Origin: Anaerolinea sp.
GTDB taxonomy: Bacteria > Chloroflexota > Anaerolineae > Anaerolineales > Anaerolineaceae
Direction: 5' to 3'
NCBI GenBank assembly: GCA_020725865.1
Contig: DYEC01000020.1
Location: 1 to 64,000, forward strand
Length of the DNA stretch: 64,000 bases
The translations under genes were made by a program, and so were the position numbers. Under the pieces are notes generated by a model. It had not been told where the DNA came from. It was given only the letters and a program-made list of their open reading frames with translations, and did no database searches. Below are positions 1 to 64,000 of this stretch, piece after piece (within the stretch, counting starts at the first letter, position 1; the number at the start of each line of letters is the position of its first letter).

Positions 1-3000
1 CGGAGAAGGACCAGCCGGCGGCCGGGGTGGCGGTCAACTGGACGACATCGCCGTAGTGGTAGGAGGCCTGGTTGGGGTTCTTGGTGACCGTGCCGTTACC
101 GACGATGTTGACGGTGAGGGTGTAAGGGATTTGGGAGTAGGCGACGGAGGCGGTATGGTTGCTGGCGGGCATGGTCAGGGTGTTACTGCTGGGTGCGCTG
201 GTGCCGGTCCAGGAAGCGATCTGCCAGCCGGGGTCGGGGACAGCGGAGAGGGTGATAACTTCGCCGGCGACGAACTGACCGTTGGTGCTGCAAGCAGCGG
301 ACTTGGCTGGGGAGGCGGTCGGGTCACTGCCGTTGCCGGTGTGGCTGAGGGTGAGGGTGTAGCAGGTTGGAGATACAGCAGCGGTGGTAAATGACCAGGT
401 GACACCGGTTACTGTATCTATGTCATCTGATACAGTGGCATACCATTCGTATTCGGTGTTCTCCGAAAGACCTGTCCAGGAAACAGAGGCGTTGGCGCCA
501 TTTGCGACATTCTCTACTGTACCGATCAGAGAATACGGTACCGGTGTCTGGTATATCATGTCATAAGCCATATTCATCTGATCCGGAGAGGAGGTGATAA
601 ACGTATTCACATAGGGTGAATAGGTGGTGGCATAGATTGTGTCATTTGATGGCGAGAATCGTAATATGCGCATGTAACCATTGCCACCATTGGGGTAATC
701 CTGATAATCAGCCATCATGATGTGGATGGTATGTCCATCATCTCCTGTTTCCTGGCGATAAGCCGCACCGTCATTGGTGCTGTGCATGTGCCCGCATAAC
801 ATCAAGAATAGGTTGGGATTATCCTTGAGAGCGTTGTAGGTGGTCTGGTTGCTCCAAGTATTGTCAGTATTCAGAATGTCATGTTGGACAACAATGCCAC
901 GTCGGTTAGAGTAAGTTTTCAGCAACCCATCTGCCCAATTCAGGATATCCGATGAAGCGCTATATTGCAGATTGATGAGGATGAAATCCATACCCGATGC
1001 GCTAAACAGCGAGTAATTGTTGTAGTTGTTGCTGTCATAAGAGCCGCCGTACCAAGATTTGCCGCTGAAACGGGATGTGCCAAAATAGGTACTGTATGAA
1101 CCGTAAAGATCATGATTACCGGGTCCTACACTGTAGGGAATACTAGCTGCATCTAGTAAATCCATCGCTGCGTCTGCATTCTGCCACTGTGTTGTGCTGG
1201 TGGATGTGTTGACAATATCGCCGACATGTGTGACAAACACGATATTGCTGCTCGTTTTATTGTCTACAATCCATTGTGTCATGGAGGTGAATACTGCCGG
1301 ATAAGACTGAGACATGTTCTGGGTATCTGGGATTACCACTAGGGTGAAATCTTCACCAGTTATAGGTCCGGCCTCTCCCTTTTCGCGTCCGTAGAAACTG
1401 ACATCAAGTGTGTCTTCTGGGTCGTTGTCACTAACTGTAACTTCCAATGTCGGAGGGATGTAAACGTTTGTAGCAGCATCTGCAGGCTGGACCAGCACCG
1501 GCTGGTTAGGGGGGGCGTTTACCGGTATGATGCTAAAGTTTGCAGTGACCGATTTATTACCATTCATGGTGATTGACCAGGTGCCGTTGCCATTGTCTAC
1601 AAGGTCAGAAGCATTTGGACCGCTCCAGCTGGCAAACGCGTAGCCGCTGTTGGGGACGGGGGTTAGTGTTACAACAGTACCCTCGTTATAAGTGCCTCCT
1701 GCCGGGTTGAGTGTAACTGTTCCGTGTCCGTCATTGCCTGCTGACAGGGTGTAACGGGTTACCGAACCTGCATAAGTAACTGTCAGGTATGGACGGTAAG
1801 CTACAGTTGCCGCTTCACTGGAATATATGGTAACGCCATCGGTTCCGGTTGGGTAAAAGATCCAGCCCAAATTATCGCTGGGGTTGGCGGACCAGCGTTG
1901 AAGGCTTGCTGTAACATCAATCGAATAATTTGTGTCGGCAGAAGAGGCGGGTGCTTGAACGACTGGTGTGGCCCGGTACTCATCGCTTTGAACACCCTGA
2001 TCTCCGCCAAAGTTGTTATAAGTAACTGTCGAACCAGCCCATGAAACGAGCACTTCATACACATTTGCTGGATCTCCCTCCGGGGTTCCTGTAGGAGTTG
2101 AGTCAACCGTTCTGTAAGCTAACGCAGCGGATATTATCGTTGCGCCATCCGGGATGGGACCACCTTCAGAAGTGAATAGTTGTGTGAAGCGAATTAAGGC
2201 AAATTCATCTGTGGTTGTACCGGTATTATCGTCCCATTCCAGAGCAGTATTTGAACCGAAATTTGTGTCACCCTCGGTTGATCCACGAATGAACGTATCA
2301 TCTGTTCCAGTATAGCCCGAGACGCCATATTGGAAGGTGACTGTAATTTCATATCCCACCGTCCCGGCGACGGCAACATATACATCCGAAGCGCCATCGC
2401 TGGAGTGGACAATATCGCCGCTGAAGGTCCCCTCGGTTGCGCTATTCAAACGCACATAAATTGTAGTTGGGTTCACCACACCGCCTGTTTGGGGCAGTGT
2501 CAATGAGGAGTTGAAACTGCTGCCATCGGTTGAAAGCTCAAACCCGGAGGGTGCGCTGATGTTGATATCTGCTGTCAGGTTTTTGCCTGAGACGGTATAA
2601 GTTTGTGCGGCAGAGGGAACACCCGGCTGGGTGGAAAAGGTTGTCAGGGTACCGGCGGTAGTGATTTTGGGTCCACTACAGTAAGTAATGTTAAGTGTTG
2701 GTTTCGTGTACCCGGAAGTATTTTCTTTGGAGGCAACGATCCAGTAATCTTGGGTGCTGCTGGAGCCTGCATTATAGTTTTGCACTGTTAAGCCATAATT
2801 TGGCAGGACGCCGTCAATCCAGTCCTGAATGACAGCGACGCCGCTGGCGTTAAGATCAATGGTAACATTACCAGAGGCACTAAAGGTACTTGATGTAACG
2901 TTCCAAAGGTTGGTATTATAGCGGTCTGTTGAGGTATTGGCTGCACCGGCAGTGCCCCACGAGTTGGTACCGTCGTAAGTATTCCATGTGGCGGTGCTCT

Positions 3001-4552
3001 CGCTCCACGCCCGTCTCAAGTTATACAGGCTAAATGTGTAGGTTGAACTGTCCGTTACATAGAATGAGAGACTGGCAGCATTCACGATGGCGCCAGAAGG
3101 GATAACGCTCGTGTCCCATTTGAACAAACCGCCCTGTGGGTAGCTTTGGTAAGGACTCATTGTGACTGTGGTCTCGGAACCGTAGTTTGTTGAAGGCTGG
3201 GAGGATCTCATCCTGGTATCTGCGGTTGCGACCAGTGAAACATTAGTGCACGGTGACACGACAAAGTTCGCTATGATTGTCTTGTCCCCATCCATCGTGA
3301 TAGTAGCAGGGTTGGTATTTCCGGTCAGATCACCGGACCAGGAATCAAACGCATATCCCAAATCTGGCACCGCAGTCAAGGTGACAACCGTACCAGAAGT
3401 ATAGCTGCCGCCAGCCGGATTGAGTGTTACACTACCGCCTGCACTCGAATTCACTGTCAAGGTATAAAATTGGGTTGCCGTGCCGCTGACAGCAACTTCC
3501 TTGCGAGTGGCGCCGGTACTCTCGTGGGTGATGTTACCGCTGGAGGTACCCTCAGTAGAACGATTAAACCTTACATAGATGGTTGTAGGCGAAACCACAC
3601 CGCCTGTTGGCATCAGTGTAAGGGAAGAAGTAAAACCACTTCCGCTGGTGGTGGAGATTTCAAAATCGGCAGGGGCGGTAACGACAATGTTGTCTGTCAA
3701 ATTGTTTCCAGAAACTGTGTAACTCTGTTCAGCAGAGGGAACTCCTACCGGGCTGGTGAAAGTCGTTAATGTGCCTGTAGTCGTGATGGTCGGGATGCTG
3801 CTGGCCTCTTCTGCAAGCATGAAAACACTAGGTCCATATCCTTTATTACCTGCTGTCTGCTCTTGCACTCGGACTGTAAAATCTCCATCAGTGCCGGGTT
3901 GAATGCCTGTCCAGCGCGCAACATAGCCATTTGTAGTGTTATATCCGGTGCTAAAGTAAACGGAGTAATTGTCAATGACATTGACACCTGAAGTGCTGGC
4001 ATTGGTTGCTCCGTCAATGTCAGAGATAGTGAACCTGGAGATACGATCTCCGTAAGATGCATCATTTCTGTTGGCGGTAGTGGCGAAGGTGTACGTCTTA
4101 GCTGGGTTAAGTCCTGTAAATGTCATGTCAATGTAATACCCCGAGTTGCCATACTGGATTACGCCTGCCATATTGGCTTTGCTGTAGAAAGTATTATATG
4201 CATCTGTTCCCGAGCTAGGATATGTTCCCGATGATGTGTTCACAGATGGGTTACCCGAGGATGTAAATGTCACTGTAACACCAGTGGAAGCACCGGTAGC
4301 GTAGTTTTTCAACACACCGCTTGTGCTTCCCGCTGTGACCGTATAGGCTGTGGTGTTGCCTCCGGTGACGCCCGAACAGTCGTTATATGCTACCCAGGCA
4401 AAATCGGCTGCATGAACCTCAGTGAGCGGTTTTGCACCGAGCAATGAAAATACGATCATGAGGATGAGCAAAATCTGTCCAGTTATCCTAAAATAGTTAT
4501 CGGTGCGGTGATGATGGACGTGTTTATTGTAGAAATACTTTTGACTAGTCAT
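1..4552 (-). CDS. Giant secreted multidomain metallophosphoesterase (3' end outside window)
   Basis: The reading frame is open from the ATG at 4552 to the left edge (about 1517 codons seen). I checked the frame at 4552, 2299, 1327, 1120 and 796. A GGGAGG ribosome site lies 5 nt before the start. Residues about 22-48 form a signal peptide ending VHA. Then come an N-terminal beta-rich region, two copies of a beta-sandwich block carrying the motif YTVSGNNLT / YTVSGKNLT, two DNRLRE/CBM96-like regions (about 438-610 and 736-925), and at least four InlB-type bacterial repeats (about 363, 932, 1397, 1475; motif VTLNPAGG...GYAFxSWSG). A calcineurin-like phosphoesterase domain (about 1070-1300) shows PDTQN at 1075-1079, GDIV at 1111, GNHD at 1145 and GHMH at 1254. 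Known members of this fold are metal-dependent phosphoesterases. Export to the cell surface is inferred. The substrate is unknown. The gene is preceded by a cyclic-dinucleotide riboswitch, so expression is probably second-messenger controlled. Confidence 0.88.
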   Translation of the reverse strand, partial: MTSQKYFYNKHVHHHRTDNYFRITGQILLILMIVFSLLGAKPLTEVHAADFAWVAYNDCSGVTGGNTTAYTVTAGSTSGVLKNYATGASTGVTVTFTSSGNPSVNTSSGTYPSSGTDAYNTFYSKANMAGVIQYGNSGYYIDMTFTGLNPAKTYTFATTANRNDASYGDRISRFTISDIDGATNASTSGVNVIDNYSVYFSTGYNTTNGYVARWTGIQPGTDGDFTVRVQEQTAGNKGYGPSVFMLAEEASSIPTITTTGTLTTFTSPVGVPSAEQSYTVSGNNLTDNIVVTAPADFEISTTSGSGFTSSLTLMPTGGVVSPTTIYVRFNRSTEGTSSGNITHESTGATRKEVAVSGTATQFYTLTVNSSAGGSVTLNPAGGSYTSGTVVTLTAVPDLGYAFDSWSGDLTGNTNPATITMDGDKTIIANFVVSPCTNVSLVATADTRMRSSQPSTNYGSETTVTMSPYQSYPQGGLFKWDTSVIPSGAIVNAASLSFYVTDSSTYTFSLYNLRRAWSESTATWNTYDGTNSWGTAGAANTSTDRYNTNLWNVTSSTFSASGNVTIDLNASGVAVIQDWIDGVLPNYGLTVQNYNAGSSSTQDYWIVASKENTSGYTKPTLNITYCSGPKITTAGTLTTFSTQPGVPSAAQTYTVSGKNLTADINISAPSGFELSTDGSSFNSSLTLPQTGGVVNPTTIYVRLNSATEGTFSGDIVHSSDGASDVYVAVAGTVGYEITVTFQYGVSGYTGTDDTFIRGSTEGDTNFGSNTALEWDDNTGTTTDEFALIRFTQLFTSEGGPIPDGATIISAALAYRTVDSTPTGTPEGDPANVYEVLVSWAGSTVTYNNFGGDQGVQSDEYRATPVVQAPASSADTNYSIDVTASLQRWSANPSDNLGWIFYPTGTDGVTIYSSEAATVAYRPYLTVTYAGSVTRYTLSAGNDGHGTVTLNPAGGTYNEGTVVTLTPVPNSGYAFASWSGPNASDLVDNGNGTWSITMNGNKSVTANFSIIPVNAPPNQPVLVQPADAATNVYIPPTLEVTVSDNDPEDTLDVSFYGREKGEAGPITGEDFTLVVIPDTQNMSQSYPAVFTSMTQWIVDNKTSSNIVFVTHVGDIVNTSTSTTQWQNADAAMDLLDAASIPYSVGPGNHDLYGSYSTYFGTSRFSGKSWYGGSYDSNNYNNYSLFSASGMDFILINLQYSASSDILNWADGLLKTYSNRRGIVVQHDILNTDNTWSNQTTYNALKDNPNLFLMLCGHMHSTNDGAAYRQETGDDGHTIHIMMADYQDYPNGGNGYMRILRFSPSNDTIYATTYSPYVNTFITSSPDQMNMAYDMIYQTPVPYSLIGTVENVANGANASVSWTGLSENTEYEWYATVSDDIDTVTGVTWSFTTAAVSPTCYTLTLSHTGNGSDPTASPAKSAACSTNGQFVAGEVITLSAVPDPGWQIASWTGTSAPSSNTLTMPASNHTASVAYSQIPYTLTVNIVGNGTVTKNPNQASYHYGDVVQLTATPAAGWSFS

Positions 4553-4585
4553 TCGAGCCTCCCTGTCCTTCTGACAATGAACTTA

Positions 4586-4633
4586 AATTCAAGTGGCGCT
4601 TGGTGTTAAAAGCACAAGAAAGCCCCACTGAAT
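4586..4633 (-). promoter_or_regulatory. Stem-loop between riboswitch aptamer and start codon (probable expression platform)
   Basis: On the minus strand the arms ATTCAGTGGGGCTT and AAGCGCCACTTGAAT pair almost completely, with one bulge and one mismatch. The loop contains CTTTCTTGTGCT, which is complementary to the 5' strand of the upstream aptamer (AGCAC-GAAAG). Two mutually exclusive folds are therefore possible. There is only a weak T-rich stretch after the stem, so the mechanism (termination or another switch) is not settled. Confidence 0.5.
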
Positions 4634-4649
4634 TGTAGAGATTGATTAG

Positions 4650-4740
4650 GTGAAGCTTCGGCAACCCGACAATCTCGTTAGAGAGACTCGCGGCTTTGCG
4701 CCCCCATATTACTATGGGTTAGCTCTTTCGTGCTCCTGAA
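4650..4740 (-). promoter_or_regulatory. GEMM-I family cyclic-dinucleotide riboswitch aptamer
   Basis: Read on the minus strand, the region contains the conserved GEMM landmarks in order: CACGAAAGAGCTAACC, a hairpin CCATA-GTAA-TATGG with a GNRA loop, the invariant GGCGCAAAGCC (4692-4702), a second arm, and GGGTTGCCGAAGC (about 4655-4667). This matches the GEMM-I (c-di-GMP-I) consensus by eye. The base aligning with G20 of the Vc2 riboswitch reads A, a change known from the subgroup that responds to cyclic AMP-GMP. It sits about 100 nt before the start of the secreted phosphoesterase. The rest of the 408-nt gap between 4553 and 4960 is AT-rich; the 3' part near 4760-4860 probably holds the promoter, but I could not fix its boxes. 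Confidence 0.85.
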
Positions 4741-4960
4741 TACAGTAAGCATCTAACCCGTAAAGTGTTCTGTCAACGAGAATATAATACAAAATTATTA
4801 TTTGTTTGTCAAGTTAAGTTTGTGTTTATTGCGGAATTGTAATATTTATTTAGGTAGAACTTAGCCGGATGTGTTTTCATTTTTTATTCCCCTGAACAAA
4901 CCGATTTTGTAATGGCTTTCTATTGGGCATGTAACCGAACGGTGTTTCAGCGAAGGCTTC

Positions 4961-5782
4961 TTAATTTTTGATTGGCATTGTTGGTATATTGCTCATTAAA
5001 CTACGCAGCCGGTTTTGCTCTTCAGGAGGGAATAAAGGCAAAAGACGGCGAACAATGCGTACCGTGAGCGGGTGGGTACTGCCAACCAATGTCTGACGCA
5101 GCAGATAAGCAGCTTCAACTGGTGAGCGTTTGGCAAGAGCCTGTAAGATTTCAACCAGTTCGGTTTGCAAAATGGGAAGCGGCGATTTGAGAAGCGGTTC
5201 GATCATTCGAAACAATGGCGGCAGGTTCTCAAATTCCCGATCCTGTATGGCAGGCAGCATTGCCCGCAGGGCGATTTTTTGAACCGCGGTATTTTTATCT
5301 GCCAGCCATAAATGCAGAAGTTCAAACCAGTGCTCGGATTGTTCACGCCGCATGCGGTGTGCTCCATGCTCAAGTAATGCGCTCAGACTGACCGCCTCAC
5401 ATTCCGGCCGGCACCAGCGTTGCAAATAGCCGGTAATCATCTCGGGCGGTTTGGGGTCAATTTTTCCAAGTAGCAGCGCAGCCAAAAGACGTGGCTCCAG
5501 ATAGGGATCGCTCCAAAGGGTCTCAATCAATATCAGTGCTGCCTGTGGGTTTTCCCGGCAGAGCGGAGCCAATCCCTGTTCGACCTGGTGAATGACGAGC
5601 GCAGGCACGCGATAACTGGCTGGAAGTCTGGCGGAAGGCGATTCCTTGCCGGGACGAAATGTCCGGTCGCTGTAAAACTCCAGCAACTCGCGTAGTTCAG
5701 TTTGGAATTCCTGCGGGCGGGTAAATTTCCACGCGAGGCTGTTGACTTGTGCTTTCAGACGATTAAGCTGTACAGCAGGCAT
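4961..5782 (-). CDS. Helical (HEAT/DNA-alkylation-like) repeat protein
   Basis: This is a 273-residue protein with no signal peptide or membrane segment. It is made almost entirely of amphipathic helices with repeat-like periodicity, for example AALILIETLWSDPYLEPRLL followed by AALLLGKI, and further leucine-rich helix pairs about every 35-40 residues. This resembles HEAT repeats and the DNA-alkylation-repeat superfamily. No catalytic motif can be named. It starts 3 nt after proS on the same strand, so the two are probably co-transcribed and translationally coupled. A scaffold or protein-binding role is the cautious inference. Confidence 0.7.
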   Translation of the reverse strand: MPAVQLNRLKAQVNSLAWKFTRPQEFQTELRELLEFYSDRTFRPGKESPSARLPASYRVPALVIHQVEQGLAPLCRENPQAALILIETLWSDPYLEPRLLAALLLGKIDPKPPEMITGYLQRWCRPECEAVSLSALLEHGAHRMRREQSEHWFELLHLWLADKNTAVQKIALRAMLPAIQDREFENLPPLFRMIEPLLKSPLPILQTELVEILQALAKRSPVEAAYLLRQTLVGSTHPLTVRIVRRLLPLFPPEEQNRLRSLMSNIPTMPIKN

Positions 5783-5785
5783 ATT

Positions 5786-7234
<1,449 letters not shown>

Positions 7235-7254
7235 TTAATGGCAACAGGATGGTT

Positions 7255-7797
7255 TTAAGAATGGGTTTGCTTAGACAACATGGCAACAGCTTGATGAACA
7301 TTTTCGGCAAATGAGAGCAAGGCTTTTTCCTGTTCGGAAACTGCGTTGCCCATTTCCCTGTAAAAAGTGTTAAATACCGTTTTCCAGGCATCACCAATCA
7401 GGATTAAAGGACACGGCGGGATAGATTGAATCAGCAGGCGGTTCCAGAAGAGAAGAATTTCAGTAAACGTTCCCGGACCGCCCGGTAAAGCCAGTGCCGC
7501 ATCGGCACTGCTGACCAGGGTGTCCAATCGCTCCATCAGTGTTGGACGGCGCCATTCCTCAAGTACCCAGGGATTGGCGGCACGCCGACGCCAGTTCTCC
7601 ACCTCTTCACATGTTACCCCGATGACATGGCCGCCGGCTTCCGCGGCGCCGCGGGATACAGCTTCCATCGTACCCATGTAACCGCCGGTGATAACGGTGT
7701 GGCCTGCTATAGCCAGCAGTTTGCCAAGTTGCAGGGCTTCTTCATAAGCGGATTCACCGGGTTGAGGCCGTGCGCTTCCAAAAACAGTTACCTTCAT
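7255..7797 (-). CDS. LOG-family protein (TIGR00730-like putative nucleotide phosphoribohydrolase)
   Basis: The Rossmann-like protein of about 180 residues shows the two family hallmarks GGYMGTMEA (about 38-46) and PGGPGTFTE (about 105-113), the second being the PGGxGTxxE catalytic motif. Characterised relatives cleave nucleoside monophosphates such as cytokinin ribotides or AMP; the substrate here is unknown. I prefer the ATG at 7797, but a TTG at 7803 with a better-spaced AAGG is possible. A TATAAT box on the minus strand near 7838-7843 is a likely -10 element. First gene of a probable operon with proS. Confidence 0.85.
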   Translation of the reverse strand: MKVTVFGSARPQPGESAYEEALQLGKLLAIAGHTVITGGYMGTMEAVSRGAAEAGGHVIGVTCEEVENWRRRAANPWVLEEWRRPTLMERLDTLVSSADAALALPGGPGTFTEILLFWNRLLIQSIPPCPLILIGDAWKTVFNTFYREMGNAVSEQEKALLSFAENVHQAVAMLSKQTHS

Positions 7798-7881
7798 AAG
7801 CAACTCTGTACCTTGAGTTTTGTCTGACAGGTTTCAATTATACCTGCAAATTGTCACGAGGGAAAAACCAACCTGCAGTCA

Positions 7882-7890
7882 TGCTATACT
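7882..7890 (+). promoter_or_regulatory. Extended -10 promoter for a probably leaderless mRNA
   Basis: TGCTATACT (TGn plus TATACT) ends 7 nt before the ATG at 7898. Transcription would start at or next to the start codon, and no Shine-Dalgarno sequence is present. No convincing -35 box is seen, as is common for extended -10 promoters. Confidence 0.5.
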
Positions 7891-7897
7891 TACCAGT

Positions 7898-9982
7898 ATG
7901 TGGGGCTCAAAGGTTGTGTCCAATTTTCGGCGAATTCGTTTTCCAGCCTGGAGCGTACCTCTCTGTCTTCTGGGGCTGGTAACAGTCAGTTATGGTTTGC
8001 TCGTCAATCATTTGGGGTTTTACTGGGATGACTGGGCAAAGACGCTGGTACATCGTTTGTTTGGCTTGAACGGATACTGGTCGTATTACGCTGAAGACCG
8101 CCCGTATTCATCCTGGACGCATATTCTCTTTATTCCGCTTCTGGGCGATTCGCCAGTGAACTGGCAAATTTTTGTGCTGGTATTGCGCTGGTTAACGGCG
8201 GTGGCGATCTGGTGGTTTTTGCGCGGTTTATGGCGGGATGCCGAATGGCAGGCTGTTTTGACAGCGGCACTGTTTTCTGTTTGTCCGGTTTTTACTCATC
8301 AGGCGATTGCCGTAACATTCCACCAACAATGGCTGCAATATGTGCTGTGTTTTGTTTCGTTTGCCGCTATGGTACAGGCAAATCGAAGCATCAGGCGGTT
8401 TTGGTTATGGACTGTTTTATCGGTGATTACATTAATGATGCAGTTATTGATCACCGAATATTTTATCGGTGTGGAGCTTATCCGCCCGCTGGTGCTGTGG
8501 TATTTGCTTGCCGCACAACCGTGGCAAAAAAGGTTTCGTAGTTGGATCAGGCAGTACAGCCCATATTTGTTGATTGCAACGGGGTATATCCTCTGGCGAT
8601 TGTTTTTCATTCAACTGCCCAATGAAGATCCTTATAAGGCACAGACTTTATATGATTTTTTCAATGCGCCCATGGATACGTTGAGTCGTCTGTGGCTGGT
8701 TGTTTGGAAAGATACCCTATATGTGTTGGTCACCCACTGGTATCGGACGTTTGATGTGCACTTGTTTGATGAAAAAATGCAACCTTTTGCGGTGGTTTCC
8801 TGGCTGGCGGCGATTGCAATTGCATTGGGGCTGACTTTTTATTTTTATCGCTTGAGAATGGATGATGAACAAAGCAGAGGGCAGACGGGTAAAACCAGGC
8901 AAATGATTTTGTTAGGGCTGGCGGCATCATTACTGGGCATGTTGCCTGCCTGGATCACCGGGCGGCAGGTGGTTTTTGATTATCATTCCGACCGTTATGC
9001 CCAACCGGCAATGTTCGGTATCAGCCTTTTATCGGTTGGCTTTTTTAATTGGATTTCTCAAAGGCGACTGCAAAGAAGCGTTTTGTTAAGCATCCTGATT
9101 GCGCTGGCGGTTGGGTTTAATATGCGTTTGACCAATGATTACCGCTGGCAGTGGGTGGAGCAGACCCGTTTTTACTGGCAGCTTTACTGGCGTGCGCCAT
9201 ATATTCAACCAAATACTGCGATTATCAATGAAAAAGAACCGCTGGCGGACCAGGGACTATTTTCCACTTCGGCGGCGATCAACCTGTTATATCCGCAACC
9301 ACCGGAGTTTGAAGAACATGGAAGATTGGCTTACTGGCTTTATTCGTTTTACCCCCGTTATGCCAGCGGCTTGCCTGAGGATTTGCGATTTAGTTTTCGT
9401 ACCCAGTTTCGAACACTCAAATTTGAGGGTGGTTCTCCCAACACATTGCTGATTTTCTATGACCTGAGCAAGACAAACTGCCTTTGGGTACTTCGCCCCG
9501 ATGATGCCGGTGACCCAGAACTGCCGCGCATCACCGCAGAAGCGATCCGAGCTGCCAACCCTGCGCTCATTTTCCCCCAGCCTGTGTCTGATGATTATCC
9601 CCCTCGTGATCTCTTCGGTTCAGAGCCGGAACACAACTGGTGTTACTTTTTTCAAAAGGCTGATCTGGCGCGTCAATTTGAGAATTGGGAAAGAGTGGCA
9701 GAGCTAGGGGATCAGGCGCGGCAAGCTGGACTTTCACCGTCCAATACATCTTCCAATGCGCCGCATGAATGGCGGCCGTTTATCGAGGGATATGCACATG
9801 TTGGCCGTTGGGATGAGGCGCGTCAATTGACTCTCCAGGCGGCCGAAAAAGGGGAGCGTTATCTGGTGTGGTTATGCCGGGTGTGGGAACAGATGGGGGA
9901 AGGGATGGAAGGAAACTTACAGTGGATGGAGCAGATTCACCAAACTAGGGCTGAGATGAACTGCCAAAAACTTGGCTTTTAG
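7898..9982 (+). CDS. Polytopic membrane protein, GT-C glycosyltransferase-like
   Basis: The frame could open at 7820, but the ATG at 7898 fits the promoter position better and gives about 694 residues. Roughly ten hydrophobic segments occupy the N-terminal two thirds. The first membrane segment is followed by FYWDDW, an acidic motif at the position where GT-C glycosyltransferases and PMT/ArnT-like enzymes carry their first catalytic aspartates. The C-terminal about 200 residues are soluble and end in helices that look TPR-like (GYAHVGRWDEARQLTLQAAE). A role in lipid-linked sugar transfer is an inference; the donor and acceptor are unknown. It converges on the sulfatase gene with an 18-nt gap. 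Confidence 0.65.
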   Translation: MWGSKVVSNFRRIRFPAWSVPLCLLGLVTVSYGLLVNHLGFYWDDWAKTLVHRLFGLNGYWSYYAEDRPYSSWTHILFIPLLGDSPVNWQIFVLVLRWLTAVAIWWFLRGLWRDAEWQAVLTAALFSVCPVFTHQAIAVTFHQQWLQYVLCFVSFAAMVQANRSIRRFWLWTVLSVITLMMQLLITEYFIGVELIRPLVLWYLLAAQPWQKRFRSWIRQYSPYLLIATGYILWRLFFIQLPNEDPYKAQTLYDFFNAPMDTLSRLWLVVWKDTLYVLVTHWYRTFDVHLFDEKMQPFAVVSWLAAIAIALGLTFYFYRLRMDDEQSRGQTGKTRQMILLGLAASLLGMLPAWITGRQVVFDYHSDRYAQPAMFGISLLSVGFFNWISQRRLQRSVLLSILIALAVGFNMRLTNDYRWQWVEQTRFYWQLYWRAPYIQPNTAIINEKEPLADQGLFSTSAAINLLYPQPPEFEEHGRLAYWLYSFYPRYASGLPEDLRFSFRTQFRTLKFEGGSPNTLLIFYDLSKTNCLWVLRPDDAGDPELPRITAEAIRAANPALIFPQPVSDDYPPRDLFGSEPEHNWCYFFQKADLARQFENWERVAELGDQARQAGLSPSNTSSNAPHEWRPFIEGYAHVGRWDEARQLTLQAAEKGERYLVWLCRVWEQMGEGMEGNLQWMEQIHQTRAEMNCQKLGF

Positions 9983-9999
9983 ATAATTTCGTTGTTTAT

Positions 10000-11643
10000 T
10001 CAGGGCAGGGGAGATCCACAGCTTTTCTCGCTGTCATAGCGGATGACTTGCATGTTGCCAGAGATGAAACAACGGTTTTGACGATCGAGTGTAGTTGCCT
10101 TGAGTAAAGAGGGCGCATAATTCTGCCGACGATGTTCCAGCGGGATTGACATCAGGTCAAGTAGAGTTGGTAAGATGTTACTGTGACTGGCAGGGTAAGC
10201 GGTGTCAGGCTGAACAGGCAATTTCCCCAAAATAAAAAGCGGAACACTGGCTTCGGCGTGGGTGAAGTTGCAGTGCAACCAGGTGGCACCTTCTTCAAAA
10301 AGCGTTTGTGCGTGGTCAGAGGTGTAGAGAATAATGGTATGTTGTAGTTGTCTTTGGGGATCTGGCAAAAGTTGCTTAAAAAACTCATTCACATTGAAAT
10401 AAACGCCATTATCATAAGGATTTTTAACCAAATCAGGTTCTTCCATATAATCCGTTGGAATAGGTCCCCAGAGCTTTGCTTCAGGCGGGTAGGAATGCTC
10501 ATACAGGAAGTGTACGCCTCTCTTGTTCAAAACGATAAAGTTGCCTGTTGAGGTGTCCAGGATATTGCGAATGATGTCAGCCGCTCTCTGATCTGCATGA
10601 ACATCTGTGCCCATTTGGTGAATATTCAGCCAATTATCAATATAAGCCAGATCGTTAAAGGTCAATCCATTCCAGAGATAATCGGTTTGAGCGTCAAGAT
10701 AGTAGGTTTTATATCCTGCTGCTCTTGCATAATGAAACACAGTGGGATATTCTATGGTTTGCTTTTTTACATTGTTGATGTTGTCTGCAATTTGAACACC
10801 GGTAATTAGCAGACTGTTAGCAATCTGACTGCAAGTGCCGCCGGCAACTGCTATCCCCCAGTTATACATGTAGCCGTTATTGTAAAGCGAAGCCAGGTAG
10901 GGTGTGGTATTCCGCTCATATCCGTTGACTTGAAGATGATCGCCACGAATGCTTTCATCAATGATAAAAACTATGTTGTTGACTGGCGGATTTTGTTGGA
11001 TTGGCTCAACCGTCTGCCGGGTTGTATGACGAGAGCCGCTTAATGCCCATTGTGTTACCGTCTGATAAAACTGAAACGAAGACAGGCCGGGATTGGTTAA
11101 CCAACCGTTGTATTGTGAGATCAGTACAGTTCCCCACAAAACAAAGGCAACAGGAAATAAAAGCCACCAGTTGCGGCTTGATTTTTTCTTTCCAGCTAAA
11201 ATAGCACAGATGACGTAAGCACCAATTGGAAGCAAAGCAAAGGCATTCAAGAAAATGTTTGCAGCATCATTCCACATCCGCAGTGGCGCCGTTAAAACGG
11301 TGTCCAGGTCAATCTCGGAGATGAAGCGGTGAAAAGCTTTCCAGTAGCCGTATTGTACGAGGGTTGCGATTGAGAGCAATCCTGCCCAAATAAAACGTCC
11401 CCAAAGCGGGAGGTGGAATGAAAACCAGGTGAACACCGCAAACGCCAGAAATGTCATTGCAGTAGTCAGTAGTCCTGTAAGAGGCTCTATACCCTGTCTC
11501 CTTTCCACGAGGAATAAAAAATACCCCTGTTGAGAAGATACAAAGTGTTCAACAACGTACATGAACAATGTGAAGAGAAGTGCCAGCAGAAAGCGTTGGT
11601 TGTCAGGATTGGAAAATTTAAGGACGAGTGATAATTTTTTCAT
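10000..11643 (-). CDS. Membrane-anchored sulfatase / phosphoethanolamine-transferase-like enzyme
   Basis: The 547-residue protein has about five N-terminal membrane helices (residues about 15-170) and a C-terminal alkaline-phosphatase-fold domain. NNIVFIIDESIRGDHLQVNG is the metal and nucleophile region, where EptA/LtaS proteins have a GET-R type motif; here it reads DESIRGD, so the likely nucleophile is Ser. Further motifs are TCSQIANSLLITG and LYTSDHAQTLFEEGATWLHC (the SDH metal site) and HAEASVPLFI. Known relatives transfer phospho-head groups to glycans or lipids outside the membrane. The start codon follows directly on the terminator of the upstream gene and has no clear ribosome site. 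Confidence 0.78.
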   Translation of the reverse strand: MKKLSLVLKFSNPDNQRFLLALLFTLFMYVVEHFVSSQQGYFLFLVERRQGIEPLTGLLTTAMTFLAFAVFTWFSFHLPLWGRFIWAGLLSIATLVQYGYWKAFHRFISEIDLDTVLTAPLRMWNDAANIFLNAFALLPIGAYVICAILAGKKKSSRNWWLLFPVAFVLWGTVLISQYNGWLTNPGLSSFQFYQTVTQWALSGSRHTTRQTVEPIQQNPPVNNIVFIIDESIRGDHLQVNGYERNTTPYLASLYNNGYMYNWGIAVAGGTCSQIANSLLITGVQIADNINNVKKQTIEYPTVFHYARAAGYKTYYLDAQTDYLWNGLTFNDLAYIDNWLNIHQMGTDVHADQRAADIIRNILDTSTGNFIVLNKRGVHFLYEHSYPPEAKLWGPIPTDYMEEPDLVKNPYDNGVYFNVNEFFKQLLPDPQRQLQHTIILYTSDHAQTLFEEGATWLHCNFTHAEASVPLFILGKLPVQPDTAYPASHSNILPTLLDLMSIPLEHRRQNYAPSLLKATTLDRQNRCFISGNMQVIRYDSEKSCGSPLP

Positions 11644-11653
11644 CTGAAAATGT

Positions 11654-11685
11654 AAAAAAGCTGGAAGGTGTGAGCTTCCAGCTTT
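11654..11685 (-). terminator. Rho-independent terminator of the EF-G-like gene
   Basis: On the minus strand, AAAGCTGGAAG and CTTCCAGCTTT form a 10-11 bp stem with a short loop, followed by TTTTTT. It lies about 20 nt after the EF-G-like stop and only about 10 nt before the sulfatase start codon. Confidence 0.85.
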
Positions 11686-11706
11686 GATACGTGGTCCGAG
11701 TGCAGG

Positions 11707-13776
11707 CTAGTCCTCTTTTGCCTGCTGAATTTCCTTCTGTCGTGCAGCAACAATTTCGCCAGTGATGTGAGCCGGCACAGTCTCATAGTGCGAAAACTCC
11801 ATCGTAAAGATGCCACGACCACCGGTGATGGAACGCAACTGCGTAGTATAGCGCAGCATTTCAGCCAGCGGTACCTGGGCTGAGATGGTCGAGCGACCTT
11901 TTTCGGTTTCCATGCCCTGCACGCGCGCCCGGCGGGTGTTCAGATCGCCAAGCACATCGCCCATGTTGGCTTCAGGAACAATGATTTTGACGTTCATAAT
12001 AGGTTCTTCCAGTACCGGTCCGGCATCTTTGAACGCCAGCTTGAAGGCTTCACGTCCGGCGATTTCAAAGGCAATGGGCTTGGAATCCACCGGATGTTCT
12101 TTGCCATCAAATACGGAAACACGGATGCCATGCACCGGATAACCTGCAAGGATGCCCTCTTTCATTGTATTACGGATGCCTTTTTCAATTGCTGGAATGT
12201 AGCTTGAGGATATGGCGCCGCCGAAAATGTCGTTGACAATTTCAAAATCACTTTCCTGCAGGGGTTCAATACGCAGGTGAACTTCACCGAATTGCCCGGC
12301 GCCGCCGGTCTGTTTTTTGTGACGGTACATCGCCTGAGCTTTTTTGGTGATGGCTTCCAGATAGGGAACTTTTGGCACGTCAATCAGGAGATTAACCTGG
12401 AATTTACTCTCAGCACGACGAATGGCAACTTCAATGTGTTGGTCACCCATACCCTGCAGAATGGTCTGGTTGGTTGCTGCTTCGTTGTACCAAGTAAGGG
12501 TCAGGTCTTCCTCACACAAACGAGTTAATGTAGGCGTGATTTTAGCCGAGTCAGCTTGAGTCTTGGGCATGATTGCCACGCGGTAGAGGGCGTGTGGGTA
12601 TTCAGGCACGGGCAGGGTGAGCGGATGCCCCCGGTCACAGAAGGTATTCCCGGTTGAGGTTTCGCTCAATTTTGGCACCATTCCAATATCGCCGGCATGG
12701 ATGGTTTTTACTGCGATGGTTTCCTTACCCCGCGGCACATACAGGGTGCCGAGGCGTTCTTCTAGCCCTTTTGTTTGGTTCCAAACGCGGCTATCAGAGG
12801 CAATCATTCCGGAATAAACCCGGAAATAGGTTTGTTTGCCAACATAAGGGTCGGCAGTGGTTTTCCATACATAAGCGGCTAGGGGACCAGCATCCGAAGC
12901 ATTGAGTTCTTCATTGCCGTCTTTCCCGCTGGCAGTGGTAGTAACATCACTAGGAGCGGGTAACAGATCAACAATGGCATCCAGCAATGGGAAGATACCC
13001 ATTTCGGCGCCGCCTGCGGCTACAAATACCGGGATGAAATTGCCCTGCATGACGACTTTACGCAGCCCGCGCAAAATTTCTTCTGGCGAGAGCTGAAGAG
13101 TTTCCAGGTATTTTTCCATCAGCGCATCCTCGCCTTCAGCGGCGGCTTCTACAAGTTGCTGGTAGGCACTTTCGGCGGCAGCTTTAAACTCTGCGGGGAT
13201 ATCCACAGCCTTTTTCCCATCACCAGGATAAGCTTTCATGGTTAGGAGGTCAATCACACCCTGAAAATCAGTCCTTTCGCCCCAGGGAAGCTGAACGGGA
13301 ATCAATCGAGTTTCGGAATATTCCTGGATAGATGCCAGCGCTTTTTGGAAATTGGCATTTTCACGATTCATTTTGTTGATGAGCACAAAACGCGGCAGCT
13401 TAAATTTATTACAGTAATCCCAGGCGATTTCAGTTCCCACCTCGCGCCCGGAGACTGAGTCAATGACAACAATCGCACTGTCGGCAACACGCAGGGCAGA
13501 GATAACTTCGCCGATGAAATCATTGTACCCGGGAGTGTCAAGCAAGTTGATCTTGACATCGCGGTACTCAATGGGGATGACTGTTGAATAAAGCGAAATC
13601 CCTCGTCGGATTTCTTCTTCATCATAGTCGGATACTGTGCTCCCGTCTTCTATTTTTCCCAGGCGCGTGGTGACACCTGTGCAATGGAGAAAAGCCTCCG
13701 TGAGCATGGTCTTGCCGGCGCTGCTATGAGATACTAATGCGACATTGCGAATATGCTCAGCCGTATATTCTTTCAT
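11707..13776 (-). CDS. Elongation factor G-like GTPase (FusA paralogue)
   Basis: The 689-residue protein has the full EF-G layout: GTPase domain, domain II, and domains III-V ending in the RNP-like fold (LRSITGGRGIFTMEF). G1 is HSSAGKTML in place of the usual HIDAGKTT of translocating EF-G. G3 is DTPGYNDF where EF-G has DTPGHVDF, and G4 is NKMNRE. These departures place it with the EF-G-like or FusA2 type proteins, whose role in ribosome translocation or recycling is uncertain. A strong promoter lies 42 nt upstream and a terminator follows, so it is a single-gene unit. Confidence 0.85.
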   Translation of the reverse strand: MKEYTAEHIRNVALVSHSSAGKTMLTEAFLHCTGVTTRLGKIEDGSTVSDYDEEEIRRGISLYSTVIPIEYRDVKINLLDTPGYNDFIGEVISALRVADSAIVVIDSVSGREVGTEIAWDYCNKFKLPRFVLINKMNRENANFQKALASIQEYSETRLIPVQLPWGERTDFQGVIDLLTMKAYPGDGKKAVDIPAEFKAAAESAYQQLVEAAAEGEDALMEKYLETLQLSPEEILRGLRKVVMQGNFIPVFVAAGGAEMGIFPLLDAIVDLLPAPSDVTTTASGKDGNEELNASDAGPLAAYVWKTTADPYVGKQTYFRVYSGMIASDSRVWNQTKGLEERLGTLYVPRGKETIAVKTIHAGDIGMVPKLSETSTGNTFCDRGHPLTLPVPEYPHALYRVAIMPKTQADSAKITPTLTRLCEEDLTLTWYNEAATNQTILQGMGDQHIEVAIRRAESKFQVNLLIDVPKVPYLEAITKKAQAMYRHKKQTGGAGQFGEVHLRIEPLQESDFEIVNDIFGGAISSSYIPAIEKGIRNTMKEGILAGYPVHGIRVSVFDGKEHPVDSKPIAFEIAGREAFKLAFKDAGPVLEEPIMNVKIIVPEANMGDVLGDLNTRRARVQGMETEKGRSTISAQVPLAEMLRYTTQLRSITGGRGIFTMEFSHYETVPAHITGEIVAARQKEIQQAKED

Positions 13777-13817
13777 GGACAGATAACCCTTCTTTACATA
13801 AAAATTGCAGACACCCT

Positions 13818-13846
13818 ATTTTAAGGGAAGTTGTTATTATTGTCAA
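13818..13846 (-). promoter_or_regulatory. Sigma-70 promoter of the EF-G-like gene
   Basis: On the minus strand, TTGACA (13841-13846) and TAAAAT (13818-13823) are separated by 17 nt, about 40 nt upstream of the ATG at 13776. Confidence 0.75.
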
Positions 13847-13877
13847 AGTTTGCAGGTGGTTTTTCGTATTCTCATGG

Positions 13878-15308
13878 TCAGTCAGATTCTCTTTCGCCCC
13901 TTTTTCGTCGGCTTTTTTCAGTACGCAGAGTCCCTGTCCCGACGCGATAGGAGGGTATATCCATTGCAACAATTGTGCAAATCCGCTTATCTAACATTCG
14001 GCTGCGGATGCGCGGGTCCAGTTCTTCCAGCGTGCTGCTCGAGGTAATGACGGTTGACAGTCGGGCGATGTACCGGTAATTAAAGATCTGATACAGTTTT
14101 TCACGCGCCCAGGGGGTTGCGCTTTGTGTTCCTAAATCATCCAGAATCAAGAGTGGCGACATGCGCACTTGATCAAACAAATGATCATAGGATATATTGC
14201 TGCTGGGCCCAAACGTGGCGCGCAGGTGATCTAACAAATCTGGTACAACAACAAACATTGGGGATTCTCCCAGCGAATGGCGATAGTTTCCAATTGCGGC
14301 AGCCAGGTGTGTTTTGCCTACTCCATAGGCGCCCAGAATCACCAACCAGCCGCGTGGGTTTTCAGCAAATTGGTGTGCCGTCTTGAAGGCTTTTTCGATC
14401 ATCTGTTGCTGATCAGGTGTTAATTTTTCCTGCTCACGCAAGCTGAAATTTCCAAAAGTTTGTTCCTGATGGAGGTGCAACACCGAGAGTGGGGGGTGGC
14501 TGAGGTCTTCTGCTTTGCGCCGGTAATCTGGGGCAGTGATTTTAACCTTGCTAACTAGCTCGGTATCCAGCAAACGGGACACAATACGTCCGTCAATTTC
14601 TTTCAAATCCTGATTGGTAGTAATGACCGTCGGTAGACGGTTTATATAACGATGATTGATAATCTGGAATAACTTTTCTGCTGCCCAAGCAGTGGTATTT
14701 TGGGTTCCCAAATCATCCAGAACGAGCAATTGGATGTTGCGTATTTCATTAAAGCGTTCTTCAAAGGTAGTGTCCGCCGAGTCGAATGAAAAACGTAGCC
14801 AGTCGAGAAGATCCGGAACCGTCAAGAATAGCGTTGGCACACCCAATGAGACGGCATGGTTTGCGATTGCTGCTGCAAGGTGAGTTTTGCCACAGCCATA
14901 CCCCCCCATCAACAATAACCAGCCTTCCAGCCGACGGGCGAACTGAGTTGCCTGATTTAATGCCATTTCCAGTGTACGGGTCTGTTCTGCACCCAGATTG
15001 ACCAGCCCCTGTGGATTGAAAGTCTCAAATGTCATGTGTCGAAACGAGTCCAGATTGCTCAGCCGAAATAGTCTTTGTTGCATGATCTGGTTAACCTGGC
15101 TATGACGACATGTGCAAATCTGGAGTTTACCGAAATCCGGATGGTCAATTGGTAAATCCTGGCGGATGAAACCAACCCCTTTGCAAATTGGACAGTTTGG
15201 GTCACCGAATGTGGCTGACTGTTTGGGTTCAACGTTCGATGAATTCTGCAAACTCGCCTTCAAGGTAGCGTCGGCGACTTGCTTCAGTGTTTGAGCGATC
15301 TTTGGCAT
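13878..15308 (-). CDS. DnaC/IstB-type helicase-loader ATPase with two tandem AAA+ modules
   Basis: The 476-residue protein starts with a four-cysteine zinc-like module (C39, C42, C65, C67). Two complete DnaC/DnaI-like AAA+ ATPase modules follow. Module 1 has Walker A GGYGCGKT (135-142) and Walker B LLVLDDLG (194-201). Module 2 has Walker A GAYGVGKT (326-333) and Walker B LLILDDLG (386-393). Each is followed by a TVIT sensor-1 strand and an arginine-rich segment (SRLLD / SRMLD). Ordinary DnaC/DnaI loaders have one such module. It is the third gene of an operon with dnaB and a DnaD-like gene, and its start, with a GAGG ribosome site, overlaps the DnaD-like gene by 80 nt. Helicase loading at origins is strongly suggested by context. 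Confidence 0.88.
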   Translation of the reverse strand: MPKIAQTLKQVADATLKASLQNSSNVEPKQSATFGDPNCPICKGVGFIRQDLPIDHPDFGKLQICTCRHSQVNQIMQQRLFRLSNLDSFRHMTFETFNPQGLVNLGAEQTRTLEMALNQATQFARRLEGWLLLMGGYGCGKTHLAAAIANHAVSLGVPTLFLTVPDLLDWLRFSFDSADTTFEERFNEIRNIQLLVLDDLGTQNTTAWAAEKLFQIINHRYINRLPTVITTNQDLKEIDGRIVSRLLDTELVSKVKITAPDYRRKAEDLSHPPLSVLHLHQEQTFGNFSLREQEKLTPDQQQMIEKAFKTAHQFAENPRGWLVILGAYGVGKTHLAAAIGNYRHSLGESPMFVVVPDLLDHLRATFGPSSNISYDHLFDQVRMSPLLILDDLGTQSATPWAREKLYQIFNYRYIARLSTVITSSSTLEELDPRIRSRMLDKRICTIVAMDIPSYRVGTGTLRTEKSRRKRGERESD

Positions 15309-15933
15309 GTCGTCCTCTTTCTTGCCATGAATTCAAAATGGCTTCCACATAACGCCAGCGGCGAATGTTGTTGGCTACAGCGATGCGCATGGCATCTTCA
15401 ATCCAATCAGCGGGATACTTTTGCTCGGCATCTCGCAGGACATCAGCAACCATGGGCGTAAGTGGACCAAAGTTTTCTTCGTAGAGCCGGAAGATGTTTG
15501 GTCGCTCCTGTTGCAGAGTAACAGGTAAACGGCTGACTTGTTCCGGTGTCCATTCGCCGAGTTCAAGTGCCTGGATGGCAGCTCGCCCGCGCGCTGAATT
15601 CAGTACATATACTGCTTGTTGAGTGCTACCGCCAAGGGGCTGTCCTTTAAGCAGGGTGCCGCGTAACACGGCGCGTTCTAAGCCTTCCTGAAGTGCGGCT
15701 TCGGCAGCAGTGCTTGTTGTACCCAATCCTTCCATAAATGACCTGTCATTGACGAAATCCTGCCAGGTGATGTAGCGGATGCTGCCTTCTTGCTGTCCCA
15801 GAAACCAGAAAGCATAAAGGGTGATTTTGAGTTCTGCCAGATGATCAATGGCTGGCAATAGTTCACTGAAAAACTGAGCCGGCAGCGAAACCATGCGTAT
15901 TTTTCCTGCCGGAAAACCTTTGAATGAACTCAT
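15229..15933 (-). CDS. DnaD-domain replication initiation protein
   Basis: The 234-residue protein has an N-terminal winged-helix-like region (about 15-80) and a C-terminal DnaD/DnaB2 domain (about 145-215). Motifs are IFRLYEENFGPLTP, WIEDAMRIAVANNIRRWRYV and EAILNSW, matching the YxxxIxxxNxR-type helix of DnaD family proteins. In Firmicutes DnaD remodels origin DNA and brings in the helicase and its loader. It starts 10 nt after dnaB with an AGAGGATAG ribosome site and overlaps the loader gene. The three genes therefore make a compact helicase-loading operon. Confidence 0.85.
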   Translation of the reverse strand: MSSFKGFPAGKIRMVSLPAQFFSELLPAIDHLAELKITLYAFWFLGQQEGSIRYITWQDFVNDRSFMEGLGTTSTAAEAALQEGLERAVLRGTLLKGQPLGGSTQQAVYVLNSARGRAAIQALELGEWTPEQVSRLPVTLQQERPNIFRLYEENFGPLTPMVADVLRDAEQKYPADWIEDAMRIAVANNIRRWRYVEAILNSWQERGRHAKDRSNTEASRRRYLEGEFAEFIER

Positions 15934-15943
15934 CTATCCTCTT

Positions 15944-17332
15944 TCAACTTCGAACCGGTATGCTCGCGGTAGCAGCGTTGTCAAAACGCGCCAGATTGTG
16001 CAGAAACACCAGCTCAATGCCGGGGTGCGTTGGACCGTTCCGGTGTTTGGCAACGATGATTTCGGCGATATTCTGACGTGGGCTATCTCGATCCAACATA
16101 TCTGGGCGATGGATAAACATGACGACATCTGCGTCTTGTTCCAGACTGCCTGACTCGCGCAAATCGGACAGCACTGGTTTTTTATCTGCGCGCTGTTCGA
16201 CAGCGCGGGAGAGTTGGGCTGCTGCCAGAACGGGTACATTCAGCTCGCGTGCCAAAACTTTTAGGTTCCGTGAGATGTATGAAACTTCCTGGACGCGATT
16301 TTCTGTGCGTATATCTCCACTCATGAGTTGCAAATAGTCCACAATAATCAAATCCAGCTGATATTCCAAATGCAGGCGGCGGCACTTGGTGCGCAATTGT
16401 AGCGGTGTAATGGCAGGTGTATCGTCCAGGAAAATCTGCGTATCTCCCAGTACCTCGATCGCATGGGTGAAGAGGGGTAAATCTTCTTCAGAGAGCTTGC
16501 CACTGCGCAGACGTTGTGTATCAATCCCGGTTTCCTGAGCAATCAGACGCTGCACCAGTTGCTCATTCGACATTTCCAGCGAGAAAATTGCAACATGTTT
16601 CTTATGCTTCTGGGCGGCATTTTTGGCAACAGATAGCAAAAAGCCAGTTTTACCAGAGCCGGGACGTCCAGCAACAATTAGTAAATCGGATTTTTGCAAG
16701 CCTCCTAGCAACCGATCTAGGTCGATCAGTCCGGTTGGGACACCGTAAATTTCTTCAGCGCGCCGGGAAAGAAGACTAATGCGGTCATAGACATCGCTCA
16801 ATACCTGCTGGATGGGCTGCAAGTCGTGGCGGATGCGTCGTTCGCTGATGCCAAAGATTGCCTTTTCTGCTTCGCCGAGAACGGTATCAATGGATTTTTG
16901 TTGGTCATAAGCCAGCTTTGCCAGTTCATTAGCCGAGGATAGCATCCGGCGGCGGATGGCGGTCTCTTCAATGATACGACCGTATGCCTCTGCATGAAGC
17001 GAAGTGGGAGTCTGGTTAATCAGGGACATGATATATGCGCTGCCGCCCACTTCATCGAGCTGATTCTTTTGCTCCAGGGTTTCGCAGACTGTTAAGAAGT
17101 CAATGGGAATGCGGTGTTCGTGTAAATAGTTGAAAGTTTCCCATATCCAGCGGTTACGCACAATGTAAAAATCGTCTGCCTGAAGAAATTGGGCAACTTC
17201 GTAGTATGTTTCAGGATTTATCAAGATTGCCCCCAGTACAGCCTCTTCCGCTTCACGACTGTGAGGCTGAACCTGTATTGCCTGAGACTGAACATCACTC
17301 AAGGAAAATTGTTCGCTCATACGATTAGCCAT
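15944..17332 (-). CDS. dnaB: Replicative DNA helicase DnaB
   Basis: The ring helicase unwinds DNA at the replication fork. The N-terminal domain begins PHSREAEEAVLGAILINPE. The RecA-like domain shows Walker A AGRPGSGKTG, Walker B-like DLIIVDYLQLM, and SQLSRAVEQRADKKPVLSDL with RESGSLEQDADVV. The frame extends to 17371, but that ATG lies within or before the upstream terminator, so ATG 17332 (MANRM) or 17320 (MSEQF) is more likely; I use 17332. No clear ribosome site precedes either. It heads the operon with the DnaD-like gene and the double DnaC-like gene. No intein is present. Confidence 0.92.
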   Translation of the reverse strand: MANRMSEQFSLSDVQSQAIQVQPHSREAEEAVLGAILINPETYYEVAQFLQADDFYIVRNRWIWETFNYLHEHRIPIDFLTVCETLEQKNQLDEVGGSAYIMSLINQTPTSLHAEAYGRIIEETAIRRRMLSSANELAKLAYDQQKSIDTVLGEAEKAIFGISERRIRHDLQPIQQVLSDVYDRISLLSRRAEEIYGVPTGLIDLDRLLGGLQKSDLLIVAGRPGSGKTGFLLSVAKNAAQKHKKHVAIFSLEMSNEQLVQRLIAQETGIDTQRLRSGKLSEEDLPLFTHAIEVLGDTQIFLDDTPAITPLQLRTKCRRLHLEYQLDLIIVDYLQLMSGDIRTENRVQEVSYISRNLKVLARELNVPVLAAAQLSRAVEQRADKKPVLSDLRESGSLEQDADVVMFIHRPDMLDRDSPRQNIAEIIVAKHRNGPTHPGIELVFLHNLARFDNAATASIPVRS

Positions 17333-17336
17333 GGAT

Positions 17337-17367
17337 AAAAAACCGGAGCATCCATACCGCCCCGGTT
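17337..17367 (-). terminator. Rho-independent terminator of the bifunctional-nuclease gene
   Basis: On the minus strand AACCGGGGC and GCTCCGGTT form a 9 bp stem including one G-T pair, followed by TTTTTT. It begins 11 nt after the nuclease stop and abuts the dnaB start region. Confidence 0.8.
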
Positions 17368-17377
17368 GCAATGTTTA

Positions 17378-17986
17378 TTATTTTTGGGGGTCGGGTTTGT
17401 CTTTGTCTGTATCGCTGTCACCTTCTTTTTTATCCGGGTTGTCTTCATCAAGGTTCAAGTTTTGCAGAAAGTCCTCAAATATAGAAAGACGATCTTCGCT
17501 TTCTTCCGGTAATTCTTCAACCGGTTCAGGTGGCGGGGGAACCAGGGGTTGTTGCTGAGGTTGTTCGGCGATATCACGTTCCGGAACGATACCGGCGACA
17601 TCCAGTACATCCTGAGCAACATATACCGGTACATGGAAACGAACCGCTAAAGCTAATGCATCCGAGGGGCGTGAATCAACGTCAAGTGTCTGCCCGTTTA
17701 CTTCCAGAACCAGATTCCCATAGAAAACATCATCGCGCAAGGCGATAATTTCAACCCGAACTAAGCGGGCATTCAAGGCGTGGATGACATTTTTGAGTAA
17801 ATCATGTGTTTGTGGTCTTGCCACTTCAACTTCTTGAAGGGAAATTGTAATCGCTTCGGCTTCATACGGACCAATCCAGATGGGAAGATACCGCTCTGCA
17901 TTCAGCTCTCGCAATACAACAATCCGTTGTTGATTTGTCAGACTCACTCGGACACTATCAATCACAACTTCTATCATTCTGGGCAT
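17378..17986 (-). CDS. Bifunctional nuclease (DUF151) domain protein
   Basis: The frame opens at 18022, but the ATG at 17986 (MPRMIEVV) has a GGAAGGTG ribosome site 6 nt upstream and matches the usual start of this family. Residues 1-130 form the DUF151 domain, with LPIWIGPYEAEAI, and SRPSDALALAVR as its conserved signature. The remaining 70 residues are an acidic, proline-rich tail. Domain members have reported DNase/RNase activity, but the physiological role is unknown. It has its own terminator, and its promoter should lie in the intergenic region shared with the phasin gene. Confidence 0.85.
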   Translation of the reverse strand: MPRMIEVVIDSVRVSLTNQQRIVVLRELNAERYLPIWIGPYEAEAITISLQEVEVARPQTHDLLKNVIHALNARLVRVEIIALRDDVFYGNLVLEVNGQTLDVDSRPSDALALAVRFHVPVYVAQDVLDVAGIVPERDIAEQPQQQPLVPPPPEPVEELPEESEDRLSIFEDFLQNLNLDEDNPDKKEGDSDTDKDKPDPQK

Positions 17987-18089
17987 AAACACCTTCCTGA
18001 TCTTAAAAGAACGAGGCTGCATCGTGCTGGTGTTTTTATTCTAACACGGGCGACACCTAGACGCAACACGAATCAAAGAATTGTTCATC

Positions 18090-18138
18090 TTGACAAAATA
18101 ACGCGGTGCGTTATAATATGAATAACGCACCGCGTTAT
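18090..18138 (+). promoter_or_regulatory. Strong promoter overlapped by a nested double palindrome (operator)
   Basis: TTGACA (18090-18095) and TATAAT (18112-18117) are 16 nt apart. The 17-bp quasi-palindrome ATAACGCGGTGCGTTAT (18098-18114) fills the spacer and its reverse complement ATAACGCACCGCGTTAT (18122-18138) covers the predicted start site. The outer flanks TTGACAAAATAA and TTATTTTGTCAA are also inverted, so the whole about 65-bp region is a palindrome. A dimeric repressor of the TetR or similar type bound as two dimers is the obvious inference. No regulator gene is adjacent. Confidence 0.8.
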
Positions 18139-18176
18139 AATTTATTTTGTCAATTTTGATATATGTGGAGGTTGAA

Positions 18177-18536
18177 ATGACCGCTGAAGGTAAAAGCACT
18201 GAGAGAGAAAAACAGAAAGAGGCGCGTTCGCCACTTTACGAGGTTTCACGAAAAGTATTGTTGGCTGCGGTAGGAGCAGCCGTGATCGCCCAAGACGAGA
18301 TAGAGAATTTTGTCGAGCGTCTGGTGGAACATGGCGAAATGGCAGAGAAGGAAGCCCGCAAGTTGGCGCAGGAGGTTCTGGAGCGCCGCGAAAAATTGGA
18401 GCGGGAGCGCCGGATGGAACGAGAGCGCCGCTCTGGCGGTGTGACCAAAGCTGATATAGAAGCCTTGAATGCCAAAATTGCTGAATTGAACAAAAAGATA
18501 GAAGAACTCAGGAAAGAGCGCTCTGCTCAGGAATAA
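18177..18536 (+). CDS. Phasin-like coiled-coil protein
   Basis: The ATG at 18177 has GGAGG 6 nt upstream and is preferred over a start at 18147. The 119-residue protein has a short hydrophobic helix (SRKVLLAAVGAAVIAQDEI), then EKEARKLAQEVLERREKLE, a charged helix, and a C-terminal coiled coil (IAELNKKIEELRKER). This is the layout of phasin-family / PHA-granule regulator proteins (COG3937-like). Some relatives bind polyhydroxyalkanoate granules, others are of unknown function. Its promoter is covered by a large operator, so expression is probably tightly repressed. Confidence 0.75.
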   Translation: MTAEGKSTEREKQKEARSPLYEVSRKVLLAAVGAAVIAQDEIENFVERLVEHGEMAEKEARKLAQEVLERREKLERERRMERERRSGGVTKADIEALNAKIAELNKKIEELRKERSAQE

Positions 18537-18720
18537 TGTGGGTCGGTATTATGTTGCGACGGGTGTTTTGAAAAACTCAATGCGCCTGAGTAGATTTTCT
18601 TTGGATTTTCAAGGTGTCTTTGGCTAAGAAATCCCACCCCGAATCTTTTGAGTTATGGGGTGTAAGTTTCTGTTGGTAGGATATGAAAGCTTAAAATTAT
18701 TCAAATTTCCCTTGAAATAG

Positions 18721-18749
18721 TTGACAGGCAAAGACGCCGCCTTTATAAT
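18721..18749 (+). promoter_or_regulatory. Sigma-70 promoter of the rplU-rpmA-rpmE cluster
   Basis: TTGACA and TATAAT (18744-18749) are separated by exactly 17 nt. The start site would be near 18756, leaving a leader of about 115 nt before rplU with inverted repeats (CCCCGG/CTGGGG-type), a possible ribosomal-protein leader. In the 184 nt between the phasin stop and this promoter I see only a weak hairpin (CACCCC...GGGGTG, about 18645-18665) that may end the phasin transcript. Confidence 0.85.
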
Positions 18750-18870
18750 TATGTGTTGCCTTACCCCGGCGAAAATGCTGGGGTGTATATATGTATCCCC
18801 AACTTCCCCACAGCCAGGCGTCGTGAAAGCTGCGCAGGGCTGACGGTGAAGTGAAGATTGGAGAAAAGGA

Positions 18871-19188
18871 ATGAAATTTGCGATCGTTGAAAGTGGCGGT
18901 AAACAGTATCGAGCCGTCGAAGGCGCTAGCCTTGAAGTGGACCGGCTACCTGTAGAAGCCGGGCAGGAAGTCATGCTGGACCGTGTACTCCTGCTTGCTG
19001 ACGAAGAAAAGGTGTCAGTTGGTACACCCACCGTGAAAGGTGCAAGGGTAAAAACCACCGTGGTTGCTCATGTCAAGGGGCCCAAAATTGTCGTGTTTCG
19101 CTATCGCCCCAAAAAGCGCTATCGTGTAAAAACCGGTCATCGCCAGCAGTACACCCAGCTGAAAGTTCATTCGATTGAAATGGAGTAG
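18871..19188 (+). CDS. rplU: Large-subunit ribosomal protein L21
   Basis: The 105-residue protein binds 23S rRNA in the large ribosomal subunit. It opens with the family signature [15 protein letters not shown], and contains [19 protein letters not shown] near the C-terminus, which is the conserved RNA-binding segment. The start is preceded by GGAGAAAAGGA. It is followed 5 nt later by rpmA, the usual L21-L27 pairing. Confidence 0.98.
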
Positions 19189-19193
19189 GACCT

Positions 19194-19460
19194 ATGGCAC
19201 ACAAAAAAGGTGGTGGTTCCAGCCGAAACGGACGTGACAGCAACGCGCAGCGTTTGGGTGTAAAACGCTATGCTGGGCAATTTGTTCTTTCAGGTAATAT
19301 CCTGGTGCGTCAGCGTGGTACCCGTATCAAACCCGGCTTGAACGTCGGTGTAGGCAAAGACGATACCCTGTTTGCAACTGTGGATGGCGTGGTTGTGTAT
19401 GAACCCCTTCCGGGTGGACGTAAACGTGTCAGCGTAATGCCACAGGAGCAAACAGCATAA
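19194..19460 (+). CDS. rpmA: Large-subunit ribosomal protein L27
   Basis: The 88-residue protein has the classical [20 protein letters not shown] start and [20 protein letters not shown]. The N-terminal tail reaches the peptidyl transferase centre. No Firmicute-type cleavable N-terminal extension is present. It lies between rplU and the L31 fusion gene on the same strand. Confidence 0.98.
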
Positions 19461-19527
19461 TCTAAACTTGCAGCGCCAGTCTAAACAAGACTGCCGGATG
19501 CAGGAAAAACGAAAGGGTAGTTTCTCT

Positions 19528-20004
19528 ATGAAAAAGGATATTCATCCGACATTTTATCCCGATGCCCAGGTCATTTGCGCTTGCGGAAATACCTGGACGA
19601 CTGGGTCAACTAAAAAAGTAATTCATACTGAGGTATGTTCAAAGTGCCACCCGTTCTTTACCGGTCAGCAACAGCGCTTGATTGATATTGAGGGTCAGGT
19701 AGATCGTTTTTATCGCCGATTGCAGGCTCGACAGGAGTATATTGAAGAGCAAAAAGCGCGTGAAGCAGCCCGCACTTCTCCAGAACGTCCAATTGCTGAA
19801 CTGGAACTGGGCAATCGCCCGACGGAAGCATTGGCAAAAGCGGGTATAACAAAAGTTGGTCAAGCACTGGAAAAACTCGCTCAAGGTGAACAGGCTCTTC
19901 TGGAGATTGAAGGTTTTGGGCGCAAGTCATTAATTGACCTGAAAAAGAAGCTGCGCCAGCTTGGCTATGAGTTGCCGGCTGCCGCCACGGAAGTTTCCGT
20001 ATAA
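19528..20004 (+). CDS. rpmE: Ribosomal protein L31 fused to an RNA polymerase alpha-CTD-like domain
   Basis: The frame opens at 19468, but ATG 19528 (MKKDIHPTFYPDAQV) is the normal L31 start, preceded by GAAAGGG. Residues 1-50 are a zinc-type L31 with ligands C17, C19, C37 and C40. A charged helical linker (about 51-85) follows. Residues about 88-149 resemble the C-terminal domain of the RNA polymerase alpha subunit: PIAELELGNRPTEALAKAGI, then LLEIEGFGRKSLIDLKKKL with the helix-hairpin-helix glycine. Total length is 158 residues against about 70 for ordinary L31. The function of the added domain, whether binding DNA, rRNA or a transcription factor, is unknown. Strong terminator downstream. 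Confidence 0.9.
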   Translation: MKKDIHPTFYPDAQVICACGNTWTTGSTKKVIHTEVCSKCHPFFTGQQQRLIDIEGQVDRFYRRLQARQEYIEEQKAREAARTSPERPIAELELGNRPTEALAKAGITKVGQALEKLAQGEQALLEIEGFGRKSLIDLKKKLRQLGYELPAAATEVSV

Positions 20005-20029
20005 GGTTTTCCTCCAGCCTCTCACGACC

Positions 20030-20068
20030 ACCTCTCCTTTCTTTTTATGGAAAGGAGAGGTTTTCTTT
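20030..20068 (+). terminator. Rho-independent terminator of the L21-L27-L31 unit
   Basis: ACCTCTCCTTTC and GAAAGGAGAGGT form a perfect 12 bp stem around a T-rich loop and run into TTTTCTTT. Confidence 0.92.
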
Positions 20069-20117
20069 GAAAAAGTTGGGGTAAAATCAGCACATATTCC
20101 ATTTTTGGGAGTGTTCC

Positions 20118-20690
20118 ATGAAACATCATAGCGGCTCAATAGAGGTAATCTGTGGCTCAATGTTTTGCGGAAAGACAGAGGAGTTAATTCGCCGGTTGAG
20201 AAGAGCCCAGATTGCTCGCCAAAAAGTTCAGGTATTCAAACCAGCTATTGATCGTCGTTATGACGAGTTAAGGGTCACTTCTCATGCGGGGATGGCATTC
20301 GATGCCATTCCTATTGAAAAAGCGGCGGATATTCTGAGTCACCTGGAAACAGATACTACGGTGGTTGGTATAGATGAGGCACAGTTTATTGATGCCCAGA
20401 TTGTTGACATTGTAGAAACGCTGGCTAATCGCGGAGTACGCGTTATTTTGGCAGGATTGGATATGGATTTCCGCGGTGAACCTTTTGGCAGTATGCCTGT
20501 TCTAATGGCAAGGGCAGAACGTGTAGATAAGTTGCAGGCGATCTGTATGGTGTGTGGTGAACCTGCGAGCCGAACACAGCGATTGGTCAATGGCAAGCCA
20601 GCCCGCTATGATGATCCGGTGGTCATTGTTGGTGCGGCGGAGTTGTATGAAGCACGATGTCGAAGCCATCATCAGGTGCCACGTGAATAA
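20118..20690 (+). CDS. tdk: Thymidine kinase
   Basis: The 190-residue enzyme phosphorylates thymidine with ATP in the salvage pathway. The P-loop reads [20 protein letters not shown] (about 10-29). The Walker B / lid region is GIDEAQFID with a catalytic Glu, and C-terminal substrate-binding residues are in [15 protein letters not shown]. The zinc-type motif is partly present (CMVC). It is followed by hpt 30 nt later, forming a nucleotide-salvage pair. Confidence 0.95.
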
Positions 20691-20720
20691 TTGGTTGTTC
20701 AAAAATTGGAGGAACTTTTG

Positions 20721-21284
20721 ATGCAACCTTATGAAAAATATCTCAAAGAAATTCTGATCACTGAAGAGGATTTGCAAAAACGCATTGCTGAATTGGGTGC
20801 TGAAATCAGTCGGGATTTTGCGGGGCAAACGTTATTGCTGGTTTGTATTTTGCGCGGTGGGGTAATGTTCTTGACCGATCTGATGCGACATATCACCGTT
20901 CCCCATTCAATCGAGTTCATGGCGGTCTCTTCGTACGGAGTTGGCCGGCGGGAATCCAATGGGCAGGCACGGATTACGCTGGACTTAAATACAAACATCA
21001 TGGATCAACACGTCTTGCTCGTTGAGGATATTATTGACAGTGGTCATACACTTGCTTCTGTGCTGGAACTGCTCTCTACCCGCAAGCCAAAGAGCTTATC
21101 GGTTTGTACCCTTCTGGACAAAGCCTCACGGCGAGAGGTTCAGGTTCCGATCCGTTATTGCGGTTTTGTGATCCCGGACAAGTTTGTTTTTGGTTATGGG
21201 TTGGACCTGGATGAGTATTATCGCAACCTTCCCTTTGTTGGCGTGGTTGATTTGGACAAATATAAAGGGAATCCACTTGGGTAA
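20721..21284 (+). CDS. hpt: Hypoxanthine phosphoribosyltransferase
   Basis: ATG 20721 follows a TTGGAGGAAC ribosome site and is preferred to the upstream frame start at 20691. The about 187-residue enzyme transfers the phosphoribosyl group of PRPP to hypoxanthine or guanine. Motifs are LLVCILRGGVMFLTDL, the PRPP loop VLLVEDIIDSGHTL, and the late FVIPDKFVFGYGLDLDEYYR. It lies between tdk and cca with gaps of 30 and 5 nt, probably one operon. Confidence 0.95.
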   Translation: MQPYEKYLKEILITEEDLQKRIAELGAEISRDFAGQTLLLVCILRGGVMFLTDLMRHITVPHSIEFMAVSSYGVGRRESNGQARITLDLNTNIMDQHVLLVEDIIDSGHTLASVLELLSTRKPKSLSVCTLLDKASRREVQVPIRYCGFVIPDKFVFGYGLDLDEYYRNLPFVGVVDLDKYKGNPLG

Positions 21285-21289
21285 TTGGG

Positions 21290-22792
21290 ATGAATGCCTT
21301 GCCTGTGCTTGCTGATTCTGGGCTTTTCGAGCTGTTATGTAATCACCTGAAACAGGGCGAGCAACTTTATATGGTGGGGGGAGGAGTCCGCGATCTGCTA
21401 CTGGGACAAACCAGTCACGATCTGGATTTTGTCATAAATGGCGATGTTCGTCCGCTGGCACGTAGCGTTGCAAATGCGCTTAATGGGCATTTCTACATGT
21501 TGGATGATGATCGTAACACTGCCCGGGTCATTTATTATCCCGGTTATAAGGATCGGCTGATGCTGGATTTTGCCGTGATGCGCGGCAGCAATCTCGAAGA
21601 GGATTTACGCACCAGAGATTTTACCATCAATGCGATGGCTATCAATGTTCATGATCCTCAAAAACTGATTGACCCATTAGGGGGTGCAAAACACCTTAAG
21701 GATAAGGTGCTGTGTCCCTGTTCAGCCAGCTCATTTCTTGATGACCCTGTTCGGCTTATGCGAGCGGTGCGTTTTGCAGTGCAATTGAACCTTAAGCTGG
21801 ACAAAGAAACATTATCGTTAATGCGTGAAGCTGTAACTTTACTGCCCCGTGTTTCAGCAGAACGACAGCGAGATGAACTGTTTCGCATTCTTGATGGCAA
21901 TCAGATTGCTACGGCGGTACGTCTGCTGGATAAAGTGGGTATTCTAAGCATAGTATTGCCCGAACTGACAGCGCTCAAACAGGTAGTTCAGCCGCCGCCC
22001 CACACGTTGGATGTCTGGGAGCATACGCTGGCGGTTGTTCAAGCACTGGAAAATCTGTTTGGTGTTCTGGTTGGAGAATATCGAGAGGAATCCAACAACC
22101 TTACAATGGGTACCGCTGTACTTCGCTTGGGCCGTTTTCGCCACAAACTGGCAGAGCATTTTGCAAGGCGAATGGTACCGGAGCGTAGCCGGCGAGGATT
22201 GCTTCACCTTGCCGCCTTATATCATGATGCCGGTAAGCCGGTGGCAGTAACCGATAACGATAATGGGCGGCGACATTTCTACCGGCATGAGCGTTATAGC
22301 CGAAGTACGATTGTCGAACGCGGCAAGGCGCTGGCATTAAGTGCCCAGGAATGGGAATACTTGGCTCTGGTTACATACGGACACATGCGCATTCATCACC
22401 TGGCAGAAAACGCAAGCCCGCCCACTCGCCGGGCAATTTTTCGCTATTTTCGTGCCACAGGTGAAGCAGGGGTAGATATATGTCTTTTATCGCTCGCTGA
22501 TCTTCTGGCTACTTACCAAACCGCATTACCGCAGGATATCTGGCTGACCGAATTGGATATTTGCAGGACCTTGCTTGAAGCATGGTGGGACAAAAAAGAT
22601 GAGATTGTTGTTCCGGCTCGTCTACTGAACGGTGACGAACTGATGGAAGCATTTTCCTTACAGCCAGGACCATTGGTTGGAAAACTATTGATGGAAATCC
22701 AGGAGGCACAGGCAGCCGGTGAAATCACCAATCGCCAACAGGCTTTAGAGTTTGCCAGAAACCGCCTGATGGATTACAATGAGAGCACTTGA
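21290..22792 (+). CDS. cca: CCA-adding / poly(A) polymerase-family tRNA nucleotidyltransferase with HD domain
   Basis: The 500-residue protein has the class II nucleotidyltransferase head: YMVGGGVRDLLLG (about 27-39), DLDFVI with the catalytic aspartates, and RDFTINAMAI. The neck/RNA-binding region reads DDPVRLMRAVRFAVQL. A C-terminal HD-like domain follows with LYHDAGKP and HERYS. Known members repair or add the CCA end of tRNA, while close relatives are poly(A) polymerases; sequence alone does not separate them fully. It is tightly packed with hpt and the downstream hydrolase. Confidence 0.9.
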   Translation: MNALPVLADSGLFELLCNHLKQGEQLYMVGGGVRDLLLGQTSHDLDFVINGDVRPLARSVANALNGHFYMLDDDRNTARVIYYPGYKDRLMLDFAVMRGSNLEEDLRTRDFTINAMAINVHDPQKLIDPLGGAKHLKDKVLCPCSASSFLDDPVRLMRAVRFAVQLNLKLDKETLSLMREAVTLLPRVSAERQRDELFRILDGNQIATAVRLLDKVGILSIVLPELTALKQVVQPPPHTLDVWEHTLAVVQALENLFGVLVGEYREESNNLTMGTAVLRLGRFRHKLAEHFARRMVPERSRRGLLHLAALYHDAGKPVAVTDNDNGRRHFYRHERYSRSTIVERGKALALSAQEWEYLALVTYGHMRIHHLAENASPPTRRAIFRYFRATGEAGVDICLLSLADLLATYQTALPQDIWLTELDICRTLLEAWWDKKDEIVVPARLLNGDELMEAFSLQPGPLVGKLLMEIQEAQAAGEITNRQQALEFARNRLMDYNEST

Positions 22793-22795
22793 AAG

Positions 22796-23557
22796 ATGGA
22801 TGAAAAGGTGTCTTTATATTTTGAAGAGCATGGTCATGGGACCCCTGTAGTGCTAATCCATGGGTTTCCGCTTGACCATACAATCTGGAATCCCCTTGTG
22901 CCGCTGCTGGAGGGGAAAGCCCGCTTGATTTTGCCTGATTTGCGCGGATATGGCAAGTCCCCGGTGACCAGGGGAACTTATGACATGGGCTTGCTGGCAG
23001 ATGATATTAAAGAGATGCTGGATGGGTTAAATATCAGACAGGCTGTTCTGGTAGGTCACTCGATGGGTGGTTATGTTAGCCTGGCATTTGCCCGATGCTA
23101 TCCAGAGCGATTATTGGGATTGGCTTTAGTTGCTAGTCAGGCAGCTGCTGATACACCTGAACGGCGTCAGGGTCGTTTACAAACTGCTGGTGAAGTTGAA
23201 CGCCGCGGTGTAAAATCCCTTGCCAAGACCATGCCTGAAAAGCTGACCACACATCCTGATTTGGTTGAGCCCTTGCGCCAACTCATTTTGCAGGCAAATC
23301 CTGCAGGTGTGGCAGGTGCCCTAAAGGGGATGGCGGATCGGGAGGATATGACCAGACGCCTGTCAGAAATTAATGTCCCGACATTGATTATTGCAGGAGC
23401 GCAGGATAGCCTCATTCCGCTAGAAAAATCCAGAGAGATGGAACGATTATTGCCGCGCGGCTGGCTGGTTGAAATTCCAAATGCGGGACACATGCCGATG
23501 ATGGAAGCTCCTGAAATGGTCGCTGAAGCGCTATTTCGGCTACTTGAGAAAATCTAA
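22796..23557 (+). CDS. Alpha/beta-fold hydrolase
   Basis: The 253-residue cytoplasmic enzyme shows the oxyanion region VVLIHGFPLDHTIW, nucleophile elbow GHSMGGYVSLAFA (Ser about 88), an acid in IIAGAQDSLIP and catalytic His in NAGHMPMME. The spacing matches esterase or lactonase type hydrolases. The substrate cannot be told. It begins 3 nt after cca and is the last gene of that run; the convergent gene ends 13 nt later. Confidence 0.88.
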   Translation: MDEKVSLYFEEHGHGTPVVLIHGFPLDHTIWNPLVPLLEGKARLILPDLRGYGKSPVTRGTYDMGLLADDIKEMLDGLNIRQAVLVGHSMGGYVSLAFARCYPERLLGLALVASQAAADTPERRQGRLQTAGEVERRGVKSLAKTMPEKLTTHPDLVEPLRQLILQANPAGVAGALKGMADREDMTRRLSEINVPTLIIAGAQDSLIPLEKSREMERLLPRGWLVEIPNAGHMPMMEAPEMVAEALFRLLEKI

Positions 23558-23570
23558 TGAGGTTTGCAGT

Positions 23571-25115
23571 TTAATCGCCGGAACTATTATTTTTGCTTTC
23601 TCTGGTAACCGGGCATACGGCGATATTTTCCTGGATCAAGCAGTCTGATAAATCTTCTTCAATCAGGAGAAGTGATAGATCGTTCAGTGACTCCTCTGAA
23701 CTCGCCAGCAAGATCAATGTGTTTTGCTCGTTGCCAGGACTAAAAAGTATCAGGCCGATGCCATTTAGCGAGAACCTGCCCATTCCCGGTATCGTAACTG
23801 TTTGTTTTATGCCTGTTTTATCTCTGAGAGTATCCGTTGCTTCTTCTGTCTCAATTGCCGGCGTTGGTGTCAGAGCAGGGTTTACAGTTTCTGGTGTTGA
23901 CTGCGGCGTGGCAGTTAAAGCCATCGCTTCACGGTTTGAATCTTGGGCGCCTTTTCCCGCTGAAAACTCCAGAGCGAACGCCCCTAAATAGAGTTGAAGT
24001 TCTTTGGCTTGTGACTGTTGATAAGTACTGGCAATCAACAGATCATATCCCTCCAGTGGTTTGTCGTTCAGCCGAAGTGAGAGATTTGAGGCGTTCAGAA
24101 ATTTTTGAGCGGTGTTAACCATTCCTAACATATCCTGATCCAGCGTAACATCTTTTGGCAGCAACAAGACCACGGGGCGGGTGAATAAATAAGGAAAATC
24201 GTGCAGGTTGCGCTGGCGTTTTTCGCCGCTCAACCACCGAGCCAGGTTTCGTACCAGCAGTTGGTTATCAGCCACCTGAACATAAGGGCGCGTCATGAAT
24301 GTCATGTCGCCAAGAGCAACCACCTGCTCATCCGCAGCTCGGGCAGAGACTGGATGGTTACTGCCCACATCCGTTAATGAAGAATATGTAGTTTCTGATA
24401 CGGTGATCAAAGCTTTTGCTTGGGTTCGAATAGAATGGGCACTGTAAAATATCACTTGGTTTAGGTTTTTCGTAAGCACATCCTGTGCAAAATCGGTCAG
24501 GATAATATTCCGGAAGTTCGCTTCATTTTCAACCATGTCATATAAATAGTCTTCGGCAAAAGCGATTTGATACGCTTCTAGAAGCGTATTGGCAATATTG
24601 ACGCTTTGTAGTTTGGCAGCAGTATCACCGAATACATAACCGTAGTAGCTCATATCTCGCGTTGGATCGGTAATCACCAACAGTCGCCCGCCGCGCGCCA
24701 CAAATTTATTAATAGCATCACGTTCTTCAATCTCAAAAGGTAAAGTGGGTGCAATTACCACATAAGCATCTACGTCTTTAAGCATCTGGGCGAGCATAGT
24801 AGGATCGTCATTGACGCGTATTTCGGCTTTCAAATCTGTTACAGCTTCTATGAACGGTTCAATTTCAGATACCGAAAACATGTTATCGTGACCAATGTCC
24901 AGCAACACAACCGGGCGACTCGAATCTGCTCTGCTTGCTGTTATCTCTAGGACAACTGGCGTAGATAGCGGCAGGGTTTGAAGTTCAATCTGGGAATAAT
25001 CTGGTGTGGCTACGGGTTCGCTTCTGGTGTAACTGCCCTGAAAAAACCAAAGGGTGCGAATCAAAGCAGGGAGAACCAGGCATATCAGTGCAATAATCAT
25101 CCGGTTGGTTTTCAT
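23571..25115 (-). CDS. Membrane-anchored protein with a DUF4350/GldG-like glutamine-amidotransferase-type fold
   Basis: The 514-residue protein has a single N-terminal membrane helix (about 7-25). The extracytoplasmic part has a Rossmann-like region (VVLLDIGHDNMFSVSEIEPF, then DAYVVIAPTLPFEIEERDAI and FVARGGRLLVITDPT). This is the layout of DUF4350/GldG-like proteins that bind rather than cleave. A second region has threonine/proline-rich sequence and possible beta strands. Function unknown. It overlaps the SppA-like gene by 4 nt (ATGA), so the two are translationally coupled and probably act together at the membrane. Confidence 0.6.
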   Translation of the reverse strand: MKTNRMIIALICLVLPALIRTLWFFQGSYTRSEPVATPDYSQIELQTLPLSTPVVLEITASRADSSRPVVLLDIGHDNMFSVSEIEPFIEAVTDLKAEIRVNDDPTMLAQMLKDVDAYVVIAPTLPFEIEERDAINKFVARGGRLLVITDPTRDMSYYGYVFGDTAAKLQSVNIANTLLEAYQIAFAEDYLYDMVENEANFRNIILTDFAQDVLTKNLNQVIFYSAHSIRTQAKALITVSETTYSSLTDVGSNHPVSARAADEQVVALGDMTFMTRPYVQVADNQLLVRNLARWLSGEKRQRNLHDFPYLFTRPVVLLLPKDVTLDQDMLGMVNTAQKFLNASNLSLRLNDKPLEGYDLLIASTYQQSQAKELQLYLGAFALEFSAGKGAQDSNREAMALTATPQSTPETVNPALTPTPAIETEEATDTLRDKTGIKQTVTIPGMGRFSLNGIGLILFSPGNEQNTLILLASSEESLNDLSLLLIEEDLSDCLIQENIAVCPVTRESKNNSSGD

Positions 25116-25981
25116 GGCAACCTCTCTGCTGGCGGAACATATAAGTAATAGATGCCAGCCTTTGCCGGGTAAGGCGTTAGAATACCTTCAGAAGATGTGA
25201 GGAAGAATTGATCAGGGGTATATTCCGGTAAACCTGCCAATACCCGTAGGTCTTCTACACGGTAATGAGCGATGTGCGCCATCTTTGCGGCTTTCTCATA
25301 GGCCTGGCTCAGTGAGCCAATTTCATCTACCAAACCCAGTTTTAAGCTTTCGCTTCCATTCCAGACCTGACCGCTCAGAATAATCTCATCTGATGTTTTC
25401 AGCGCTTTTGCTCTGCCCAATTTGACTGCCTGTAGAAAGCCTTGTTTGGCAATCTCGATTTCACGCATCGTCGCATCCCGCGAGCTGCCCCAAAGTTTAT
25501 AAGGTCCGGTTGAATATACATCATCAACGACCAGAGGATATTTGGGCAGGGAAGAATACACCCCGATGCTACCAACTGTAGAATTTGGTTTTGCAAAAAT
25601 ATAATCTGTGCCGGCGGCAAGGTAGTAAGCGCCGCTGGCAGCCATTCCTTCTATAACAGTAATGACAGGTTTAGATTGACGCAGTCGGGCAAGTTCCATG
25701 TAAACAGCTTCCGTGTCGGCGACTGTCCCGCCCGGACTATCCATCACCAGAACTATTGCTTTGATTTCCGGGTGTTGGCTTGCGTAGTGGATCTGGGTGA
25801 TCATATCTCGGGCAGAGAGGTTATAAATGGCATCGGTTAGACGAATCACACCAATCAACGGCTGTTTGATAAAGAAAGAAAGCAGAATACCTGTGATAAG
25901 AGGTAAAGCACCCCATAAAAGGATACTTTTTATGTCCCAGCTTTTAAAAAAGTTTTTAGGGGGGATCATACTTTTGGTCAC
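25112..25981 (-). CDS. sppA: SppA/S49-family membrane serine protease
   Basis: I favour the GTG at 25981, which has AGGAG 7 nt upstream, over the ATG at 26008. One membrane helix lies near residues 25-45. The protease core shows IKAIVLVMDSPGGTVADTEA, then the nucleophile motif GMAASGAYYLAAGTDYIFA and STVGSIGVY; the general-base Lys should lie in the region after SSRDA. At about 289 residues it is a single-domain enzyme, shorter than E. coli SppA. Relatives degrade signal peptides and membrane peptides. It is coupled to the downstream DUF4350-like gene. Confidence 0.83.
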   Translation of the reverse strand: MTKSMIPPKNFFKSWDIKSILLWGALPLITGILLSFFIKQPLIGVIRLTDAIYNLSARDMITQIHYASQHPEIKAIVLVMDSPGGTVADTEAVYMELARLRQSKPVITVIEGMAASGAYYLAAGTDYIFAKPNSTVGSIGVYSSLPKYPLVVDDVYSTGPYKLWGSSRDATMREIEIAKQGFLQAVKLGRAKALKTSDEIILSGQVWNGSESLKLGLVDEIGSLSQAYEKAAKMAHIAHYRVEDLRVLAGLPEYTPDQFFLTSSEGILTPYPAKAGIYYLYVPPAERLP

Positions 25982-26195
25982 AAATTTTCTCCTTTTTGGC
26001 TCATACATAAAGACGGAAAGCCGGTATCCCAGGCTTTTATGCGGCGGTGTTGGTTTAAGAAACTATTTTTCGCCCCCTTTGTTTTTACTGTTATAAAACT
26101 ATTTGCTTGAGTTTGTTCACTGAATGCCAGGATGAAGATTTCAAACCTTGGGATTACATAAAGCTTATGGTTCTGATTCTTTTAAGGCTTTTTCT

Positions 26196-26516
26196 TTATG
26201 GATAAATTTCATCCAGCATTGGCTCGTAAAAGCAACGACAGCCCTCGCTATGAGAACATCCGGGGACAGGTAGTTTGGGAGCTTTGTTCTTGGGATAAGC
26301 GCCCTGCATTTGCTGACAGGCTGGGCAGGCATCTGCTGCGACAGAAAGATAGACGCGCGTTACGCGCGGGTTTTCCCGGAATCGCTTCAGCGCTACATTG
26401 GCTGTTGAGAATTCAGAGAGGTCCGCCTGACAGTTCAGGCAATATTTTGCGGTGTCTGGGGATTGGCTATGACAAAGGGAACAGGTCTGCAAGGCTCTAT
26501 CTCCTAATTTCTTCAA
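26196..26516 (-). CDS. Small double zinc-ribbon protein
   Basis: The 106-residue cytoplasmic protein has an N-terminal zinc ribbon (CSLC...YCLNC) and a C-terminal cysteine cluster (CPACQQMQG...CSHSEGCRC). The cysteine pairs suggest two metal sites. No enzymatic motif is visible and the function is unknown. The gene stands alone between the SppA-like gene and the response regulator. Confidence 0.65.
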   Translation of the reverse strand: MKKLGDRALQTCSLCHSQSPDTAKYCLNCQADLSEFSTANVALKRFRENPRVTRVYLSVAADACPACQQMQGAYPKNKAPKLPVPGCSHSEGCRCFYEPMLDEIYP

Positions 26517-26564
26517 GTTGTTTTTATTATAACGAATTTCTTACAGAGGTAGTGGAGTTGACTA

Positions 26565-26579
26565 CAACGAAATTCGTTG
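26565..26579. promoter_or_regulatory. 15-bp palindrome upstream of the zinc-ribbon gene
   Basis: CAACGAAATTCGTTG is a palindrome with a single central base. A related half (ATAACGAATTTC, 26529-26540) lies about 30 nt away and overlaps a TATAAT-like -10 box on the minus strand. It may be an operator for the zinc-ribbon gene; no regulator is identified. Confidence 0.3.
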
Positions 26580-26611
26580 GGAAGATAGTTGCTTCGCAGA
26601 AAGTTAGAAGG

Positions 26612-27031
26612 CTAGGTTCTATTATGGTAGATTTGTGGACAATAACCAAAATTTGTTTCCTTGGAGAGGTTTACCCCCGCGCGTCGAGCCAGCTTCGCGA
26701 TATGTGCAGCGATCACACTGGCGGAGCAGGGTTTTACTAAATAGTCATCTGCTCCCGCCTGAAGAGCAGCAATAATCATCTTGGGGCTGTCAAGAGCTGA
26801 AAGAATAAGAATAGGGGCATCACAGAATCTTCGGATCGTTCTACATAGATTTATGCCTGACATATCTGGCAACATCACATCCAAAACAATCACATCAGGC
26901 AATTCGGTTTGCAGTATACGCATGGTTTCTTGGGCGGAATAAGCAGTAAAAATAGTGCTTTCGGAAGCTCCCAAAAGTGGTGTTAGTATTTCGGCTGTGG
27001 AAGGATCGTCGTCTGCAATGAGCAATCTCAT
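26612..27031 (-). CDS. Single-domain response regulator (receiver only)
   Basis: The 139-residue protein is a CheY-like receiver: acidic pocket ADDDP (6-10), phosphoacceptor D51 in VLDVMLPDMSG, Ser 78 in ILSALD, and K100 in DYLVKPC. Only about 38 residues follow the receiver and contain no complete DNA-binding domain, so output is likely by protein contact. GGAGG precedes the start. No cognate histidine kinase is adjacent. Confidence 0.85.
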   Translation of the reverse strand: MRLLIADDDPSTAEILTPLLGASESTIFTAYSAQETMRILQTELPDVIVLDVMLPDMSGINLCRTIRRFCDAPILILSALDSPKMIIAALQAGADDYLVKPCSASVIAAHIAKLARRAGVNLSKETNFGYCPQIYHNRT

Positions 27032-27147
27032 GAAATTCCTCCGTTGTTTTTGCCATAAGCCTGTTTAATTATGATGCATCTTGTTGCAAATGAACCTTGC
27101 AGCTTGCTTACAAACTGGTGTATAGACAAGCGGATTGAATGCTTTGT

Positions 27148-27216
27148 GAAATTTCGCCTTTGTGGTAGAATTTTATTGTTTATGACAAACCATATTTGAC
27201 CCGCCTGGCGGGTCAA
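27148..27216 (+). promoter_or_regulatory. Candidate ppdK promoter and leader palindrome
   Basis: TTGTGA and TAGAAT separated by about 16 nt (near 27148-27175) make a plausible promoter. In the leader, TTGACCCGCCTGGCGGGTCAA (27196-27216) is a perfect inverted repeat with one central base; it could be an operator or a leader hairpin. Confidence 0.4.
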
Positions 27217-27250
27217 TTTTGAAATCAATCATTCCTCTGGAGGTAAAACC

Positions 27251-30001
27251 ATGGTAGCAAAGAAATGGGTATATTTGTTCAACGAAATTGACCAGGCTGA
27301 AGCCTACGTTGGCGGGGACTGGGACAAAGTACGCGGTTTGCTGGGAGGTAAAGGCGCTAATCTAGCGGAAATGACGCGCATCGGGCTGCCGGTGCCGCCG
27401 TTTTTCACGGTGACTACCGAAGCGTGCAATGTCTATTCGGCAACGGGCAAATTCCCTGAAGGGCTATGGGATCAAATGATGGATGCCTTGAGGGTGGTGG
27501 AAACTGCATCTGGAAAGACATTTGGCGATGCCAAAAATCCACTGCTTGTTTCGTGCCGTTCAGGTGCCAAATTCTCGATGCCGGGCATGATGGACACAGT
27601 GCTGAATATCGGCTTAAATGACGAAACGGCAAAGGGTATGGTTGCTCTTACCCAAAATGAGCGCTTTGTGAACGATTCCTATCGTCGTCTGATTCAAATG
27701 TTTGGCGCTGTGGTGCTGGGCATTCCAGACGAGGCATTTGAGGAGCCAATGGAAGAGTTCAAGGCAAAGAAAGGCGCCAAGCTGGATACTGACCTGACCG
27801 CAAGTGATTTGAAGGAATTGATTGCGATCTTTAAGGATGTAGTCCGAAAAGAGAAGGGTTTCGATTTTCCGCAGGATCCATTTGAACAGTTGCGGTTGGC
27901 AACCGAGGCGGTGTTTAAGTCCTGGAATGGCAAACGCGCGGTGGATTACCGACGTGCTGAGAATATTCCCGATGATCTGGGCACCGCGGTCAATATTGTG
28001 ACAATGGTGTTTGGCAACATGGGCTTTGACTCTGGTACGGGTGTTGCGTTTACCCGCAATCCCTCCACTGGCGAAAAGAAAATGATGGGTGAGTATTTGC
28101 TCAACGCGCAAGGCGAGGACGTTGTCGCTGGCATTCGTAATACCGAAAACATCGAGAATCTTGAGCGCGAAATGCCGGATGTCTATCGCCAGTTTATGGA
28201 AATCACTCAGAAACTGGAATCGCATTACCGGGATATGCAGGATGTCGAGTTCACCATCGAGCGCGGCAAATTGTGGATGTTGCAGACGCGGAACGGAAAA
28301 CGCACAGCGCAGGCTGAGGTCAAAATTGCCGTGGACATGGCAAATGAGGGATTGATCAGCCGTGAAGAGGCGGTGAAGCGCGTCAAACCGAAGCAGGTTG
28401 ACGCACTGTTACATCCCATGTTCAAAGATGAAGCGATTAAGGCTGCCAAAAAGAGTGGCCGCTATCTTGCCAGTGGGGTTAATGCATCCCCCGGCGCGGC
28501 GGTTGGACGGGTGTACTTTGATGCGGATACTGCTGAGCATATGGGCAAGGAAGAAAAGCAGCCTGTTATTATGGTGCGTCCCTTCACTAAACCGGATGAC
28601 GTCCATGGTATGCTGGCAGCCAAAGGCATTCTGACCAGTGAGGGCGGTGCTACTTCTCACGCTGCGGTTGTAGCCCGTCAGTTTGGTGTGCCTTGCGTGG
28701 TTGGCGCGTCCGATTTTCGGATTGACCTGGACAAGCGCCAGATGTCCGTTGGTGAGATCGTGATCAAAGAGGGTGACTGGATTTCCTTAGATGGTGGAAC
28801 AGGTGAGGTGTATTTGGGGCAAATCGAGTTGACTTCACCTGATTTGGAACAGCAAAAGGATTTGCTGACCTTGCTCAGTTGGGCAGACGAAATCTGTGCT
28901 CGACCGGGTATCCGACAGGCACCTGAAGGATGGCCAAGTCAAGGTTTGCAGGTTTGGGCGAATGCAGATTATCCCAAAGACGCGCAGCGCGCTCGAGCGT
29001 TTGGCGCAGTCGGAATTGGTTTGTGCCGTACCGAGCACATGTTCTTTGAAGAAGAAAGGTTGCCGATTGTCCAGCGCATGATTCTGGCTGAGACTTCTGA
29101 AGAACGCACGAAAGCCTTAGACGAATTGTTGCCTTATCAGCGCTCGGATTTTGAAGGCTTGTTTGAGGCAATGACCGGCTATCCGGTGATCATCCGCTTG
29201 ATTGACCCGCCGTTGCATGAGTTCATGCCCGATGAAGAAAAACTGTTTGAAGAAGTAATTACTATGCGGGTCAAGGGTGAGACCGAAGGGCTGGCGGAGA
29301 AAGAAAAACTTCTTGCCAGTATCCGCGCCATGCATGAATCCAATCCAATGATGGGTCTGCGCGGTGTTCGTCTGAGCATTGTGATGCCCGAAATTGTCGA
29401 GATGCAGGTGCGGGCGATCTTTGAAGCGGCGGCGAACGTTAAACTGCGCGGCTTTGAGCCGAAACCTGAGGTCATGATCCCGCTTACCGGGCATGTTAAC
29501 GAGTTGAAAGTCATCCAACCGCGGCTGATAGAAATCGCCAAGACGGTCATGGAGGAGAAGAAAGTACAATTTGAATATAAATTCGGCACAATGATTGAGA
29601 TTCCGCGCGCGGCACTGACCGCCGCCGAGATTGCCAGCATTGCCGAGTTCTTCTCGTTTGGCACCAATGACCTGACGCAAATGACCTATGGTTACAGCCG
29701 TGACGATGCTGAGCGTAACTTCTTGGTTAAATATGTGGAGGATGGAATCTTGCCGGCAAATCCCTTCCAGACACTGGACTGGGATGGTGTTGGGCGTTTG
29801 ATGAGAATCGCTGTGGAGGATGGGCGTAAAACCAGACTGAACCTGGAAGTGGGAATCTGCGGTGAACACGGTGGTGATCCGGCTTCAATTGAGTTCTGCC
29901 ATCTGGTCGGTAACAATTATGTTAGCTGCTCACCGTTCCGCGTGCCGGTGGCGCGCTTGGCAGCAGCTCATGCGGCGCTCAAACATGCACCAAAAAAGTA
30001 A
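27251..30001 (+). CDS. ppdK: Pyruvate phosphate dikinase
   Basis: The 916-residue enzyme interconverts pyruvate + ATP + Pi and PEP + AMP + PPi. The ATP-grasp domain starts with GGKGANLAEMTRIGLPVP and continues through FGNMGFDSGTGVAFTRNPST. The swivelling phosphohistidine domain reads TSEGGATSHAAVVARQFGVP, with catalytic His at residue 470. The C-terminal PEP/pyruvate barrel carries FSFGTNDLTQMT and GICGEHGGDP with catalytic Cys 870. Full length, ATG preceded by TCTGGAGG. It is a single gene with its own terminator and links to the pyruvate dehydrogenase operon downstream. Confidence 0.97.
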   Translation: MVAKKWVYLFNEIDQAEAYVGGDWDKVRGLLGGKGANLAEMTRIGLPVPPFFTVTTEACNVYSATGKFPEGLWDQMMDALRVVETASGKTFGDAKNPLLVSCRSGAKFSMPGMMDTVLNIGLNDETAKGMVALTQNERFVNDSYRRLIQMFGAVVLGIPDEAFEEPMEEFKAKKGAKLDTDLTASDLKELIAIFKDVVRKEKGFDFPQDPFEQLRLATEAVFKSWNGKRAVDYRRAENIPDDLGTAVNIVTMVFGNMGFDSGTGVAFTRNPSTGEKKMMGEYLLNAQGEDVVAGIRNTENIENLEREMPDVYRQFMEITQKLESHYRDMQDVEFTIERGKLWMLQTRNGKRTAQAEVKIAVDMANEGLISREEAVKRVKPKQVDALLHPMFKDEAIKAAKKSGRYLASGVNASPGAAVGRVYFDADTAEHMGKEEKQPVIMVRPFTKPDDVHGMLAAKGILTSEGGATSHAAVVARQFGVPCVVGASDFRIDLDKRQMSVGEIVIKEGDWISLDGGTGEVYLGQIELTSPDLEQQKDLLTLLSWADEICARPGIRQAPEGWPSQGLQVWANADYPKDAQRARAFGAVGIGLCRTEHMFFEEERLPIVQRMILAETSEERTKALDELLPYQRSDFEGLFEAMTGYPVIIRLIDPPLHEFMPDEEKLFEEVITMRVKGETEGLAEKEKLLASIRAMHESNPMMGLRGVRLSIVMPEIVEMQVRAIFEAAANVKLRGFEPKPEVMIPLTGHVNELKVIQPRLIEIAKTVMEEKKVQFEYKFGTMIEIPRAALTAAEIASIAEFFSFGTNDLTQMTYGYSRDDAERNFLVKYVEDGILPANPFQTLDWDGVGRLMRIAVEDGRKTRLNLEVGICGEHGGDPASIEFCHLVGNNYVSCSPFRVPVARLAAAHAALKHAPKK

Positions 30002-30030
30002 GAGACTATCTCACGATTGATATGTAGTGT

Positions 30031-30074
30031 GTGGGTCTGTCCTGAGCGGTTTTGCTTGGACAGACCCACTTTTT
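30031..30074 (+). terminator. Rho-independent terminator of ppdK
   Basis: GTGGGTCTGTCC and GGACAGACCCAC form a perfect 12 bp stem followed by TTTTT. Confidence 0.95.
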
Positions 30075-30148
30075 GACCGTTGGCAGGAAAAACAATTTCG
30101 TATAAGCCAATTATCATTTTACATTAAAGGGCTTAAAACAAGCAGGTC

Positions 30149-30157
30149 TGATATAAT
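30149..30157 (+). promoter_or_regulatory. Extended -10 promoter of the pdhABC operon
   Basis: TGATATAAT (TGn plus TATAAT) lies about 60 nt upstream of the pdhA start. No strong -35 box is seen. Confidence 0.5.
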
Positions 30158-30216
30158 TTTTTCTGGAATTATGTTGGGTGATTGATTTCTTAATTTTGGG
30201 AGGTCAATTTGCTTTT

Positions 30217-31176
30217 ATGGAAAAGCTAGAATATCTCGATTTGTATCAACAGATGGTAGTGATTCGCCGGCTTGAAGAGGTGGCTGCGGAGCTGTACCAA
30301 AAAGGAAAGATTGGCGGTTTTCTCCATTTGTACATTGGGCAGGAAGCTGTCAGTACCGGTTTGATCTCCGCACGTCGACCAGAAGACCGGGTGATTACTG
30401 CCTATCGCGACCATGGGGTGGCTATTAATTGTGGAATTTCTGCAAATGAAGTCATGGCAGAACTGCTTGGAAAAGTCACAGGTTGCTCGCGCGGCAAAGG
30501 CGGTTCGATGCATCTGGCGGATGTCAGCAAGAACTTCTGGGGCGGTCATGCAATTGTTGGCGCCCATTTGCCCATTGCAGTAGGTTTGGCGCTTGGTGAT
30601 GTTTATAAGGATCGCAAGGCGGTCACAATCTGTATGTTTGGCGATGGTGCAACAAACATAGGTTTCCTCCATGAGGCATTGAATCTTTCCAAAGTTTGGA
30701 ATCTACCGGTTTTATGGGTCTGTGAAAATAATCAATATGGTATGGGAACAGCGGTGGAGCGTGCCTCGGCAGTTTCTGAAATCCGTCAGAAAGCCTGTGG
30801 GTATGGTATGAAAAACGAGGCAATTAATGGAATGGATGTGATTGAGGTGCGTGAAACCGCGTTGCGCATTCTAGAGGAAATCCGGAATGGCAGTGGACCT
30901 CAATTACTAGAAATTGATACCTATCGTTTTCGCGGGCATTCGATGGGTGATCCAGAGCGCTATCGCAAGGCGGAGGAAGTGCATCAATGGCAGGAAAATG
31001 ATCCGATTGGAATTTATCGGCGTTATCTAATTGGAAGAGAAGTCGCCACAGAAGCAGAGTTGAACGAACAGGATGGCCTCGCCGAACAGATCGTGCAAAA
31101 AGCGGTTGAGTTTGCCGAAGCCAGCCCGGAACCGTCGCCCGAAGAGCTTTATGCCCATGTTTATGTTGAGGAATAG
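30217..31176 (+). CDS. pdhA: Pyruvate (2-oxo acid) dehydrogenase E1 component, alpha subunit
   Basis: ATG 30217 (MEKLEYLDLY) is taken as the start; a GGGAGG lies 13 nt upstream, a rather long spacing. The about 319-residue protein has the thiamine-diphosphate motif GDGATNIGFLHEALNLSKVW starting at about residue 142, with CENNQYGMGT closing it, and the phosphorylation-loop region RFRGHSMGDPERYR. Together with the beta subunit it decarboxylates pyruvate and passes the acetyl group to lipoyl-E2. The exact 2-oxo acid (pyruvate or acetoin) is not certain from sequence. First gene of pdhABC. Confidence 0.92.
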   Translation: MEKLEYLDLYQQMVVIRRLEEVAAELYQKGKIGGFLHLYIGQEAVSTGLISARRPEDRVITAYRDHGVAINCGISANEVMAELLGKVTGCSRGKGGSMHLADVSKNFWGGHAIVGAHLPIAVGLALGDVYKDRKAVTICMFGDGATNIGFLHEALNLSKVWNLPVLWVCENNQYGMGTAVERASAVSEIRQKACGYGMKNEAINGMDVIEVRETALRILEEIRNGSGPQLLEIDTYRFRGHSMGDPERYRKAEEVHQWQENDPIGIYRRYLIGREVATEAELNEQDGLAEQIVQKAVEFAEASPEPSPEELYAHVYVEE

Positions 31177-31187
31177 GAGGGTACACT

Positions 31188-32159
31188 ATGGCAAGGTTAA
31201 CCATGCGTGAGGCGATTTCACAGGCGCTCTGGGAAGAGATGGAACGCGATCCTGATGTTTTTATTCTGGGCGAAGAAGTTGGTGTTTGGGGTGGAACATA
31301 TGCGGTAACCAAGGGGTTTTATGATCATTTTGGTGCTGAGCGGGTGCGTGATACTCCGATTTCCGAGGCGGCGATTGTTGGCGCCGCGATCGGTGCGGCA
31401 TTAACCGGTTTGCGTCCGGTGGCGGAGCTGATGACCATTAATTTTGCTTTTGTTGCTATGGATCACATCGTCAATGAAGCGGCGAAATTGCACTATATGT
31501 TTGGCGGTCAAATGGTACTGCCGTTAGTTATTCGAACTACCAGTGGTGGAGGTCGTCAGCTTGCTGCAACCCATTCGCAAACCCCCGATGCCATTTTTGC
31601 TCACTTCCCCGGCTTAAAAGTCGTTGCGCCGGGTACACCGGCAGATGCCAAAGGGTTGCTCAAGGCTTCGATTCGCAGTAATGATCCGGTGTTGTTCATT
31701 GAGCACGCTACGCTTTACCAGACGCGCGGCGAAGTGCCAGAGGGTGATTACATCGTACCAATTGGAAAGTCAGCTATTCAACGAGCCGGGCGCGATGTGA
31801 CGATTATCACCTATAGCAAAATGCTTGAGATTTCTATGAAGGCTGCCGACCAACTGGCAAGAGAGGGTATCGAGACAGAGATTGTCGATTTACGAACGCT
31901 ACGACCGTTAGATATGGAACCTGTCTTTGACTCGATAAAAAAGACCAACCGCGCGGTAATTGTGGAAGAAGGTTGGAAGTCCTATGGTGTTGGTGCTGAG
32001 GTATCTGCTCGTATTTATGAGCAGATTTTTGATTACATTGATGCACCTATTCGGCGGGTGGCGCAAAAGGAAGTACCTTTACCCTATAACCGCACGCTTG
32101 AACAGATGGCGCTACCGCAGGTGGAAGATGTGATTGCGGCAGTCAAGGAGGTGATGTAA
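31188..32159 (+). CDS. pdhB: Pyruvate (2-oxo acid) dehydrogenase E1 component, beta subunit
   Basis: The 323-residue transketolase-like subunit begins ARLTMREAISQALWEEM and contains GEEVGVWGGTY, the TPP-binding ISEAAIVGAAIGAALTGLRP and GGRQLAATHSQ. The C-terminal transketolase domain reads IVEEGWKSYGVGAEV. It starts 11 nt after pdhA with GGAGGG, and its stop overlaps the E2 start. Confidence 0.94.
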   Translation: MARLTMREAISQALWEEMERDPDVFILGEEVGVWGGTYAVTKGFYDHFGAERVRDTPISEAAIVGAAIGAALTGLRPVAELMTINFAFVAMDHIVNEAAKLHYMFGGQMVLPLVIRTTSGGGRQLAATHSQTPDAIFAHFPGLKVVAPGTPADAKGLLKASIRSNDPVLFIEHATLYQTRGEVPEGDYIVPIGKSAIQRAGRDVTIITYSKMLEISMKAADQLAREGIETEIVDLRTLRPLDMEPVFDSIKKTNRAVIVEEGWKSYGVGAEVSARIYEQIFDYIDAPIRRVAQKEVPLPYNRTLEQMALPQVEDVIAAVKEVM

Positions 32160-33424
32160 TGGCTGAAACAGTTACCATGCCCAAACTCGGATTTGATATG
32201 GCAGAAGGTACGCTGGTGCGCTGGATTAAAACTGAAGGTGAGACAGTCAATAAGGGAGAAGTTCTTGCTGAAATCGAGACTGATAAAGCCACTGTTGAAG
32301 TCGAATCGAATTTTTCCGGTATTCTGGCGCGGTGTCTAGTAGAGCAGGGGAGTGTTGTACCAGTGGGTGCTCCAATAGCGATCATCGCGGCACCGGGTGA
32401 AAAATTAGATGAAGTGCTGACGAGTAGCGTGACAGAAGTAAAACCGACCGTAGCCGCAGAAGCTCCTTCAGCTGTTGCTTCAACTTTTCTCCCCCTTTCC
32501 CCCGCGGAAGAAATGTCCACTGGACGGGTGTTCAGCTCACCACTGGCACGCAAAATTGCTCGAGAACAAGGAATTGATTTGAGGAAGATTCGCGGCAGCG
32601 GGCCTGGCGGACGAATTGTTCGGCGAGATGTTGAGGCGGTGCTGACCGACAGAAAAGTTCGACAACCATCTATTGTTGATACTGCTGCGGTAATACCTTC
32701 TGTTGCACAGCCGCGCCCTGTTGAAGTAGTGCCCTCACCTGCAGATCAGCGTATTCCGATTGACAAATTGCGTGCTGCAATTGCCCGTCGCATGAGCGAA
32801 GCCAAGCAGCAGGTACCGCATTTTTATGTAACCCACGAATATGAATTGGATGCACTGTTGGCACTGCGTCAGGAAGTCAATAAACTATTGCCTGAAGAAC
32901 AAAAAATTTCTGTCACTGATTTTTTGGTGAAAGCGGTAGCATTGACGTTGCAGAATTTCCCGAACCTGAACGCCTCGTTTCAGGGTGATGTAATCGTTCG
33001 TCATGGTTCAATAAATATTGGTGTTGCGGTTGCGCTTGAAAATGGTTTGTTGACAGTGGTTGTTCGTCAGGCAGACGTTAAACCGGTGCGCGTTATCTCC
33101 GGTGAGCTTCGCGAGATGGTCAACCGGGCACGGCAGGGCAAGGTTCGACCGGAAGACATTGAGGGCTCAACATTTTCGATTAGCAATCTGGGAATGTATG
33201 ATGTTGAGCATTTCATTGCCATTATCAATCCCCCGGAGGCGGCAATTCTGGCAGTTGGATCAGCCAGGCAGGTGGCGGCGATTGTGGATGGTCAGGTACA
33301 GCCCCGAACCCGCATGAAAGCTACGCTTTCAGCAGATCATCGGGTTACTGATGGCGCTGAAGCAGCCAGATTCCTGAAAACGCTGGCAGAATGGATTGAA
33401 CAACCTCTGAAACTGTTGCTTTAG
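32159..33424 (+). CDS. pdhC: Dihydrolipoamide acetyltransferase, E2 component
   Basis: The 421-residue protein has one N-terminal lipoyl domain (lipoylated Lys 43 in ETDKATVEVES), a linker, a peripheral subunit-binding domain (SSPLARKIAREQGIDLRKIR, then GSGPGGRIVRRDV) and the C-terminal acyltransferase domain ending with the catalytic HRVTDG (His about 394). It transfers the acetyl group from lipoate to CoA and forms the core of the complex. Its ATG overlaps the pdhB stop. No E3 gene is adjacent, so E3 must be encoded elsewhere. Confidence 0.95.
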   Translation: MAETVTMPKLGFDMAEGTLVRWIKTEGETVNKGEVLAEIETDKATVEVESNFSGILARCLVEQGSVVPVGAPIAIIAAPGEKLDEVLTSSVTEVKPTVAAEAPSAVASTFLPLSPAEEMSTGRVFSSPLARKIAREQGIDLRKIRGSGPGGRIVRRDVEAVLTDRKVRQPSIVDTAAVIPSVAQPRPVEVVPSPADQRIPIDKLRAAIARRMSEAKQQVPHFYVTHEYELDALLALRQEVNKLLPEEQKISVTDFLVKAVALTLQNFPNLNASFQGDVIVRHGSINIGVAVALENGLLTVVVRQADVKPVRVISGELREMVNRARQGKVRPEDIEGSTFSISNLGMYDVEHFIAIINPPEAAILAVGSARQVAAIVDGQVQPRTRMKATLSADHRVTDGAEAARFLKTLAEWIEQPLKLLL

Positions 33425-33453
33425 CCGAATCCTTCCGTCAATTTATGTACTTG

Positions 33454-35868
33454 TTAGGGCGAACGCTCATACAAACGCCGGTAAATATTCATGAATTCGG
33501 CCACCTGCATGATGTATGTGCGAGTCTCGGCAATACGGATTACTTCCAAAAATAGATCAGGGTCGCCACCGGATAGAGCTTTCCAAATCGAAGCATTGCC
33601 TGGTCCACCATTATAAGCTGCCAACGCTGCGTAAAGATCCCCGCCAAAGTAATCGCGCTGGCGCGCCAGGTAGCGTGCTCCCAGCGTTATGCTCACTACA
33701 GGACGGTACAGATCGCTTGGAGTGAAGTTGGGTGGCCAATTCAACTCTGAAGCCAGTTCCTGACCCGTGGCAGGCATAATTTGCATCAACCCTCGCGCTC
33801 CAGCGGATGACCGTACATGCCCCTCGAACATACTTTCCTGGCGGATGACCGCATAGAGAAAGAGGGGGTGGAAGTTTTCGGATTGCGCGACGGGTACAAT
33901 GAGATTTTTGTAATAAGTGCCAAAACGAATATGGTTGAAATAATCCGGGGCGGTAAAGGTGTCCACATCACTCAGTTGGGCAAGATTAAGAATTTGCCGG
34001 CTTGCCAGGATAGCAGAACGATAAAATCCTAGATCAAGTAAATGATTGAGCAGGCGGAATGTGTTCACTGCATCCTGTTGGACATCCTGTCGAACAGCCT
34101 CAAATTCGGCACTAGCTTGAGAGTAGAGTCCCAGTTCATAAAAAGCATTACCGCGTCTGATGCGTAAATCATTTGCGAGCGGACCTAAACCGGCAAGATC
34201 GGTTTCAGACGCAAGGCTAAAATGATTTCGCAGCCAGAGCTCCGCCAGATAACGTTCTTGTTTCAAGTCATAGTTCAGTTCATATTGCGGTGCGGCTGTA
34301 AGAGGCGGCAGGCCGTTTAAGACTTCGCGGGCACGCTCGCTATAATAACCGGTTGGGTCTCGCTGGGCAGCCTGTTCCCAAGAAGATTGCGCGGCAGCAG
34401 CGTCGCCTTTTGCCTGTTGTGTTTTCCCAATCCAGAATAGGGCTGCCGATTGGTCTTCTCCAGACGAAGCTAAGACCAGCGCGCGCTGAAAGACCAACAG
34501 TGCCTGATCAAGATTACCCAGACGGTAGTAACTGACACCCGCTAGAAAGAGACCGCGATAACTCAGCTCAGCAGACGGATATTCATTCATTAACCTTTCC
34601 CACAGCGCAGCAGCCTCGAGAAGCTGGTTGTTCCGTTCATAAATTCGAGCTGCTTCGTAAAGCATATTGGGAGCTTCCGGATCACTGGGATTTGCTCCCA
34701 CGAAATCTCGTAGCGTTTCTGCTGCTCTGGCATGTTGATTAAGATGAGCCCACAGAGTATAAGCCTTTTCATCGTATGCAGCGGCATAAAAACGGTCGCC
34801 TACGTGATCGGCGATCAGAGCATCCCATTCGGCAATCGCAGCTTCAAAATCGCCAATTGCGCGTAGGCTAAGGGCTTTGTAATGATGGGCAGTTCCATCA
34901 TGTTGTGGGTCGTTTTTCAGGTAGCGGTTGAAAGCTTCGATAGCGACGGCATATTGCCCGGCGAAGTAGTCCACTAAGCCACGATTCAGTTCGTTTACCG
35001 GGATGCCGTTTTCTACCAGAGCAACCAGTGCTGAATGGGAATCATAAGAACGCGGAAAGTTGTCTACTGAATCCTGAAATCGGGCATAAGCCTGTTCCGG
35101 TAACCCCATCGCCAAATAAGATTGACCAGCCAGCAGGTTCACGGTTGCTTTAACGTAATCATTGCTGGTTGCCTCATAGATTGCCAGTAATTTTCGAATG
35201 GCGTTTTCATGGTCACCCATTGCCGCATAGGTTTTGGCGATTTTGATGTGAGTGTTGACAGGGTCGGTCAGCTGGGGTGCCTCCGTTGCAGCCTGATATG
35301 CCTGGATGGCATCCGAGAAACTGCCGGCAGCGGCTAATGCGTCACCGCGCAATTCCTGAACATACGCATCCAGAAAGCCAGGACGCAGATGCAGATAAGC
35401 AGCATATGCCTGTGCGGCTTCAGACCATCGTTGCTGGGTGCGGTAACATTCTCCAAGAAAAAATTGCGCATTTGCAATCCAGTAACTGTCTGGGTAGGTG
35501 TTTAACAGTTCGGTTAAGATTTGAATGGATGCAGTGCAATTACCGCTTTCGTAATGAGCGCGTCCGATGCCGAGCAACGCAGCAGCGCGAATATTGGCAT
35601 CTGGCGAGGCTGAACGCACAAGTTCAAATTCCTGTAAAGCGCGCGCATAATCGCCTTCAAATATTGCCCGCTCCCCCGCCTCAATACGTTCGGCGGGCTC
35701 AGGGGTTGCAGTCGCAGTTGGGAGGGGTGTTTCGGTTGGGGTTGGTGTCTCTTCTGGGGCAAAAAGCACCGGGGGCTGCCCGTTATTATTATCATGGAGC
35801 AAGCCCGACAGTGAACAACTCAAACCAAGCAGACTTAAGAGCATTACGAGGATGATTTTTTTATTCAT
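33454..35868 (-). CDS. Lipoprotein TPR-rich soluble lytic transglycosylase
   Basis: ATG 35868 begins a lipoprotein signal (MNKKIILVMLLSLLGLSC, lipobox LGLSC); the frame extends to 35928. A Thr/Pro-rich linker is followed by about 15 TPR-like repeats (residues about 75-600), such as LLGIGRAHYESGNCTASIQI. The C-terminal SLT domain shows the catalytic Glu in AVIRQESMFEGHV, then AGARGLMQIMPATGQELA and AAYNGGPGNASIW. It cleaves peptidoglycan glycan strands; the superhelix resembles Slt70 in layout. Standalone gene diverging from mtnA. Confidence 0.92.
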   Translation of the reverse strand: MNKKIILVMLLSLLGLSCSLSGLLHDNNNGQPPVLFAPEETPTPTETPLPTATATPEPAERIEAGERAIFEGDYARALQEFELVRSASPDANIRAAALLGIGRAHYESGNCTASIQILTELLNTYPDSYWIANAQFFLGECYRTQQRWSEAAQAYAAYLHLRPGFLDAYVQELRGDALAAAGSFSDAIQAYQAATEAPQLTDPVNTHIKIAKTYAAMGDHENAIRKLLAIYEATSNDYVKATVNLLAGQSYLAMGLPEQAYARFQDSVDNFPRSYDSHSALVALVENGIPVNELNRGLVDYFAGQYAVAIEAFNRYLKNDPQHDGTAHHYKALSLRAIGDFEAAIAEWDALIADHVGDRFYAAAYDEKAYTLWAHLNQHARAAETLRDFVGANPSDPEAPNMLYEAARIYERNNQLLEAAALWERLMNEYPSAELSYRGLFLAGVSYYRLGNLDQALLVFQRALVLASSGEDQSAALFWIGKTQQAKGDAAAAQSSWEQAAQRDPTGYYSERAREVLNGLPPLTAAPQYELNYDLKQERYLAELWLRNHFSLASETDLAGLGPLANDLRIRRGNAFYELGLYSQASAEFEAVRQDVQQDAVNTFRLLNHLLDLGFYRSAILASRQILNLAQLSDVDTFTAPDYFNHIRFGTYYKNLIVPVAQSENFHPLFLYAVIRQESMFEGHVRSSAGARGLMQIMPATGQELASELNWPPNFTPSDLYRPVVSITLGARYLARQRDYFGGDLYAALAAYNGGPGNASIWKALSGGDPDLFLEVIRIAETRTYIMQVAEFMNIYRRLYERSP

Positions 35869-35907
35869 GACAGCCTTATACCGGATGATGGGATTTGTGT
35901 CAATATC

Positions 35908-35936
35908 TCGACAAATGGCGGATAGCATGTTAAACT
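35908..35936 (+). promoter_or_regulatory. Promoter of the mtnA cluster
   Basis: TCGACA (35908-35913) and an extended -10 TGTTAAACT (TAAACT at 35931-35936) are separated by 17 nt. Confidence 0.6.
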
Positions 35937-35955
35937 TATTTTACTTTGATGTTAT

Positions 35956-35981
35956 GACGCTCTCTTGTGAGGGCGTCTTTT
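35956..35981 (+). promoter_or_regulatory. Leader hairpin that includes the mtnA ribosome site
   Basis: GACGCTCTC-TTGT-GAGGGCGTC forms an 8-9 bp stem, followed by TTTT. The GAGGG that would serve as Shine-Dalgarno for the TTG (35980) or GTG (35983) start lies in the 3' arm. With no + strand gene upstream, it is better read as a translational or attenuation element than as an ordinary terminator. Confidence 0.45.
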
Positions 35982-37038
35982 GGTGCAGTCCGATATGCGA
36001 ACACTCGAATGGGATGAAAAAGAGGGCGAATTGCGCTTGATTGACCAGCGGCTGTTACCTGGTCGCTTTGAAATTGTTACCTGCGCAAGTGTAACCGATG
36101 TGATTGAAGCGATACGCAACATGACGGTGCGCGGCGCTCCGGCAATCGGCGTTGCTGCGGCTTATGGTATGGCGCTTGCAGCCCGCCAGCTTTCATTTTT
36201 GGATGTCTCAACGATGCGCGCCGAATTGTACCAGATGGCTGATAAACTTCAAGCGGCTCGTCCGACGGCGGTTAATCTTTCCTGGGCGATTCAGCGTGCG
36301 CGAGAGGCAATTGATCAGCCGGTCAGCTCTACAGAGGAACTGCGCGAAAAGTTGCTGTCCTTAGCGCATGCTATGGCTGAGGAAGATGTTCAGGTCAATC
36401 TGCGTTTGGCGCAATATGGCGCTTCTTTGATTGAAGATGGCGATACCATTCTGCACCACTGTAACACTGGCGCTCTGGCGACTGTGGATTGGGGTACAGC
36501 GCTGGGGGCAATTCGCATGGCGCATGAGCAGGGAAAACGGGTGCATGTCCTGGTTGATGAAACCCGCCCTCGCCTTCAGGGGGCGCGTCTGACTGCATGG
36601 GAATTACAACAGTATGGCATCCCATTTGAGATTATCAGTGACGGCGCAGCCGGGTATTTCTTGCGCAGTGGCCAGGTGCAAAAGGTTTTCTTCGGTGCAG
36701 ATCGCGTGGCGGCCAATGGCGATGTGGCGAATAAAATAGGAACATACATGCTGGCGCTGGCTGCTCATATCAACGATGTCCCGGTTTATTCTGTGTTTCC
36801 CACTTCGTCTGTTGATCTCAGCCTTCAAAATGGTGATCTGATTCCGATTGAAGAGCGTGATGAGGAAGAAGTGCTGGGCATTCAGGTTCAAGGACAGCCA
36901 GCTACCCCGGCAGGCGCAAGGGCGCGGAATCCAGCTTTTGATGTTACTCCCCATACATTGATCACGGCTCTGGTTACTGAGAAGGGTATTGTTTACCCGC
37001 CGTTTCGCCAGCATCTTCCAGAAGTTCTCCAGCGTTGA
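35980..37038 (+). CDS. mtnA: S-methyl-5-thioribose-1-phosphate isomerase
   Basis: The about 350-residue enzyme converts methylthioribose-1-phosphate to the ribulose form in methionine salvage. It has GAPAIGVAAAYGMALA, the catalytic Cys in HCNTGALATVDWGT and the catalytic Asp in FFGADRVAANGDVANKIGTY. eIF2B-like fold. The start is TTG 35980 or GTG 35983 with a GAGGG inside a hairpin, or ATG 35995; I keep the longest. It is followed by a sugar/nucleoside kinase and ahcY. Confidence 0.93.
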   Translation: MVQSDMRTLEWDEKEGELRLIDQRLLPGRFEIVTCASVTDVIEAIRNMTVRGAPAIGVAAAYGMALAARQLSFLDVSTMRAELYQMADKLQAARPTAVNLSWAIQRAREAIDQPVSSTEELREKLLSLAHAMAEEDVQVNLRLAQYGASLIEDGDTILHHCNTGALATVDWGTALGAIRMAHEQGKRVHVLVDETRPRLQGARLTAWELQQYGIPFEIISDGAAGYFLRSGQVQKVFFGADRVAANGDVANKIGTYMLALAAHINDVPVYSVFPTSSVDLSLQNGDLIPIEERDEEEVLGIQVQGQPATPAGARARNPAFDVTPHTLITALVTEKGIVYPPFRQHLPEVLQR

Positions 37039-37050
37039 AGGAGTTTCAGC

Positions 37051-38019
37051 ATGTCCATTGTTTGCACCGGCTCAATTGCATATGATTACTTAATGACCTT
37101 TCCGGGTTATTTTAAGGACCATATCTTACTGGATCGTTTAGAAAAGGTCAGCCTGTCTTTTCTAGTGGACTCGATGGTGCGACAGCGAGGCGGAACTGCG
37201 CCGAATATCGCCTACACGCTGGCACTGCTGGGCGAAAAACCTCTGCTGATGGGAACGGCAGGCGAAGATTTTGATGATTACCGCGTGTGGCTTGAAGAAC
37301 ATGGGGTAGATACGCGGTATGTCAAGATCATTTCCGGGAAATATACTGCGTCTTTCTTTGCCAATACGGATTTATCCAATGCTCAGATCGCCAGCTTTTA
37401 TACCGGTGCAATGGCACATGCCAAAGAGCTTTCTATCTACGACTTACAACAAGAGCAGCCGGAAATTGTGACCATCTCTCCTAATGATCCGGAAGCAATG
37501 GCAAAATATGTAGAGGAATGTAAGGCGTTGCACATCCCCTATCTTTACGATCCAAGCCAGCAAATCGTGCGCGTTGATCCTGAAGAATTGCGCCGCGGTG
37601 TTCAGGGGGCGCAAAGCTTGTTTGTAAACAGTTATGAGTTGGAGTTATTTGAAAAACGTACTGGTATGACAAGAAAGCAAATTCTGGAGCAAGTGCAGTT
37701 TCTGGTGGTCACGCTCGGCGAAGATGGTGCATTGATTTATGTGAGAAATCAAGAATATCAGATTCCTGCGGTCAAGCCTTACCGCATTGTTGAGCCAACC
37801 GGTGTTGGTGATGCATTCCGCGGCGGTTTTCTACGAGGTTTTCGGTTGGGGCTAGACTGGCAGACCTGTGGTCAGATGGGGGCTTTAGCGGCAACATACT
37901 GCCTGGAACAAAGCGGTCCGCAGAACCACAGCTATACCCCGGCTGAATTTGTGGCGCGCTATCGGGAAAATTTTGACGATCGGGGCGCGCTGGATGTGTT
38001 ACTGCAAACATCCCGTTAG
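37051..38019 (+). CDS. PfkB-family kinase, probable adenosine kinase
   Basis: The 322-residue protein starts VCTGSIAYDYLMTFPGYFKD and has the PfkB signatures RQRGGTAPNIAYTLALLG and VEPTGVGDAFRGGFLRGF (anion hole GAGD-type with the catalytic Asp). The N-terminal GSIAYDYLMTFPG is reminiscent of bacterial adenosine kinases, and the neighbour ahcY releases adenosine, so removing adenosine is a sensible inference. Ribokinase or another nucleoside kinase cannot be excluded. It starts 12 nt after mtnA. Confidence 0.78.
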   Translation: MSIVCTGSIAYDYLMTFPGYFKDHILLDRLEKVSLSFLVDSMVRQRGGTAPNIAYTLALLGEKPLLMGTAGEDFDDYRVWLEEHGVDTRYVKIISGKYTASFFANTDLSNAQIASFYTGAMAHAKELSIYDLQQEQPEIVTISPNDPEAMAKYVEECKALHIPYLYDPSQQIVRVDPEELRRGVQGAQSLFVNSYELELFEKRTGMTRKQILEQVQFLVVTLGEDGALIYVRNQEYQIPAVKPYRIVEPTGVGDAFRGGFLRGFRLGLDWQTCGQMGALAATYCLEQSGPQNHSYTPAEFVARYRENFDDRGALDVLLQTSR

Positions 38020-38068
38020 TGAAGCTTCGTCATTTTATTGAAAAAACGAAATGGGTGTGAATCCATAA

Positions 38069-39340
<1,272 letters not shown>

Positions 39341-39363
39341 ATTTTTCTGTCAATTGGTAAATC

Positions 39364-39399
39364 AAAGCCCCCTTGCCGTTTTGGTAAAGGGGGCTTTTT
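39364..39399 (+). terminator. Terminator of the mtnA-kinase-ahcY cluster
   Basis: AAAGCCCCCTT and AAGGGGGCTTT form an 11 bp stem followed by TTTTT. The A-run on the other side may let it also serve the convergent gene that ends at 39399. Confidence 0.92.
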
Positions 39400-40361
39400 C
39401 ATGGCTCGGTGAGAACTGCCATATTCCCTAAAACGCTCCACGAAGCAAGAAACTGGTCTAAAGGTCGTACCAGGTATTGATTGCCGTCAATATAGTGCAC
39501 GTAGCGGTCGTTGTACCCGATCAAGATGATGGTATGTTCGTAGCGGGCAACAAGGGTGGTATTACCGTTTGATGCAGTATAAGCGATTGGAGTGCCCGCT
39601 GCCAAATTGTAGATCACCCAGGCGATCACCGGGCGTCCTGAGGCAATCTCAGCCTGAAGATCTGACCAGAGCAGTCCTTTTACACCTCGCGACGGTAGCC
39701 CATATTCGGTTAACAGAGCTGCAATGGGTGCGGCATGAACACCATAAGAAGAGGGCGGAATCTGACCCTGCGGGTCCCAATAATTTCCGACAAAGCCCTC
39801 ATCCGGATCATCGGAACGGGGGAGGCGGCTGAGAAATTCGTTTTCATCAATATAGATGCCATGAAAAGCTGCCAGGTCAACCGCCGAGCGTGCTTCACAA
39901 TCCAGTGTGTAGAGCTGGGCATAGCCAATGACCCCGCCGATGTATGCCTCAGTGGGAGGGAACGCCGGCGTTTCGGTGGGAGGAGGCATAGTGGGCGGTT
40001 CGCTGGTCGCGGTTGGCAAGGATGTTTCGGTGGGTGTGGATGTCTGGCTGGCAGTGGGTGTCAGGGTTGGTGTGGGGGTGGCTGTGGCTGTAACCGTTGG
40101 GGTAGCGGTGGGTGTCGCAGTAATTGTCGGCAATGGTTGAAAGGGTGTCGGGGTTGCAGTAAATGACTTACCGGCGCCTAATGCCCCTACGCCGCCGGGA
40201 GTGATAAACCAGACGGAGCTGATGAGGGCATCCCATTGTCCATCATCATAGAATGCCCAAACCATTCCGGCGAGCAGCAAACAGCCGGCTGACATCCCTG
40301 CAACAGTGATGAGCGCGGCCCAAACGAAACGGGAAAAGCGGCGGGATACCATGAGGGTCAT
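39399..40361 (-). CDS. Membrane-anchored C39-like (papain-fold) peptidase with Thr/Pro-rich stalk
   Basis: The 320-residue protein has an N-terminal membrane helix (about 12-37), a low-complexity stalk rich in T and P (about 65-135), and a C39_2-like domain. The probable catalytic Cys is in QLYTLDCEARSAVDLAAFHG (the usual Gln-x-x-x-x-x-Cys context) and the His in RYEHTIILIGYN, with an Asp/Asn-type third residue near HYIDGNQ. Relatives process or hydrolyse peptides outside the cell. It overlaps the upstream Nbr1-Ig lipoprotein gene by 4 nt, so they form a coupled pair. Confidence 0.75.
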   Translation of the reverse strand: MTLMVSRRFSRFVWAALITVAGMSAGCLLLAGMVWAFYDDGQWDALISSVWFITPGGVGALGAGKSFTATPTPFQPLPTITATPTATPTVTATATPTPTLTPTASQTSTPTETSLPTATSEPPTMPPPTETPAFPPTEAYIGGVIGYAQLYTLDCEARSAVDLAAFHGIYIDENEFLSRLPRSDDPDEGFVGNYWDPQGQIPPSSYGVHAAPIAALLTEYGLPSRGVKGLLWSDLQAEIASGRPVIAWVIYNLAAGTPIAYTASNGNTTLVARYEHTIILIGYNDRYVHYIDGNQYLVRPLDQFLASWSVLGNMAVLTEP

Positions 40362-40906
40362 GGCGTTGGTGCTTCAACAATGATCTCGATATAAAAGGGG
40401 TCTCCAAAAGGTTGGCCAGCCGGATTGTATGCCTGCCATGCGCTGCGATATGTTCCTGGTTCGCTGGGGGCGGTGAATACAATGCGAATCACCGCCTGAC
40501 TGCCGCTGAGAGCAGGATAAAGCGCCTGTTCGGGTTCGGCACCCATCTGGTCGCCTGAGATGAACCGCAGAGTGTATTTTTCATTCCAGTTGCACGTGCC
40601 GGTATTTTTTACTTCCCAGCGTTTATCCATGGTTGAACCCGGTGAGACCACCGTGCCATCCGGGATGGTGACATCCGCTACAAATGAGAGCGAATCGACA
40701 CAACTGGTCGGAGTCGCTTCGGTGACAGGGATGACGGGCTTGGGTGTCTCTGTGGGGGGCGGGAGCGTGGGTGCAAGTGTGGCGGGCACAAAAGGCTTTT
40801 GCTGTTCCGTCTCGGAAGGGGAAGATAACTGCCGGACACATCCAGCCATTATTGCCATCCCCAGAATGCTCAGCAACAGGCTGGTAATCCGGATGTTATG
40901 CTTCAT
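40358..40906 (-). CDS. Lipoprotein with Nbr1-type Ig-like domain
   Basis: ATG 40906 (MKHNIRITSLLLS) has GGAGG about 7 nt upstream; the frame extends to 40936. Lipobox is IMAGC. A Thr/Pro-rich stalk is followed by a beta-sandwich (about 80-180) with FVADVTIPDGTVVSPGSTMD, then KRWEVKNTGTCNWNEKYTLR and YRSAWQAYNPAGQPFGDPFY. This is the NBR1 central (FW) Ig-like domain, common in Chloroflexota exported proteins. Probably a cell-surface adapter; translationally coupled to the C39-like gene. Confidence 0.82.
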   Translation of the reverse strand: MKHNIRITSLLLSILGMAIMAGCVRQLSSPSETEQQKPFVPATLAPTLPPPTETPKPVIPVTEATPTSCVDSLSFVADVTIPDGTVVSPGSTMDKRWEVKNTGTCNWNEKYTLRFISGDQMGAEPEQALYPALSGSQAVIRIVFTAPSEPGTYRSAWQAYNPAGQPFGDPFYIEIIVEAPTP

Positions 40907-40984
40907 CGCAAGCCTCCTGATTTCTTTTGGGTTCAACTCAGGCGGAAATGATGCAAGTAATGTACCAGGTCAGCCCGCGGCGGA

Positions 40985-42091
40985 TTACTCTTCCGGTAAT
41001 GCCTCGCTGTCTTCCGCTGTGCTCAACACATTGAGCAAGAGGTCGCTGCCGGATGCCCGCTCGCGAATCGCCAATTCGATTTCGTTAGCAATGTCCGGAT
41101 TCTGACGCAGGAACTCTTTGGCGTTCTCGCGGCCTTGTCCCAGCCGCAGGTCGCCGTAGGAGTAGAATGCGCCGCGTTTTTGAACAATCTCCAAACTGGT
41201 TGCCAGATCAATAATATCGCCGACTTTGGAAATGCCTTCGTTGTACATGATGTCAAATTCTGCAGTGCGGAAGGGTGCTGCCACTTTATTTTTAACCACG
41301 CGTACCCGTACACGGTTGCCGATGATTTCGGCGCCCATCTTGATGGATTGAATACGGCGCACATCCAGCCGCACCGAGGCGTAGAACTTGAGCGCCAGCC
41401 CCCCGGGGGTGGTTTCCGGATTGCCGAACATGACGCCGATTTTCTGCCGCAATTGATTGGTGAATACCACGGCGGTCTTGGTTTGGTTGATGGCGCCGGA
41501 AAGCTTGCGCAAAGCCTGTGACATCAAACGCGCCTGCATACCCATCGTGGCATCGCCCATGTCGCCTTCGATTTCGGAACGGGGCACCAGAGCCGCCACC
41601 GAGTCAATAACGATTACATCCACCGCGCCAGACCTGACCAGTGTTTCGGTAATTTCCAACGCCTGTTCCCCGGTGTCCGGTTGAGAGACCAGCAAATCGT
41701 TGATGTTAACCCCCACTCTGGAGGCATAAGCCGGGTCAAGGGCATGTTCCATATCCACATACGCGGCGATTCCGCCCATCTTTTGCGCTTCGGCAACGAT
41801 GTGCAAACAGATGGTAGTCTTTCCCGAAGACTCGGGCCCATAAATCTCGGTAATACGGGCGCGGGGTATGCCGCCGACGCCCAACGCCAGATCAAGCGAT
41901 AATGAACCGGTCGGGATGACTTCAACAGCCAGATGCTGGGCTTCACCCATCAGCATGATAGAGCCATCTCCGTAGCGTTTGATAATATCACCAACCGCCT
42001 TTTCCAGAATTGCCCGGCGGGCATCATTCATACCTGCAGAGGGTTCATGGGGAAGCGGCTGGTTGACAATTGGTTGACTTTTTCGCGCCAT
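40985..42091 (-). CDS. recA: Recombinase RecA
   Basis: The 368-residue ATPase drives strand exchange and LexA self-cleavage. It shows Walker [21 protein letters not shown], the [11 protein letters not shown] region, Walker [21 protein letters not shown], the loop MGLQ-like [15 protein letters not shown], and [20 protein letters not shown] with [14 protein letters not shown]. The acidic C-terminal tail ([11 protein letters not shown]) is typical. ATG is preceded by AGGAGACC. Its promoter contains an SOS-like box. Confidence 0.98.
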
Positions 42092-42144
42092 TATGGTCTC
42101 CTAAATTGTTTGATAATTTTATTATATATCGCAAACCCGCTCTT

Positions 42145-42184
42145 GAACATACGCTTATTATAGTACATATGTTCTGATGGTCAA
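42145..42184 (-). promoter_or_regulatory. recA promoter with an SOS (LexA) box between -35 and -10
   Basis: On the minus strand TTGACC (42179-42184) and TATAAT (42157-42162) are 16 nt apart. GAACATATGTAC (42163-42174) fills the spacer and fits the Gram-positive type LexA site GAAC-N4-GTTC except for one base. An extra half-site TATGTTC (42145-42151) follows the -10 box. Confidence 0.7.
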
Positions 42185-42214
42185 GGAAGATTGGACAGCA
42201 ATTTCCAATTTTGC

Positions 42215-42412
42215 TTGACATTGGTCATCAAATATGAGATACTGACATCAGCGGTACATACCGCCCTGATTGTTGCCATCTTTATGGACAGGAGGTGATG
42301 TCGAAAATGGATAGTAGTTATCAACGTAGCGCTGCGGCATCCCTCCTGTTAGTTGGTTAAAGGATGCCGCAGCCAAACCATGGAAGCCGCCAGCAGTGGC
42401 GGTTTCCACTTT
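42215..42412 (+). ncRNA. Candidate structured RNA with its own promoter, divergent from recA
   Basis: TTGACA (42215-42220) and GATACT (42238-42243) are 17 nt apart, giving a start near 42250. The transcript has a closing stem GACATCA/TGATGTC around two hairpins (GCGGTA-CA-TACCGC and CCAT-CTTT-ATGG), a full Shine-Dalgarno AGGAGGTGAT, a short ORF, a 12 bp stem GCTGCGGCATCC/GGATGCCGCAGC and a final 11 bp hairpin (GGAAGCCGCCA...TGGCGGTTTCC). CCTCCTGT inside the second stem-loop is complementary to ACAGGAGG of the ribosome site. It ends beside the pfkA stop on the opposite strand. No known RNA family is recognised. This fills most of the 319-nt gap between recA and pfkA. Confidence 0.5.
42307..42360 (+). 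CDS. 17-codon ORF with a full Shine-Dalgarno sequence
   Basis: ATG 42307 is preceded 7 nt upstream by AGGAGGTGAT, a 10-nt match to the 16S rRNA tail. The predicted peptide is MDSSYQRSAAASLLLVG. It is too short to judge as a protein; the strength of the ribosome site and the surrounding hairpins suggest a leader peptide or ribosome-binding regulator within the candidate RNA. Confidence 0.35.
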   Translation: MDSSYQRSAAASLLLVG

Positions 42413-43496
42413 AATCATCCCCGAACGAAATTCCCAGGGCGCGGGCGGTCAGCACGGCATCCCCGTTCACATCCACCCGTCTTGGTGTTGCCAGCGCCTC
42501 TTCGAGAGAAATATCTTCCACCCTTGTGCCGTGTAAAGCAACCATGCGCCCAAAGCCGCCCTGCTTTGCCAGCCGCACAGCCGCCGCGCCGAAGCGCGTT
42601 GCCAGGGCACGGTCGAATGCGGTGGGGCTGCCGCCGCGCTGCAAATGCCCCAGAACCGTGACGCGCGTCTCAAATCCTCCCTGTTCGGTGAGGTATCTGG
42701 CGACTTCGTTGCCGATGCCGCCCAGGCGCGGTGTATAGACGGCATCCCCCTCAATGGCATAGACCTGTTCCTGCCCTTGCGGGCGGGCGCCTTCGGCGAC
42801 TGAAAGGATGCTGAAATAAGTACCGCGCGCCACGCGCCGGCGGATTTTGCGCACAATCGCCTCAAAGCGGAAGGGAATCTCCGGGATGAGGATGACATCT
42901 GCGCCGCCCGCCAGCCCGGCATTGAGCGCGATGAAGCCTGCATCGCGCCCCATTAATTCAAGGATCATCACCCGGTGATGGGCTTCGGCGGTGGTGTGCA
43001 GGCGGTCAATGGCATCCATGGCGGCATTGAGCGCCGTATCATAGCCGAAGGTGTAATCTGTGCCGTTGATGTCATTGTCAATCGTTTTAGGCACGCCGAC
43101 GACGGGGACGCCTAGATGCCACAAATCCCGCGCAATCCGCAGCGTGCCGTCACCGCCGACCACGATCAGCGCATCCAGTTCAAGCGATTTGATGTTGTCA
43201 ATGATTTGCTGTGAGTAGTCCTCAATGACCACCTGGCCGTTGCGAATCACTTTGCGCGCGAAAGGGTTGCCGCGGTTAGCAGTGCCCAGAATCGTGCCGC
43301 CGCGCGGCAAAATGCCGCGCACCGCTTCCAGATCCAGTTGAAAGATGCCGCCGGGGTCGAGAAATCCGTCGAAGCCGTTGCGCACCCCCAGAATCTCACA
43401 GCCGTATTCCTGAATGGCAGTTTTAACGACTGCCCGGATGACAGCATTCAAGCCGGGCGCATCGCCGCCGCCGGTCAGAATTGCCAGATGTTTCAT
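42411..43496 (-). CDS. pfkA: 6-phosphofructokinase
   Basis: The 361-residue glycolytic enzyme phosphorylates fructose-6-phosphate. Motifs: LTGGGDAPGLNAVIRAVVK, GGTILGTANRGNP, VVGGDGTLRIARDL (the Gly after GGD favours ATP over PPi), GVPKTIDNDINGTDYTFGYD with the catalytic Asp, and ILELMGRDAGFIALNAGLAG. The C-terminal allosteric half contains LGHLQRGGSPTAFDR. GGGAGGGC precedes the start. It stands between tRNA-Cys and the divergent RNA/recA region. Confidence 0.95.
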   Translation of the reverse strand: MKHLAILTGGGDAPGLNAVIRAVVKTAIQEYGCEILGVRNGFDGFLDPGGIFQLDLEAVRGILPRGGTILGTANRGNPFARKVIRNGQVVIEDYSQQIIDNIKSLELDALIVVGGDGTLRIARDLWHLGVPVVGVPKTIDNDINGTDYTFGYDTALNAAMDAIDRLHTTAEAHHRVMILELMGRDAGFIALNAGLAGGADVILIPEIPFRFEAIVRKIRRRVARGTYFSILSVAEGARPQGQEQVYAIEGDAVYTPRLGGIGNEVARYLTEQGGFETRVTVLGHLQRGGSPTAFDRALATRFGAAAVRLAKQGGFGRMVALHGTRVEDISLEEALATPRRVDVNGDAVLTARALGISFGDD

Positions 43497-43665
43497 ATCG
43501 CCCTCCCATCTTGCGCGGATCAGTGAAGAAGTGATTTTCAGTAACCGTTTTATTTATAGAATGATTATATCCAGCGGAGCGGAAAGCGGATACCGGAAGA
43601 AGTCTGTTTTTTGGCAAAATCGGGAATAAAAAGCGGGAGAGAATTACCGTCCTGGCAAAAGAAAA

Positions 43666-43737
43666 AGGCGACGATGGGATTTGAACCCATGATCAGGGTT
43701 TTGCAGACCCTTGCCTTAGCCGCTTGGCCACGTCGCC
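43666..43737 (-). tRNA. tRNA-Cys (GCA)
   Basis: The acceptor arms GGCGACG/CGTCGCC pair, the anticodon loop reads CTGCAAA with anticodon GCA, and the T arm has GGGTTCAAATCCC. CCA is not encoded. It lies 22 nt downstream of tRNA-Gly on the same strand. Confidence 0.96.
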
Positions 43738-43759
43738 GCGTAAAGTTTCTTAAACGTAG

Positions 43760-43832
43760 AGCGGGCAACGAGACTCGAACCCGTGACCTTCTCCTTGGCA
43801 AGGAGGTGTTCTACCAACTGAACTATGCCCGC
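43760..43832 (-). tRNA. tRNA-Gly (GCC)
   Basis: The acceptor arms GCGGGCA/TGCCCGC pair, the anticodon loop reads TTGCCAA with anticodon GCC, and the T arm has GGGTTCGAGTCTC. CCA is not encoded. First of a two-tRNA unit. Confidence 0.96.
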
Positions 43833-43868
43833 AGAGATAAAGCTGTTATTTTGCTGTTGTCGGTTTCT

Positions 43869-43897
43869 ATATTAACCGAATTTTGCTCTTTCGTCAA
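43869..43897 (-). promoter_or_regulatory. Promoter of the tRNA-Gly / tRNA-Cys unit
   Basis: On the minus strand TTGACG (43892-43897) and TAATAT (43869-43874) are 17 nt apart, about 40 nt upstream of tRNA-Gly. Confidence 0.75.
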
Positions 43898-43924
43898 GAT
43901 TTTAGCCGCAAAAATTTACGAGAA

Positions 43925-43953
43925 AATCAAAAGGGCCGCCGACGCGGCGACCC
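43925..43953 (-). terminator. Terminator of the S1-domain gene
   Basis: On the minus strand GGGTCGCCG-CGT-CGGCGGCCC forms a 9 bp stem with one G-T or mismatched position, followed by TTTTGATTTT. Confidence 0.85.
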
Positions 43954-43990
43954 TCTGGTTTTCCTGTCTTCCCGGAGAGTTTGCCGCGGA

Positions 43991-44818
43991 TCACGAGGTG
44001 CGCACTTTATGCTCCAGCGTGCGGGCGAGGATTTCTTCCCGTTCATCTAAGGCAGGCCGGGACACTTTTTTGCTTCTGGTTTCCGGCCGCCCTTTGCGGG
44101 ATTTTGCACGTGCCATGGCTTCGCGCAGTTTCAGCTCCATGACCGTCGGTTCGGCTTCGGGCTGTTTTTCTTCGTGATGGGTCTCGGCGGGGGCTTTTTC
44201 TCTGGCTTTGCGGCCGGGCTTCCTGCGGCGGGGTTTTTCTTTTGCCTCGGTTTCCGCCGGCTTGTTCACCTCTGCCATGACGGCTTGCGGCTCCGGCAGG
44301 AGGGCTTTCATGCTCAGTTTGATCTGCTTCTTGCGGCGGTCCACTTCCAGCACCTGCGCTTCGATCGTATCGCCTTCCTTAACAACGTCGGCTGGCGATC
44401 GCACGAACCCGTGCGCCATCTCGCTGACATGCACCAGCGCCGGACGCTCGGCGCCGATATCCACGAAAGCGCCGAATTTCTCCAGACGCACCACCGTGCC
44501 TTTGACCACCATGTCCTTTTTGATGTCGCGCCATTCCAGATCAAGCGGTTTGACCATGGTCAGTTCGATGCGCTCCGGTTTGGCGCGGCGCACCCAGACA
44601 TCCACGCTTTGCCCGACATGCAGTACGTCTTCAACCCGTTTAATCGGTTCATTTTGATTGGGCGGGACAATTTGTGAAATATGAATGACGGCAGGCTTCC
44701 CAACACCAATATCAATCAACGCGCCCGCCAGACTGGTCTTGACCACAGTGCCGGTGAAGCGGGCTTTTGCCTTGACTTCGACCGGCTGTTCATCTTGTGT
44801 CACAACTGGTGATTCCAT
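43991..44818 (-). CDS. Protein with two S1 RNA-binding domains and a basic tail
   Basis: The 275-residue cytoplasmic protein has S1 domain 1 (about 17-90; ARFTGTVVKTSLAGALIDIG, VIHISQI) and S1 domain 2 (about 100-175; DMVVKGTVVRLEKFGAFVDI, LVHVSEMAHG). The last 90 residues are rich in K, R, E and P (KPRRRKPGRKAREKAP), probably disordered and nucleic-acid binding. It resembles short ribosomal protein S1 homologues of Gram-positive bacteria; whether it acts in translation or RNA turnover is unknown. Single gene with its own terminator. Confidence 0.88.
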   Translation of the reverse strand: MESPVVTQDEQPVEVKAKARFTGTVVKTSLAGALIDIGVGKPAVIHISQIVPPNQNEPIKRVEDVLHVGQSVDVWVRRAKPERIELTMVKPLDLEWRDIKKDMVVKGTVVRLEKFGAFVDIGAERPALVHVSEMAHGFVRSPADVVKEGDTIEAQVLEVDRRKKQIKLSMKALLPEPQAVMAEVNKPAETEAKEKPRRRKPGRKAREKAPAETHHEEKQPEAEPTVMELKLREAMARAKSRKGRPETRSKKVSRPALDEREEILARTLEHKVRTS

Positions 44819-44950
44819 CGTACCACTCTCCAGGAGAATATTTCAATCCGCAAACGAACATTATACCCCTCACGGGGTGGATTGTCAAACAACGCGCCGC
44901 CGCACAGCCCGCCTGATGGCTGACCGCTTTGCGCCTTTCGCCGCGCTTTA

Positions 44951-44959
44951 TGCTAAACT
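44951..44959 (+). promoter_or_regulatory. Extended -10 element of the DGR target gene
   Basis: TGCTAAACT (TGn plus TAAACT) lies 33 nt upstream of the ATG at 44993. No good -35 box is visible at 17 nt. A similar TGTTAAACT stands before mtnA. Confidence 0.45.
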
Positions 44960-44992
44960 AATAGCGATACATTTTTTCTGCAGGAGCGGGCT

Positions 44993-47857
44993 ATGGATGA
45001 CTGGCAGAAATTGCTCTCCGAGCTGGCGAAAAAAATGACCCCGCCGCTGGCGTACGCGGTGATAGTGATCATTGTGCTGGGACTGCTGGGCGAGCGCATC
45101 CCGGCGCAGTATGTCACGCTGGTGTATCTTCTCAGCCTTGGGGTGGCTGTGCTGTGGGCTTTGATTGAGATTGCACTATTAATCAGGAAAGGCCGTCTGG
45201 AAACACCCGCGGAGAAACCGACTGATTCCCAATTCACCCAACCTCAAGAGCCGTCCAAAGCGCCGAAAGAAGATCCGCGCACAGCGTATCTGCAGGTGAT
45301 TATTGAGAAGTGTAGAAGTTTGCGGCTGGTAGGTATTGACCCGCAGGCGGCCGACCCCCTGCGCGGCGGCTTGACACTTGAGTCGGTATATACACAATTG
45401 GATACCACCACCCTGGTTGAACTTGGTGAAGAGAAAGCAGTCATTGAAAAACAGGAAAGAATTCCTGACTGGCTGTTTTATTTGGAAAAAAGACGACACC
45501 CGCTTGGCGCATTGGAGGCACTTTCCGGGGCGGATAGCCGCCGTATGGTTCTGCTGGGACAGCCCGGTACCGGCAAGTCCACTTTTGTGCGTTACCTGGC
45601 GTTGCGCATGGCGCAGGCGGAAATGGACCGTTCGCGCAGTGTGCAGGATTTACTGCCCGGCTGGCAGGGAGGCGCTGTGTTGCCGGTGCTGATCTCGCTG
45701 GGATGGCTGGCGGAAACCATTCCGGCTGACTGCAAGCAAGGCAGAGCCCGTTTAATAGAAGCATATCTTATTGAATCCTTGCAGATGGATGAACGAACAG
45801 CGCCGTTTGCCGGCTGCATTCTTGACGAACTGAAGCGATCTGGCGGTCTGGTGCTTTTTGACGGGCTGGATGAGGTGGCTGACCTGAAACTGCGACCAAT
45901 TGTGGTGCAGGCGATTGAAGATTTTGTACAGAGTTACGGAAAACATCCTGCCAGCCGCTTTCTTGTTACCTGTCGTACGTATTCTTATACTCATGACCCG
46001 AAATGGCAATTGACGGGCTGGGAGACCCATGAGCTGGCGCTGTTAGATGATAAAAAAATCCGTTTCTTTATCAATGCATGGCACGATGCACATATCGGTA
46101 TTGACAAGGGCCGTGAGCAAGATTATGAGCGTAAGCGCAAGAGCATGCTGGCAGCCCTTCAGCCGAACGACCGGCGCCGGCTCGACGAAATTGCACCTTT
46201 TCCCATCCTGTTGACCATGATGGCAATGGTGCATACGCATTACGGCGAATTGCCGGATACGCGCGCCGAGGTGTATGAGCGCTGCGTAGATTTGTTGCTG
46301 GTGCGCTGGGAACTGGAGCGCCCGATTGTCGGCCAACCTAATCAAACCCGTAAACGAACCATCATTGATGAACTGGGCATTCCAAGAGTAGTGCTCGACC
46401 GCGCGCTTTGGGAAGTGGCTTACAAAGCGCATCAAGGCCGCCCGGCGGAAGACGAAGGCGAGCGCAGGGCAGCCTTGGTCACCGAAGATTTGCTCTGTGG
46501 TGTGCTTCAGGCACATTTTCAAGACCTCGATAAAGTCAAAATATTTCTGGAATACTGTCAGAGTTCCAACGGTTTGTTGATGCTGCAGGGCAGTGTAATG
46601 CCGCCTGATGCTCCTCCGGGGGCACCGCCCCGGCGTATCTATGCTTTTCCGCACCCGACCTTTGAGGAATATCTGGCGGCGCGTTACCTGATCCGCCCGA
46701 ATTTTGGCAAGACCGTGCGCGATATGGCGCGTAGTAGCGACCGCTGGCGGGAGGTGATTCTTTTACTGGGAGAGACGCTTTGCTTTTTCCAGAAGGATCA
46801 AGAACGTATGGAAAGTTTGCTGGACAAGCTGGCGCCGCAAGATGCGCCCTCAACATCCCACGACCCAGACTGGCGTCCTATCTGGTATGCCGGAGATTTG
46901 CTGACGCTCTACCGGCGTGCCTTTCCAGGCGAACCTGCATCCAGCGATGAGCGCATTCGCAGGCTTTTATATGAATTGGTGGTTCGGGTCGCGCTCTCGC
47001 CACGTGAGCGCGCTTCCGCCGCGGATGCGCTGGATGAGCTCGGCTACCTGCCGGAAGACCTCTACGATTTCATCGCCATCCCGAGTGATGAAGCGCCGGC
47101 GTTCTTCATTGCCAAATACCCGGTGACCAACCTGCAGTACGAGCGTTTCCTCAAATCCGGGCGGTTTGCCGAACGGCAGTGGTGGGTGAATTTCCCAATG
47201 TTCGATGAGAAGAGCCGGCGGATGAGGGGCAAAAGCTGGGGCAGTCAGGGCTGGGAGTGGCTGCAGACGGCGCTCAAGGATGAAGACAACCCGGTGCGGG
47301 ACGGTGTACTGTACCCGCGCGACTGGGACGATCCGCGCTTCGGCATCGCCCGCAAGACGGCGCCGGTGGTGGGCATCACGTGGTACGAGGCGAATGCCTA
47401 CTGCAGGTGGCTGGCGCAGGAGCGCGGACTGCCCGAATGGGGCTCGCTGGGGCGGCTGAACCGCGGCGGGGGAACTCTGGAGATCCGCCTGCCGGCCGAA
47501 GCGGAGTGGGCGGAGGCGGCGGGGGGTGAAGCGAATGACCGCTTTGCCTGGGGCGTGCTGAAAGACCCAAAAGAGGAAATCGTCCGCTATGCCAACACAG
47601 CGGAAAGCGGGCTCGTGCGGACGACGCCGGTGTGGATGTACCCGCAGGGTGCCAGCCCGCGCCGGGTGATGGACCTGAGCGGGAACGTGTGGGAGTGGCA
47701 GGCGAACTTTTATGATAAAGATCATGACATGTTGAGCTTGCGCGGCGGTTCGTGGAGCGGCAATTGGAGCAGCGCGCGCGTGGCGAACCGCGACTTCAAT
47801 CCCCCGTCCAGCTACTGGCTCATCGGCGGCTTCCGCCCCGTTGCCCGCCCGGTTTAA
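44993..47857 (+). CDS. DGR target: membrane-anchored NACHT/STAND-like NTPase with C-terminal FGE/C-type-lectin variable domain
   Basis: The 954-residue protein has two N-terminal membrane helices (about 18-35 and 42-65), a linker, then a P-loop NTPase: Walker A LLGQPGTGKSTFV (187-199), Walker B GGLVLFDGLDEVAD (284-297), sensor-like SRFLVTCRTYSY (321-332). A helical region follows (to about 690). The C-terminal third is a formylglycine-generating-enzyme-type (SUMF1) fold: FFIAKYPVTNLQYERFLKSG, VVGITWYEANAYCRWLAQ, RLPAEAEWAEAAGG, VMDLSGNVWEWQ, LRGGSW, and GFRPVARPV. The last 40 residues are the variable repeat. DGR targets commonly use this C-type-lectin-like fold to present variable residues. 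I infer a signal-sensing or defence NTPase whose ligand-binding face is diversified. ATG follows GCAGGAGCGGGCT. Confidence 0.93.
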   Translation: MDDWQKLLSELAKKMTPPLAYAVIVIIVLGLLGERIPAQYVTLVYLLSLGVAVLWALIEIALLIRKGRLETPAEKPTDSQFTQPQEPSKAPKEDPRTAYLQVIIEKCRSLRLVGIDPQAADPLRGGLTLESVYTQLDTTTLVELGEEKAVIEKQERIPDWLFYLEKRRHPLGALEALSGADSRRMVLLGQPGTGKSTFVRYLALRMAQAEMDRSRSVQDLLPGWQGGAVLPVLISLGWLAETIPADCKQGRARLIEAYLIESLQMDERTAPFAGCILDELKRSGGLVLFDGLDEVADLKLRPIVVQAIEDFVQSYGKHPASRFLVTCRTYSYTHDPKWQLTGWETHELALLDDKKIRFFINAWHDAHIGIDKGREQDYERKRKSMLAALQPNDRRRLDEIAPFPILLTMMAMVHTHYGELPDTRAEVYERCVDLLLVRWELERPIVGQPNQTRKRTIIDELGIPRVVLDRALWEVAYKAHQGRPAEDEGERRAALVTEDLLCGVLQAHFQDLDKVKIFLEYCQSSNGLLMLQGSVMPPDAPPGAPPRRIYAFPHPTFEEYLAARYLIRPNFGKTVRDMARSSDRWREVILLLGETLCFFQKDQERMESLLDKLAPQDAPSTSHDPDWRPIWYAGDLLTLYRRAFPGEPASSDERIRRLLYELVVRVALSPRERASAADALDELGYLPEDLYDFIAIPSDEAPAFFIAKYPVTNLQYERFLKSGRFAERQWWVNFPMFDEKSRRMRGKSWGSQGWEWLQTALKDEDNPVRDGVLYPRDWDDPRFGIARKTAPVVGITWYEANAYCRWLAQERGLPEWGSLGRLNRGGGTLEIRLPAEAEWAEAAGGEANDRFAWGVLKDPKEEIVRYANTAESGLVRTTPVWMYPQGASPRRVMDLSGNVWEWQANFYDKDHDMLSLRGGSWSGNWSSARVANRDFNPPSSYWLIGGFRPVARPV
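47736..47855 (+). repeat. DGR variable repeat (VR), 3' end of the target gene
   Basis: The 120-nt segment encodes residues about 915-954 of the target and aligns with TR at a constant offset of 1640 nt. The variable codons correspond to AAC or AAT (Asn) codons of TR: for example TR would read GSWNNNWNNARVANR where VR reads GSWSGNWSSARVANR. The A-free block CGGCTTCCGCCCCGTTGCCC near its 3' end is identical in both copies and fits the role of the initiation-of-mutagenic-homing sequence. Confidence 0.96.
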
Positions 47858-47873
47858 GCTTTTGTTTTCTGTG

Positions 47874-47904
47874 CAAGCCCCCGCAGCGCAGCGGAGGGGG
47901 CTTG
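47874..47904 (+). promoter_or_regulatory. Inverted repeat just downstream of VR (homing hairpin or terminator)
   Basis: CAAGCCCCC and GGGGGCTTG form a perfect 9 bp stem 16 nt after the target stop codon, followed by TGTTTTCTG. In studied DGRs a hairpin/cruciform shortly after VR assists target recognition; it also looks like a terminator. Confidence 0.75.
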
Positions 47905-47961
47905 TGTTTTCTGCGTTCTGCCGGCTTAAAATTTTTTTAAAAGCCTTTTAAGGAGTGAATA

Positions 47962-49047
47962 TTGAAAACCTATCGCAATCTCTACCCGCAGGTCTATGAC
48001 TTCGAGAACCTCTATCTGGCGTACCGCCGGGCACGCAAGGGCAAACGCGGCAAAGCCGAGGTGGCGGCTTTTGAGCGCAGTTATGAGGAAGAGTTGTTTA
48101 TCCTGCAAAACGAACTGCTCCGCCGGACCTACACTCCGGGCGAATACCGCAGTTTTTACATCCATGAACCGAAACGCCGGCTGATCTCCGCTGCCCCGTT
48201 CCGCGACCGGGTGGTGCACCATGCGCTGTGTCAGGTCATTGAGCCGATCTGGGAGCGGCGCTTTATATTCGACAGTTACGCCAACCGGCTGGGCAAAGGC
48301 ACGCACCGCGCCCTCGACCGCGCCGTGCAGTACGCCCGCCGCTACCGCTACTTTCTGCAGTGCGACCTGCGCCAGTTCTTTCCCTCCATAGACCATGCTA
48401 TCCTGAAGGCTGAATTGGAGCGGTTGATTGCCGATGAAGATGTGCTCTGGCTGTGTGAGGTCATCCTGCACAGCGGGGCGGGCGTGCTCAGCGAAGAGTA
48501 TGAAATGGTCTGGTTCCCCGGCGATAACCTGCTGGCGGCGGCGCGTCCGCGCGGACTGCCGATTGGTAATCTGACCAGTCAGTTCTGGGCGAATGTGTAT
48601 CTCAACCCGTTCGATCACTTCATCAAGCGCGAGCTGAAGTGCGCGGCGTATCTGCGTTACGTGGATGACTTTCTGCTGTTTGGCAATGACGTGCGGCAGT
48701 TGTATGACTGGCGCACGGCAATTATTGAAAGGCTGGCTGTATTGCGGCTGACCCTGCACGCCGAAAGCGCGCAGGTGTTCCCGGTGCGGACCGGCATACC
48801 GTTTCTGGGTTTCCGCCTGTATCCGACTCACCGGCGGGTCAAGGCGCGCAAGGTAATTGCCTTTCGGCGCAGGTTGAAATCCATGCTCAAGAAACCCGTC
48901 CCTTATGAAAAATTGACCGCCAGCATCCGAGGCTGGATCAACCACGTCCGCTATGCGGATAGCTGGGGATTGCGCCGCAGGATGCTGGGCTTTCGTATCC
49001 CGCAGGAGGCGCATGGAAGAGTCACCGCTGTTTGTCCGCACGCATGA
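47962..49047 (+). CDS. DGR-type reverse transcriptase
   Basis: The 361-residue RT starts at TTG 47962, with AGGAG 7 nt upstream. Fingers/palm motifs are RRLISAAPFRDRVVHHALC, the first catalytic Asp (135) in FLQCDLRQFFPSIDH, GLPIGNLTSQFWANVYLNP (199-217; the IG-x-x-x-SQ form typical of DGR RTs) and YLRYVDDFLLFGND with YVDD at 233-236. There is no maturase, endonuclease or RNase H domain, so group II intron and retroviral types are excluded. It would copy the TR RNA with errors at adenines. It overlaps the Avd gene by 35 nt. Confidence 0.96.
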   Translation: MKTYRNLYPQVYDFENLYLAYRRARKGKRGKAEVAAFERSYEEELFILQNELLRRTYTPGEYRSFYIHEPKRRLISAAPFRDRVVHHALCQVIEPIWERRFIFDSYANRLGKGTHRALDRAVQYARRYRYFLQCDLRQFFPSIDHAILKAELERLIADEDVLWLCEVILHSGAGVLSEEYEMVWFPGDNLLAAARPRGLPIGNLTSQFWANVYLNPFDHFIKRELKCAAYLRYVDDFLLFGNDVRQLYDWRTAIIERLAVLRLTLHAESAQVFPVRTGIPFLGFRLYPTHRRVKARKVIAFRRRLKSMLKKPVPYEKLTASIRGWINHVRYADSWGLRRRMLGFRIPQEAHGRVTAVCPHA

Positions 49048-49348
49048 TTTTCTGCTCTGGCTGCTGCCGCAGGTGCAGAAGTTTCCCCGCCCGTACCGCT
49101 TTACGCTCACCGAGCGCATTCAGCGCAAAGCGATGGATTTTCAGGATTTGATCGTCTCGGCGGGCAAAGCACAGGGCGGAGAACGCAAGGCTTTTCTCAT
49201 GCAGGCGGACACGGCGCTGGAGCAGTTGCGTTTCTGGCTGCGCTTTGGACGCGAGCTGGAACTGTTGACCGCTGGTCAGTATGAACATGCCGCCCGCATG
49301 CTGGTCGAGATGGGGAGGCTGTTAGGAGGCTGGATCAAACGAGCCTGA
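49013..49348 (+). CDS. avd: Avd-like four-helix-bundle DGR accessory protein
   Basis: ATG 49013 (MEESPLFVRTHDFLLWLLPQ) has AGGAGG 3 nt upstream; the frame could extend to 48953. The 111-residue basic protein consists of four amphipathic helices, with FPRPYRFTLTERIQRKAMDF and LEQLRFWLRFGRELELL as recognisable family segments (23S-rRNA-IVP / bAvd type). In the Bordetella phage DGR, Avd forms a pentamer that binds the RT and the TR RNA and is required for cDNA synthesis. The gene sits between RT and TR. Confidence 0.92.
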   Translation: MEESPLFVRTHDFLLWLLPQVQKFPRPYRFTLTERIQRKAMDFQDLIVSAGKAQGGERKAFLMQADTALEQLRFWLRFGRELELLTAGQYEHAARMLVEMGRLLGGWIKRA

Positions 49349-49375
49349 GGCTCGTGGATTGGGCGTCAACCGGGG

Positions 49376-49495
49376 GCTTGCGCGGCGGTTCATGGAACAA
49401 CAATTGGAACAACGCGCGCGTGGCGAACCGCAACAACAATCACCCGAACAACAACTGGAACAACAACGGCTTCCGCCCCGTTGCCCGCACGATTT
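49376..49495 (+). repeat. DGR template repeat (TR)
   Basis: The 120-nt non-coding repeat begins 27 nt after the Avd stop. It is rich in AAC triplets (I count 34 A), and 21 of the A positions differ in VR while no non-A position does. By outcome the changes are mostly A to G, with several A to T and A to C. Confidence 0.96.
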
Positions 49496-49661
49496 TGTTG
49501 ACTGCCGGCAGTTTGTCCGGTTGAGAGACCGGCTTCGAGGCAAAACTGGCTGGTTGCACGCCCGGTGAACTCTGCAATGCAGAGTGCCAAATATTGAATC
49601 GCCCTGCCCGTTTCGGTAAGCGCAGGCAGTCCTGTGAAGAGCATCCGGGCAGGTCTTTTTT
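49496..49661 (+). ncRNA. Structured 3' tail of the TR RNA with terminator
   Basis: Downstream of TR are successive hairpins: ACTGCCGGCAGT (49501-49512), CCGGT...ACCGG (49517-49532), CTCTGCAATGCAGAG (49570-49584) and a terminator whose outer stem CCTGCCCG/CGGGCAGG (49603-49610 / 49646-49653) runs into TCTTTTTT and encloses an inner CAGG/CCTG hairpin. The position corresponds to the spacer RNA that binds RT and Avd and primes cDNA in the Bordetella system. No ORF is supported in this 390-nt stretch between Avd and DoxX other than TR and this tail. Confidence 0.7.
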
Positions 49662-49738
49662 CTGAGTCAATGCCGTCTTGTCAGGCTGGGGATTCGGTGA
49701 TAAGATAAAAGATAATAATCCTACAAAGGAGGTAAAAA

Positions 49739-50338
49739 ATGTCCAATAAAAATCGAGTTGTCGAAATCACCGATCCCCCCTTTGTGCACAGCCTGTTCGG
49801 CAAGCCGTCGTGGGCGTGGCTTTGGCTGATCGTGCGCGTGTATGTGGGCTACACATGGCTGACCTCAGGGCTGGGCAAAATTGGCAACCCGGCATGGGTG
49901 CAGACGGGGGAAGCCCTGAAGGGCTTCTGGCAGCGTGCGGTGGTCATCCCGGAACCGCCTGCCCGTCCGGCGATTGCCTTTGACTGGTACCGGGCGTTCA
50001 TTCAGGCATTGCTGGACGGCGGGCATCATGTCTGGTTTGCCAAGCTGGTTGTGGCAGGTGAACTGCTGGTCGGCATTGCGCTGATTCTGGGCGCGTTTGT
50101 GGGCGTTGCCGCTTTCTTTGGCGGCTTCATGAACTGGAATTTCATGATGGCGGGCACTGCCAGCATCAACCCGGTTCTGTTCACGCTGTCCATTTTCCTC
50201 ATTCTGGCGTGGAAGACAGCCGGATGGTGGGGGCTGGACCGCTGGCTGCTGCCGGCGCTGGGCACGCCATGGCGTCCCGGGCGGGTATTCGCCGCGGCTG
50301 GCACTGCGCCCTCGGTTGCGGGCGGGGGTGCTGGCTGA
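49739..50338 (+). CDS. DoxX-family membrane protein
   Basis: The 199-residue protein has four or five membrane helices. Signatures are LWLIVRVYVGYTWLTSGLGK, AKLVVAGELLVGIALILGAF and GGFMNWNFMMAGTASINPVL, which fit the DoxX/DoxD family (thiosulfate:quinone oxidoreductase subunits and relatives). Most family members have no proven reaction. AAAGGAGGT precedes the ATG. It is separated from the DGR by the TR terminator. Confidence 0.85.
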   Translation: MSNKNRVVEITDPPFVHSLFGKPSWAWLWLIVRVYVGYTWLTSGLGKIGNPAWVQTGEALKGFWQRAVVIPEPPARPAIAFDWYRAFIQALLDGGHHVWFAKLVVAGELLVGIALILGAFVGVAAFFGGFMNWNFMMAGTASINPVLFTLSIFLILAWKTAGWWGLDRWLLPALGTPWRPGRVFAAAGTAPSVAGGGAG

Positions 50339-50382
50339 AGTTTTGATTTTTTGCTCTGTGGGGGTGCTTTCTGCACCTTGTT

Positions 50383-51636
50383 TTATTTGCCCCCGCCTCT
50401 GGGGCTGGGAGCGTACGGAATTTCAAAGCTGAAGTTACTGCCTTTGCCCTCTACGCTTTCGACCCAGATTCTGCCGCCATGCAGTTCAACCATTTCTTTG
50501 GCAATGGACAGCCCCAGCCCCATGCCGCCGTGCCGGCGGGTGAGGTGTTTTTCTACCTGATAAAAGCGCTGGAAGACCTTTTCCCGCTCGCCTGCCGGAA
50601 TGCCGATGCCGTTATCCATTACCGAGACGCGCACATACTGAGGCAATTCTTCGATTTTGACCAGTACCTGCCCGCCGGGGTCGGTATAGGTAATGGCGTT
50701 GTTCAGCAGATTTTCCAGCACCGTGCGGATTTTCTGCCTGTCGCATTCGATGAGCAAATCGGTGCGGCACGGTCGCAGGGCGATCCGTATTCCCTTTTCC
50801 GATGCCGGAAAACCAAAGGATTCGATTACCTGCCGTGCCAGCTCGGCGGGGGCAACGCGCTCATACTGCACCTGATGCAGTCCCCGTTCAAGCGCCTCGA
50901 CAGTGGAAAACTGTTCGATGATGCCGCGCAATTGCAGGGCGCTGTTCAGGATGCTTTCGGCGCTCTGGCGCTGTTCGGGAGGCAGGCTCTCTTGCAGCAG
51001 TGCCGCCTGCCCCAGAATCACCCCCAGCGGCGTGCGTAACTCGTGAAAGGCAACCGCGACGAAGTTGGTTTTCATCTGTTCGGCTTCCTGCACTGCCTGC
51101 TGTGCTTTCTCCGCTTCGTCCTGCAGCCGCCAGCCTTCGATGGCGATTGCCGCCAGCGCCGCCAGAATCTCAACCACTTTGACATCCTCGGCGGTGTAAT
51201 CGGCGTCGTTTTGTTTGTTCACCGCTTCCAGAACGCCGATCGTCCGGTCTCGCACGATCATCGGCACCGCCAGCAGGGTGCGCGTTTCGGCGCTCAGTTC
51301 ACGATCCACGACACGGTAAATTGGGTCATCGGCGCGGCGCTGTCTGCCCAGCACCATCGGCTTGCGGTTGCGGAAAACCCAGCCCGCCACACTGCGCTCA
51401 AGCGGAACGCTGATCAGTTTGACCGATTTCATCAGGTGCAGGGGGATGGCACGGAAACGCAGTGAGCGCGTCCCCTGTTCGTAAATGAGGATCGAACTGC
51501 TTTCACTGCCGGTCAGTGCTGAAGCTGTCTGAATAATAGATTGCAGGATGGGGTCCAGTTCCTGATGTTCGCTGATTTTGCGGCATAAAGCGAGCAAATG
51601 CTCCAGCCAGTTCAGGTGGTCAGTCGGGTTATTCAT
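50383..51636 (-). CDS. GAF-domain sensor histidine kinase
   Basis: ATG 51636 (MNNPTDHLNW) has AAGGG 8 nt upstream; the frame extends to 51717. The about 417-residue cytoplasmic kinase has a GAF domain (about 25-165; TRTLLAVPMIVRDRTIGVLE), a short coiled coil, an H box FHELRTPLGVILGQAALLQE with phospho-His, an N box LENLLNNAITYT, and G boxes VMDNGIGIP and GGMGLGLSIAKEM. No membrane segment, so it senses an internal signal. No adjacent response regulator. Confidence 0.9.
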   Translation of the reverse strand: MNNPTDHLNWLEHLLALCRKISEHQELDPILQSIIQTASALTGSESSSILIYEQGTRSLRFRAIPLHLMKSVKLISVPLERSVAGWVFRNRKPMVLGRQRRADDPIYRVVDRELSAETRTLLAVPMIVRDRTIGVLEAVNKQNDADYTAEDVKVVEILAALAAIAIEGWRLQDEAEKAQQAVQEAEQMKTNFVAVAFHELRTPLGVILGQAALLQESLPPEQRQSAESILNSALQLRGIIEQFSTVEALERGLHQVQYERVAPAELARQVIESFGFPASEKGIRIALRPCRTDLLIECDRQKIRTVLENLLNNAITYTDPGGQVLVKIEELPQYVRVSVMDNGIGIPAGEREKVFQRFYQVEKHLTRRHGGMGLGLSIAKEMVELHGGRIWVESVEGKGSNFSFEIPYAPSPRGGGK

Positions 51637-51718
51637 GTTTTTGCCCTTCTGAAAAGGATTATACTGCGCTTTGTAAAACCCTGGGCATCGGGTAAAATAC
51701 TTTCTGGCAGGTGCCATT

Positions 51719-52942
51719 TTGCCGGATGAAATGAGATTGGATATGAAACGATCTATCGCTTTTCGCTTTGCTCACTTGATGACCGCTGTTTTTTTGTTAT
51801 TCCTTGCCGCGTGCATTGCCCCGGCGGGTGATGTGCCGGATGCGACCGCTGTTTTTCAGAGCGCACTGCTGACCGCCACCCATGCCATGCAGCCGCCGGC
51901 GGCAACGTTCACCCCTGCGCCGCCGGCCGAAACCCCCGTTCCCATCTCCACGGCAACGGAGACACCTGATCCCAACCGTACCCCGCCGGCACTGCCGGGA
52001 ATATTTGTCTCTGACCTGCTCAACCCGCTGGATGTGCCGCGCAGTTATATTCAGGACACCTGCCGGTATCTCAAGATGCGCTGGGACCCGAACAACAGCG
52101 CACCCGGCACGGTGGTCATGCCGATTATGTTCCACTCGATCACCGACGGCGAGGTGATCTATGCCGATCAGATCAGCGTAACGCAGTTCAACCAGATCAT
52201 GCACGATCTGCAGCAACAGGGCTTTGAGGCGATCACCGTCCAGCAGTTGGCGGATTTTCTGGAACGCAATGCCAAAATTCCCCGGCGCTCGGTGCTTTTG
52301 ATTGTGGATGACCGCAAGCGCTCTGCCTATTTCGAAACGCATTTCAAGCCGTATTTCGACTCGTGGGGCTGGAAGGTGACCAATGCCTGGATCAGTGCGC
52401 CGGATACCAGCGAAAACCTGTGGCAGGAAAATCAGGCGGTGGAGGCGGCGGGGTATGTGGATCATCAGGCGCACGGCGTCATTCACAATGTGCCGATACA
52501 GGAAAACTCGCCGGAGGACTATATCCGCAGTGAGATTTTCGGCGCCGCTGAAGCCATCCAACAGCGTTTTGGCAAACGTCCGATTGCTTATATCTGGCCC
52601 GGAGGCGGGTTTTCCAAACGCGGTGTTGAGGTTGCCCGCGAAGCCGGCTACCGGCTGGGATTCACCATTAACCCGCGCGGTCCGTTGATGTTTAACTGGA
52701 TTCCGCTCAGCGATGTTGCCGATCCGGCGCGCCCTTCGTTCATGCCCGAAGCCGCTATTGGCGACCCGCTGATGGTGTTGCCGCGCTACTGGGATACCGA
52801 TGCCACCCTGCACATTGACACCGTGCGGCAGATCAGCAAAGCCGCCGCTGCCCATGCCAAAGAAAACAAGGCGGTTGAACTGGAATACTATGATATTGTT
52901 TGCAAGCCTGTGACCGGCGAAATTCCCACCCTAGTGCCGTAA
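51719..52942 (+). CDS. Lipoprotein polysaccharide deacetylase
   Basis: The start may be TTG 51719 (GCAGGTG 6 nt upstream) or ATG 51743 (MKRSIAFRFAHL). A lipobox LFLAAC and a Thr/Pro stalk follow. The NodB-type domain shows VMPIMFHSITDGEVIYADQI, VLLIVDDRKRSAYFETHFKP with the metal/catalytic Asp pair, YVDHQAHGVIHN with the HxxxH metal ligands, and YIWPGGGFSKRGVEVAREAG. Relatives de-N-acetylate peptidoglycan or exopolysaccharide outside the cell. Diverges from the histidine kinase. Confidence 0.82.
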   Translation: MPDEMRLDMKRSIAFRFAHLMTAVFLLFLAACIAPAGDVPDATAVFQSALLTATHAMQPPAATFTPAPPAETPVPISTATETPDPNRTPPALPGIFVSDLLNPLDVPRSYIQDTCRYLKMRWDPNNSAPGTVVMPIMFHSITDGEVIYADQISVTQFNQIMHDLQQQGFEAITVQQLADFLERNAKIPRRSVLLIVDDRKRSAYFETHFKPYFDSWGWKVTNAWISAPDTSENLWQENQAVEAAGYVDHQAHGVIHNVPIQENSPEDYIRSEIFGAAEAIQQRFGKRPIAYIWPGGGFSKRGVEVAREAGYRLGFTINPRGPLMFNWIPLSDVADPARPSFMPEAAIGDPLMVLPRYWDTDATLHIDTVRQISKAAAAHAKENKAVELEYYDIVCKPVTGEIPTLVP

Positions 52943-52950
52943 TTTTCTCT

Positions 52951-53307
52951 ATGAATTGTGTTTTCTGCCAGATAATTGAAGGAAAATTGCCTGCCCGTCT
53001 GGTGTATCGGGACGAACTGGTGACGGTCTTTCATGATCGTGCGCCGATTACCCCGGTGCATCTCCTGGTTGTGCCAAACCGTCATCTGGAATCGCTCAAT
53101 CAGGTGCAGGAAGCGGATAGAGAACTGCTTGGTCACATGATACTTACCGCACAGCAAATCGCCGCTCAAATGGGCATCCAGCACAGCGGTTATCGTCTGG
53201 TGATCAATACCGGCCGGGATGCCGGGCAAAGTGTCTTTCATCTGCACTTGCACCTGATTGGAGGGACGCGTATGGCATTCCCCTTGCAACCGGGAGAGTT
53301 TAGCTGA
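52951..53307 (+). CDS. HIT-family nucleotide hydrolase
   Basis: ATG 52951 (MNCVFCQIIEGKLPARLVY) is the normal family start; an upstream ATG at 52900 lies within the previous gene. The about 118-residue protein has APITPVHLLVVPNRHLESL, and the histidine triad HLHLHLIGG with catalytic His. Two cysteines at the N-terminus (CVFC) may bind zinc. Family enzymes (HINT-like) hydrolyse AMP-linked substrates. It is followed 5 nt later by the LysM cluster. Confidence 0.93.
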   Translation: MNCVFCQIIEGKLPARLVYRDELVTVFHDRAPITPVHLLVVPNRHLESLNQVQEADRELLGHMILTAQQIAAQMGIQHSGYRLVINTGRDAGQSVFHLHLHLIGGTRMAFPLQPGEFS

Positions 53308-53312
53308 ACCGG

Positions 53313-54893
53313 ATGGCGAGGTGGTTAGAAATGAAGCGCGGTAGGCACAGTGTAAACTTAAAGCGCTGGCTGTGGATGTCTCTGCTGGCGCTGTTTTGCT
53401 TTGCCTGCGCGTTGACCACCACCGATGATCTGCCTGCGCAGGTGACGCGCAGTGTCCTGTTCAATCCCACTCTGCGCGTAACGCCGCCGTCATGGGCAGT
53501 GCAGGCGACGCCGTCCTACCGTCTGCCGCCGACGCGTGTTCCCGGCGCACCTGTACTGACTCCCACTGCGGATGCGCCGCGCGTCTTGCCCACCCTGCGC
53601 GCCGAAACGGAGATTTACATCGTCCAGCCCGGCGATACGCTGGGGGTGATCGCCCGGCGCTACGGCATCAGCCTGGATCAACTGGTGCGGGCAAACCAGA
53701 TTGAGAACCCCGACCTGCTTTCCGTTGGGCAGGTGCTGACTATCCCGCCGCCCTTACCGGTTGCCGTTGCACCTTCCTTCAAAATCATTCCCGACTCGGA
53801 ACTGGTGAATGGACCCGTCAGCGCGTTTTTTGACCTCGCCGGATTTATTCAGGATCAAAACGGTTACCTGCGACAGCATCAGGAAGACGTGGACGGCGAA
53901 ATGCTCTCCGGAACGCGGATTGTCGAACGCATTGGATTGGAGTATTCGGTCAACCCGCGCCTGCTGTTGGCGGTTCTGGAATACCAGAGCGGCTGGCTGA
54001 CTGCCGTGCAGGTGGATGAGATAACGAAAGAATATCCTGTCCGCTATGTGGATGCCAACCGTAAAGGGTTGTACCGTCAGCTTGCCTGGACTGCCAACAA
54101 CTTGAACCGCGGCTATTACCTCTGGAAAGTGAACGCTGTCCCTGCGTTGATTCTAGCCGATGGGAAGATTGTCACAGCGGAAGAGACTGTGAATGCCGGA
54201 ACGGCGGGCGTGCAGTACCTGTTCAGCCAGTTGTACCATCTCGAGGATTGGCAGCGGGCGGTTGGGGAAAAGGGCTTATTTGCAGTGTATCAAAAGTTGT
54301 TTGGCTATCCCTTTGATGTTGCGCTCGAGCCGCAGATTCCGCATGATCTGACACAGCCGCCGCTTGAACTGCCCTTTGAACCGGGTATCCTGTGGTCGTT
54401 CACCGGCGGACCGCACGGCGGCTGGGGGGATGGCTCGGCATGGGCGGCGTTGGATTTTGCGCCGCCGGGCAACGCGCTGGGTTGTGTGCCTTCGGATGCA
54501 TGGGTGACCGCGGCGGCAGATGGGCTGATCGTCCGTTCGAGGTATGGTGTGGCAGTGCTCGATCTGGACGGCGATGGGTTTGAACAGACTGGCTGGACAA
54601 TTCTGTATCTGCATCTGGACAGCCGCGAGCGGATTGCCGAAGGGAGCTGGGTGCGGACAGGGGACCGGCTGGGGCATCCATCCTGTGAGGGTGGAATTTC
54701 CAGCGGGACGCACATTCACCTCGCGAGACGGTATAATGGAGAGTGGATTTCCGCCGATGGCTCGCTTCCTTTTTACATGAGTGGCTGGGTATCAGAAGGT
54801 ACTGGCATTGAATACGATGGTTACCTGAAGAAAGATGGGCAAATTGTCGAAGCATGGAATGGACGCAGGGCTGAAAATCAGATTCAGCGCTAG
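53313..54893 (+). CDS. LysM/M23-like cell-wall lipoprotein, paralogue 1 of 3
   Basis: The 526-residue protein has a hydrophobic signal ending LFCFAC. A LysM domain (about 97-145; YIVQPGDTLGVIARRYGISL, SVGQVLTIPP) binds peptidoglycan. A middle helical region (about 165-330) contains NPRLLLAVLEYQSGWLT and NRKGLYRQLAWTANNLNRGY. The C-terminal M23/LytM-like domain shows SFTGGPHGGWGDGSAWAALD, WTILYLHLDS and SGTHIHLAR. The His and Asp of the usual HxxxD motif are farther apart than in LytM, so activity is uncertain. Confidence 0.82.
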   Translation: MARWLEMKRGRHSVNLKRWLWMSLLALFCFACALTTTDDLPAQVTRSVLFNPTLRVTPPSWAVQATPSYRLPPTRVPGAPVLTPTADAPRVLPTLRAETEIYIVQPGDTLGVIARRYGISLDQLVRANQIENPDLLSVGQVLTIPPPLPVAVAPSFKIIPDSELVNGPVSAFFDLAGFIQDQNGYLRQHQEDVDGEMLSGTRIVERIGLEYSVNPRLLLAVLEYQSGWLTAVQVDEITKEYPVRYVDANRKGLYRQLAWTANNLNRGYYLWKVNAVPALILADGKIVTAEETVNAGTAGVQYLFSQLYHLEDWQRAVGEKGLFAVYQKLFGYPFDVALEPQIPHDLTQPPLELPFEPGILWSFTGGPHGGWGDGSAWAALDFAPPGNALGCVPSDAWVTAAADGLIVRSRYGVAVLDLDGDGFEQTGWTILYLHLDSRERIAEGSWVRTGDRLGHPSCEGGISSGTHIHLARRYNGEWISADGSLPFYMSGWVSEGTGIEYDGYLKKDGQIVEAWNGRRAENQIQR

Positions 54894-56472
54894 GTCTGCT
54901 TTCCCTTTCGTTGTGCTGAGTGTGTGGTTGCTCTCAATTCTGGCATGTACGCGCAGCGTCGTTCAGCCTTGGGAAGTGACCGCAACCGTTCAGGTGCTTT
55001 CGTTTACACAGACCGCGCTGGCGGCAAAAATGAGCGGCGGCTCTTTGCACGCGCAGACGGTTATATCGCCGACCCCTGTTAATTCGCCAATGCCATTACC
55101 GACCTCAACGCCGATTCCTCCCGACCCGACCAATGAAGTTGCGGTTACAACGCCCGAAGACCCGGTGGTATTGTATTACTCGCAAGCGGGCGATACGCTG
55201 GGCGCGCTGGCGGTGCGTTTTGGCGTCACAACAGATCAGTTCATCACCATCAGCCCGGTCAGCAGTCCCTACGCGCTGCTGACACCAAACGAGTTAATTG
55301 TTATCCCGAAGACGCTGAAAGAAACCGGTCCGGGTGAAAAGCTTATGCCGGATAGTGAAGTGGTTTTTTCTCCCTCGGCGGTTAATTTTGATATTGATGC
55401 GTTTGTGCAGAATGCTGGCGGCTATTTAAGCACCTATCGCGAGTGGCTCTCTACCGGCTGGAATACCGGCGCGGATGTCATCGAACGGGTGGCGATTGAA
55501 AACTCCATCAACCCGCGCTTGCTGCTTGCCATGCTGGAATATCAAAGTCACTGGGTCTATGGACAACCGCAGAACCTTGCCCAGACGGATTACCCGATGG
55601 GATATAACGAATTCAATCATAAAGGGCTGTATAAACAGTTGAGCTGGTCGGTTCAGCAGTTATCCATCGGGTATTACGGCTGGCGGGCTGGTTTACTGAC
55701 TGAGCTGGAATTTCCTAAAGAGCCGGTTGACAAGACGATGCGTCTGGCGCCCGAGTTAAACGCGGGGTCGGTGGCAGTTCAGTATTTGTTCTCCAAGCTG
55801 TACAACAAGAGTGACTGGGGCAGGGCGCTTTATTCGCCCGATGATAGCTTGATTACGACGTATGAGAGGATGTTTGATAATCCGTGGCTGCGCGCGCAGG
55901 CTGTCGAACCCCTGTATCCGACTACATTGACCCAGCCAAAGCTGGAATTGCCTTTCAAGGTGGGGCGCACGTGGAGTTTCAGCGGCGGACCGCATTCTGC
56001 CTGGGGTCCCGATGGCGCGCTGGCGGCGCTGGATTTTGCTCCCTCGGCAATGGAACATGGCTGTGTTGAGTCACTGGATTGGGTAACTGCCTCTGCGCCC
56101 GGTCTGGTTGTCCGCTCTGGAAATGGCATTGTAGTTATTGACTTAGATGGAGATGGTTACGAGCAAACGGGGTGGGCACTGTTGTATCTGCATGTCAGCA
56201 CAAAGGATCGCATTGCGTCCGGAACGCTGGTAGCTGAAGGCGACCCGCTGGGGCATCCTTCCTGTGAAGGGGGAATGGCAACCGGCACGCATGTTCACAT
56301 TGCCCGCAAATACAACGGGGAGTGGATTCTGGCAGATGGACCGGTGCCTTTTGTTTTGAGCGGCTGGCGCGCTCATGCGGGCAGTGAACCCTATAAGGGT
56401 ACATTGACCAGAGACGACCAGATTGTCACTGCCTGTCAGTGCGGTTCTTTTGAAACCCGGATTACACGCTGA
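54859..56472 (+). CDS. LysM/M23-like cell-wall lipoprotein, paralogue 2 of 3
   Basis: ATG 54859 overlaps the end of paralogue 1 by 35 nt; the frame could start at 54835. Lipobox LSILAC. A LysM-like segment reads YYSQAGDTLGALAVRFGVTT. The middle region has NPRLLLAMLEYQSHWVYG, and the M23-like domain SFSGGPHSAWGPDGALAALD, ALLYLHVST and ATGTHVHIARKYNGEW. Domain order and length match paralogues 1 and 3. Confidence 0.82.
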   Translation: MDAGLKIRFSARSAFPFVVLSVWLLSILACTRSVVQPWEVTATVQVLSFTQTALAAKMSGGSLHAQTVISPTPVNSPMPLPTSTPIPPDPTNEVAVTTPEDPVVLYYSQAGDTLGALAVRFGVTTDQFITISPVSSPYALLTPNELIVIPKTLKETGPGEKLMPDSEVVFSPSAVNFDIDAFVQNAGGYLSTYREWLSTGWNTGADVIERVAIENSINPRLLLAMLEYQSHWVYGQPQNLAQTDYPMGYNEFNHKGLYKQLSWSVQQLSIGYYGWRAGLLTELEFPKEPVDKTMRLAPELNAGSVAVQYLFSKLYNKSDWGRALYSPDDSLITTYERMFDNPWLRAQAVEPLYPTTLTQPKLELPFKVGRTWSFSGGPHSAWGPDGALAALDFAPSAMEHGCVESLDWVTASAPGLVVRSGNGIVVIDLDGDGYEQTGWALLYLHVSTKDRIASGTLVAEGDPLGHPSCEGGMATGTHVHIARKYNGEWILADGPVPFVLSGWRAHAGSEPYKGTLTRDDQIVTACQCGSFETRITR

Positions 56473-57950
56473 TGTTCAAAAAGACCTGCCTGCTTTGTTT
56501 TGTTACGCTTTTTATGGTGCTGGTGTTGGGGTGTGCCCCTCAGACCAGCCCGGTAGTGGAATCATCTGAGCTGCAGCCCCGAAGTGATTCGGTGGTGGTA
56601 TCCGAACCCGTGCCGACCCCGTTGCCCACGCGCCCTGTGTATTCTCCCGGTGAACTTGTAGATTACATTGCGCAGACGGGGGACACACTTCCTGCGTTGG
56701 CTGCACACTTTAACACAACAGAAAGAGAAATACGGGCGTCAAATCCGATTATCCCGCAGGGCGTTACCACTTTGCCCCCCGGTTTCCCGATGAAAATTCC
56801 TATTTACTATCAACCGTTGTGGGGGAGTCCTTATCAGATTATTCCGGACAGCCTTTTTGTTAACGGTCCTGCCCAGCGAGACTTTGATCCGGAGGCTTTC
56901 GTTGCCGCTCAGCCGGGATGGCTGAAGGACTATGAGTTTTATGCGGGGAGCAAAAACCGGCGCGGCGGCGAGCTGGTTCAATATGTGGCGGAGTATTACA
57001 GCATCAGCCCGCGATTGTTGCTCGCTCTGATCGAATATCAGGCAGGCGGTTTGAGTCAGCCTGATCTTGCCGAAGAATTGCAACAGTATCCGTTGGGCTT
57101 TCGTGACCGAGCCCATGAAGGGTTGTACCGGCAATTGTTATGGGCAGCGAATACGCTTAACAACGGATATTATGGCTGGCGAACAGGACACCTGAGTTTA
57201 TTTGAACTGGCGGATGGTTCACTGGAGCGTGCCGATCCGTGGCAAAATGCTGCCAGTGTGGCGCTTCATTATTACTTTGGAAAAATCATCTCGGGAGATG
57301 ACTATCAACAAGCGATCCACGCGAACGGTCTGGCAAAGACCTACGAAAGCCTGTTCGGTTTGATTTGGGAGAAAAGCGAGCCGCATATCCCCGGCAGCCT
57401 ACAGCAGCCGCCGATGCAGCTCCCCTTTTCTGCCGGTAGTATGTGGGCATATACCGGTGGTCCCCATACCGGCTGGGGTGATGGCGAGCCATGGGCGGCA
57501 ATTGATTTTGCTCCACCGGCTGTCGCAGGCGGCTGTAAATATACTGAACAGCTTGCTACGGCTGTTGCTGAGGGGATTATTGTTCGAAAAGACACCGGCG
57601 TTGCGGTGCTTGATCTGGATGGCGACGGCGATGAACGGACAGGCTGGACGGTGTTTTATTTGCATCTGGAAACGGCTTCCATTCCGCCGGTGGGTGTACA
57701 TCTGAAGGCGGGAGAGCCGATTGGGCGTCCTTCCTGTGAGGGCGGACGCACAACCGGAACACATGTGCATATTGCCCGCAAGTACAACGGGGAATGGATT
57801 CCTGCAGATGGCGCGCTGGCATTTAATCTGGAAGGCTGGATTGCTAAAAACGGCAAGCTGCCCTATGAGGGCAGCCTGGTACGTTTCAGTCAGATTGTAC
57901 GCGCTTGCGATTGTGCAGATAATGCTTCACAACTGCAAGCTGGGAAGTAA
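56472..57950 (+). CDS. LysM/M23-like cell-wall lipoprotein, paralogue 3 of 3
   Basis: Its ATG overlaps the stop of paralogue 2 (TGATG). The lipobox is LVLGC. The LysM-like part is DYIAQTGDTLPALAAHFNTT, the middle region has SPRLLLALIEYQAGGLSQ, and the M23-like domain carries AYTGGPHTGWGDGEPWAAID, TVFYLHLET and TGTHVHIARKYNGEWIPADG. The three genes form one translationally coupled run, so they probably act together in cell-wall remodelling. Confidence 0.82.
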   Translation: MFKKTCLLCFVTLFMVLVLGCAPQTSPVVESSELQPRSDSVVVSEPVPTPLPTRPVYSPGELVDYIAQTGDTLPALAAHFNTTEREIRASNPIIPQGVTTLPPGFPMKIPIYYQPLWGSPYQIIPDSLFVNGPAQRDFDPEAFVAAQPGWLKDYEFYAGSKNRRGGELVQYVAEYYSISPRLLLALIEYQAGGLSQPDLAEELQQYPLGFRDRAHEGLYRQLLWAANTLNNGYYGWRTGHLSLFELADGSLERADPWQNAASVALHYYFGKIISGDDYQQAIHANGLAKTYESLFGLIWEKSEPHIPGSLQQPPMQLPFSAGSMWAYTGGPHTGWGDGEPWAAIDFAPPAVAGGCKYTEQLATAVAEGIIVRKDTGVAVLDLDGDGDERTGWTVFYLHLETASIPPVGVHLKAGEPIGRPSCEGGRTTGTHVHIARKYNGEWIPADGALAFNLEGWIAKNGKLPYEGSLVRFSQIVRACDCADNASQLQAGK

Positions 57951-57962
57951 ACTTCCGTAGAT

Positions 57963-58379
57963 TTATACCTGATGAATAGTGATCTTGTGAGAGATGGGCA
58001 CTGCTTTGCTCAACATTGCCTGCCCTGGGCAGTATTTTGTTTCGGAGAGTTCCACCGCTCGCTCAACTGCATCTGGGTCAAGGTTGTGTCCGCTGATGAT
58101 GTATTCGATGACAATATCGGTAAACACTCTGGGGTGTTCCATTGTTCGTTCAGCATGGACAGCCACTTCAAAACCGGTTACATCCTGACGTTTCTTCTGA
58201 AGTATAGAAATGACATCCATAGCAGTGCATCCTGCCAACCCAACCAAAAACAACTCCATCGGGCGAAAACCATCATTGTCACCGCCTACCTGAGGCTCAG
58301 CACCCAGGGGTACAGTGAAGCCGGTATCTGCGGTGCCGGTGAAGCTCAGACGACCTTTCCACGTTACTTTTGCATCCAT
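57963..58379 (-). CDS. OsmC/Ohr-family peroxide-related protein
   Basis: The 138-residue protein matches the OsmC layout: KVTWKGRLSFTGTADTGFTV, GFRPMELFLVGLAGCTAMDV with the first reactive Cys, and SETKYCPGQAMLSKAVPISH with the second. Family members reduce organic or fatty-acid hydroperoxides through the two cysteines. GGGAGG precedes the start. It sits beside a glutaredoxin-like disulfide oxidoreductase, which fits a thiol-redox role. Confidence 0.9.
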   Translation of the reverse strand: MDAKVTWKGRLSFTGTADTGFTVPLGAEPQVGGDNDGFRPMELFLVGLAGCTAMDVISILQKKRQDVTGFEVAVHAERTMEHPRVFTDIVIEYIISGHNLDPDAVERAVELSETKYCPGQAMLSKAVPISHKITIHQV

Positions 58380-58408
58380 TTTGATATCCCTCCCCAGTTT
58401 TGTAAAGC

Positions 58409-59083
58409 TTAAGCTTCAGCATCCACCACATCGCGAATTTTTTCCAGCAGGACAAATTCCGGTGCAGCGCCAATTAATTCATTTGCACCGAAGTTGATGG
58501 TCGTATGCGGTACGCCGCTCACACCAAATTCATTTGCCAGCATGGGGAATTCCATCGCTTCCACCATTTCGGCTTCCACCATTGGGCTTTCAAAAGCCAT
58601 CTGGTGTGCCAGAACCACTGCTTGCGGACAGTAAGGACAGGTTGGCGTGACGAAGACCTGTAGGAAAATCGGTTTTTCCAGGCTGGCGAGGTAGTCGCGG
58701 GTTTCCTGTTTCAATCCGGAATCGCCGGAAGAAACCATCAAAATATCCCTGATCAGCGAGGTAAACTCATGTCCTGCAGGAATGCCGGCGTAGCGGATGC
58801 CGTGATCCACAATTTCGCCATCTCTGAGGCTCGCAATCACGATACCCGGTACCTTATCTACACTGTACTTTTTCAGTGCTTCAGGGTTTTCATCCTCGTC
58901 AAAAGAATGTAGCTCCAGCTTATCCGATATAGCCGCAATTTCTTCCAGCAGTTGCAGAGTTTGAGGGCAGTATTCGCAATCTGTCTTGTTGCCGAAGAAC
59001 AATAAAGCAACCGGATGTTTCAAACTGTCGAACATCTCAGCGAGCTGCTTTACAATCTCATCGTCTAATAATCTTTCCATCAT
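58409..59083 (-). CDS. Glutaredoxin-like protein disulfide oxidoreductase (two thioredoxin folds)
   Basis: The 224-residue protein has two tandem thioredoxin-fold units, each with a CxxC centre: CEYC in TDCEYCPQTLQLLEEIAA (about 35-38) and CPYC in TPTCPYCPQAVVLAHQMA (about 147-150). This is the PDO type known from thermophiles and archaea, which keeps protein or peroxiredoxin disulfides in balance. Start is ATG 59083 or 59080. It is followed by OsmC on the same strand. Confidence 0.88.
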   Translation of the reverse strand: MMERLLDDEIVKQLAEMFDSLKHPVALLFFGNKTDCEYCPQTLQLLEEIAAISDKLELHSFDEDENPEALKKYSVDKVPGIVIASLRDGEIVDHGIRYAGIPAGHEFTSLIRDILMVSSGDSGLKQETRDYLASLEKPIFLQVFVTPTCPYCPQAVVLAHQMAFESPMVEAEMVEAMEFPMLANEFGVSGVPHTTINFGANELIGAAPEFVLLEKIRDVVDAEA

Positions 59084-59133
59084 TTATCTCCTTAATTTTT
59101 TCTAATCACCCGAACTGGGTGACAATCTACTTA

Positions 59134-59337
59134 TCAGGTAAAGGCGCCGCCTTCAGCCTGGTATCCACACTCTGGGCAAACAACCTGAAGCATTCCATTG
59201 TATACCAGTGTTGCCTGACCGCAACGAGGGCAGGGTTCACCTGCTATTGGGACTAGGTGGGTACTTTCTTGCAGTTCGCCACATTGTTGCTCAGAATGAG
59301 AAGGCACAAAAGTTTGTACAGGCTCGTTATTTTTCAT
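59134..59337 (-). CDS. Small zinc-ribbon protein
   Basis: The 67-residue protein ends in a zinc ribbon, CPRC...CPEC (PCPRCGQATLVYNGMLQVVC then PECGYQ). The N-terminal half is polar with no motif. Function unknown; it lies between the oxidoreductase and the anti-sigma gene. Confidence 0.6.
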   Translation of the reverse strand: MKNNEPVQTFVPSHSEQQCGELQESTHLVPIAGEPCPRCGQATLVYNGMLQVVCPECGYQAEGGAFT

Positions 59338-59382
59338 TTCAGCGCGTGTTAGTTAGATGCACATTCTCATAATCAGGTTACA

Positions 59383-59637
59383 TTATTTGAGGAAGCTGGT
59401 CAAGTCCAGTCGCCGAAACAGTCTTTCGCGCACATCATCCGGGAGGGTTTCTTCCTGTGCCTCTTTCTGGTACAGTTCAATTGTTTTCCGCAGGGTATTC
59501 ACCACGATACGGCAATTCGGGCACTCTCTCAAATGGCGTTCAAGCTCTTCGCATAGCACCGGATTCAAGTTGCCATCCACATAATCAGAAAGTGTTTCTA
59601 TCAAATCATGGCAATGCTTCTGTTCGCTCATGATCAT
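59383..59637 (-). CDS. Zinc-finger anti-sigma factor (zf-HC2)
   Basis: The 84-residue protein has the zf-HC2 / ZAS motif with His and CxxC: LCEELERHLRECPNCRIVVN. There is no membrane segment, so it is a soluble anti-sigma of the RsrA type. Its start overlaps the sigma gene stop by 4 nt. ZAS proteins release sigma on cysteine oxidation, which fits the redox genes next door. Confidence 0.83.
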   Translation of the reverse strand: MIMSEQKHCHDLIETLSDYVDGNLNPVLCEELERHLRECPNCRIVVNTLRKTIELYQKEAQEETLPDDVRERLFRRLDLTSFLK

Positions 59638-60230
59638 TTCTCCATTCGTTCACTGAAGTACGCTGATAGCTCTTCACGCAGTCGTAAGCGTGCCCGCAGT
59701 AAACGTACTTTTACTGCCGATTCGGTGATGCCCAGTGAATCGGCAGTGTCTTTTACAGACAAGCCTTCAACATCCCGCAACAAGAACACCACTCGCAAAG
59801 CTGGTGAAAGCCGCTGGATCGCTTCCTCCAAAACCCGGCGCGTCTCGGTGGATTGCAGTTCGTCCTCTGGTAAACAACACCAATCCACGAGTTGTAAAGC
59901 TTCGGTTTTTTCTTCATCGTTACTTTCATTATCTTCAGCCAGCGAGAATTGCACCTTTTGCCGACGGAGGATCATCAGGGCTTCGTTGACCGCAATGCGA
60001 TACAACCAGGTGGAAAGACTTGAGCGTCCTTCAAACCCCGGTAGTGCATGAAATGCTTTGAGGAAAGTTTCCTGCAACACGTCTTCTGCATCCTGTGTAT
60101 TGCCGGTTATCTGTAAAGCCAGCCGATATATCCTTCCCGAAAATAAATCAACCAATCGTGCAAATTCATTGCGGTCACCTGCCCGCAAGGCGTCTAGAGA
60201 AAGGGCTTCGTCAACAGGGCTTTTATTCAT
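59634..60230 (-). CDS. ECF RNA polymerase sigma factor
   Basis: The start is ATG 60230 (MNKSPVDEALSLDALRAGDR); the longer frame to 60467 belongs to the overlapping methyltransferase region. The about 198-residue sigma has region 2 (LVDLFSGRIYRLALQITGNT, QDAEDVLQETFLKAFH, STWLYRIAVNEALMILRRQ) and region 4 (LSPALRVVFLLRDVEGLSVK, LGITESAVKVRLLRARLRLR). It is coupled to the anti-sigma factor downstream and overlaps the methyltransferase gene stop by 8 nt. Confidence 0.92.
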   Translation of the reverse strand: MNKSPVDEALSLDALRAGDRNEFARLVDLFSGRIYRLALQITGNTQDAEDVLQETFLKAFHALPGFEGRSSLSTWLYRIAVNEALMILRRQKVQFSLAEDNESNDEEKTEALQLVDWCCLPEDELQSTETRRVLEEAIQRLSPALRVVFLLRDVEGLSVKDTADSLGITESAVKVRLLRARLRLREELSAYFSERMEK

Positions 60231-60897
60231 TAGATGTCGTTTGAGAAAAATAGTTACTTGTGGGATTCTGGCAAGGCTTGAAAAAGATTGCCGTGTCACT
60301 GATGCCGTTGCTGGTCCAGATGCAGCGCCACTGCTTAAGCACGGTGTAGGCTTGCTCCCATAGCGGCGTGGCTGGTTGCGCGTCAGGTCGAATCGAGTTT
60401 GGGCAACGGGAAGTGCTGGGTAGATACAGGTTGATATTGTCAATGATAAGGACTCCGCCGGGGACAATCTTATTCAATAAGGCACAGACGCATGCATCTC
60501 GGTAGATTCCATCTACGAGTGCGAAATCCAAGCTGCAGTCTGCAAATTTATGTGCTTCGCTAACATAATCGGATTGCACCGGATTTTCACCGATTTTTTG
60601 TGGGCGAAAGAGATAAGTAACATTGGATTTTCCGAGTATTTCCAACTCTCGCCTGACTTTTTCATACCATAATGGGTTGTGTTCGATGCTAACCAGTGAG
60701 GCGACGTGTTTGGAAAGCCAGATCGTGCTTCGACCGGAGCCAAATTCAGCGCCATGATCAGTGTTTTGCAAATAGCTTGCTAAAATTTGGTTCGCGAAAG
60801 GCGTCAGCCAAGGCAGGTCTGGATGTCGGTACCGATAGAGCTTTTCCAGAGAGCGATCAAACAAATAACGGGGTGTCCAGTGTGTAAATGATCTCAC
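60223..60897 (-). CDS. Class I SAM-dependent methyltransferase-like protein
   Basis: The 224-residue protein has a Rossmann methyltransferase core: GAEFGSGRSTIWLSKHV (motif I, about 49-65), VSIEHNPLWYEKV (motif II), and SLDFALVDGIYRDACV, then IVPGGVLIIDNI. The substrate is unknown. It overlaps tsaD by 4 nt upstream and the sigma gene downstream, so the run tsaD-methyltransferase-sigma-anti-sigma may be co-transcribed. Confidence 0.78.
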   Translation of the reverse strand: MRSFTHWTPRYLFDRSLEKLYRYRHPDLPWLTPFANQILASYLQNTDHGAEFGSGRSTIWLSKHVASLVSIEHNPLWYEKVRRELEILGKSNVTYLFRPQKIGENPVQSDYVSEAHKFADCSLDFALVDGIYRDACVCALLNKIVPGGVLIIDNINLYLPSTSRCPNSIRPDAQPATPLWEQAYTVLKQWRCIWTSNGISDTAIFFKPCQNPTSNYFSQTTSNE

Positions 60898-61973
60898 GCA
60901 CTACCTCTACCTTCAATTGGAAGCAGGGGCCAGGTTGGCAGTACATCCATGTCCAGAGAATCATGCTTCCCCAGTGCGTAACGGAAGTAACCGGCAGCAG
61001 CAATCATTGCCGCGTTGTCCGTGCATAAGGAAAGTGCCGGGATGTGGACGGGGAATTCATTTTGTTCCAGAAAAGCCGTGCGAACAGCGCGATTGGCTGA
61101 GACCCCCCCGGCGACCAGAATCTCTTTCGCCTTGTATTTCCGCGCGGCTTGAAAGGTCTTAGTAACTAATACATCCACTACAGCTGCCTGAAAACTGGCA
61201 GCCAGATCCTCTACCGGTAACTCTTGCTTTTTTGCTTCAAATTGCCGTACCACTCGCAGGACGGCGGTTTTCAAGCCGCTAAAGGAGAAATTCCAGCTAC
61301 CTTCCAGACGGGCACGGGGAAAATTAAACGCATGAGGATTGCCGTTTATAGCAGCTTTTTGAATGGCAGGACCGCCAGGATAAGGTAACCCAAGCAGACG
61401 CGCTACCTTATCAAATGCCTCACCTGCCGCATCGTCTAATGTAGCTCCCAAATGCTCGTAGGTGAGGTGATCGTACATCAGGTTAAGTTCGGAATGTCCT
61501 CCGGAGATGAGCAGAGCCAGAAGGGGAAAACGAGGGGCGGGCGGAGGTTCCACAACATCCACCGGGTAGACCCATGCCGAATAAATATGCCCTTCGAGGT
61601 GATTGACGCCGATCAGTGGAAGGCCTTCTGCCAGTGCGAGACCTTTGGCGTAGTTAACCCCAACCACAAGCGAACCCGCCAAGCCCGGCCCGCGTGTAAC
61701 AGCAATGGCATCAATGTCTTTTAAACTCATGTGTGCCTGCTGCAATGCCTGTTCAACAACACCATAAATGGTGAGAATGTGCTGACGTGAGGCAACTTCC
61801 GGGAACACGCCGCCATATTTTGCGTGTAGATCAATTTGAGAGGTGACTACGCTGGAAAGCAATGCGCGCCCATTCTCGACAATTGCCGCGGCCGTCTCAT
61901 CGCAGGAAGTTTCAATCCCCAGTATCCTTGCGGGTGGAAAAGATGTCGTTGCATGACGATTATCTTTGTCCAT
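60894..61973 (-). CDS. tsaD: tRNA N6-adenosine threonylcarbamoyltransferase
   Basis: The 359-residue ASKHA-fold enzyme makes t6A37 in ANN-decoding tRNAs with TsaB, TsaC and TsaE. Motifs: ILGIETSCDETAAAIVENGR, VTRGPGLAGSLVVGVNYAKG, the metal-binding GVNHLEGHIYSAW, ALLISGGHSELNLM and EILVAGGVSANRAVR. It overlaps the M24 peptidase gene by 14 nt. Confidence 0.96.
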   Translation of the reverse strand: MDKDNRHATTSFPPARILGIETSCDETAAAIVENGRALLSSVVTSQIDLHAKYGGVFPEVASRQHILTIYGVVEQALQQAHMSLKDIDAIAVTRGPGLAGSLVVGVNYAKGLALAEGLPLIGVNHLEGHIYSAWVYPVDVVEPPPAPRFPLLALLISGGHSELNLMYDHLTYEHLGATLDDAAGEAFDKVARLLGLPYPGGPAIQKAAINGNPHAFNFPRARLEGSWNFSFSGLKTAVLRVVRQFEAKKQELPVEDLAASFQAAVVDVLVTKTFQAARKYKAKEILVAGGVSANRAVRTAFLEQNEFPVHIPALSLCTDNAAMIAAAGYFRYALGKHDSLDMDVLPTWPLLPIEGRGSA

Positions 61974-63207
61974 AACTCTTAACAGGGATCACCAAATCCA
62001 TCGGAAAGTCTGCCAAAATCTCAAATTGCCCATCAGGTCTTGCCCAATAGGTATCTTCCAGACGCACCCCGAGCATTTTGTTGGGATAGTACAACCCCGG
62101 TTCGAGGGTGAAAACACTTCCCGGCATCAGCAGTTGAGGATGATTTTCATCCATACGGCTGAACGGCTGTTCGTGAATAAACAACCCAACCCCATGCCCC
62201 AGGGAGTGAACAAATCCAGTCTCGGTTTTTGGATCGCTATTGACTGTGGGATGTCCCATTGCCTCGAACAACTCACAGGTGCGCCGCTGGTAATCGCCAA
62301 ATGGTACATTCAACTTTAATTCACTACGGATTTGCTGATAGACTGAAAACACGTGCTCATATAATGCCGCTACCTCATCCGGGGCATAACCAATGCACCA
62401 GGTGCGTGTCATATCATAGAAGTATCCGCCGCCCTGTTCACAGGGGAAAATATCAAAAACTATAGTTTGCCCAAGGCGTACAATATCGCCGTCTGTACCG
62501 CTGCTGTGTGGGACGGCTGAGTCATATCCAATGGCAAATATTGTTCCTTCTGGATTTTCTGCCTCGTTTTCTGCCAGCAACAGGTTGATTCGCCGTTTGA
62601 CATCCCGAATGGTGAGCGGTTCTCCGTCCGAGCGGATTAGCACATCCCCGCGAGCTGTGTGATGGCTGATAAAATCCAAGATATTTTCCACAACACCCGC
62701 AGTCACCCACCCCATATGCCGAATGCGGTTTACTTCCTCTTCACTTTTTGTTGCCATGGCTTTCAGCAAAACATTTTCCTGAAAGCCGAGAAAAGTAATG
62801 TCAGGCTCTAAAGTTTGCAGGGTTGCGAAGGTAGCGTAACCTTCCCCTAAATCCGTTTTACCATATAAAGCCACATGACCTTTTGTTACCCCTGCATCTT
62901 TTAACATTTGCTGGTAACGCAATGCTAGTGCTTTCGCCGGGTCTCCGCTCGCGGCTTTCAGTAAATCCTGGTAAGTTGGGTAGTCTGCATAGCAGCGAGT
63001 CGTCAGCCCGGTGCGTGCGGCTTCATCGCGCTCCATTGACGCATGGAATAATATAGGCTCCTCTCCCCGTTTTTTAATCAGGTCGGCCTTGGTCAGATGT
63101 GCGCCACCTGTCAGGTAAACCATATAGGGATTGTGGTCTCCAGGACCGGTTACCAATATCGCATCAATGTCGTTTTCCTGCATTAAGCGGTCGAGGTCTG
63201 ATTTCAT
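61960..63207 (-). CDS. M24-family metallopeptidase (Xaa-Pro dipeptidase/aminopeptidase type)
   Basis: The 415-residue protein has an N-terminal creatinase-like domain (about 1-150) and a C-terminal pita-bread domain with metal ligands in VFDIFPCEQGGGYFYDMTRT, HSLGHGVGLFIHEQPF and SVFTLEPGLYYPNKMLGVRL. It removes N-terminal residues next to proline, or has a related activity. It starts 17 nt after selA on the same strand. Confidence 0.87.
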   Translation of the reverse strand: MKSDLDRLMQENDIDAILVTGPGDHNPYMVYLTGGAHLTKADLIKKRGEEPILFHASMERDEAARTGLTTRCYADYPTYQDLLKAASGDPAKALALRYQQMLKDAGVTKGHVALYGKTDLGEGYATFATLQTLEPDITFLGFQENVLLKAMATKSEEEVNRIRHMGWVTAGVVENILDFISHHTARGDVLIRSDGEPLTIRDVKRRINLLLAENEAENPEGTIFAIGYDSAVPHSSGTDGDIVRLGQTIVFDIFPCEQGGGYFYDMTRTWCIGYAPDEVAALYEHVFSVYQQIRSELKLNVPFGDYQRRTCELFEAMGHPTVNSDPKTETGFVHSLGHGVGLFIHEQPFSRMDENHPQLLMPGSVFTLEPGLYYPNKMLGVRLEDTYWARPDGQFEILADFPMDLVIPVKSYGQR

Positions 63208-63224
63208 GTTGTCACCTTTCAGTG

Positions 63225-64000
63225 TCAGGCTTTGTGCCCAAGAGCGTTCTGCAACCCGACCAGCAAAGCCCCTTCCTGATCTGGGGTTATAGTGCGGGGG
63301 TCCAGCACAACACGGTTGTCCAGAATTCTGGCAATGATTGGCGGTTTTACTTCACGCAATCGCTTTAAAAATAGAGCGGGATGGCTGACGGATAATGCCA
63401 GCAGAAATGTTGGCAGGGTTTCTCCAGGGAGACTCCCGCCTCCAATGGTGGACTCGCCCGGAATTACCTCGCCAGCTTGAAGGATGTTCTTCCAATGTGT
63501 GGCGCGGGCTTTAAGTTCCTCTGGTGTGGCGGTAATCATTCGCCATACTGGGATTTCGCGCTCTGCTTCGTCCTTGAGATAGTGCAACAGTGTAGCGGAT
63601 AACGCCGCCAGACATAGTTTATCCGCCCGCAATGGACGAGCCAGAGGATGGCGCTTAATCTTCTGGATTAGTTCCGCTCGGCCGACCAGTATACCTGATT
63701 GCGGTCCTCCCAAAAGCTTATCACCGGAAAAGCATACCAGGCTTGCCCCGGCTGTCAAGGATTCTTGAACCATTGGTTCATGTGCCAAGCCGAATCGGGC
63801 TGTATCCAGCAACGCTCCTGATCCCAAGTCATCTATGACCGGGATCTCGTACCTTTTACCCAGCTCTACCAGATCGCTGAGTGAGGGTTCTTCCATAAAA
63901 CCAATGATCTTGAAGTTGGAATGGTGCACATGAAGCAACAATGCGGTTGAATCCCGGAGTGCCTCTTTATAATCCTCAAGGCGTACCTGGTTGGTTGTTC
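63225..64000 (-). CDS. selA: L-seryl-tRNA(Sec) selenium transferase (5' part outside window)
   Basis: The frame is open to the right edge (about 258 codons seen), starting with VRLEDYKEALRDSTALLLHV, so the N-terminus is missing. The PLP-enzyme motifs are PVIDDLGSGALLDTARFGL and VCFSGDKLLGGPQSGILVGR, where the Lys of GDKLLGGPQ binds PLP. It converts Ser-tRNA(Sec) to Sec-tRNA(Sec) with selenophosphate. Its presence implies SelB, SelD, tRNA-Sec and selenoproteins elsewhere in the genome. Confidence 0.95.
   Translation of the reverse strand, partial: TTNQVRLEDYKEALRDSTALLLHVHHSNFKIIGFMEEPSLSDLVELGKRYEIPVIDDLGSGALLDTARFGLAHEPMVQESLTAGASLVCFSGDKLLGGPQSGILVGRAELIQKIKRHPLARPLRADKLCLAALSATLLHYLKDEAEREIPVWRMITATPEELKARATHWKNILQAGEVIPGESTIGGGSLPGETLPTFLLALSVSHPALFLKRLREVKPPIIARILDNRVVLDPRTITPDQEGALLVGLQNALGHKA

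Follow-up and report, generated by a model that had tools for sequence, protein, structure and literature searches.

A GEMM-I (c-di-GMP-I) riboswitch carrying adenine rather than guanine at Vc2 position 20 was found in the leader of a gene for a giant secreted phosphoesterase, on the minus strand of the window, i.e., the 64,000-nucleotide stretch of an Anaerolinea sp. genome (contig DYEC01000020.1) that we analyzed. The identity of this element as a real GEMM-I riboswitch with A20 was confirmed. On balance, we somewhat favor the reading that this single short-P3 aptamer is a c-di-GMP ON switch, in which A20 relaxes the choice between c-di-GMP and cGAMP. The ON direction, the ligand and the relaxed specificity are features that we infer from the layout of the leader, the enzymes encoded in the genome and the bases of the ligand pocket.

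The original prediction had proposed a GEMM riboswitch at this site without naming the strand, and an Rfam search (cmscan) bore this out: RF01051 matched window positions 4657-4734 (minus strand) over its full length (model positions 1-87) with 57.4 bits and an E-value of 1.4e-8, against a gathering score of 35 bits. In the whole 3.1-Mb genome, this was the only RF01051 match above the cut-off, the runner-up scoring 16.1 bits. The Rfam alignment, together with an alignment with 68 related aptamers, placed A at Vc2 position 20 (window 4724), a position in contact with one of the ligand's nucleobases, so that the predicted substitution stands. Position 20 corresponds to position 11 of the Rfam model and precedes a two-pair stem (model 12-13; pairs 21-46 and 22-45). 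Another register for this base was considered and ruled out by that stem and by gap-free alignment with relatives, among them two aptamers of a related genome (G016), which read AAAGGGCAAAC (C14:22171) and AAAGAGCAAAC (C14:12620) at this place. Positions 21, 22, 45, 46, 47 and 92 are all canonical in the Rfam alignment. By both alignments, G21 (4723) and C22 (4722) are the canonical partners of the C46 side, C46 and A47 lie at 4698 and 4697, and C92 lies at 4661, where pairing with the ligand's second guanine is predicted, a contact described for C75 in the numbering of PMC6274999. The element resembles the usual GEMM-I class in its three-way junction, its GNRA loop on P2 (GUAA), the bases G21, C46, A47 and C92, and a score well above the cut-off. 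It differs in A20 and in a short P3 that lacks the tetraloop receptor, a usual feature of P3 in GEMM-I aptamers.

The gene downstream (2..4552, minus strand, ATG at 4552) is an open frame of at least 1517 codons that is cut off by the contig start. Its product has a signal-like N-terminus, as judged by sequence, four Flg_new_2/InlB-B repeats, DNRLRE domains and a calcineurin-like phosphoesterase domain (779..1342, minus strand; E 1.7e-7), whose motif columns PDTQ, GD, GNHD, QH and GHMH are invariant in five homologues. These features agree with the secreted phosphoesterase that had been predicted. A search for solved structures related in sequence to the phosphoesterase returned none at E 0.01. 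The N-terminal domain has homologues in 7 of 301 genomes of the order, and no GEMM-I was detected in the stretches searched upstream of the homologues in G199, G128, G210, G192 and G227, some of which were short.

The leader is laid out on the minus strand as a strong promoter-like site (4812-4784), the aptamer and the phosphoesterase gene. The promoter-like site is of the sigma-70 type (TTGACA-17-TATTAT, -35 at 4812-4807 and -10 at 4789-4784) and has 11 of 12 consensus bases, with transcription expected to start near 4777. About one above-threshold site is expected in the region by chance, so that its support comes from quality and position and not from the count. P1 is formed by GGAGC (4732..4736) and GCUUC (4652..4656), and the latter strand is common to P1 and to a predicted terminator hairpin, GAAGCUUCAC...GUGGGGCUUUC (4618..4659), of 10 pairs and -9.7 kcal/mol for the hairpin by itself. 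The U tract behind it, UUGUGCUUUU, is weak, and a separate scan of the same place gave a smaller terminator-like stem. Equivalent hairpins of 10 pairs lie at equal distance in two leaders of G016, so that in three homologous leaders the hairpin spans -3 to +38..+40 relative to the aptamer end. The P1 strands in G016 are GAGGC or GGGGC opposite GCCUC, and the window has A-U at the third P1 pair where each G016 copy has G-C. Among 68 of the 69 aptamers collected from this and related genomes, a terminator overlapping the aptamer end was observed for 9 of 11 short-P3 aptamers, a set chosen by eye from the sequences, versus 9 of 57 others.

As the 3' strand of P1 is also part of the predicted terminator, bound ligand would be expected to turn the gene ON. 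In the mechanism that we favor, GCUUC (4656-4652) would pair downstream in the absence of ligand to form an intrinsic terminator, while a bound cyclic dinucleotide would hold P1 (GGAGC/GCUUC), block the terminator and allow transcription of the gene. This would be the logic described for pilM of Geobacter, a cGAMP-sensing ON switch in which terminator and aptamer are mutually exclusive (PMC9262584). With the poor U tract of the window (CTTGTGCTT), termination may be inefficient, and competing folds are predicted for the longer window leader. When the ribosome site is included, the lowest-energy structure of this leader is a different one, with P2 and P3 broken by the two pairings described next; forcing P1 and P3 made the whole leader about 10 kcal/mol less stable in calculations without ligand. 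In one alternative fold, GGGUUAG (4759-4753) pairs with the aptamer sequence CUAACCC (4722-4716), the 5' side of P2, and may represent an anti-aptamer pairing; the leader sequences of G016 showed no such pairing. In a second alternative fold, the P3 strand GAGUCUCUCU (4689-4680) pairs with a Shine-Dalgarno-like site, AGGGAGGCUC (4555..4564, minus strand), in a duplex of -14.1 kcal/mol.

This second fold raises an alternative in which control acts on translation, either by itself or in addition to termination, and P3 covers the ribosome site until the aptamer folds. The perfect pairing of 10 bases (G-U pairs counted), a ribosome site that is wholly buried in the free ensemble and the weak U tract of the window are consistent with such an arm, which, if present, would also be ON in sense. 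However, in both G016 leaders the lowest-energy fold predicted has the terminator hairpin beside intact P2 and P3 with no pairing between P3 and the ribosome site, and the window ribosome site is mostly paired even when P1 and P3 are forced. An OFF switch might be proposed as well, as another GEMM-I (Cd1) is OFF according to PMC9262584, or a switch that has decayed. Against all of these stand the strand that P1 and terminator have in common and the intact pocket, and we consider that translational, OFF or decayed control is very unlikely to be the explanation. A decayed aptamer in particular was rejected, since the other pocket bases are intact.

The bearing of A20 itself was assessed across relatives. 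In a sample of 61 genomes (that of the window and 60 others), 27 contained a total of 69 GEMM-I aptamers, with G at position 20 in 58, A in 9 and C in 2. All nine A20 aptamers retain G21, C46, A47 and C92. Wider counts used a fixed pattern in which G21 and C46 are required and position 20 may be A or G; among 147 genomes of the family, 10 of 44 such sites have A20, and among 396 genomes of the class, a sample that overlaps that of the family, 13 of 99. Membership in the Chloroflexota has indirect support from G169, a genome placed in the order of the window, whose A20 sequence and GGDEF contig coordinates are identical to those of the Anaerolineae bacterium isolate Centralia_MAG_396. Position 20 departs from G in 11 of the 69 aptamers, as opposed to variation in 0 to 2 at positions 21, 46, 47 and 92 (G21 0, A47 0, C46 1, C92 2), and thus A20 looks tolerated or selected rather than decayed. 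One relative, G016, offers a natural pair: two paralogues separated by about 10 kb, each with a short-P3 GEMM-I upstream, one with A20 (12620-12696) and the other with G20 (22171-22249). The window protein matches the A20-linked copy at 67% in the phosphoesterase region and at 61% in the N-terminal region, versus 59% and 50%, respectively, for the G20-linked copy. In G234, a nearly identical P2 was found with G20, ahead of a different secreted protein. Locus L297 encodes two giant secreted paralogues, of 2870 and 2241 amino acids (781-9393 and 12123-18848), each with its own GEMM-I leader and with a phosphoesterase-like region, DNRLRE domains and Ig/cadherin-like repeats.

Like the Geobacter GEMM-Ib cGAMP aptamers (pilM, pgcA; PDB 4YAZ), the window aptamer has A20, a short P3 and a GNRA loop, and its predicted terminator would exclude the aptamer. 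Unlike the Geobacter type (AUACUAAACC...CGGAAAGCC), which has C21-G46 and U22.G45, it has G21-C46 and C22-G45. We searched the named genomes of a collection for sites that combine A20 with a short loop other than GAAA, which yielded at least 119 stretches, and 80 loci were read. Among the matches listed, these loci held at least 96 A20 sites: 73 with C21 U22, mostly from Geobacter, Geomonas and relatives, 4 with C21 C22, and 19 with G21 C22 as in the window, from several phyla. Thus the Geobacter-type C21, which is absent from the window, occurs in 77 of these 96 listed sites. In the crystal structure, C15-G40 (positions 21-46) lies beside A14 (position 20), as stated in PMC6274999. A Geobacter cGAMP switch has been reported to become a switch for c-di-GMP upon the A20G change (PMC6456294), and point mutations in lower P2 have been reported to affect both how tightly ligand is bound and which of c-di-GMP and cGAMP is preferred (PMC9262584). 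A natural A20 aptamer from Desulfobacca acetoxidans, as described in PMC9481103, gained cGAMP binding with perhaps slightly lower affinity for c-di-GMP. It resembles our case in that close G20 homologues occur in the same genome, as in G016, and differs in being joined to a cobalamin riboswitch and in having been probed in-line. The c-di-GMP-I-GGC family (RF03167) likewise has a short P3 and is the best model for the A20 homologue of G016, albeit at 54.1 bits, below the cut-off of 59, but its consensus has G47 where the window has A47. In the reading that we favor, the window aptamer would be able to bind cGAMP in vitro.

We also examined which cyclic dinucleotide synthases are encoded in these genomes. 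A DNA pattern for Hypr GGDEF domains gave three matches in the 61 genomes; as these all fell outside open GGDEF frames, they were not counted. The pattern is insensitive, since it showed Ser or Thr in one out of three genomes of the Geobacter type, and the window genome, G016, G742, G743 and G744 were therefore analyzed by profile searches. DncV or Hypr-type enzymes, to which the original prediction had pointed, did not turn up in the window genome: all eight canonical GGDEF domains have Asp at the Hypr position (Ser348 is given as the Hypr mark in PMC8835794), two further GGDEF domains are degenerate, one EAL domain is present, and no SMODS (DncV-type) match was obtained in the assembly, which is 99% complete in 26 contigs and so may still lack a synthase gene. 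G016 had Asp in all 12 canonical domains of the 14 GGDEF domains found, and no SMODS match; 5 of the 61 genomes have one. The GGDEF domains of three further A20-bearing genomes, G742, G743 and G744 (labeled Anaerolineae, Caldilineales and Chloroflexi, with 7, 1 and 10 domains), were all Asp. A positive control, Geobacter sp. AOG1, showed one Ser and one Thr among the 16 GGDEF domains read of 20 found. Within our reading, c-di-GMP would be the likeliest cellular ligand because it is the only cyclic dinucleotide with synthases found in the genome. Since known cGAMP-making enzymes were not found, the response to c-di-GMP is most likely retained, perhaps in a less strict form, and A20 in an otherwise canonical pocket would loosen the discrimination against cGAMP rather than convert the aptamer into a cGAMP switch.

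A true cGAMP sensor, in which 3',3'-cGAMP from an unrecognized enzyme controls a gene tuned to it by A20, might be argued for from A20 in an intact pocket, the short P3 and GNRA loop that Geobacter-type switches share, the ON direction of pilM (PMC9262584), and the paralogues of G016 that stand behind A20 and G20 switches, the window protein being nearer the A20 copy. Nevertheless, the pair is the canonical G21-C46 and not C21-G46, no Hypr residue occurs in any canonical domain of the window genome (8), G016 (12), G742 (7), G743 (1) or G744 (10), and no SMODS match was obtained in either the window genome or G016. A cGAMP-only reading, therefore, is weakened by the lack of two features that accompany it in Geobacter, the C21-G46 pair and a Hypr synthase, and appears unlikely. 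The control by cGAMP or a relaxed set of dinucleotides that had originally been proposed is accordingly divided: relaxed specificity is plausible in light of the A20 literature, while a dedicated cGAMP sensor is disfavored by the missing C21-G46 pair, Hypr residue and SMODS match. If cGAMP were nonetheless the ligand, a synthase of an unrecognized type would have to exist. A broader scheme, that Chloroflexota use cGAMP or a mixture of c-di-GMP and cGAMP from a synthase that is neither Hypr nor DncV, read by A20 GEMM-I aptamers (often in tandem or paired with G20) for large secreted proteins, is quite doubtful. Alternatively, A20 might be neutral and the element an ordinary c-di-GMP switch, with position 20 drifting as adenine is tolerated. 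The scattered occurrence of A20 in related aptamers, family and class fits such drift, as does the report that cGAMP riboswitches can bind c-di-GMP via a protonated pocket adenine (PMC9262584, citing Keller et al.). However, the excess of variation at position 20 over the other pocket positions hints at a functional difference, and five of the nine A20 aptamers have a second GEMM-I in tandem; we regard neutrality as rather unlikely. Our preferred reading remains an ON switch for c-di-GMP whose specificity is relaxed. A20 is commonly taken as the mark of a cGAMP switch, and it occurs here in bacteria whose genomes yielded no known cGAMP synthase in our searches. With nine such aptamers in the window genome and its relatives, the rest of their pockets intact, the issue becomes whether A20 alone or the 21-46 pair is the decider. 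The top-ranked literature matches, from a coverage that mostly omits subscription journals, included no paper on A20 GEMM-I aptamers in Chloroflexota.

Finally, several observations were made in passing. Tandems of A20 with G20 aptamers lie at G016:C18:33301-33563, G016:C18:95634-95889, G032:C35:35907-36143 and G023:C346:3020-3186, and in a further tandem, at G047:C1:2991443-2991705, the A20 aptamer has both G20 and C20 partners; A20/G20 tandems could possibly serve as two-ligand or graded switches. The two C20 aptamers, at G047:C1:2991443-2991540 (locus L049) and G049:C9:10280-10384 (locus L054), both on the minus strand, are canonical at positions 21, 46, 47 and 92. Elsewhere in the window, two consecutive tRNA genes were observed at 43666-43737 and 43760-43832 on the minus strand.

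Follow-up and report, generated by a model that had tools for sequence, protein, structure and literature searches.

Positions 44993 to 49661 of the window, the whole stretch of 64,000 nucleotides that was analysed, hold a complete and undisrupted diversity-generating retroelement (DGR), with a target gene carrying a VR, a reverse transcriptase (RT), an Avd protein, a TR, a TR-spacer RNA and a terminator. A complete DGR was what the original prediction had claimed, and it is confirmed here, all the parts having been found and the RT, Avd and target genes each being undisrupted. The features of the locus are listed below in coordinates of the window.

44993..47857, + strand: target gene, an open reading frame of 954 aa that carries the VR in its C-terminal domain
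aa ~14-65 of the target: two predicted TM helices (hydropathy)
aa 189 (Walker A) and aa 286 (Walker B) of the target: NACHT/STAND P-loop NTPase (motif reading)
aa ~685-954 of the target: C-terminal FGE/C-type-lectin domain (Pfam FGE-sulfatase, E 3e-30)
47050..47925, + strand: module shared with a distal target on contig C8 (lectin domain, VR and post-VR element), ~95% DNA identity
47736..47855, + strand: VR (VR1), 120 nt, ungapped to the TR
47827..47848, + strand: IMH-like adenine-free 3' stretch, 22 nt, identical in VR and TR
47858..47925, + strand: post-VR element, 68 nt, 100% identical at the distal target
47862 and 47869: phased TTG/CTG units, followed by the hairpin and then by phased CTG units at 47911 and 47918
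47874..47904, no strand assigned: G+C-rich hairpin/cruciform, CAAGCCCCCGC-9 nt-GAGGGGGCTTG, 10/11 pairs
47962..49047, + strand: DGR RT, 361 aa, with IGNLTSQ, YVDD and a TTG start
49013..49348, + strand: Avd, 111 aa, overlapping the RT gene by 35 nt
49376..49495, + strand: TR, 120 nt, 15 AAY codons in the VR frame
49502..49594, + strand: structured spacer RNA 3' of the TR, conserved in 10 relatives
49604..49661, + strand: likely intrinsic terminator, CTGCCCG...CGGGCAG followed by T6, read from sequence

The RT gene, whose TTG start is preceded by the Shine-Dalgarno AAGGAG, is the genome's sole RVT_1 match, and the best PDB sequence match of its product is the DGR RT of 8ub7 (E 2e-51). The IG-x-x-x-SQ and YVDD motifs that had been ascribed to it are present in an intact reading frame. 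The Avd-like protein predicted beside it was found as well; its undisrupted reading frame exceeds both the NCBIfam NF033474 cut-off (96 vs 80 bits) and that of Pfam bAvd, with matches in the PDB to the Avd of 4dwl and of 8ub7. The predicted TR was also found, at a start-to-start distance of 1640 nt from VR1, and all 21 mismatches between the two fall on the 34 adenines of the TR (hypergeometric p 6.6e-15), with 11 A>G, 6 A>T and 4 A>C changes. Mutation of TR adenines can reach no stop codon and about 2e18 protein variants. The adenine-free stretch at 47827..47848 may act like an IMH, by analogy with the role described in BPP-1 (PMC3240598), and the two TR adenines just past it (47849 and 47852) read C and G in both VRs of the genome.

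In position, the spacer at 49502..49594 is the counterpart of the BPP-1 Sp element. Covariation was needed to assess its structure because the folding energies of the TR RNA and of the post-VR hairpin (z -0.95) are not significant on their own; among the 10 relatives there are 28 double-change cells against 9.4 after shuffling, with a score of 0.373 against 0.174. The terminator of the original prediction is likely from its sequence and is absent from the list of the terminator scanner, probably because of its long loop. The post-VR hairpin that had been claimed stands, with its 68-nt context fully conserved at the second target. It differs from the phage-type DGR hairpin (a stem of 7-10 bp with a 4-nt GRNA loop) in that its loop is AGCGCAGCG, so that it was not assigned to that type; GRNA loops do occur at the phage loci L138, L140, L153 and L154.

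That the VR lies at the 3' end of the target gene had been predicted and holds; the protein itself, left unidentified at that stage, is recognised here as a TM-anchored NACHT protein with an FGE/lectin domain. Its Pfam NACHT/nSTAND3 match lies below the cut-off, the Walker A and B motifs are present, and relatives reach the NACHT cut-off. The VR-bearing domain is, according to an AF2 model, a ligand-binding C-type lectin fold: the model, built from 33 sequences with a pLDDT of 82 (an earlier one from 11 sequences was poor, pLDDT 55), compares with TvpA (2y3c) at Z 18.8 and rmsd 3.0 over 194 residues, and with Mtd at Z 12.9. The catalytic cysteine pair that marks the C-terminal motif of a formylglycine-generating enzyme is missing, the VR region containing no Cys; the TR encodes Asn runs where that pair would sit. 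N-terminal of the NACHT, where the TM helices and a region of ~120 aa are located, no effector domain was recognised, nor any PADLOC or further Pfam match, and an immune output is therefore conjecture. Relatives also possess NACHT-FGE targets with adenine-only VRs, several of them with two targets.

A second target, out of view for the original prediction, lies on contig C8, where a KAP-NTPase (KAP_NTPase, E 3e-34) bears the same lectin module and a VR2. The 18 differences between VR2 and the TR are all at TR adenines, and every non-adenine site matches the TR, for which reason one RT and one TR appear to act on two different sensors, one in cis and the other in trans. A search of the genome with the TR, each A read as N, returned only the TR, VR1 and VR2, and hence no third VR; a match with three mismatches on contig C5 was rejected as a VR, as were three further FGE-domain genes, devoid of a TR-like stretch, as targets. 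VR1 and VR2 differ at none of their 86 non-adenine sites and the following 68 nt are identical, whereas 37/696 sites of the adjoining module differ (joint p 2e-4 for the invariant VR non-adenine sites and the 68 nt), which suggests recent homogenisation or constraint. The trans claim spans two contigs of one binned genome with an estimated contamination of 4%, and mis-binning of C8 is unlikely because the module and TR matches are exact.

We consider it very probable that the locus is a cellular DGR, belonging to a lineage dominated by Chloroflexota, with a NACHT-lectin target in cis, a KAP-NTPase-lectin target in trans and lectin-diversified sensing. Mutagenic retrohoming, as read from the anatomy, would be its mechanism and would be ongoing. 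The TR transcript and the structured spacer downstream would be copied by an RT-Avd complex into a cDNA with random bases at the template adenines, and this cDNA would replace the VR both in cis, in the NACHT-lectin gene of the window, and in trans, in the KAP-NTPase-lectin gene on C8. The choice of target may be set by the IMH-like stretch together with the shared post-VR element, with its phased short units and hairpin. Since it is the lectin-fold domain that holds the varied residues, in proteins of STAND/NLR-like build, the purpose is likely a diversified sensing of ligands (phage or rival antigens) coupled to an NTPase switch.

It is unlikely that this DGR is inactive, intact by sequence but with frozen VRs. 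The genus is represented by one genome, hence polymorphism is not visible; however, at two loci the VRs have kept every non-adenine site matched to the TR despite a 5% divergence of the surrounding module, and relatives conserve the RT, Avd and spacer RNA, all of which are intact here. It is just as improbable that VR2 is a passive copy, its module having arisen from the cis target by duplication or gene conversion, with the distal gene not itself subject to retrohoming. The ~95% sharing of the module does extend to its non-coding tail, but within 120 nt VR1 and VR2 differ at TR-adenine sites only, the remainder of the module showing differences at sites of many other kinds, and copying alone would not restrict the differences in this way. 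That the DGR came in with a prophage or mobile element and was left behind in the chromosome is the least credible alternative, and we regard it as very improbable. DGRs move between genomes, and around the locus there is no synteny with family relatives; no empty site can be defined, because the S1-domain orthologues of 12 family genomes have neither PfkA, DoxX nor a DGR beside them. Against such an origin, no mobile genes were seen near either locus, the target is an NTPase and not a tail fibre, and phage RTs are at most ~40% identical to that of the window, one match in a scan of viral contigs reaching 42%. In the RT tree, the window RT falls in a 53-row cellular clade (support 100/99) that adjoins the cyanobacterial DGR RTs, all 14 viral RTs lying outside. 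The predicted chromosomal and cellular nature of the DGR is supported by this placement, by its housekeeping flanks (RecA, PfkA, the S1-domain protein, two tRNAs, DoxX, a histidine kinase and TsaD) and by the lack of a phage or transposase gene among the flanking genes examined.

The post-VR hairpin and short units might also be a mere transcription terminator and heptanucleotide microsatellite with no role in homing, and this is a real possibility, given the T-rich sequence after the hairpin and the dispersed repeats of two other genomes. ATTTCTG-type tandem repeats are indeed found in genomes G041 and G047 away from lectin and RT genes, and as similar repeats lie elsewhere in these genomes, the idea that the phased units are exclusive to DGRs was rejected. 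Against a microsatellite, short pyrimidine-TG units with a 7-8-nt phase lie directly 3' of the VR at 25/31 Chloroflexota-type DGR targets, compared with 5/214 control gene ends; they are strand-biased and absent after the TR, and phages as well as cyanobacteria have such arrays too, built of different unit sequences. Between the two targets of L014, the unit cores are kept at 21/24 as against 10/26 for the spacers, and the element is wholly preserved at the C8 target, where no RT gene follows. We tentatively put forward, as a possible but doubtful hypothesis, that an array of such units, beginning at the end of TR/VR identity, constitutes a second recognition element of DGR targets across cells and phages, beside the IMH and hairpin. 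RT-Avd could read it where the DNA is single-stranded or unwound, the Avd pentamer being one surface around which this might happen (compare the TRAP ring on phased triplets); the array could move with the lectin module and could be what licenses genes, even distant ones, as targets. No description of such an array was found in the freely accessible literature searched, and the regular 7-8-base repeat seems to be previously undescribed.

The DGR itself is a known kind of machine, and what is new here is the second target and, it seems, the phased repeat; there are published precedents for targets in trans, for NACHT/KAP-lectin targets and for the shuffling of domains (Dore 2024; Vallota-Eastman 2020; Kaur 2020). 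Its target architecture resembles that of the clade 5D STAND/NACHT-lectin DGRs, in which a NACHT or KAP NTPase is joined to a single FGE-type lectin (CLec) domain with the VR (Dore et al. 2024, PMC10907252), a likeness that concerns the targets. Clade 5D DGRs often have two targets, their lectin module is shuffled onto different N-termini, their hosts are multicellular bacteria, filamentous Chloroflexi among them, and trans targets are recognised through a perfect non-adenine TR match (PMC10907252). Here, by contrast, one TR has two targets of different NTPase classes (NACHT and KAP), the second far away, and no effector was recognised in the cis target, which bears two TM helices. In cyanobacterial DGRs, whose variable proteins can be remote, VR-bearing lectin domains are likewise scattered over the genome on different N-terminal domains (Vallota-Eastman 2020, PMC7517822), but the window RT belongs to a different RT subclade and the units of window-type loci are TTCTG-like, whereas cyanobacterial ones are CCCTTTA-like. 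With the DGR of Bordetella phage BPP-1 (Mtd, bRT, Avd; 8ub7) the locus has in common the RT, Avd, TR, spacer RNA, IMH, post-VR hairpin and adenine mutagenesis. The gene order is target-RT-Avd-TR-spacer as opposed to target-Avd-TR-RT in BPP-1, the target is a sensor-like NTPase and not a tail fibre, and the hairpin loop is not a GRNA tetraloop. TvpA of Treponema denticola is, unlike the window target, a surface lipoprotein without an NTPase, and its DGR reportedly has remote targets; the FGE-type lectin fold is the same in both.

The locus offers a clean chromosomal two-target DGR in Anaerolineales, with two different NTPase sensors apparently diversified from one RNA template, and thereby a tractable example of a putative immune receptor of bacteria in which hypermutation is combined with domain shuffling. 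If the phased post-VR units are functional, the accepted parts list of DGR targeting (VR, IMH and hairpin) would change, and the units would help to locate remote targets in genomes and guide the design of DGR-based directed evolution, a by-product that may outweigh the DGR itself in importance.

The diversity-generating retroelement (DGR) of the window proved complete, as the original prediction had claimed. The variable repeat of its target (VR1) is a near-repeat of the template repeat (TR), and all 21 of the mismatches between them (21/21) fall at TR adenines, of which there are 34 (p 6.6e-15). Among solved structures, the top sequence match of the reverse transcriptase (RT) is the DGR RT 8ub7 (E 2e-51), and Avd scores above the NCBIfam cut-off. 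The parts are arranged as follows.

47736-47855, VR1, 120-nt near-repeat of TR
47858-47925, short pyrimidine-TG-type units phased at 7-8 nt, directly after VR1, on both sides of the hairpin
47962-49047, RT, between VR1 and TR
49013-49348, Avd, between VR1 and TR, 35-nt overlap with RT
49376-49495, TR, 120-nt near-repeat of VR1

Read in the VR frame, TR is abundant in AAY codons, and no stop codon is reachable through changes at its adenines, with ~1.8e18 protein variants possible. The window represents bases 1-64000 of contig C18 in a genome of 3.12 Mb (26 contigs), whose only RVT_1 protein is the window RT. The element is cellular rather than viral, which had also been predicted: its neighbours are housekeeping genes (pyruvate-phosphate-dikinase-type protein, RecA, PfkA, tRNAs, S1 protein, histidine kinase, TsaD), and a maximum-likelihood tree of 69 RTs places it within a cellular clade of 53 (support 100/99), mostly Chloroflexota, with Acidobacteriota and Rhodocyclaceae nested inside, cyanobacterial RTs adjoining and 14/14 viral RTs outside. 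Some match to the RT is found in 26/147 genomes of the family, of which roughly ten reach DGR-level identity (at least 49%); in the order, 51/400 genomes match at E 1e-60. Some genomes of the order have RTs identical to ones in named Anaerolineae/Anaerolineales records, which indicates that the order is Anaerolineales. Several DGR RTs per genome are observed in G067 (loci L076, L077), G109, G366 and G394; those of G067 come from distant subclades, suggesting independent acquisitions. In a phage-like region of an Ideonella dechloratans plasmid (L148), two DGR-type RTs and two Avd genes lie next to one another close to an integrase; the two RTs are placed in different parts of the tree. Elsewhere in the window, a c-di-GMP-I riboswitch (4657-4734, minus strand) scores above the Rfam gathering threshold.

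The window target (954 aa) has two hydrophobic segments close to its N-terminus (aa 14-65), a P-loop (GQPGTGKS at 189) and a Walker B-like motif (LVLFDGLD at 286); its NACHT/nSTAND3 score is slightly below the Pfam cut-off, and homologues in loci L007 and L079 are above it. An FGE-sulfatase domain spans residues 700-950 (E 3e-30). The AlphaFold2 model of this C-terminal domain (33 sequences, pLDDT 82) resembles FGE/EgtB folds, the Treponema denticola DGR target TvpA (2y3c; Z 18.8, rmsd 3.0 over 194 residues) and Mtd of the Bordetella phage BPP-1 (1yu1; Z 12.9). A role as formylglycine-generating enzyme was ruled out since the VR region lacks the active-site cysteines that true FGE has; judged from its sequence, the domain is therefore a binding domain. 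A perfect sigma-70-like promoter (TTGACA-17-TATAAT; 44860-44888, minus strand) precedes the S1-domain gene and points away from the DGR, and none comparable was found upstream of the DGR target.

When the genome was scanned for TR with adenines treated as N, exactly three matches were obtained: TR, VR1 and one on contig C8 at ~146.0 kb (VR2), the last belonging to a second target.

L029:9987-12539, minus strand, second target gene, 850 aa, KAP NTPase (E 3e-34) with the same lectin module as the window target

This gene also has housekeeping neighbours (QueG, molybdopterin oxidoreductase, UvrA), and two targets are likewise seen in several relatives (L007, L014, L077). VR2 differs from TR at 18 positions, 18/18 at adenines. 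The common module has sharp edges (~47050 to 47925 in the window) and is ~95% identical upstream of VR, with non-synonymous changes in 22/29 differing codons; the 68 nt past the stop codon are 100% identical. VR1 and VR2 differ at 0/86 non-adenine sites, against 37/696 in the adjoining module, and the absence of any difference at these sites and the tail has a chance of ~2e-4. Dore et al. inferred trans diversification by the same criterion, the non-adenine match of a remote VR to TR (PMC10907252). Non-synonymous differences outside VR are clustered at 47560-47615 (DPKEEIVRYANTAESGLVR, against DLVTEIVRYANTDESRIGR in the second target), which could perhaps reflect diversifying or relaxed selection.

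NACHT/KAP-lectin targets, trans targets and module shuffling have already been published (PMC10907252, PMC7159879, PMC7517822); the part that may be new is the phased array after VR. Short units such as TTCTGAATTCTGATTTCTG begin in targets where TR/VR identity stops, often followed by a G+C-rich hairpin, and they are of pyrimidine-TG (or CCCTTTA) type, phased at 7-8 nt, in the following loci.

L007, L009, L013, L014, L018, L077-L082, L114-L135
L139-L141, L151, L153-L155, L157, phage
L143-L147, cyanobacterial

The unit statistics were picked after the pattern was seen, and later sets agree. TCTG averages 3.1 per 100 nt in 24 discovery loci vs 0.5 in 320 control gene ends (p 2.5e-14), successive CTGs being spaced by 7 (43 times) or 8 nt (20 times); a further 26 loci, partly overlapping the first set, gave the same result. 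Among the 52 post-VR regions left once similar sequences were removed, self-similarity is highest at lags 7-8 in all three groups, the Chloroflexota-type (lag 7 z 9.3), plasmid/cyanobacterial (lag 8 z 5.6) and phage DGRs (lag 8 z 4.5), and the same test gave no such peak downstream of TR. Chains of at least 3 units occur in 25/31 targets vs 5/214 control ends (Fisher 9e-24). A perfect G+C-rich stem of at least 7 bp is present in only 14/31 Chloroflexota-type post-VR regions (0/31 after TR). Between the two targets of L014, unit cores are kept at 21/24 positions and spacers at only 10/26. The window array is short, with two units per side of the hairpin. Guo et al. described the hairpin and the IMH, the stretch at the VR 3' end, and no such array (PMC3240598), nor was a description found in the literature searched. 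Genomes G041 and G047 contain many dispersed (ATTTCTG)n heptanucleotide arrays (L158-L170) whose unit resembles the post-VR one; no lectin or RT genes lie beside them, and they are unconnected with DGRs.

Downstream of TR, a spacer (49502-49594) is conserved across ten sequences, the window and nine relatives, and holds a covarying hairpin: 92.8% of cells are paired vs 81.5% when shuffled, double-change cells number 28 vs 9.4, and covariation is 0.373 vs 0.174, all slid registers being far lower. By position it corresponds to the BPP-1 spacer, described as recruiting RT-Avd, although the BPP-1 spacer sits between TR and brt, unlike that of the window (PMC12875486). Because a non-coding RNA is thus under constraint, comparative sequence evidence speaks for a functioning retroelement. 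We propose that, most likely, RT-Avd would copy the TR-spacer RNA into adenine-randomised cDNA, which would replace VR1 in cis and, acting in trans, VR2; an IMH-like stretch together with the post-VR element would mark the sites. As the varied lectin domains are joined to NACHT and KAP NTPases, the architecture of STAND sensors, a foreign ligand bound by such a domain would probably switch the NTPase.

Follow-up and report, generated by a model that had tools for sequence, protein, structure and literature searches.

A two-target diversity-generating retroelement in an Anaerolinea chromosome and a possible primer rule for the boundary of its VR

The 64,000-nucleotide stretch of Anaerolinea sp. 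DNA analyzed here (the window) contains a complete chromosomal diversity-generating retroelement (DGR), consisting of a target, a hairpin, a reverse transcriptase (RT), Avd, a TR and a spacer (Sp), and the system itself belongs to an already known kind. The locus has TR/VR differences at adenines only, RT motifs, Avd, a VR in a C-terminal FGE-sulfatase domain and a potential hairpin after the VR. Our joint reading, which we hold with a probability of about 0.9, is that this chromosomal DGR would carry out mutagenic transfer, that its boundary bases are probably fixed, and that a primer RNA may guide the transfer.

Exact comparison of VR1 (47736 to 47855, plus strand) with the TR (49376 to 49495, plus strand) gave a gapless alignment at an offset of 1640 with 21 mismatches in 120 bases, and an independent repeat search recovered the identical 120-nt pair at 83% identity. 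The pair is limited by 47735 A / 49375 G on the 5′ side and by 47856 A / 49496 T on the 3′ side. Every mismatch (21/21) falls on one of the 34 TR adenines and none on another TR base (hypergeometric p = 6.6e-15), with A to G (11) ahead of A to T (6) and A to C (4). These results bear out the alignment, limits and A-to-G majority given in the first-pass annotation, as well as its statement that the pattern is very unlikely by ordinary divergence, to which a second VR adds 18 differences of its own, each at a TR adenine (p = 2.0e-12). Its further claim of adenine-directed copying draws support from two VRs that differ from one TR at A only, the DGR-type RT, Avd, and the recurrence of the pattern in many related loci, but it accounts for 19 differences and not for the two most 3′ ones, which look instead like a conserved boundary signature. 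The 19 differences of random type lie at 47752 to 47826, within TR positions 17 to 91, a stretch with 32 adenines, and the remaining two are TR positions 114 and 117, past a 22-nt invariant block. The TR is AAC-rich, has no recognized gene over it, and feeds both VR1 and the remote VR2. When the substitution spectrum was sorted by context in 40 pairs, A to C changes were scarce at the second adenine of AAC (16/357), which runs counter to the bias described for the BPP-1 enzyme in the available part of PMC12875486; selection on the proteins confounds this spectrum.

The elements follow the order target-RT-Avd-TR-spacer. The RT (47962 to 49047, plus strand; 361 aa, TTG start after GGAG) carries LPIGNLTSQ and YVDD, the DGR-type motif being [ILV]GxxxSQ. 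In a profile search its best solved relative was the BPP-1 DGR RT (8ub7, E 9.8e-77), followed by a group II intron RT (E 3.1e-33), and the genome holds a single RVT_1 match. Avd, which is present in most DGRs though not all, is encoded at 49013 to 49348 (plus strand) by a frame that starts with ATG after GGAGG and overlaps the end of the RT. Scanned as the open reading frame 48953 to 49348, it scored 95.7 bits with NF033474 (cut-off 80) and 72.1 bits with bAvd (cut-off 40), and its solved relatives are 4dwl (Bbp7) and 8ub7 (Avd). Directly 3′ of VR1, an inverted repeat at 47874 to 47904 (plus strand) could form a DNA hairpin or cruciform such as DGR targets require (DNA fold of 47858 to 47920, −13.1 kcal/mol, z −2.5); the 4-nt GRNA loop known from phage DGRs was not seen in it. 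Its sequence, together with the analogous spacer of BPP-1, places the Sp at 49496 to 49661 (plus strand). It ends in an inverted repeat (49603 to 49610 / 49646 to 49653) and a T run that look terminator-like by eye, although a terminator scan with loops of at most 8 did not list this repeat. Promoter and terminator scans of the DGR region gave counts comparable to those of shuffles, and an Rfam scan at the gathering threshold returned zero DGR RNA matches.

Target 1 (44993 to 47857, plus strand) is a 954-aa NACHT-like NTPase joined to an FGE/C-type-lectin domain, as judged from Pfam, hydropathy and motifs. Its N terminus has two hydrophobic helices at about residues 14 to 67 by hydropathy, and motif reading places a NACHT/STAND-like P-loop with Walker A GQPGTGKST and Walker B LVLFDGLD; the Pfam NACHT match (1.6e-4) lies under its curated cut-off. 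The FGE-sulfatase domain (3.3e-30), of C-type lectin type, extends to the C terminus, with the VR at the very end. VR2 (G000:C8:145988-146107, minus strand) lies elsewhere in the genome, on another contig, in a gene for a KAP-NTPase/FGE protein. By analogy, the lectin-type tips that would be diversified in these NACHT-like and KAP NTPase proteins most likely belong to sensors in a conflict (anti-phage) system. Target 1 scored 29.6 bits against the NACHT antiphage protein EruA (NF058535), under the NCBIfam cut-off of 1000, and matched none of the families in the PADLOC defence models.

The 3′ end of VR1 (47827 to 47855, plus strand) is IMH-like, with a 22-nt TR-identical block (47827 to 47848) followed by C47849 and G47852. 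The VR bases CCGGTTT (47849 to 47855, plus strand) are complementary, with one G.U at 47851, to the spacer segment AAACTGG (49543 to 49549, plus strand), which we propose as the cDNA primer strand. In the corresponding TR:spacer duplex, TR adenines A49489 and A49492 (plus strand) would be mispaired with spacer G49549 and C49546. Homology with relatives sets this register, as three registers tie on the window alone and the longest scripted VR match to the spacer is a different site inside a local inverted repeat. The TR:spacer duplex was judged by comparison across DGRs rather than by folding a single TR and spacer. The segment is comparable to Sp 47-56 of BPP-1, which pairs uninterrupted with VR 118-127, ending at A56, and whose pairing with the TR is broken at the IMH/IMH* differences. 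In the accessible portions of the BPP-1 literature, a 21-bp element with 5 TR mismatches sets the direction of transfer (PMC3240598), and within IMH* it is an adenine of the spacer that serves as the cDNA primer (PMC12875486).

From the DGR literature, the RT-Avd complex would reverse transcribe the TR-spacer transcript, making errors at adenines, and the resulting cDNA would then replace the VR, diversifying the lectin-type tips of the targets. The boundary differences at 49489 and 49492 would fall where the spacer RNA, as primer of cDNA synthesis, is complementary to the VR but not to the TR. The primer RNA and cDNA, being colinear with the VR sense strand, could together anneal to the VR, and the mispaired TR would be a poor target, so that transfer would run toward the VR. 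We tentatively extend this to DGRs generally, at slightly under even odds: the IMH of a VR would be defined by its complementarity to the spacer RNA primer, the IMH/IMH* differences would be the bases at which the VR pairs and the TR does not, the primer RNA would guide cDNA to the VR while sparing the TR, and each lineage would keep its own boundary base (A/C in this element and C/T in many of the viral ones).

Comparison across DGRs is consistent with this rule. With the register fixed solely by bases common to TR and VR, the first TR/VR difference in 93 DGRs paired with the spacer through the VR alone in 68, the TR alone in 4, both in 6 and neither in 15. The VR alone paired in 15/49 and the TR alone in 9/49 when the region upstream of the TR served as control (Fisher 2e-6), and the corresponding counts were 16/60 and 5/60 with the spacer reversed and 18/50 and 6/50 with the complementary strand. 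A looser count that included the first base beyond homology gave a weaker contrast, with 97 VR only and 59 TR only (control 209 and 169); because TR and VR are unrelated at that base, it was left out of the recount. VR:Sp duplexes exceeded TR:Sp duplexes over 156 DGRs (Wilcoxon 7.6e-15). In a 20-locus validation set (a Gammaproteobacteria-type class, an Acidobacteria-type phylum and extra loci), the VR was above the TR in 17 and below it in 3, with permutation p of 5e-5 for the VR and 0.88 for the TR. Among 43 BPP-1-like loci the VR was above the TR in 35, below in 5 and tied in 3. Spacer permutation restricted to the C>T viral lineage (p 0.38) or to the BPP-1-like loci (p 0.19) was uninformative, since the VR and Sp cores there are all alike, and positional and register tests were therefore used. 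Pairs entered the register counts if they reached 90 bases, held an invariant block of 12 or more and had sufficient flank, which gave 157, 157 and 156 distinct rows. Loci L054, L062, L069, L166, L234-L236, L238-L241 and L244 were dropped as repeats of earlier ones. The BPP-1 GenBank record (L165) was tested separately and forms one row in the C>T viral lineage test, whereas its IMG copy (L167) is counted among the BPP-1-like loci. The A/C-boundary register comparison covered rows up to L085, with one shifted-segment L074 pair left out.

The boundary differences might instead merely loosen the TR:Sp duplex and free the primer nucleotide in the RT active site, with VR:Sp complementarity a by-product. 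An RNA duplex at initiation speaks for this, and so does the fact that in most lineages the TR mispairs with the spacer right at the duplex end or close to it; the priming adenine within IMH* of BPP-1 (PMC12875486) also fits. It does not, however, predict uninterrupted VR complementarity of 10 to 15 nt where the TR pairs over 3 to 6 (10 nt in BPP-1; 12 in L085, L242 and L037; 13 in L127; 14 in L027; 15 in L237), and we consider it unlikely, though far from negligible. Copying of the VR boundary bases from the spacer primer at integration, rather than selection for pairing, would equally make the VR the complement of the primer strand. Several VRs nonetheless keep G.U or T.G wobbles opposite the spacer (at 47851 in the window, in one of two VRs of L027, and in the TGATCAC of L182, L188 and L223), which would be lost on copying but can be accommodated in pairing, and this makes copying a rather improbable source of the match.

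The differences at 49489 (A/C) and 49492 (A/G) are probably fixed IMH/IMH* differences and not random rewriting, as judged from their presence in both targets and from the near-constancy of A/C in related DGRs. A script count found TR A / VR C at the boundary in 21/23 RT-related TRs; L041 shows A/T there. In L072 neither VR nor TR pairs at the first position. That all 21 differences, including these two, are mutagenic RT products is very unlikely: the RT mutates template adenines and every difference is at A, but VR1 and VR2 hold identical C and G there, no change is rarer in the mutable core than A to C (87/628), and in viral lineages the equivalent site carries C to T or some other change. 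Ordinary duplication and divergence of the 120-bp repeat under biased mutation is practically untenable, because, although the target modules are truly duplicated (905 bp, 93.5% identical), neither VR has a single non-A mismatch to the TR, the two VRs differ at 18/34 TR-adenine sites and at 0/86 others compared with 41/714 bases upstream, an RT and Avd lie alongside, and many related loci show a like pattern.

A close counterpart is the prototype DGR of Bordetella phage BPP-1 (mtd/avd/TR/brt), which shares the RT, Avd, adenine-directed TR to VR transfer, an IMH/IMH* difference, a hairpin after the VR and a spacer segment complementary to the VR. The BPP-1 order, however, is target-Avd-TR-spacer-RT, its first boundary difference is C/A rather than A/C, and the element described here differs in its chromosomal host genes, its NTPase-lectin targets and its two targets per TR. 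Clade 5 (5D) cellular DGRs of multicellular bacteria, as described in the available sections of Dore et al. 2024 (PMC10907252), carry the VR in a C-terminal CLec/FGE domain joined to a STAND/NACHT or KAP NTPase, commonly have two targets, and count filamentous Chloroflexi among their hosts. Our element resembles them in target architecture, host group and target number, and differs in having its second target on another contig. The accessible text of PMC7517822 describes remote variable proteins of cyanobacteria, where the CLec paralogs served by a single DGR are dispersed and vary in their N-terminal domains; the dispersed layout is shared, whereas the phylum and N-terminal domains differ. 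In DUSEL4 nanoarchaeal DGRs the IMH/IMH* motif likewise holds a 3′-end difference between TR and VR that is fixed and specific to the lineage (TGGAAT vs TGGGGT), and the part of PMC4372165 available does not state a link to a spacer.

With this element, a two-target DGR for NACHT-like and KAP NTPases joins those already linked to putative bacterial immunity. Of greater consequence than the element itself is the boundary rule, since how mutagenized cDNA finds and replaces the VR was incompletely understood as of 2026, according to the portion of PMC12875486 available, and the rule offers a testable clue to DGR target finding. If the spacer primer does guide homing, a few compensatory base changes in the existing E. 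coli reconstitution could test it.

A variable repeat (VR) at 47736-47855 and a template repeat (TR) at 49376-49495 align without gaps and, on exact comparison, differ at 21 of 120 bases. The first-pass annotation had described such a gapless pair with all 21 mismatches on template adenines, and tabulating the TR base in an exact pairwise alignment bears this out: it is A at 21/21 differences, with none at C, G, or T (34 TR adenines; hypergeometric 6.6e-15). Its repeat boundaries were also correct, and an independent repeat search of the window returned the same pair. The substitutions comprise 11 A to G, 6 A to T, and 4 A to C. Standard mutagenic retrohoming by a diversity-generating retroelement (DGR) is the best-supported reading of this element.

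The VR lies at the end of a 954-aa gene on the plus strand (target 1, 44993-47857), whose product has two hydrophobic helices at its N terminus, an intact P-loop with NACHT/STAND likeness under the Pfam cut-off, and a strong FGE-sulfatase domain at its C terminus. An inverted repeat lies 3' of the VR (47874-47904; DNA fold z -2.5), followed on the plus strand by a reverse transcriptase (RT; 47962-49047) and the accessory protein Avd (49013-49348), and then by the TR and the spacer (about 165 bases), the proposed source of the cDNA primer. The RT carries the motifs LPIGNLTSQ and YVDD in an alignment of 14 RTs, a profile of which matches the RT of the prototype DGR, from Bordetella phage BPP-1, at 9.8e-77 versus 3.1e-33 for group II intron RTs; the genome has one RVT_1 match. 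Avd scores above the curated cut-off and matches the solved BPP-1 Avd. The order here is target-RT-Avd-TR-spacer, whereas in BPP-1 the TR lies between Avd and RT. RecA- and S1-like ORFs near the locus, named by reading the ORFs, suggest a chromosomal setting. Genes for tRNA-Cys (43666-43737) and tRNA-Gly (43759-43832), both on the minus strand, adjoin the locus. Elsewhere the window holds a c-di-GMP-I riboswitch aptamer (4657-4734, minus strand, 57.4 bits) and two adjacent paralogous ORFs (53313-54893 and 54835-56472), LysM/M23-like by eye.

Another contig carries, on its minus strand, a further 120-base VR for this TR (C8:145988-146107), which departs from it at 18 positions, 18/18 of them TR adenines (2.0e-12). 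The protein that ends in this VR (target 2, 850 aa) combines KAP NTPase (2.8e-34) and FGE domains. A 905-bp module of 93.5% identity, which includes the VR, the hairpin, and the IMH (the VR 3' end), is common to both targets, and no similarity was found between their N-terminal NTPase parts. The two VRs differ at 18/34 adenine sites and 0/86 other sites, while 41/714 upstream and 0/70 downstream flanking bases differ; the probability of no difference at 86 sites is 0.006 at the upstream rate and 0.010 with both flanks. This fits repeated resetting from the TR, as modest evidence. The window strand coding target 1 has positive GC skew, and the skew is negative at L015, which carries target 2 on its minus strand; replication thus appears to run in the same direction as both targets, in two cases judged by skew. 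PMC12875486 gives this as the favored orientation.

An RT search of named genomes returned 19 loci, mostly from Anaerolineae and other Chloroflexi, and also from records titled Acidobacteria, Bryobacterales, and Rhodocyclaceae; RT matches occurred in 14/61 related genomes, counting the source genome. A pair scan of loci L016-L054 found adenine-type TR/VR pairs in 24/39 and none in 15/39, several of the latter being partial or ending near the RT. Three loci (L027, L016, and L023) have two VRs per TR within a few kb, and both VRs of L027 pair over 14 nt with the spacer, one via wobble. The second A of AAC seldom changes to C across 40 TR/VR pairs from L016-L085 (16/357 sites), unlike the reported bias of the BPP-1 enzyme. 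A 1.5-Mb genome (G684) from the class of a Rhodocyclaceae genome has 10 Avd-model matches, all below cut-off and several with equal scores (L253, L257, L258, L260, and L262-L267).

By script, the first difference past the identical TR/VR block was A in the TR and C in the VR in 21/23 distinct TRs of the RT-related set. L041 has A/T; at L021, where the script halted elsewhere, visual inspection beyond a slight difference in length gives A/C as well. A/C also occurred in 11/14 further non-duplicate loci of the phylum Chloroflexota that were found by Avd and yielded a boundary. Viral DGRs from an RT-profile search had a TR/VR pair in 72/80 loci, and their commonest boundary has C in the TR and T in the VR (25/44 distinct contexts). 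On the sequences compared, this lineage-wise constancy indicates that the boundary base is set by lineage and is no random product. In the window the sites are 49489/47849 (A/C) and 49492/47852 (A/G), both common to both targets.

In many relatives a spacer segment is complementary to the VR right at this boundary. In BPP-1 (AY029185), VR 118-127 pairs uninterrupted with spacer 47-56; nine of these pairs are Watson-Crick and one is G.U. The duplex ends at A56, the nucleotide that primes cDNA synthesis at TR 117. Of the five BPP-1 TR/VR differences past position 117, read by eye, three pair in the VR only, one in both (the TR by wobble), and one in neither. Two papers describe priming by an internal spacer adenine within IMH*, the TR counterpart of the IMH (PMC12875486), and a 21-bp element with these five mismatches that sets transfer direction (PMC3240598). 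In the window, VR 47849-47855 would pair with spacer 49543-49549, with TR A49489 facing G and A49492 facing C; this register is not unique from the window alone and rests on homology. The literature searched, which lacked the likeliest sources, held no statement of VR:spacer complementarity.

For 33 distinct TR/spacer sets of the A/C lineage (the discovery set), the mean VR duplex score was 6.61 with the own spacer versus 4.82 with others (p 5e-5), and that of the TR 3.98 versus 3.95 (p 0.44). Bases shared by TR and VR alone placed the register in 13/33, where 29 differing positions gave 24 VR-only pairs, 1 TR-only, 3 both, and 1 neither. In the C/T viral lineage (n=48), a 6-mer whose first base lies two positions ahead of the difference, the arrangement seen in BPP-1, had its complement at 52-60 nt of the spacer in 23/48 VRs and 0/48 TRs. 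Of 67 BPP-1-like loci, 50 had a pair; in the 43 distinct ones, VR scored above TR in 35, below in 5, and tied in 3; among 41 rows past a later filter, TGACCAC occurred in 34 VRs and no TR, and the spacer core GTGGTCA in 38. Permuting spacers within the C/T viral and BPP-1-like lineages gave no significance where cores were alike. A further bacterial set came from genomes of the class to which the Rhodocyclaceae record belongs and of the Acidobacteria record's phylum, together with additional loci. Of its 42 loci, 23 had a pair, and the 20 distinct ones gave 6.75 versus 5.07 for the VR (p 5e-5) and 4.40 versus 4.70 for the TR (p 0.88), with VR above TR in 17 and below in 3. Pooling 156 distinct sets and requiring at least 5 shared bases placed 93, whose first difference paired in the VR only in 68, TR only in 4, both in 6, and neither in 15. 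The corresponding control counts were 15, 9, 3, and 22 upstream of the TR (n=49), 16, 5, 5, and 34 for the reversed spacer (n=60), and 18, 6, 9, and 17 for the complementary strand (n=50). Because loci of one lineage are kin, the p values of all these comparisons overstate independence. A looser count gave 97 VR-only versus 59 TR-only, and a few loci have a script-misplaced boundary or break the rule (e.g., L041, L063, L071, L247, and L256).

These observations can be placed within retrohoming as follows. The spacer primer strand and the cDNA would form a single strand colinear with the VR; primer:IMH pairing may help position the cDNA at the VR, and mispairs with the spacer primer may protect the TR. 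The VR boundary bases could instead be primer copied into the VR, a less favored explanation, as G.U and T.G wobbles within VR:spacer duplexes favor pairing over copying. The element adds another DGR to those described, of a known kind of system. By analogy with the NACHT/KAP-CLec DGR targets treated as putative antigen sensors in PMC10907252 and PMC7159879, its two targets may likewise be antigen sensors.
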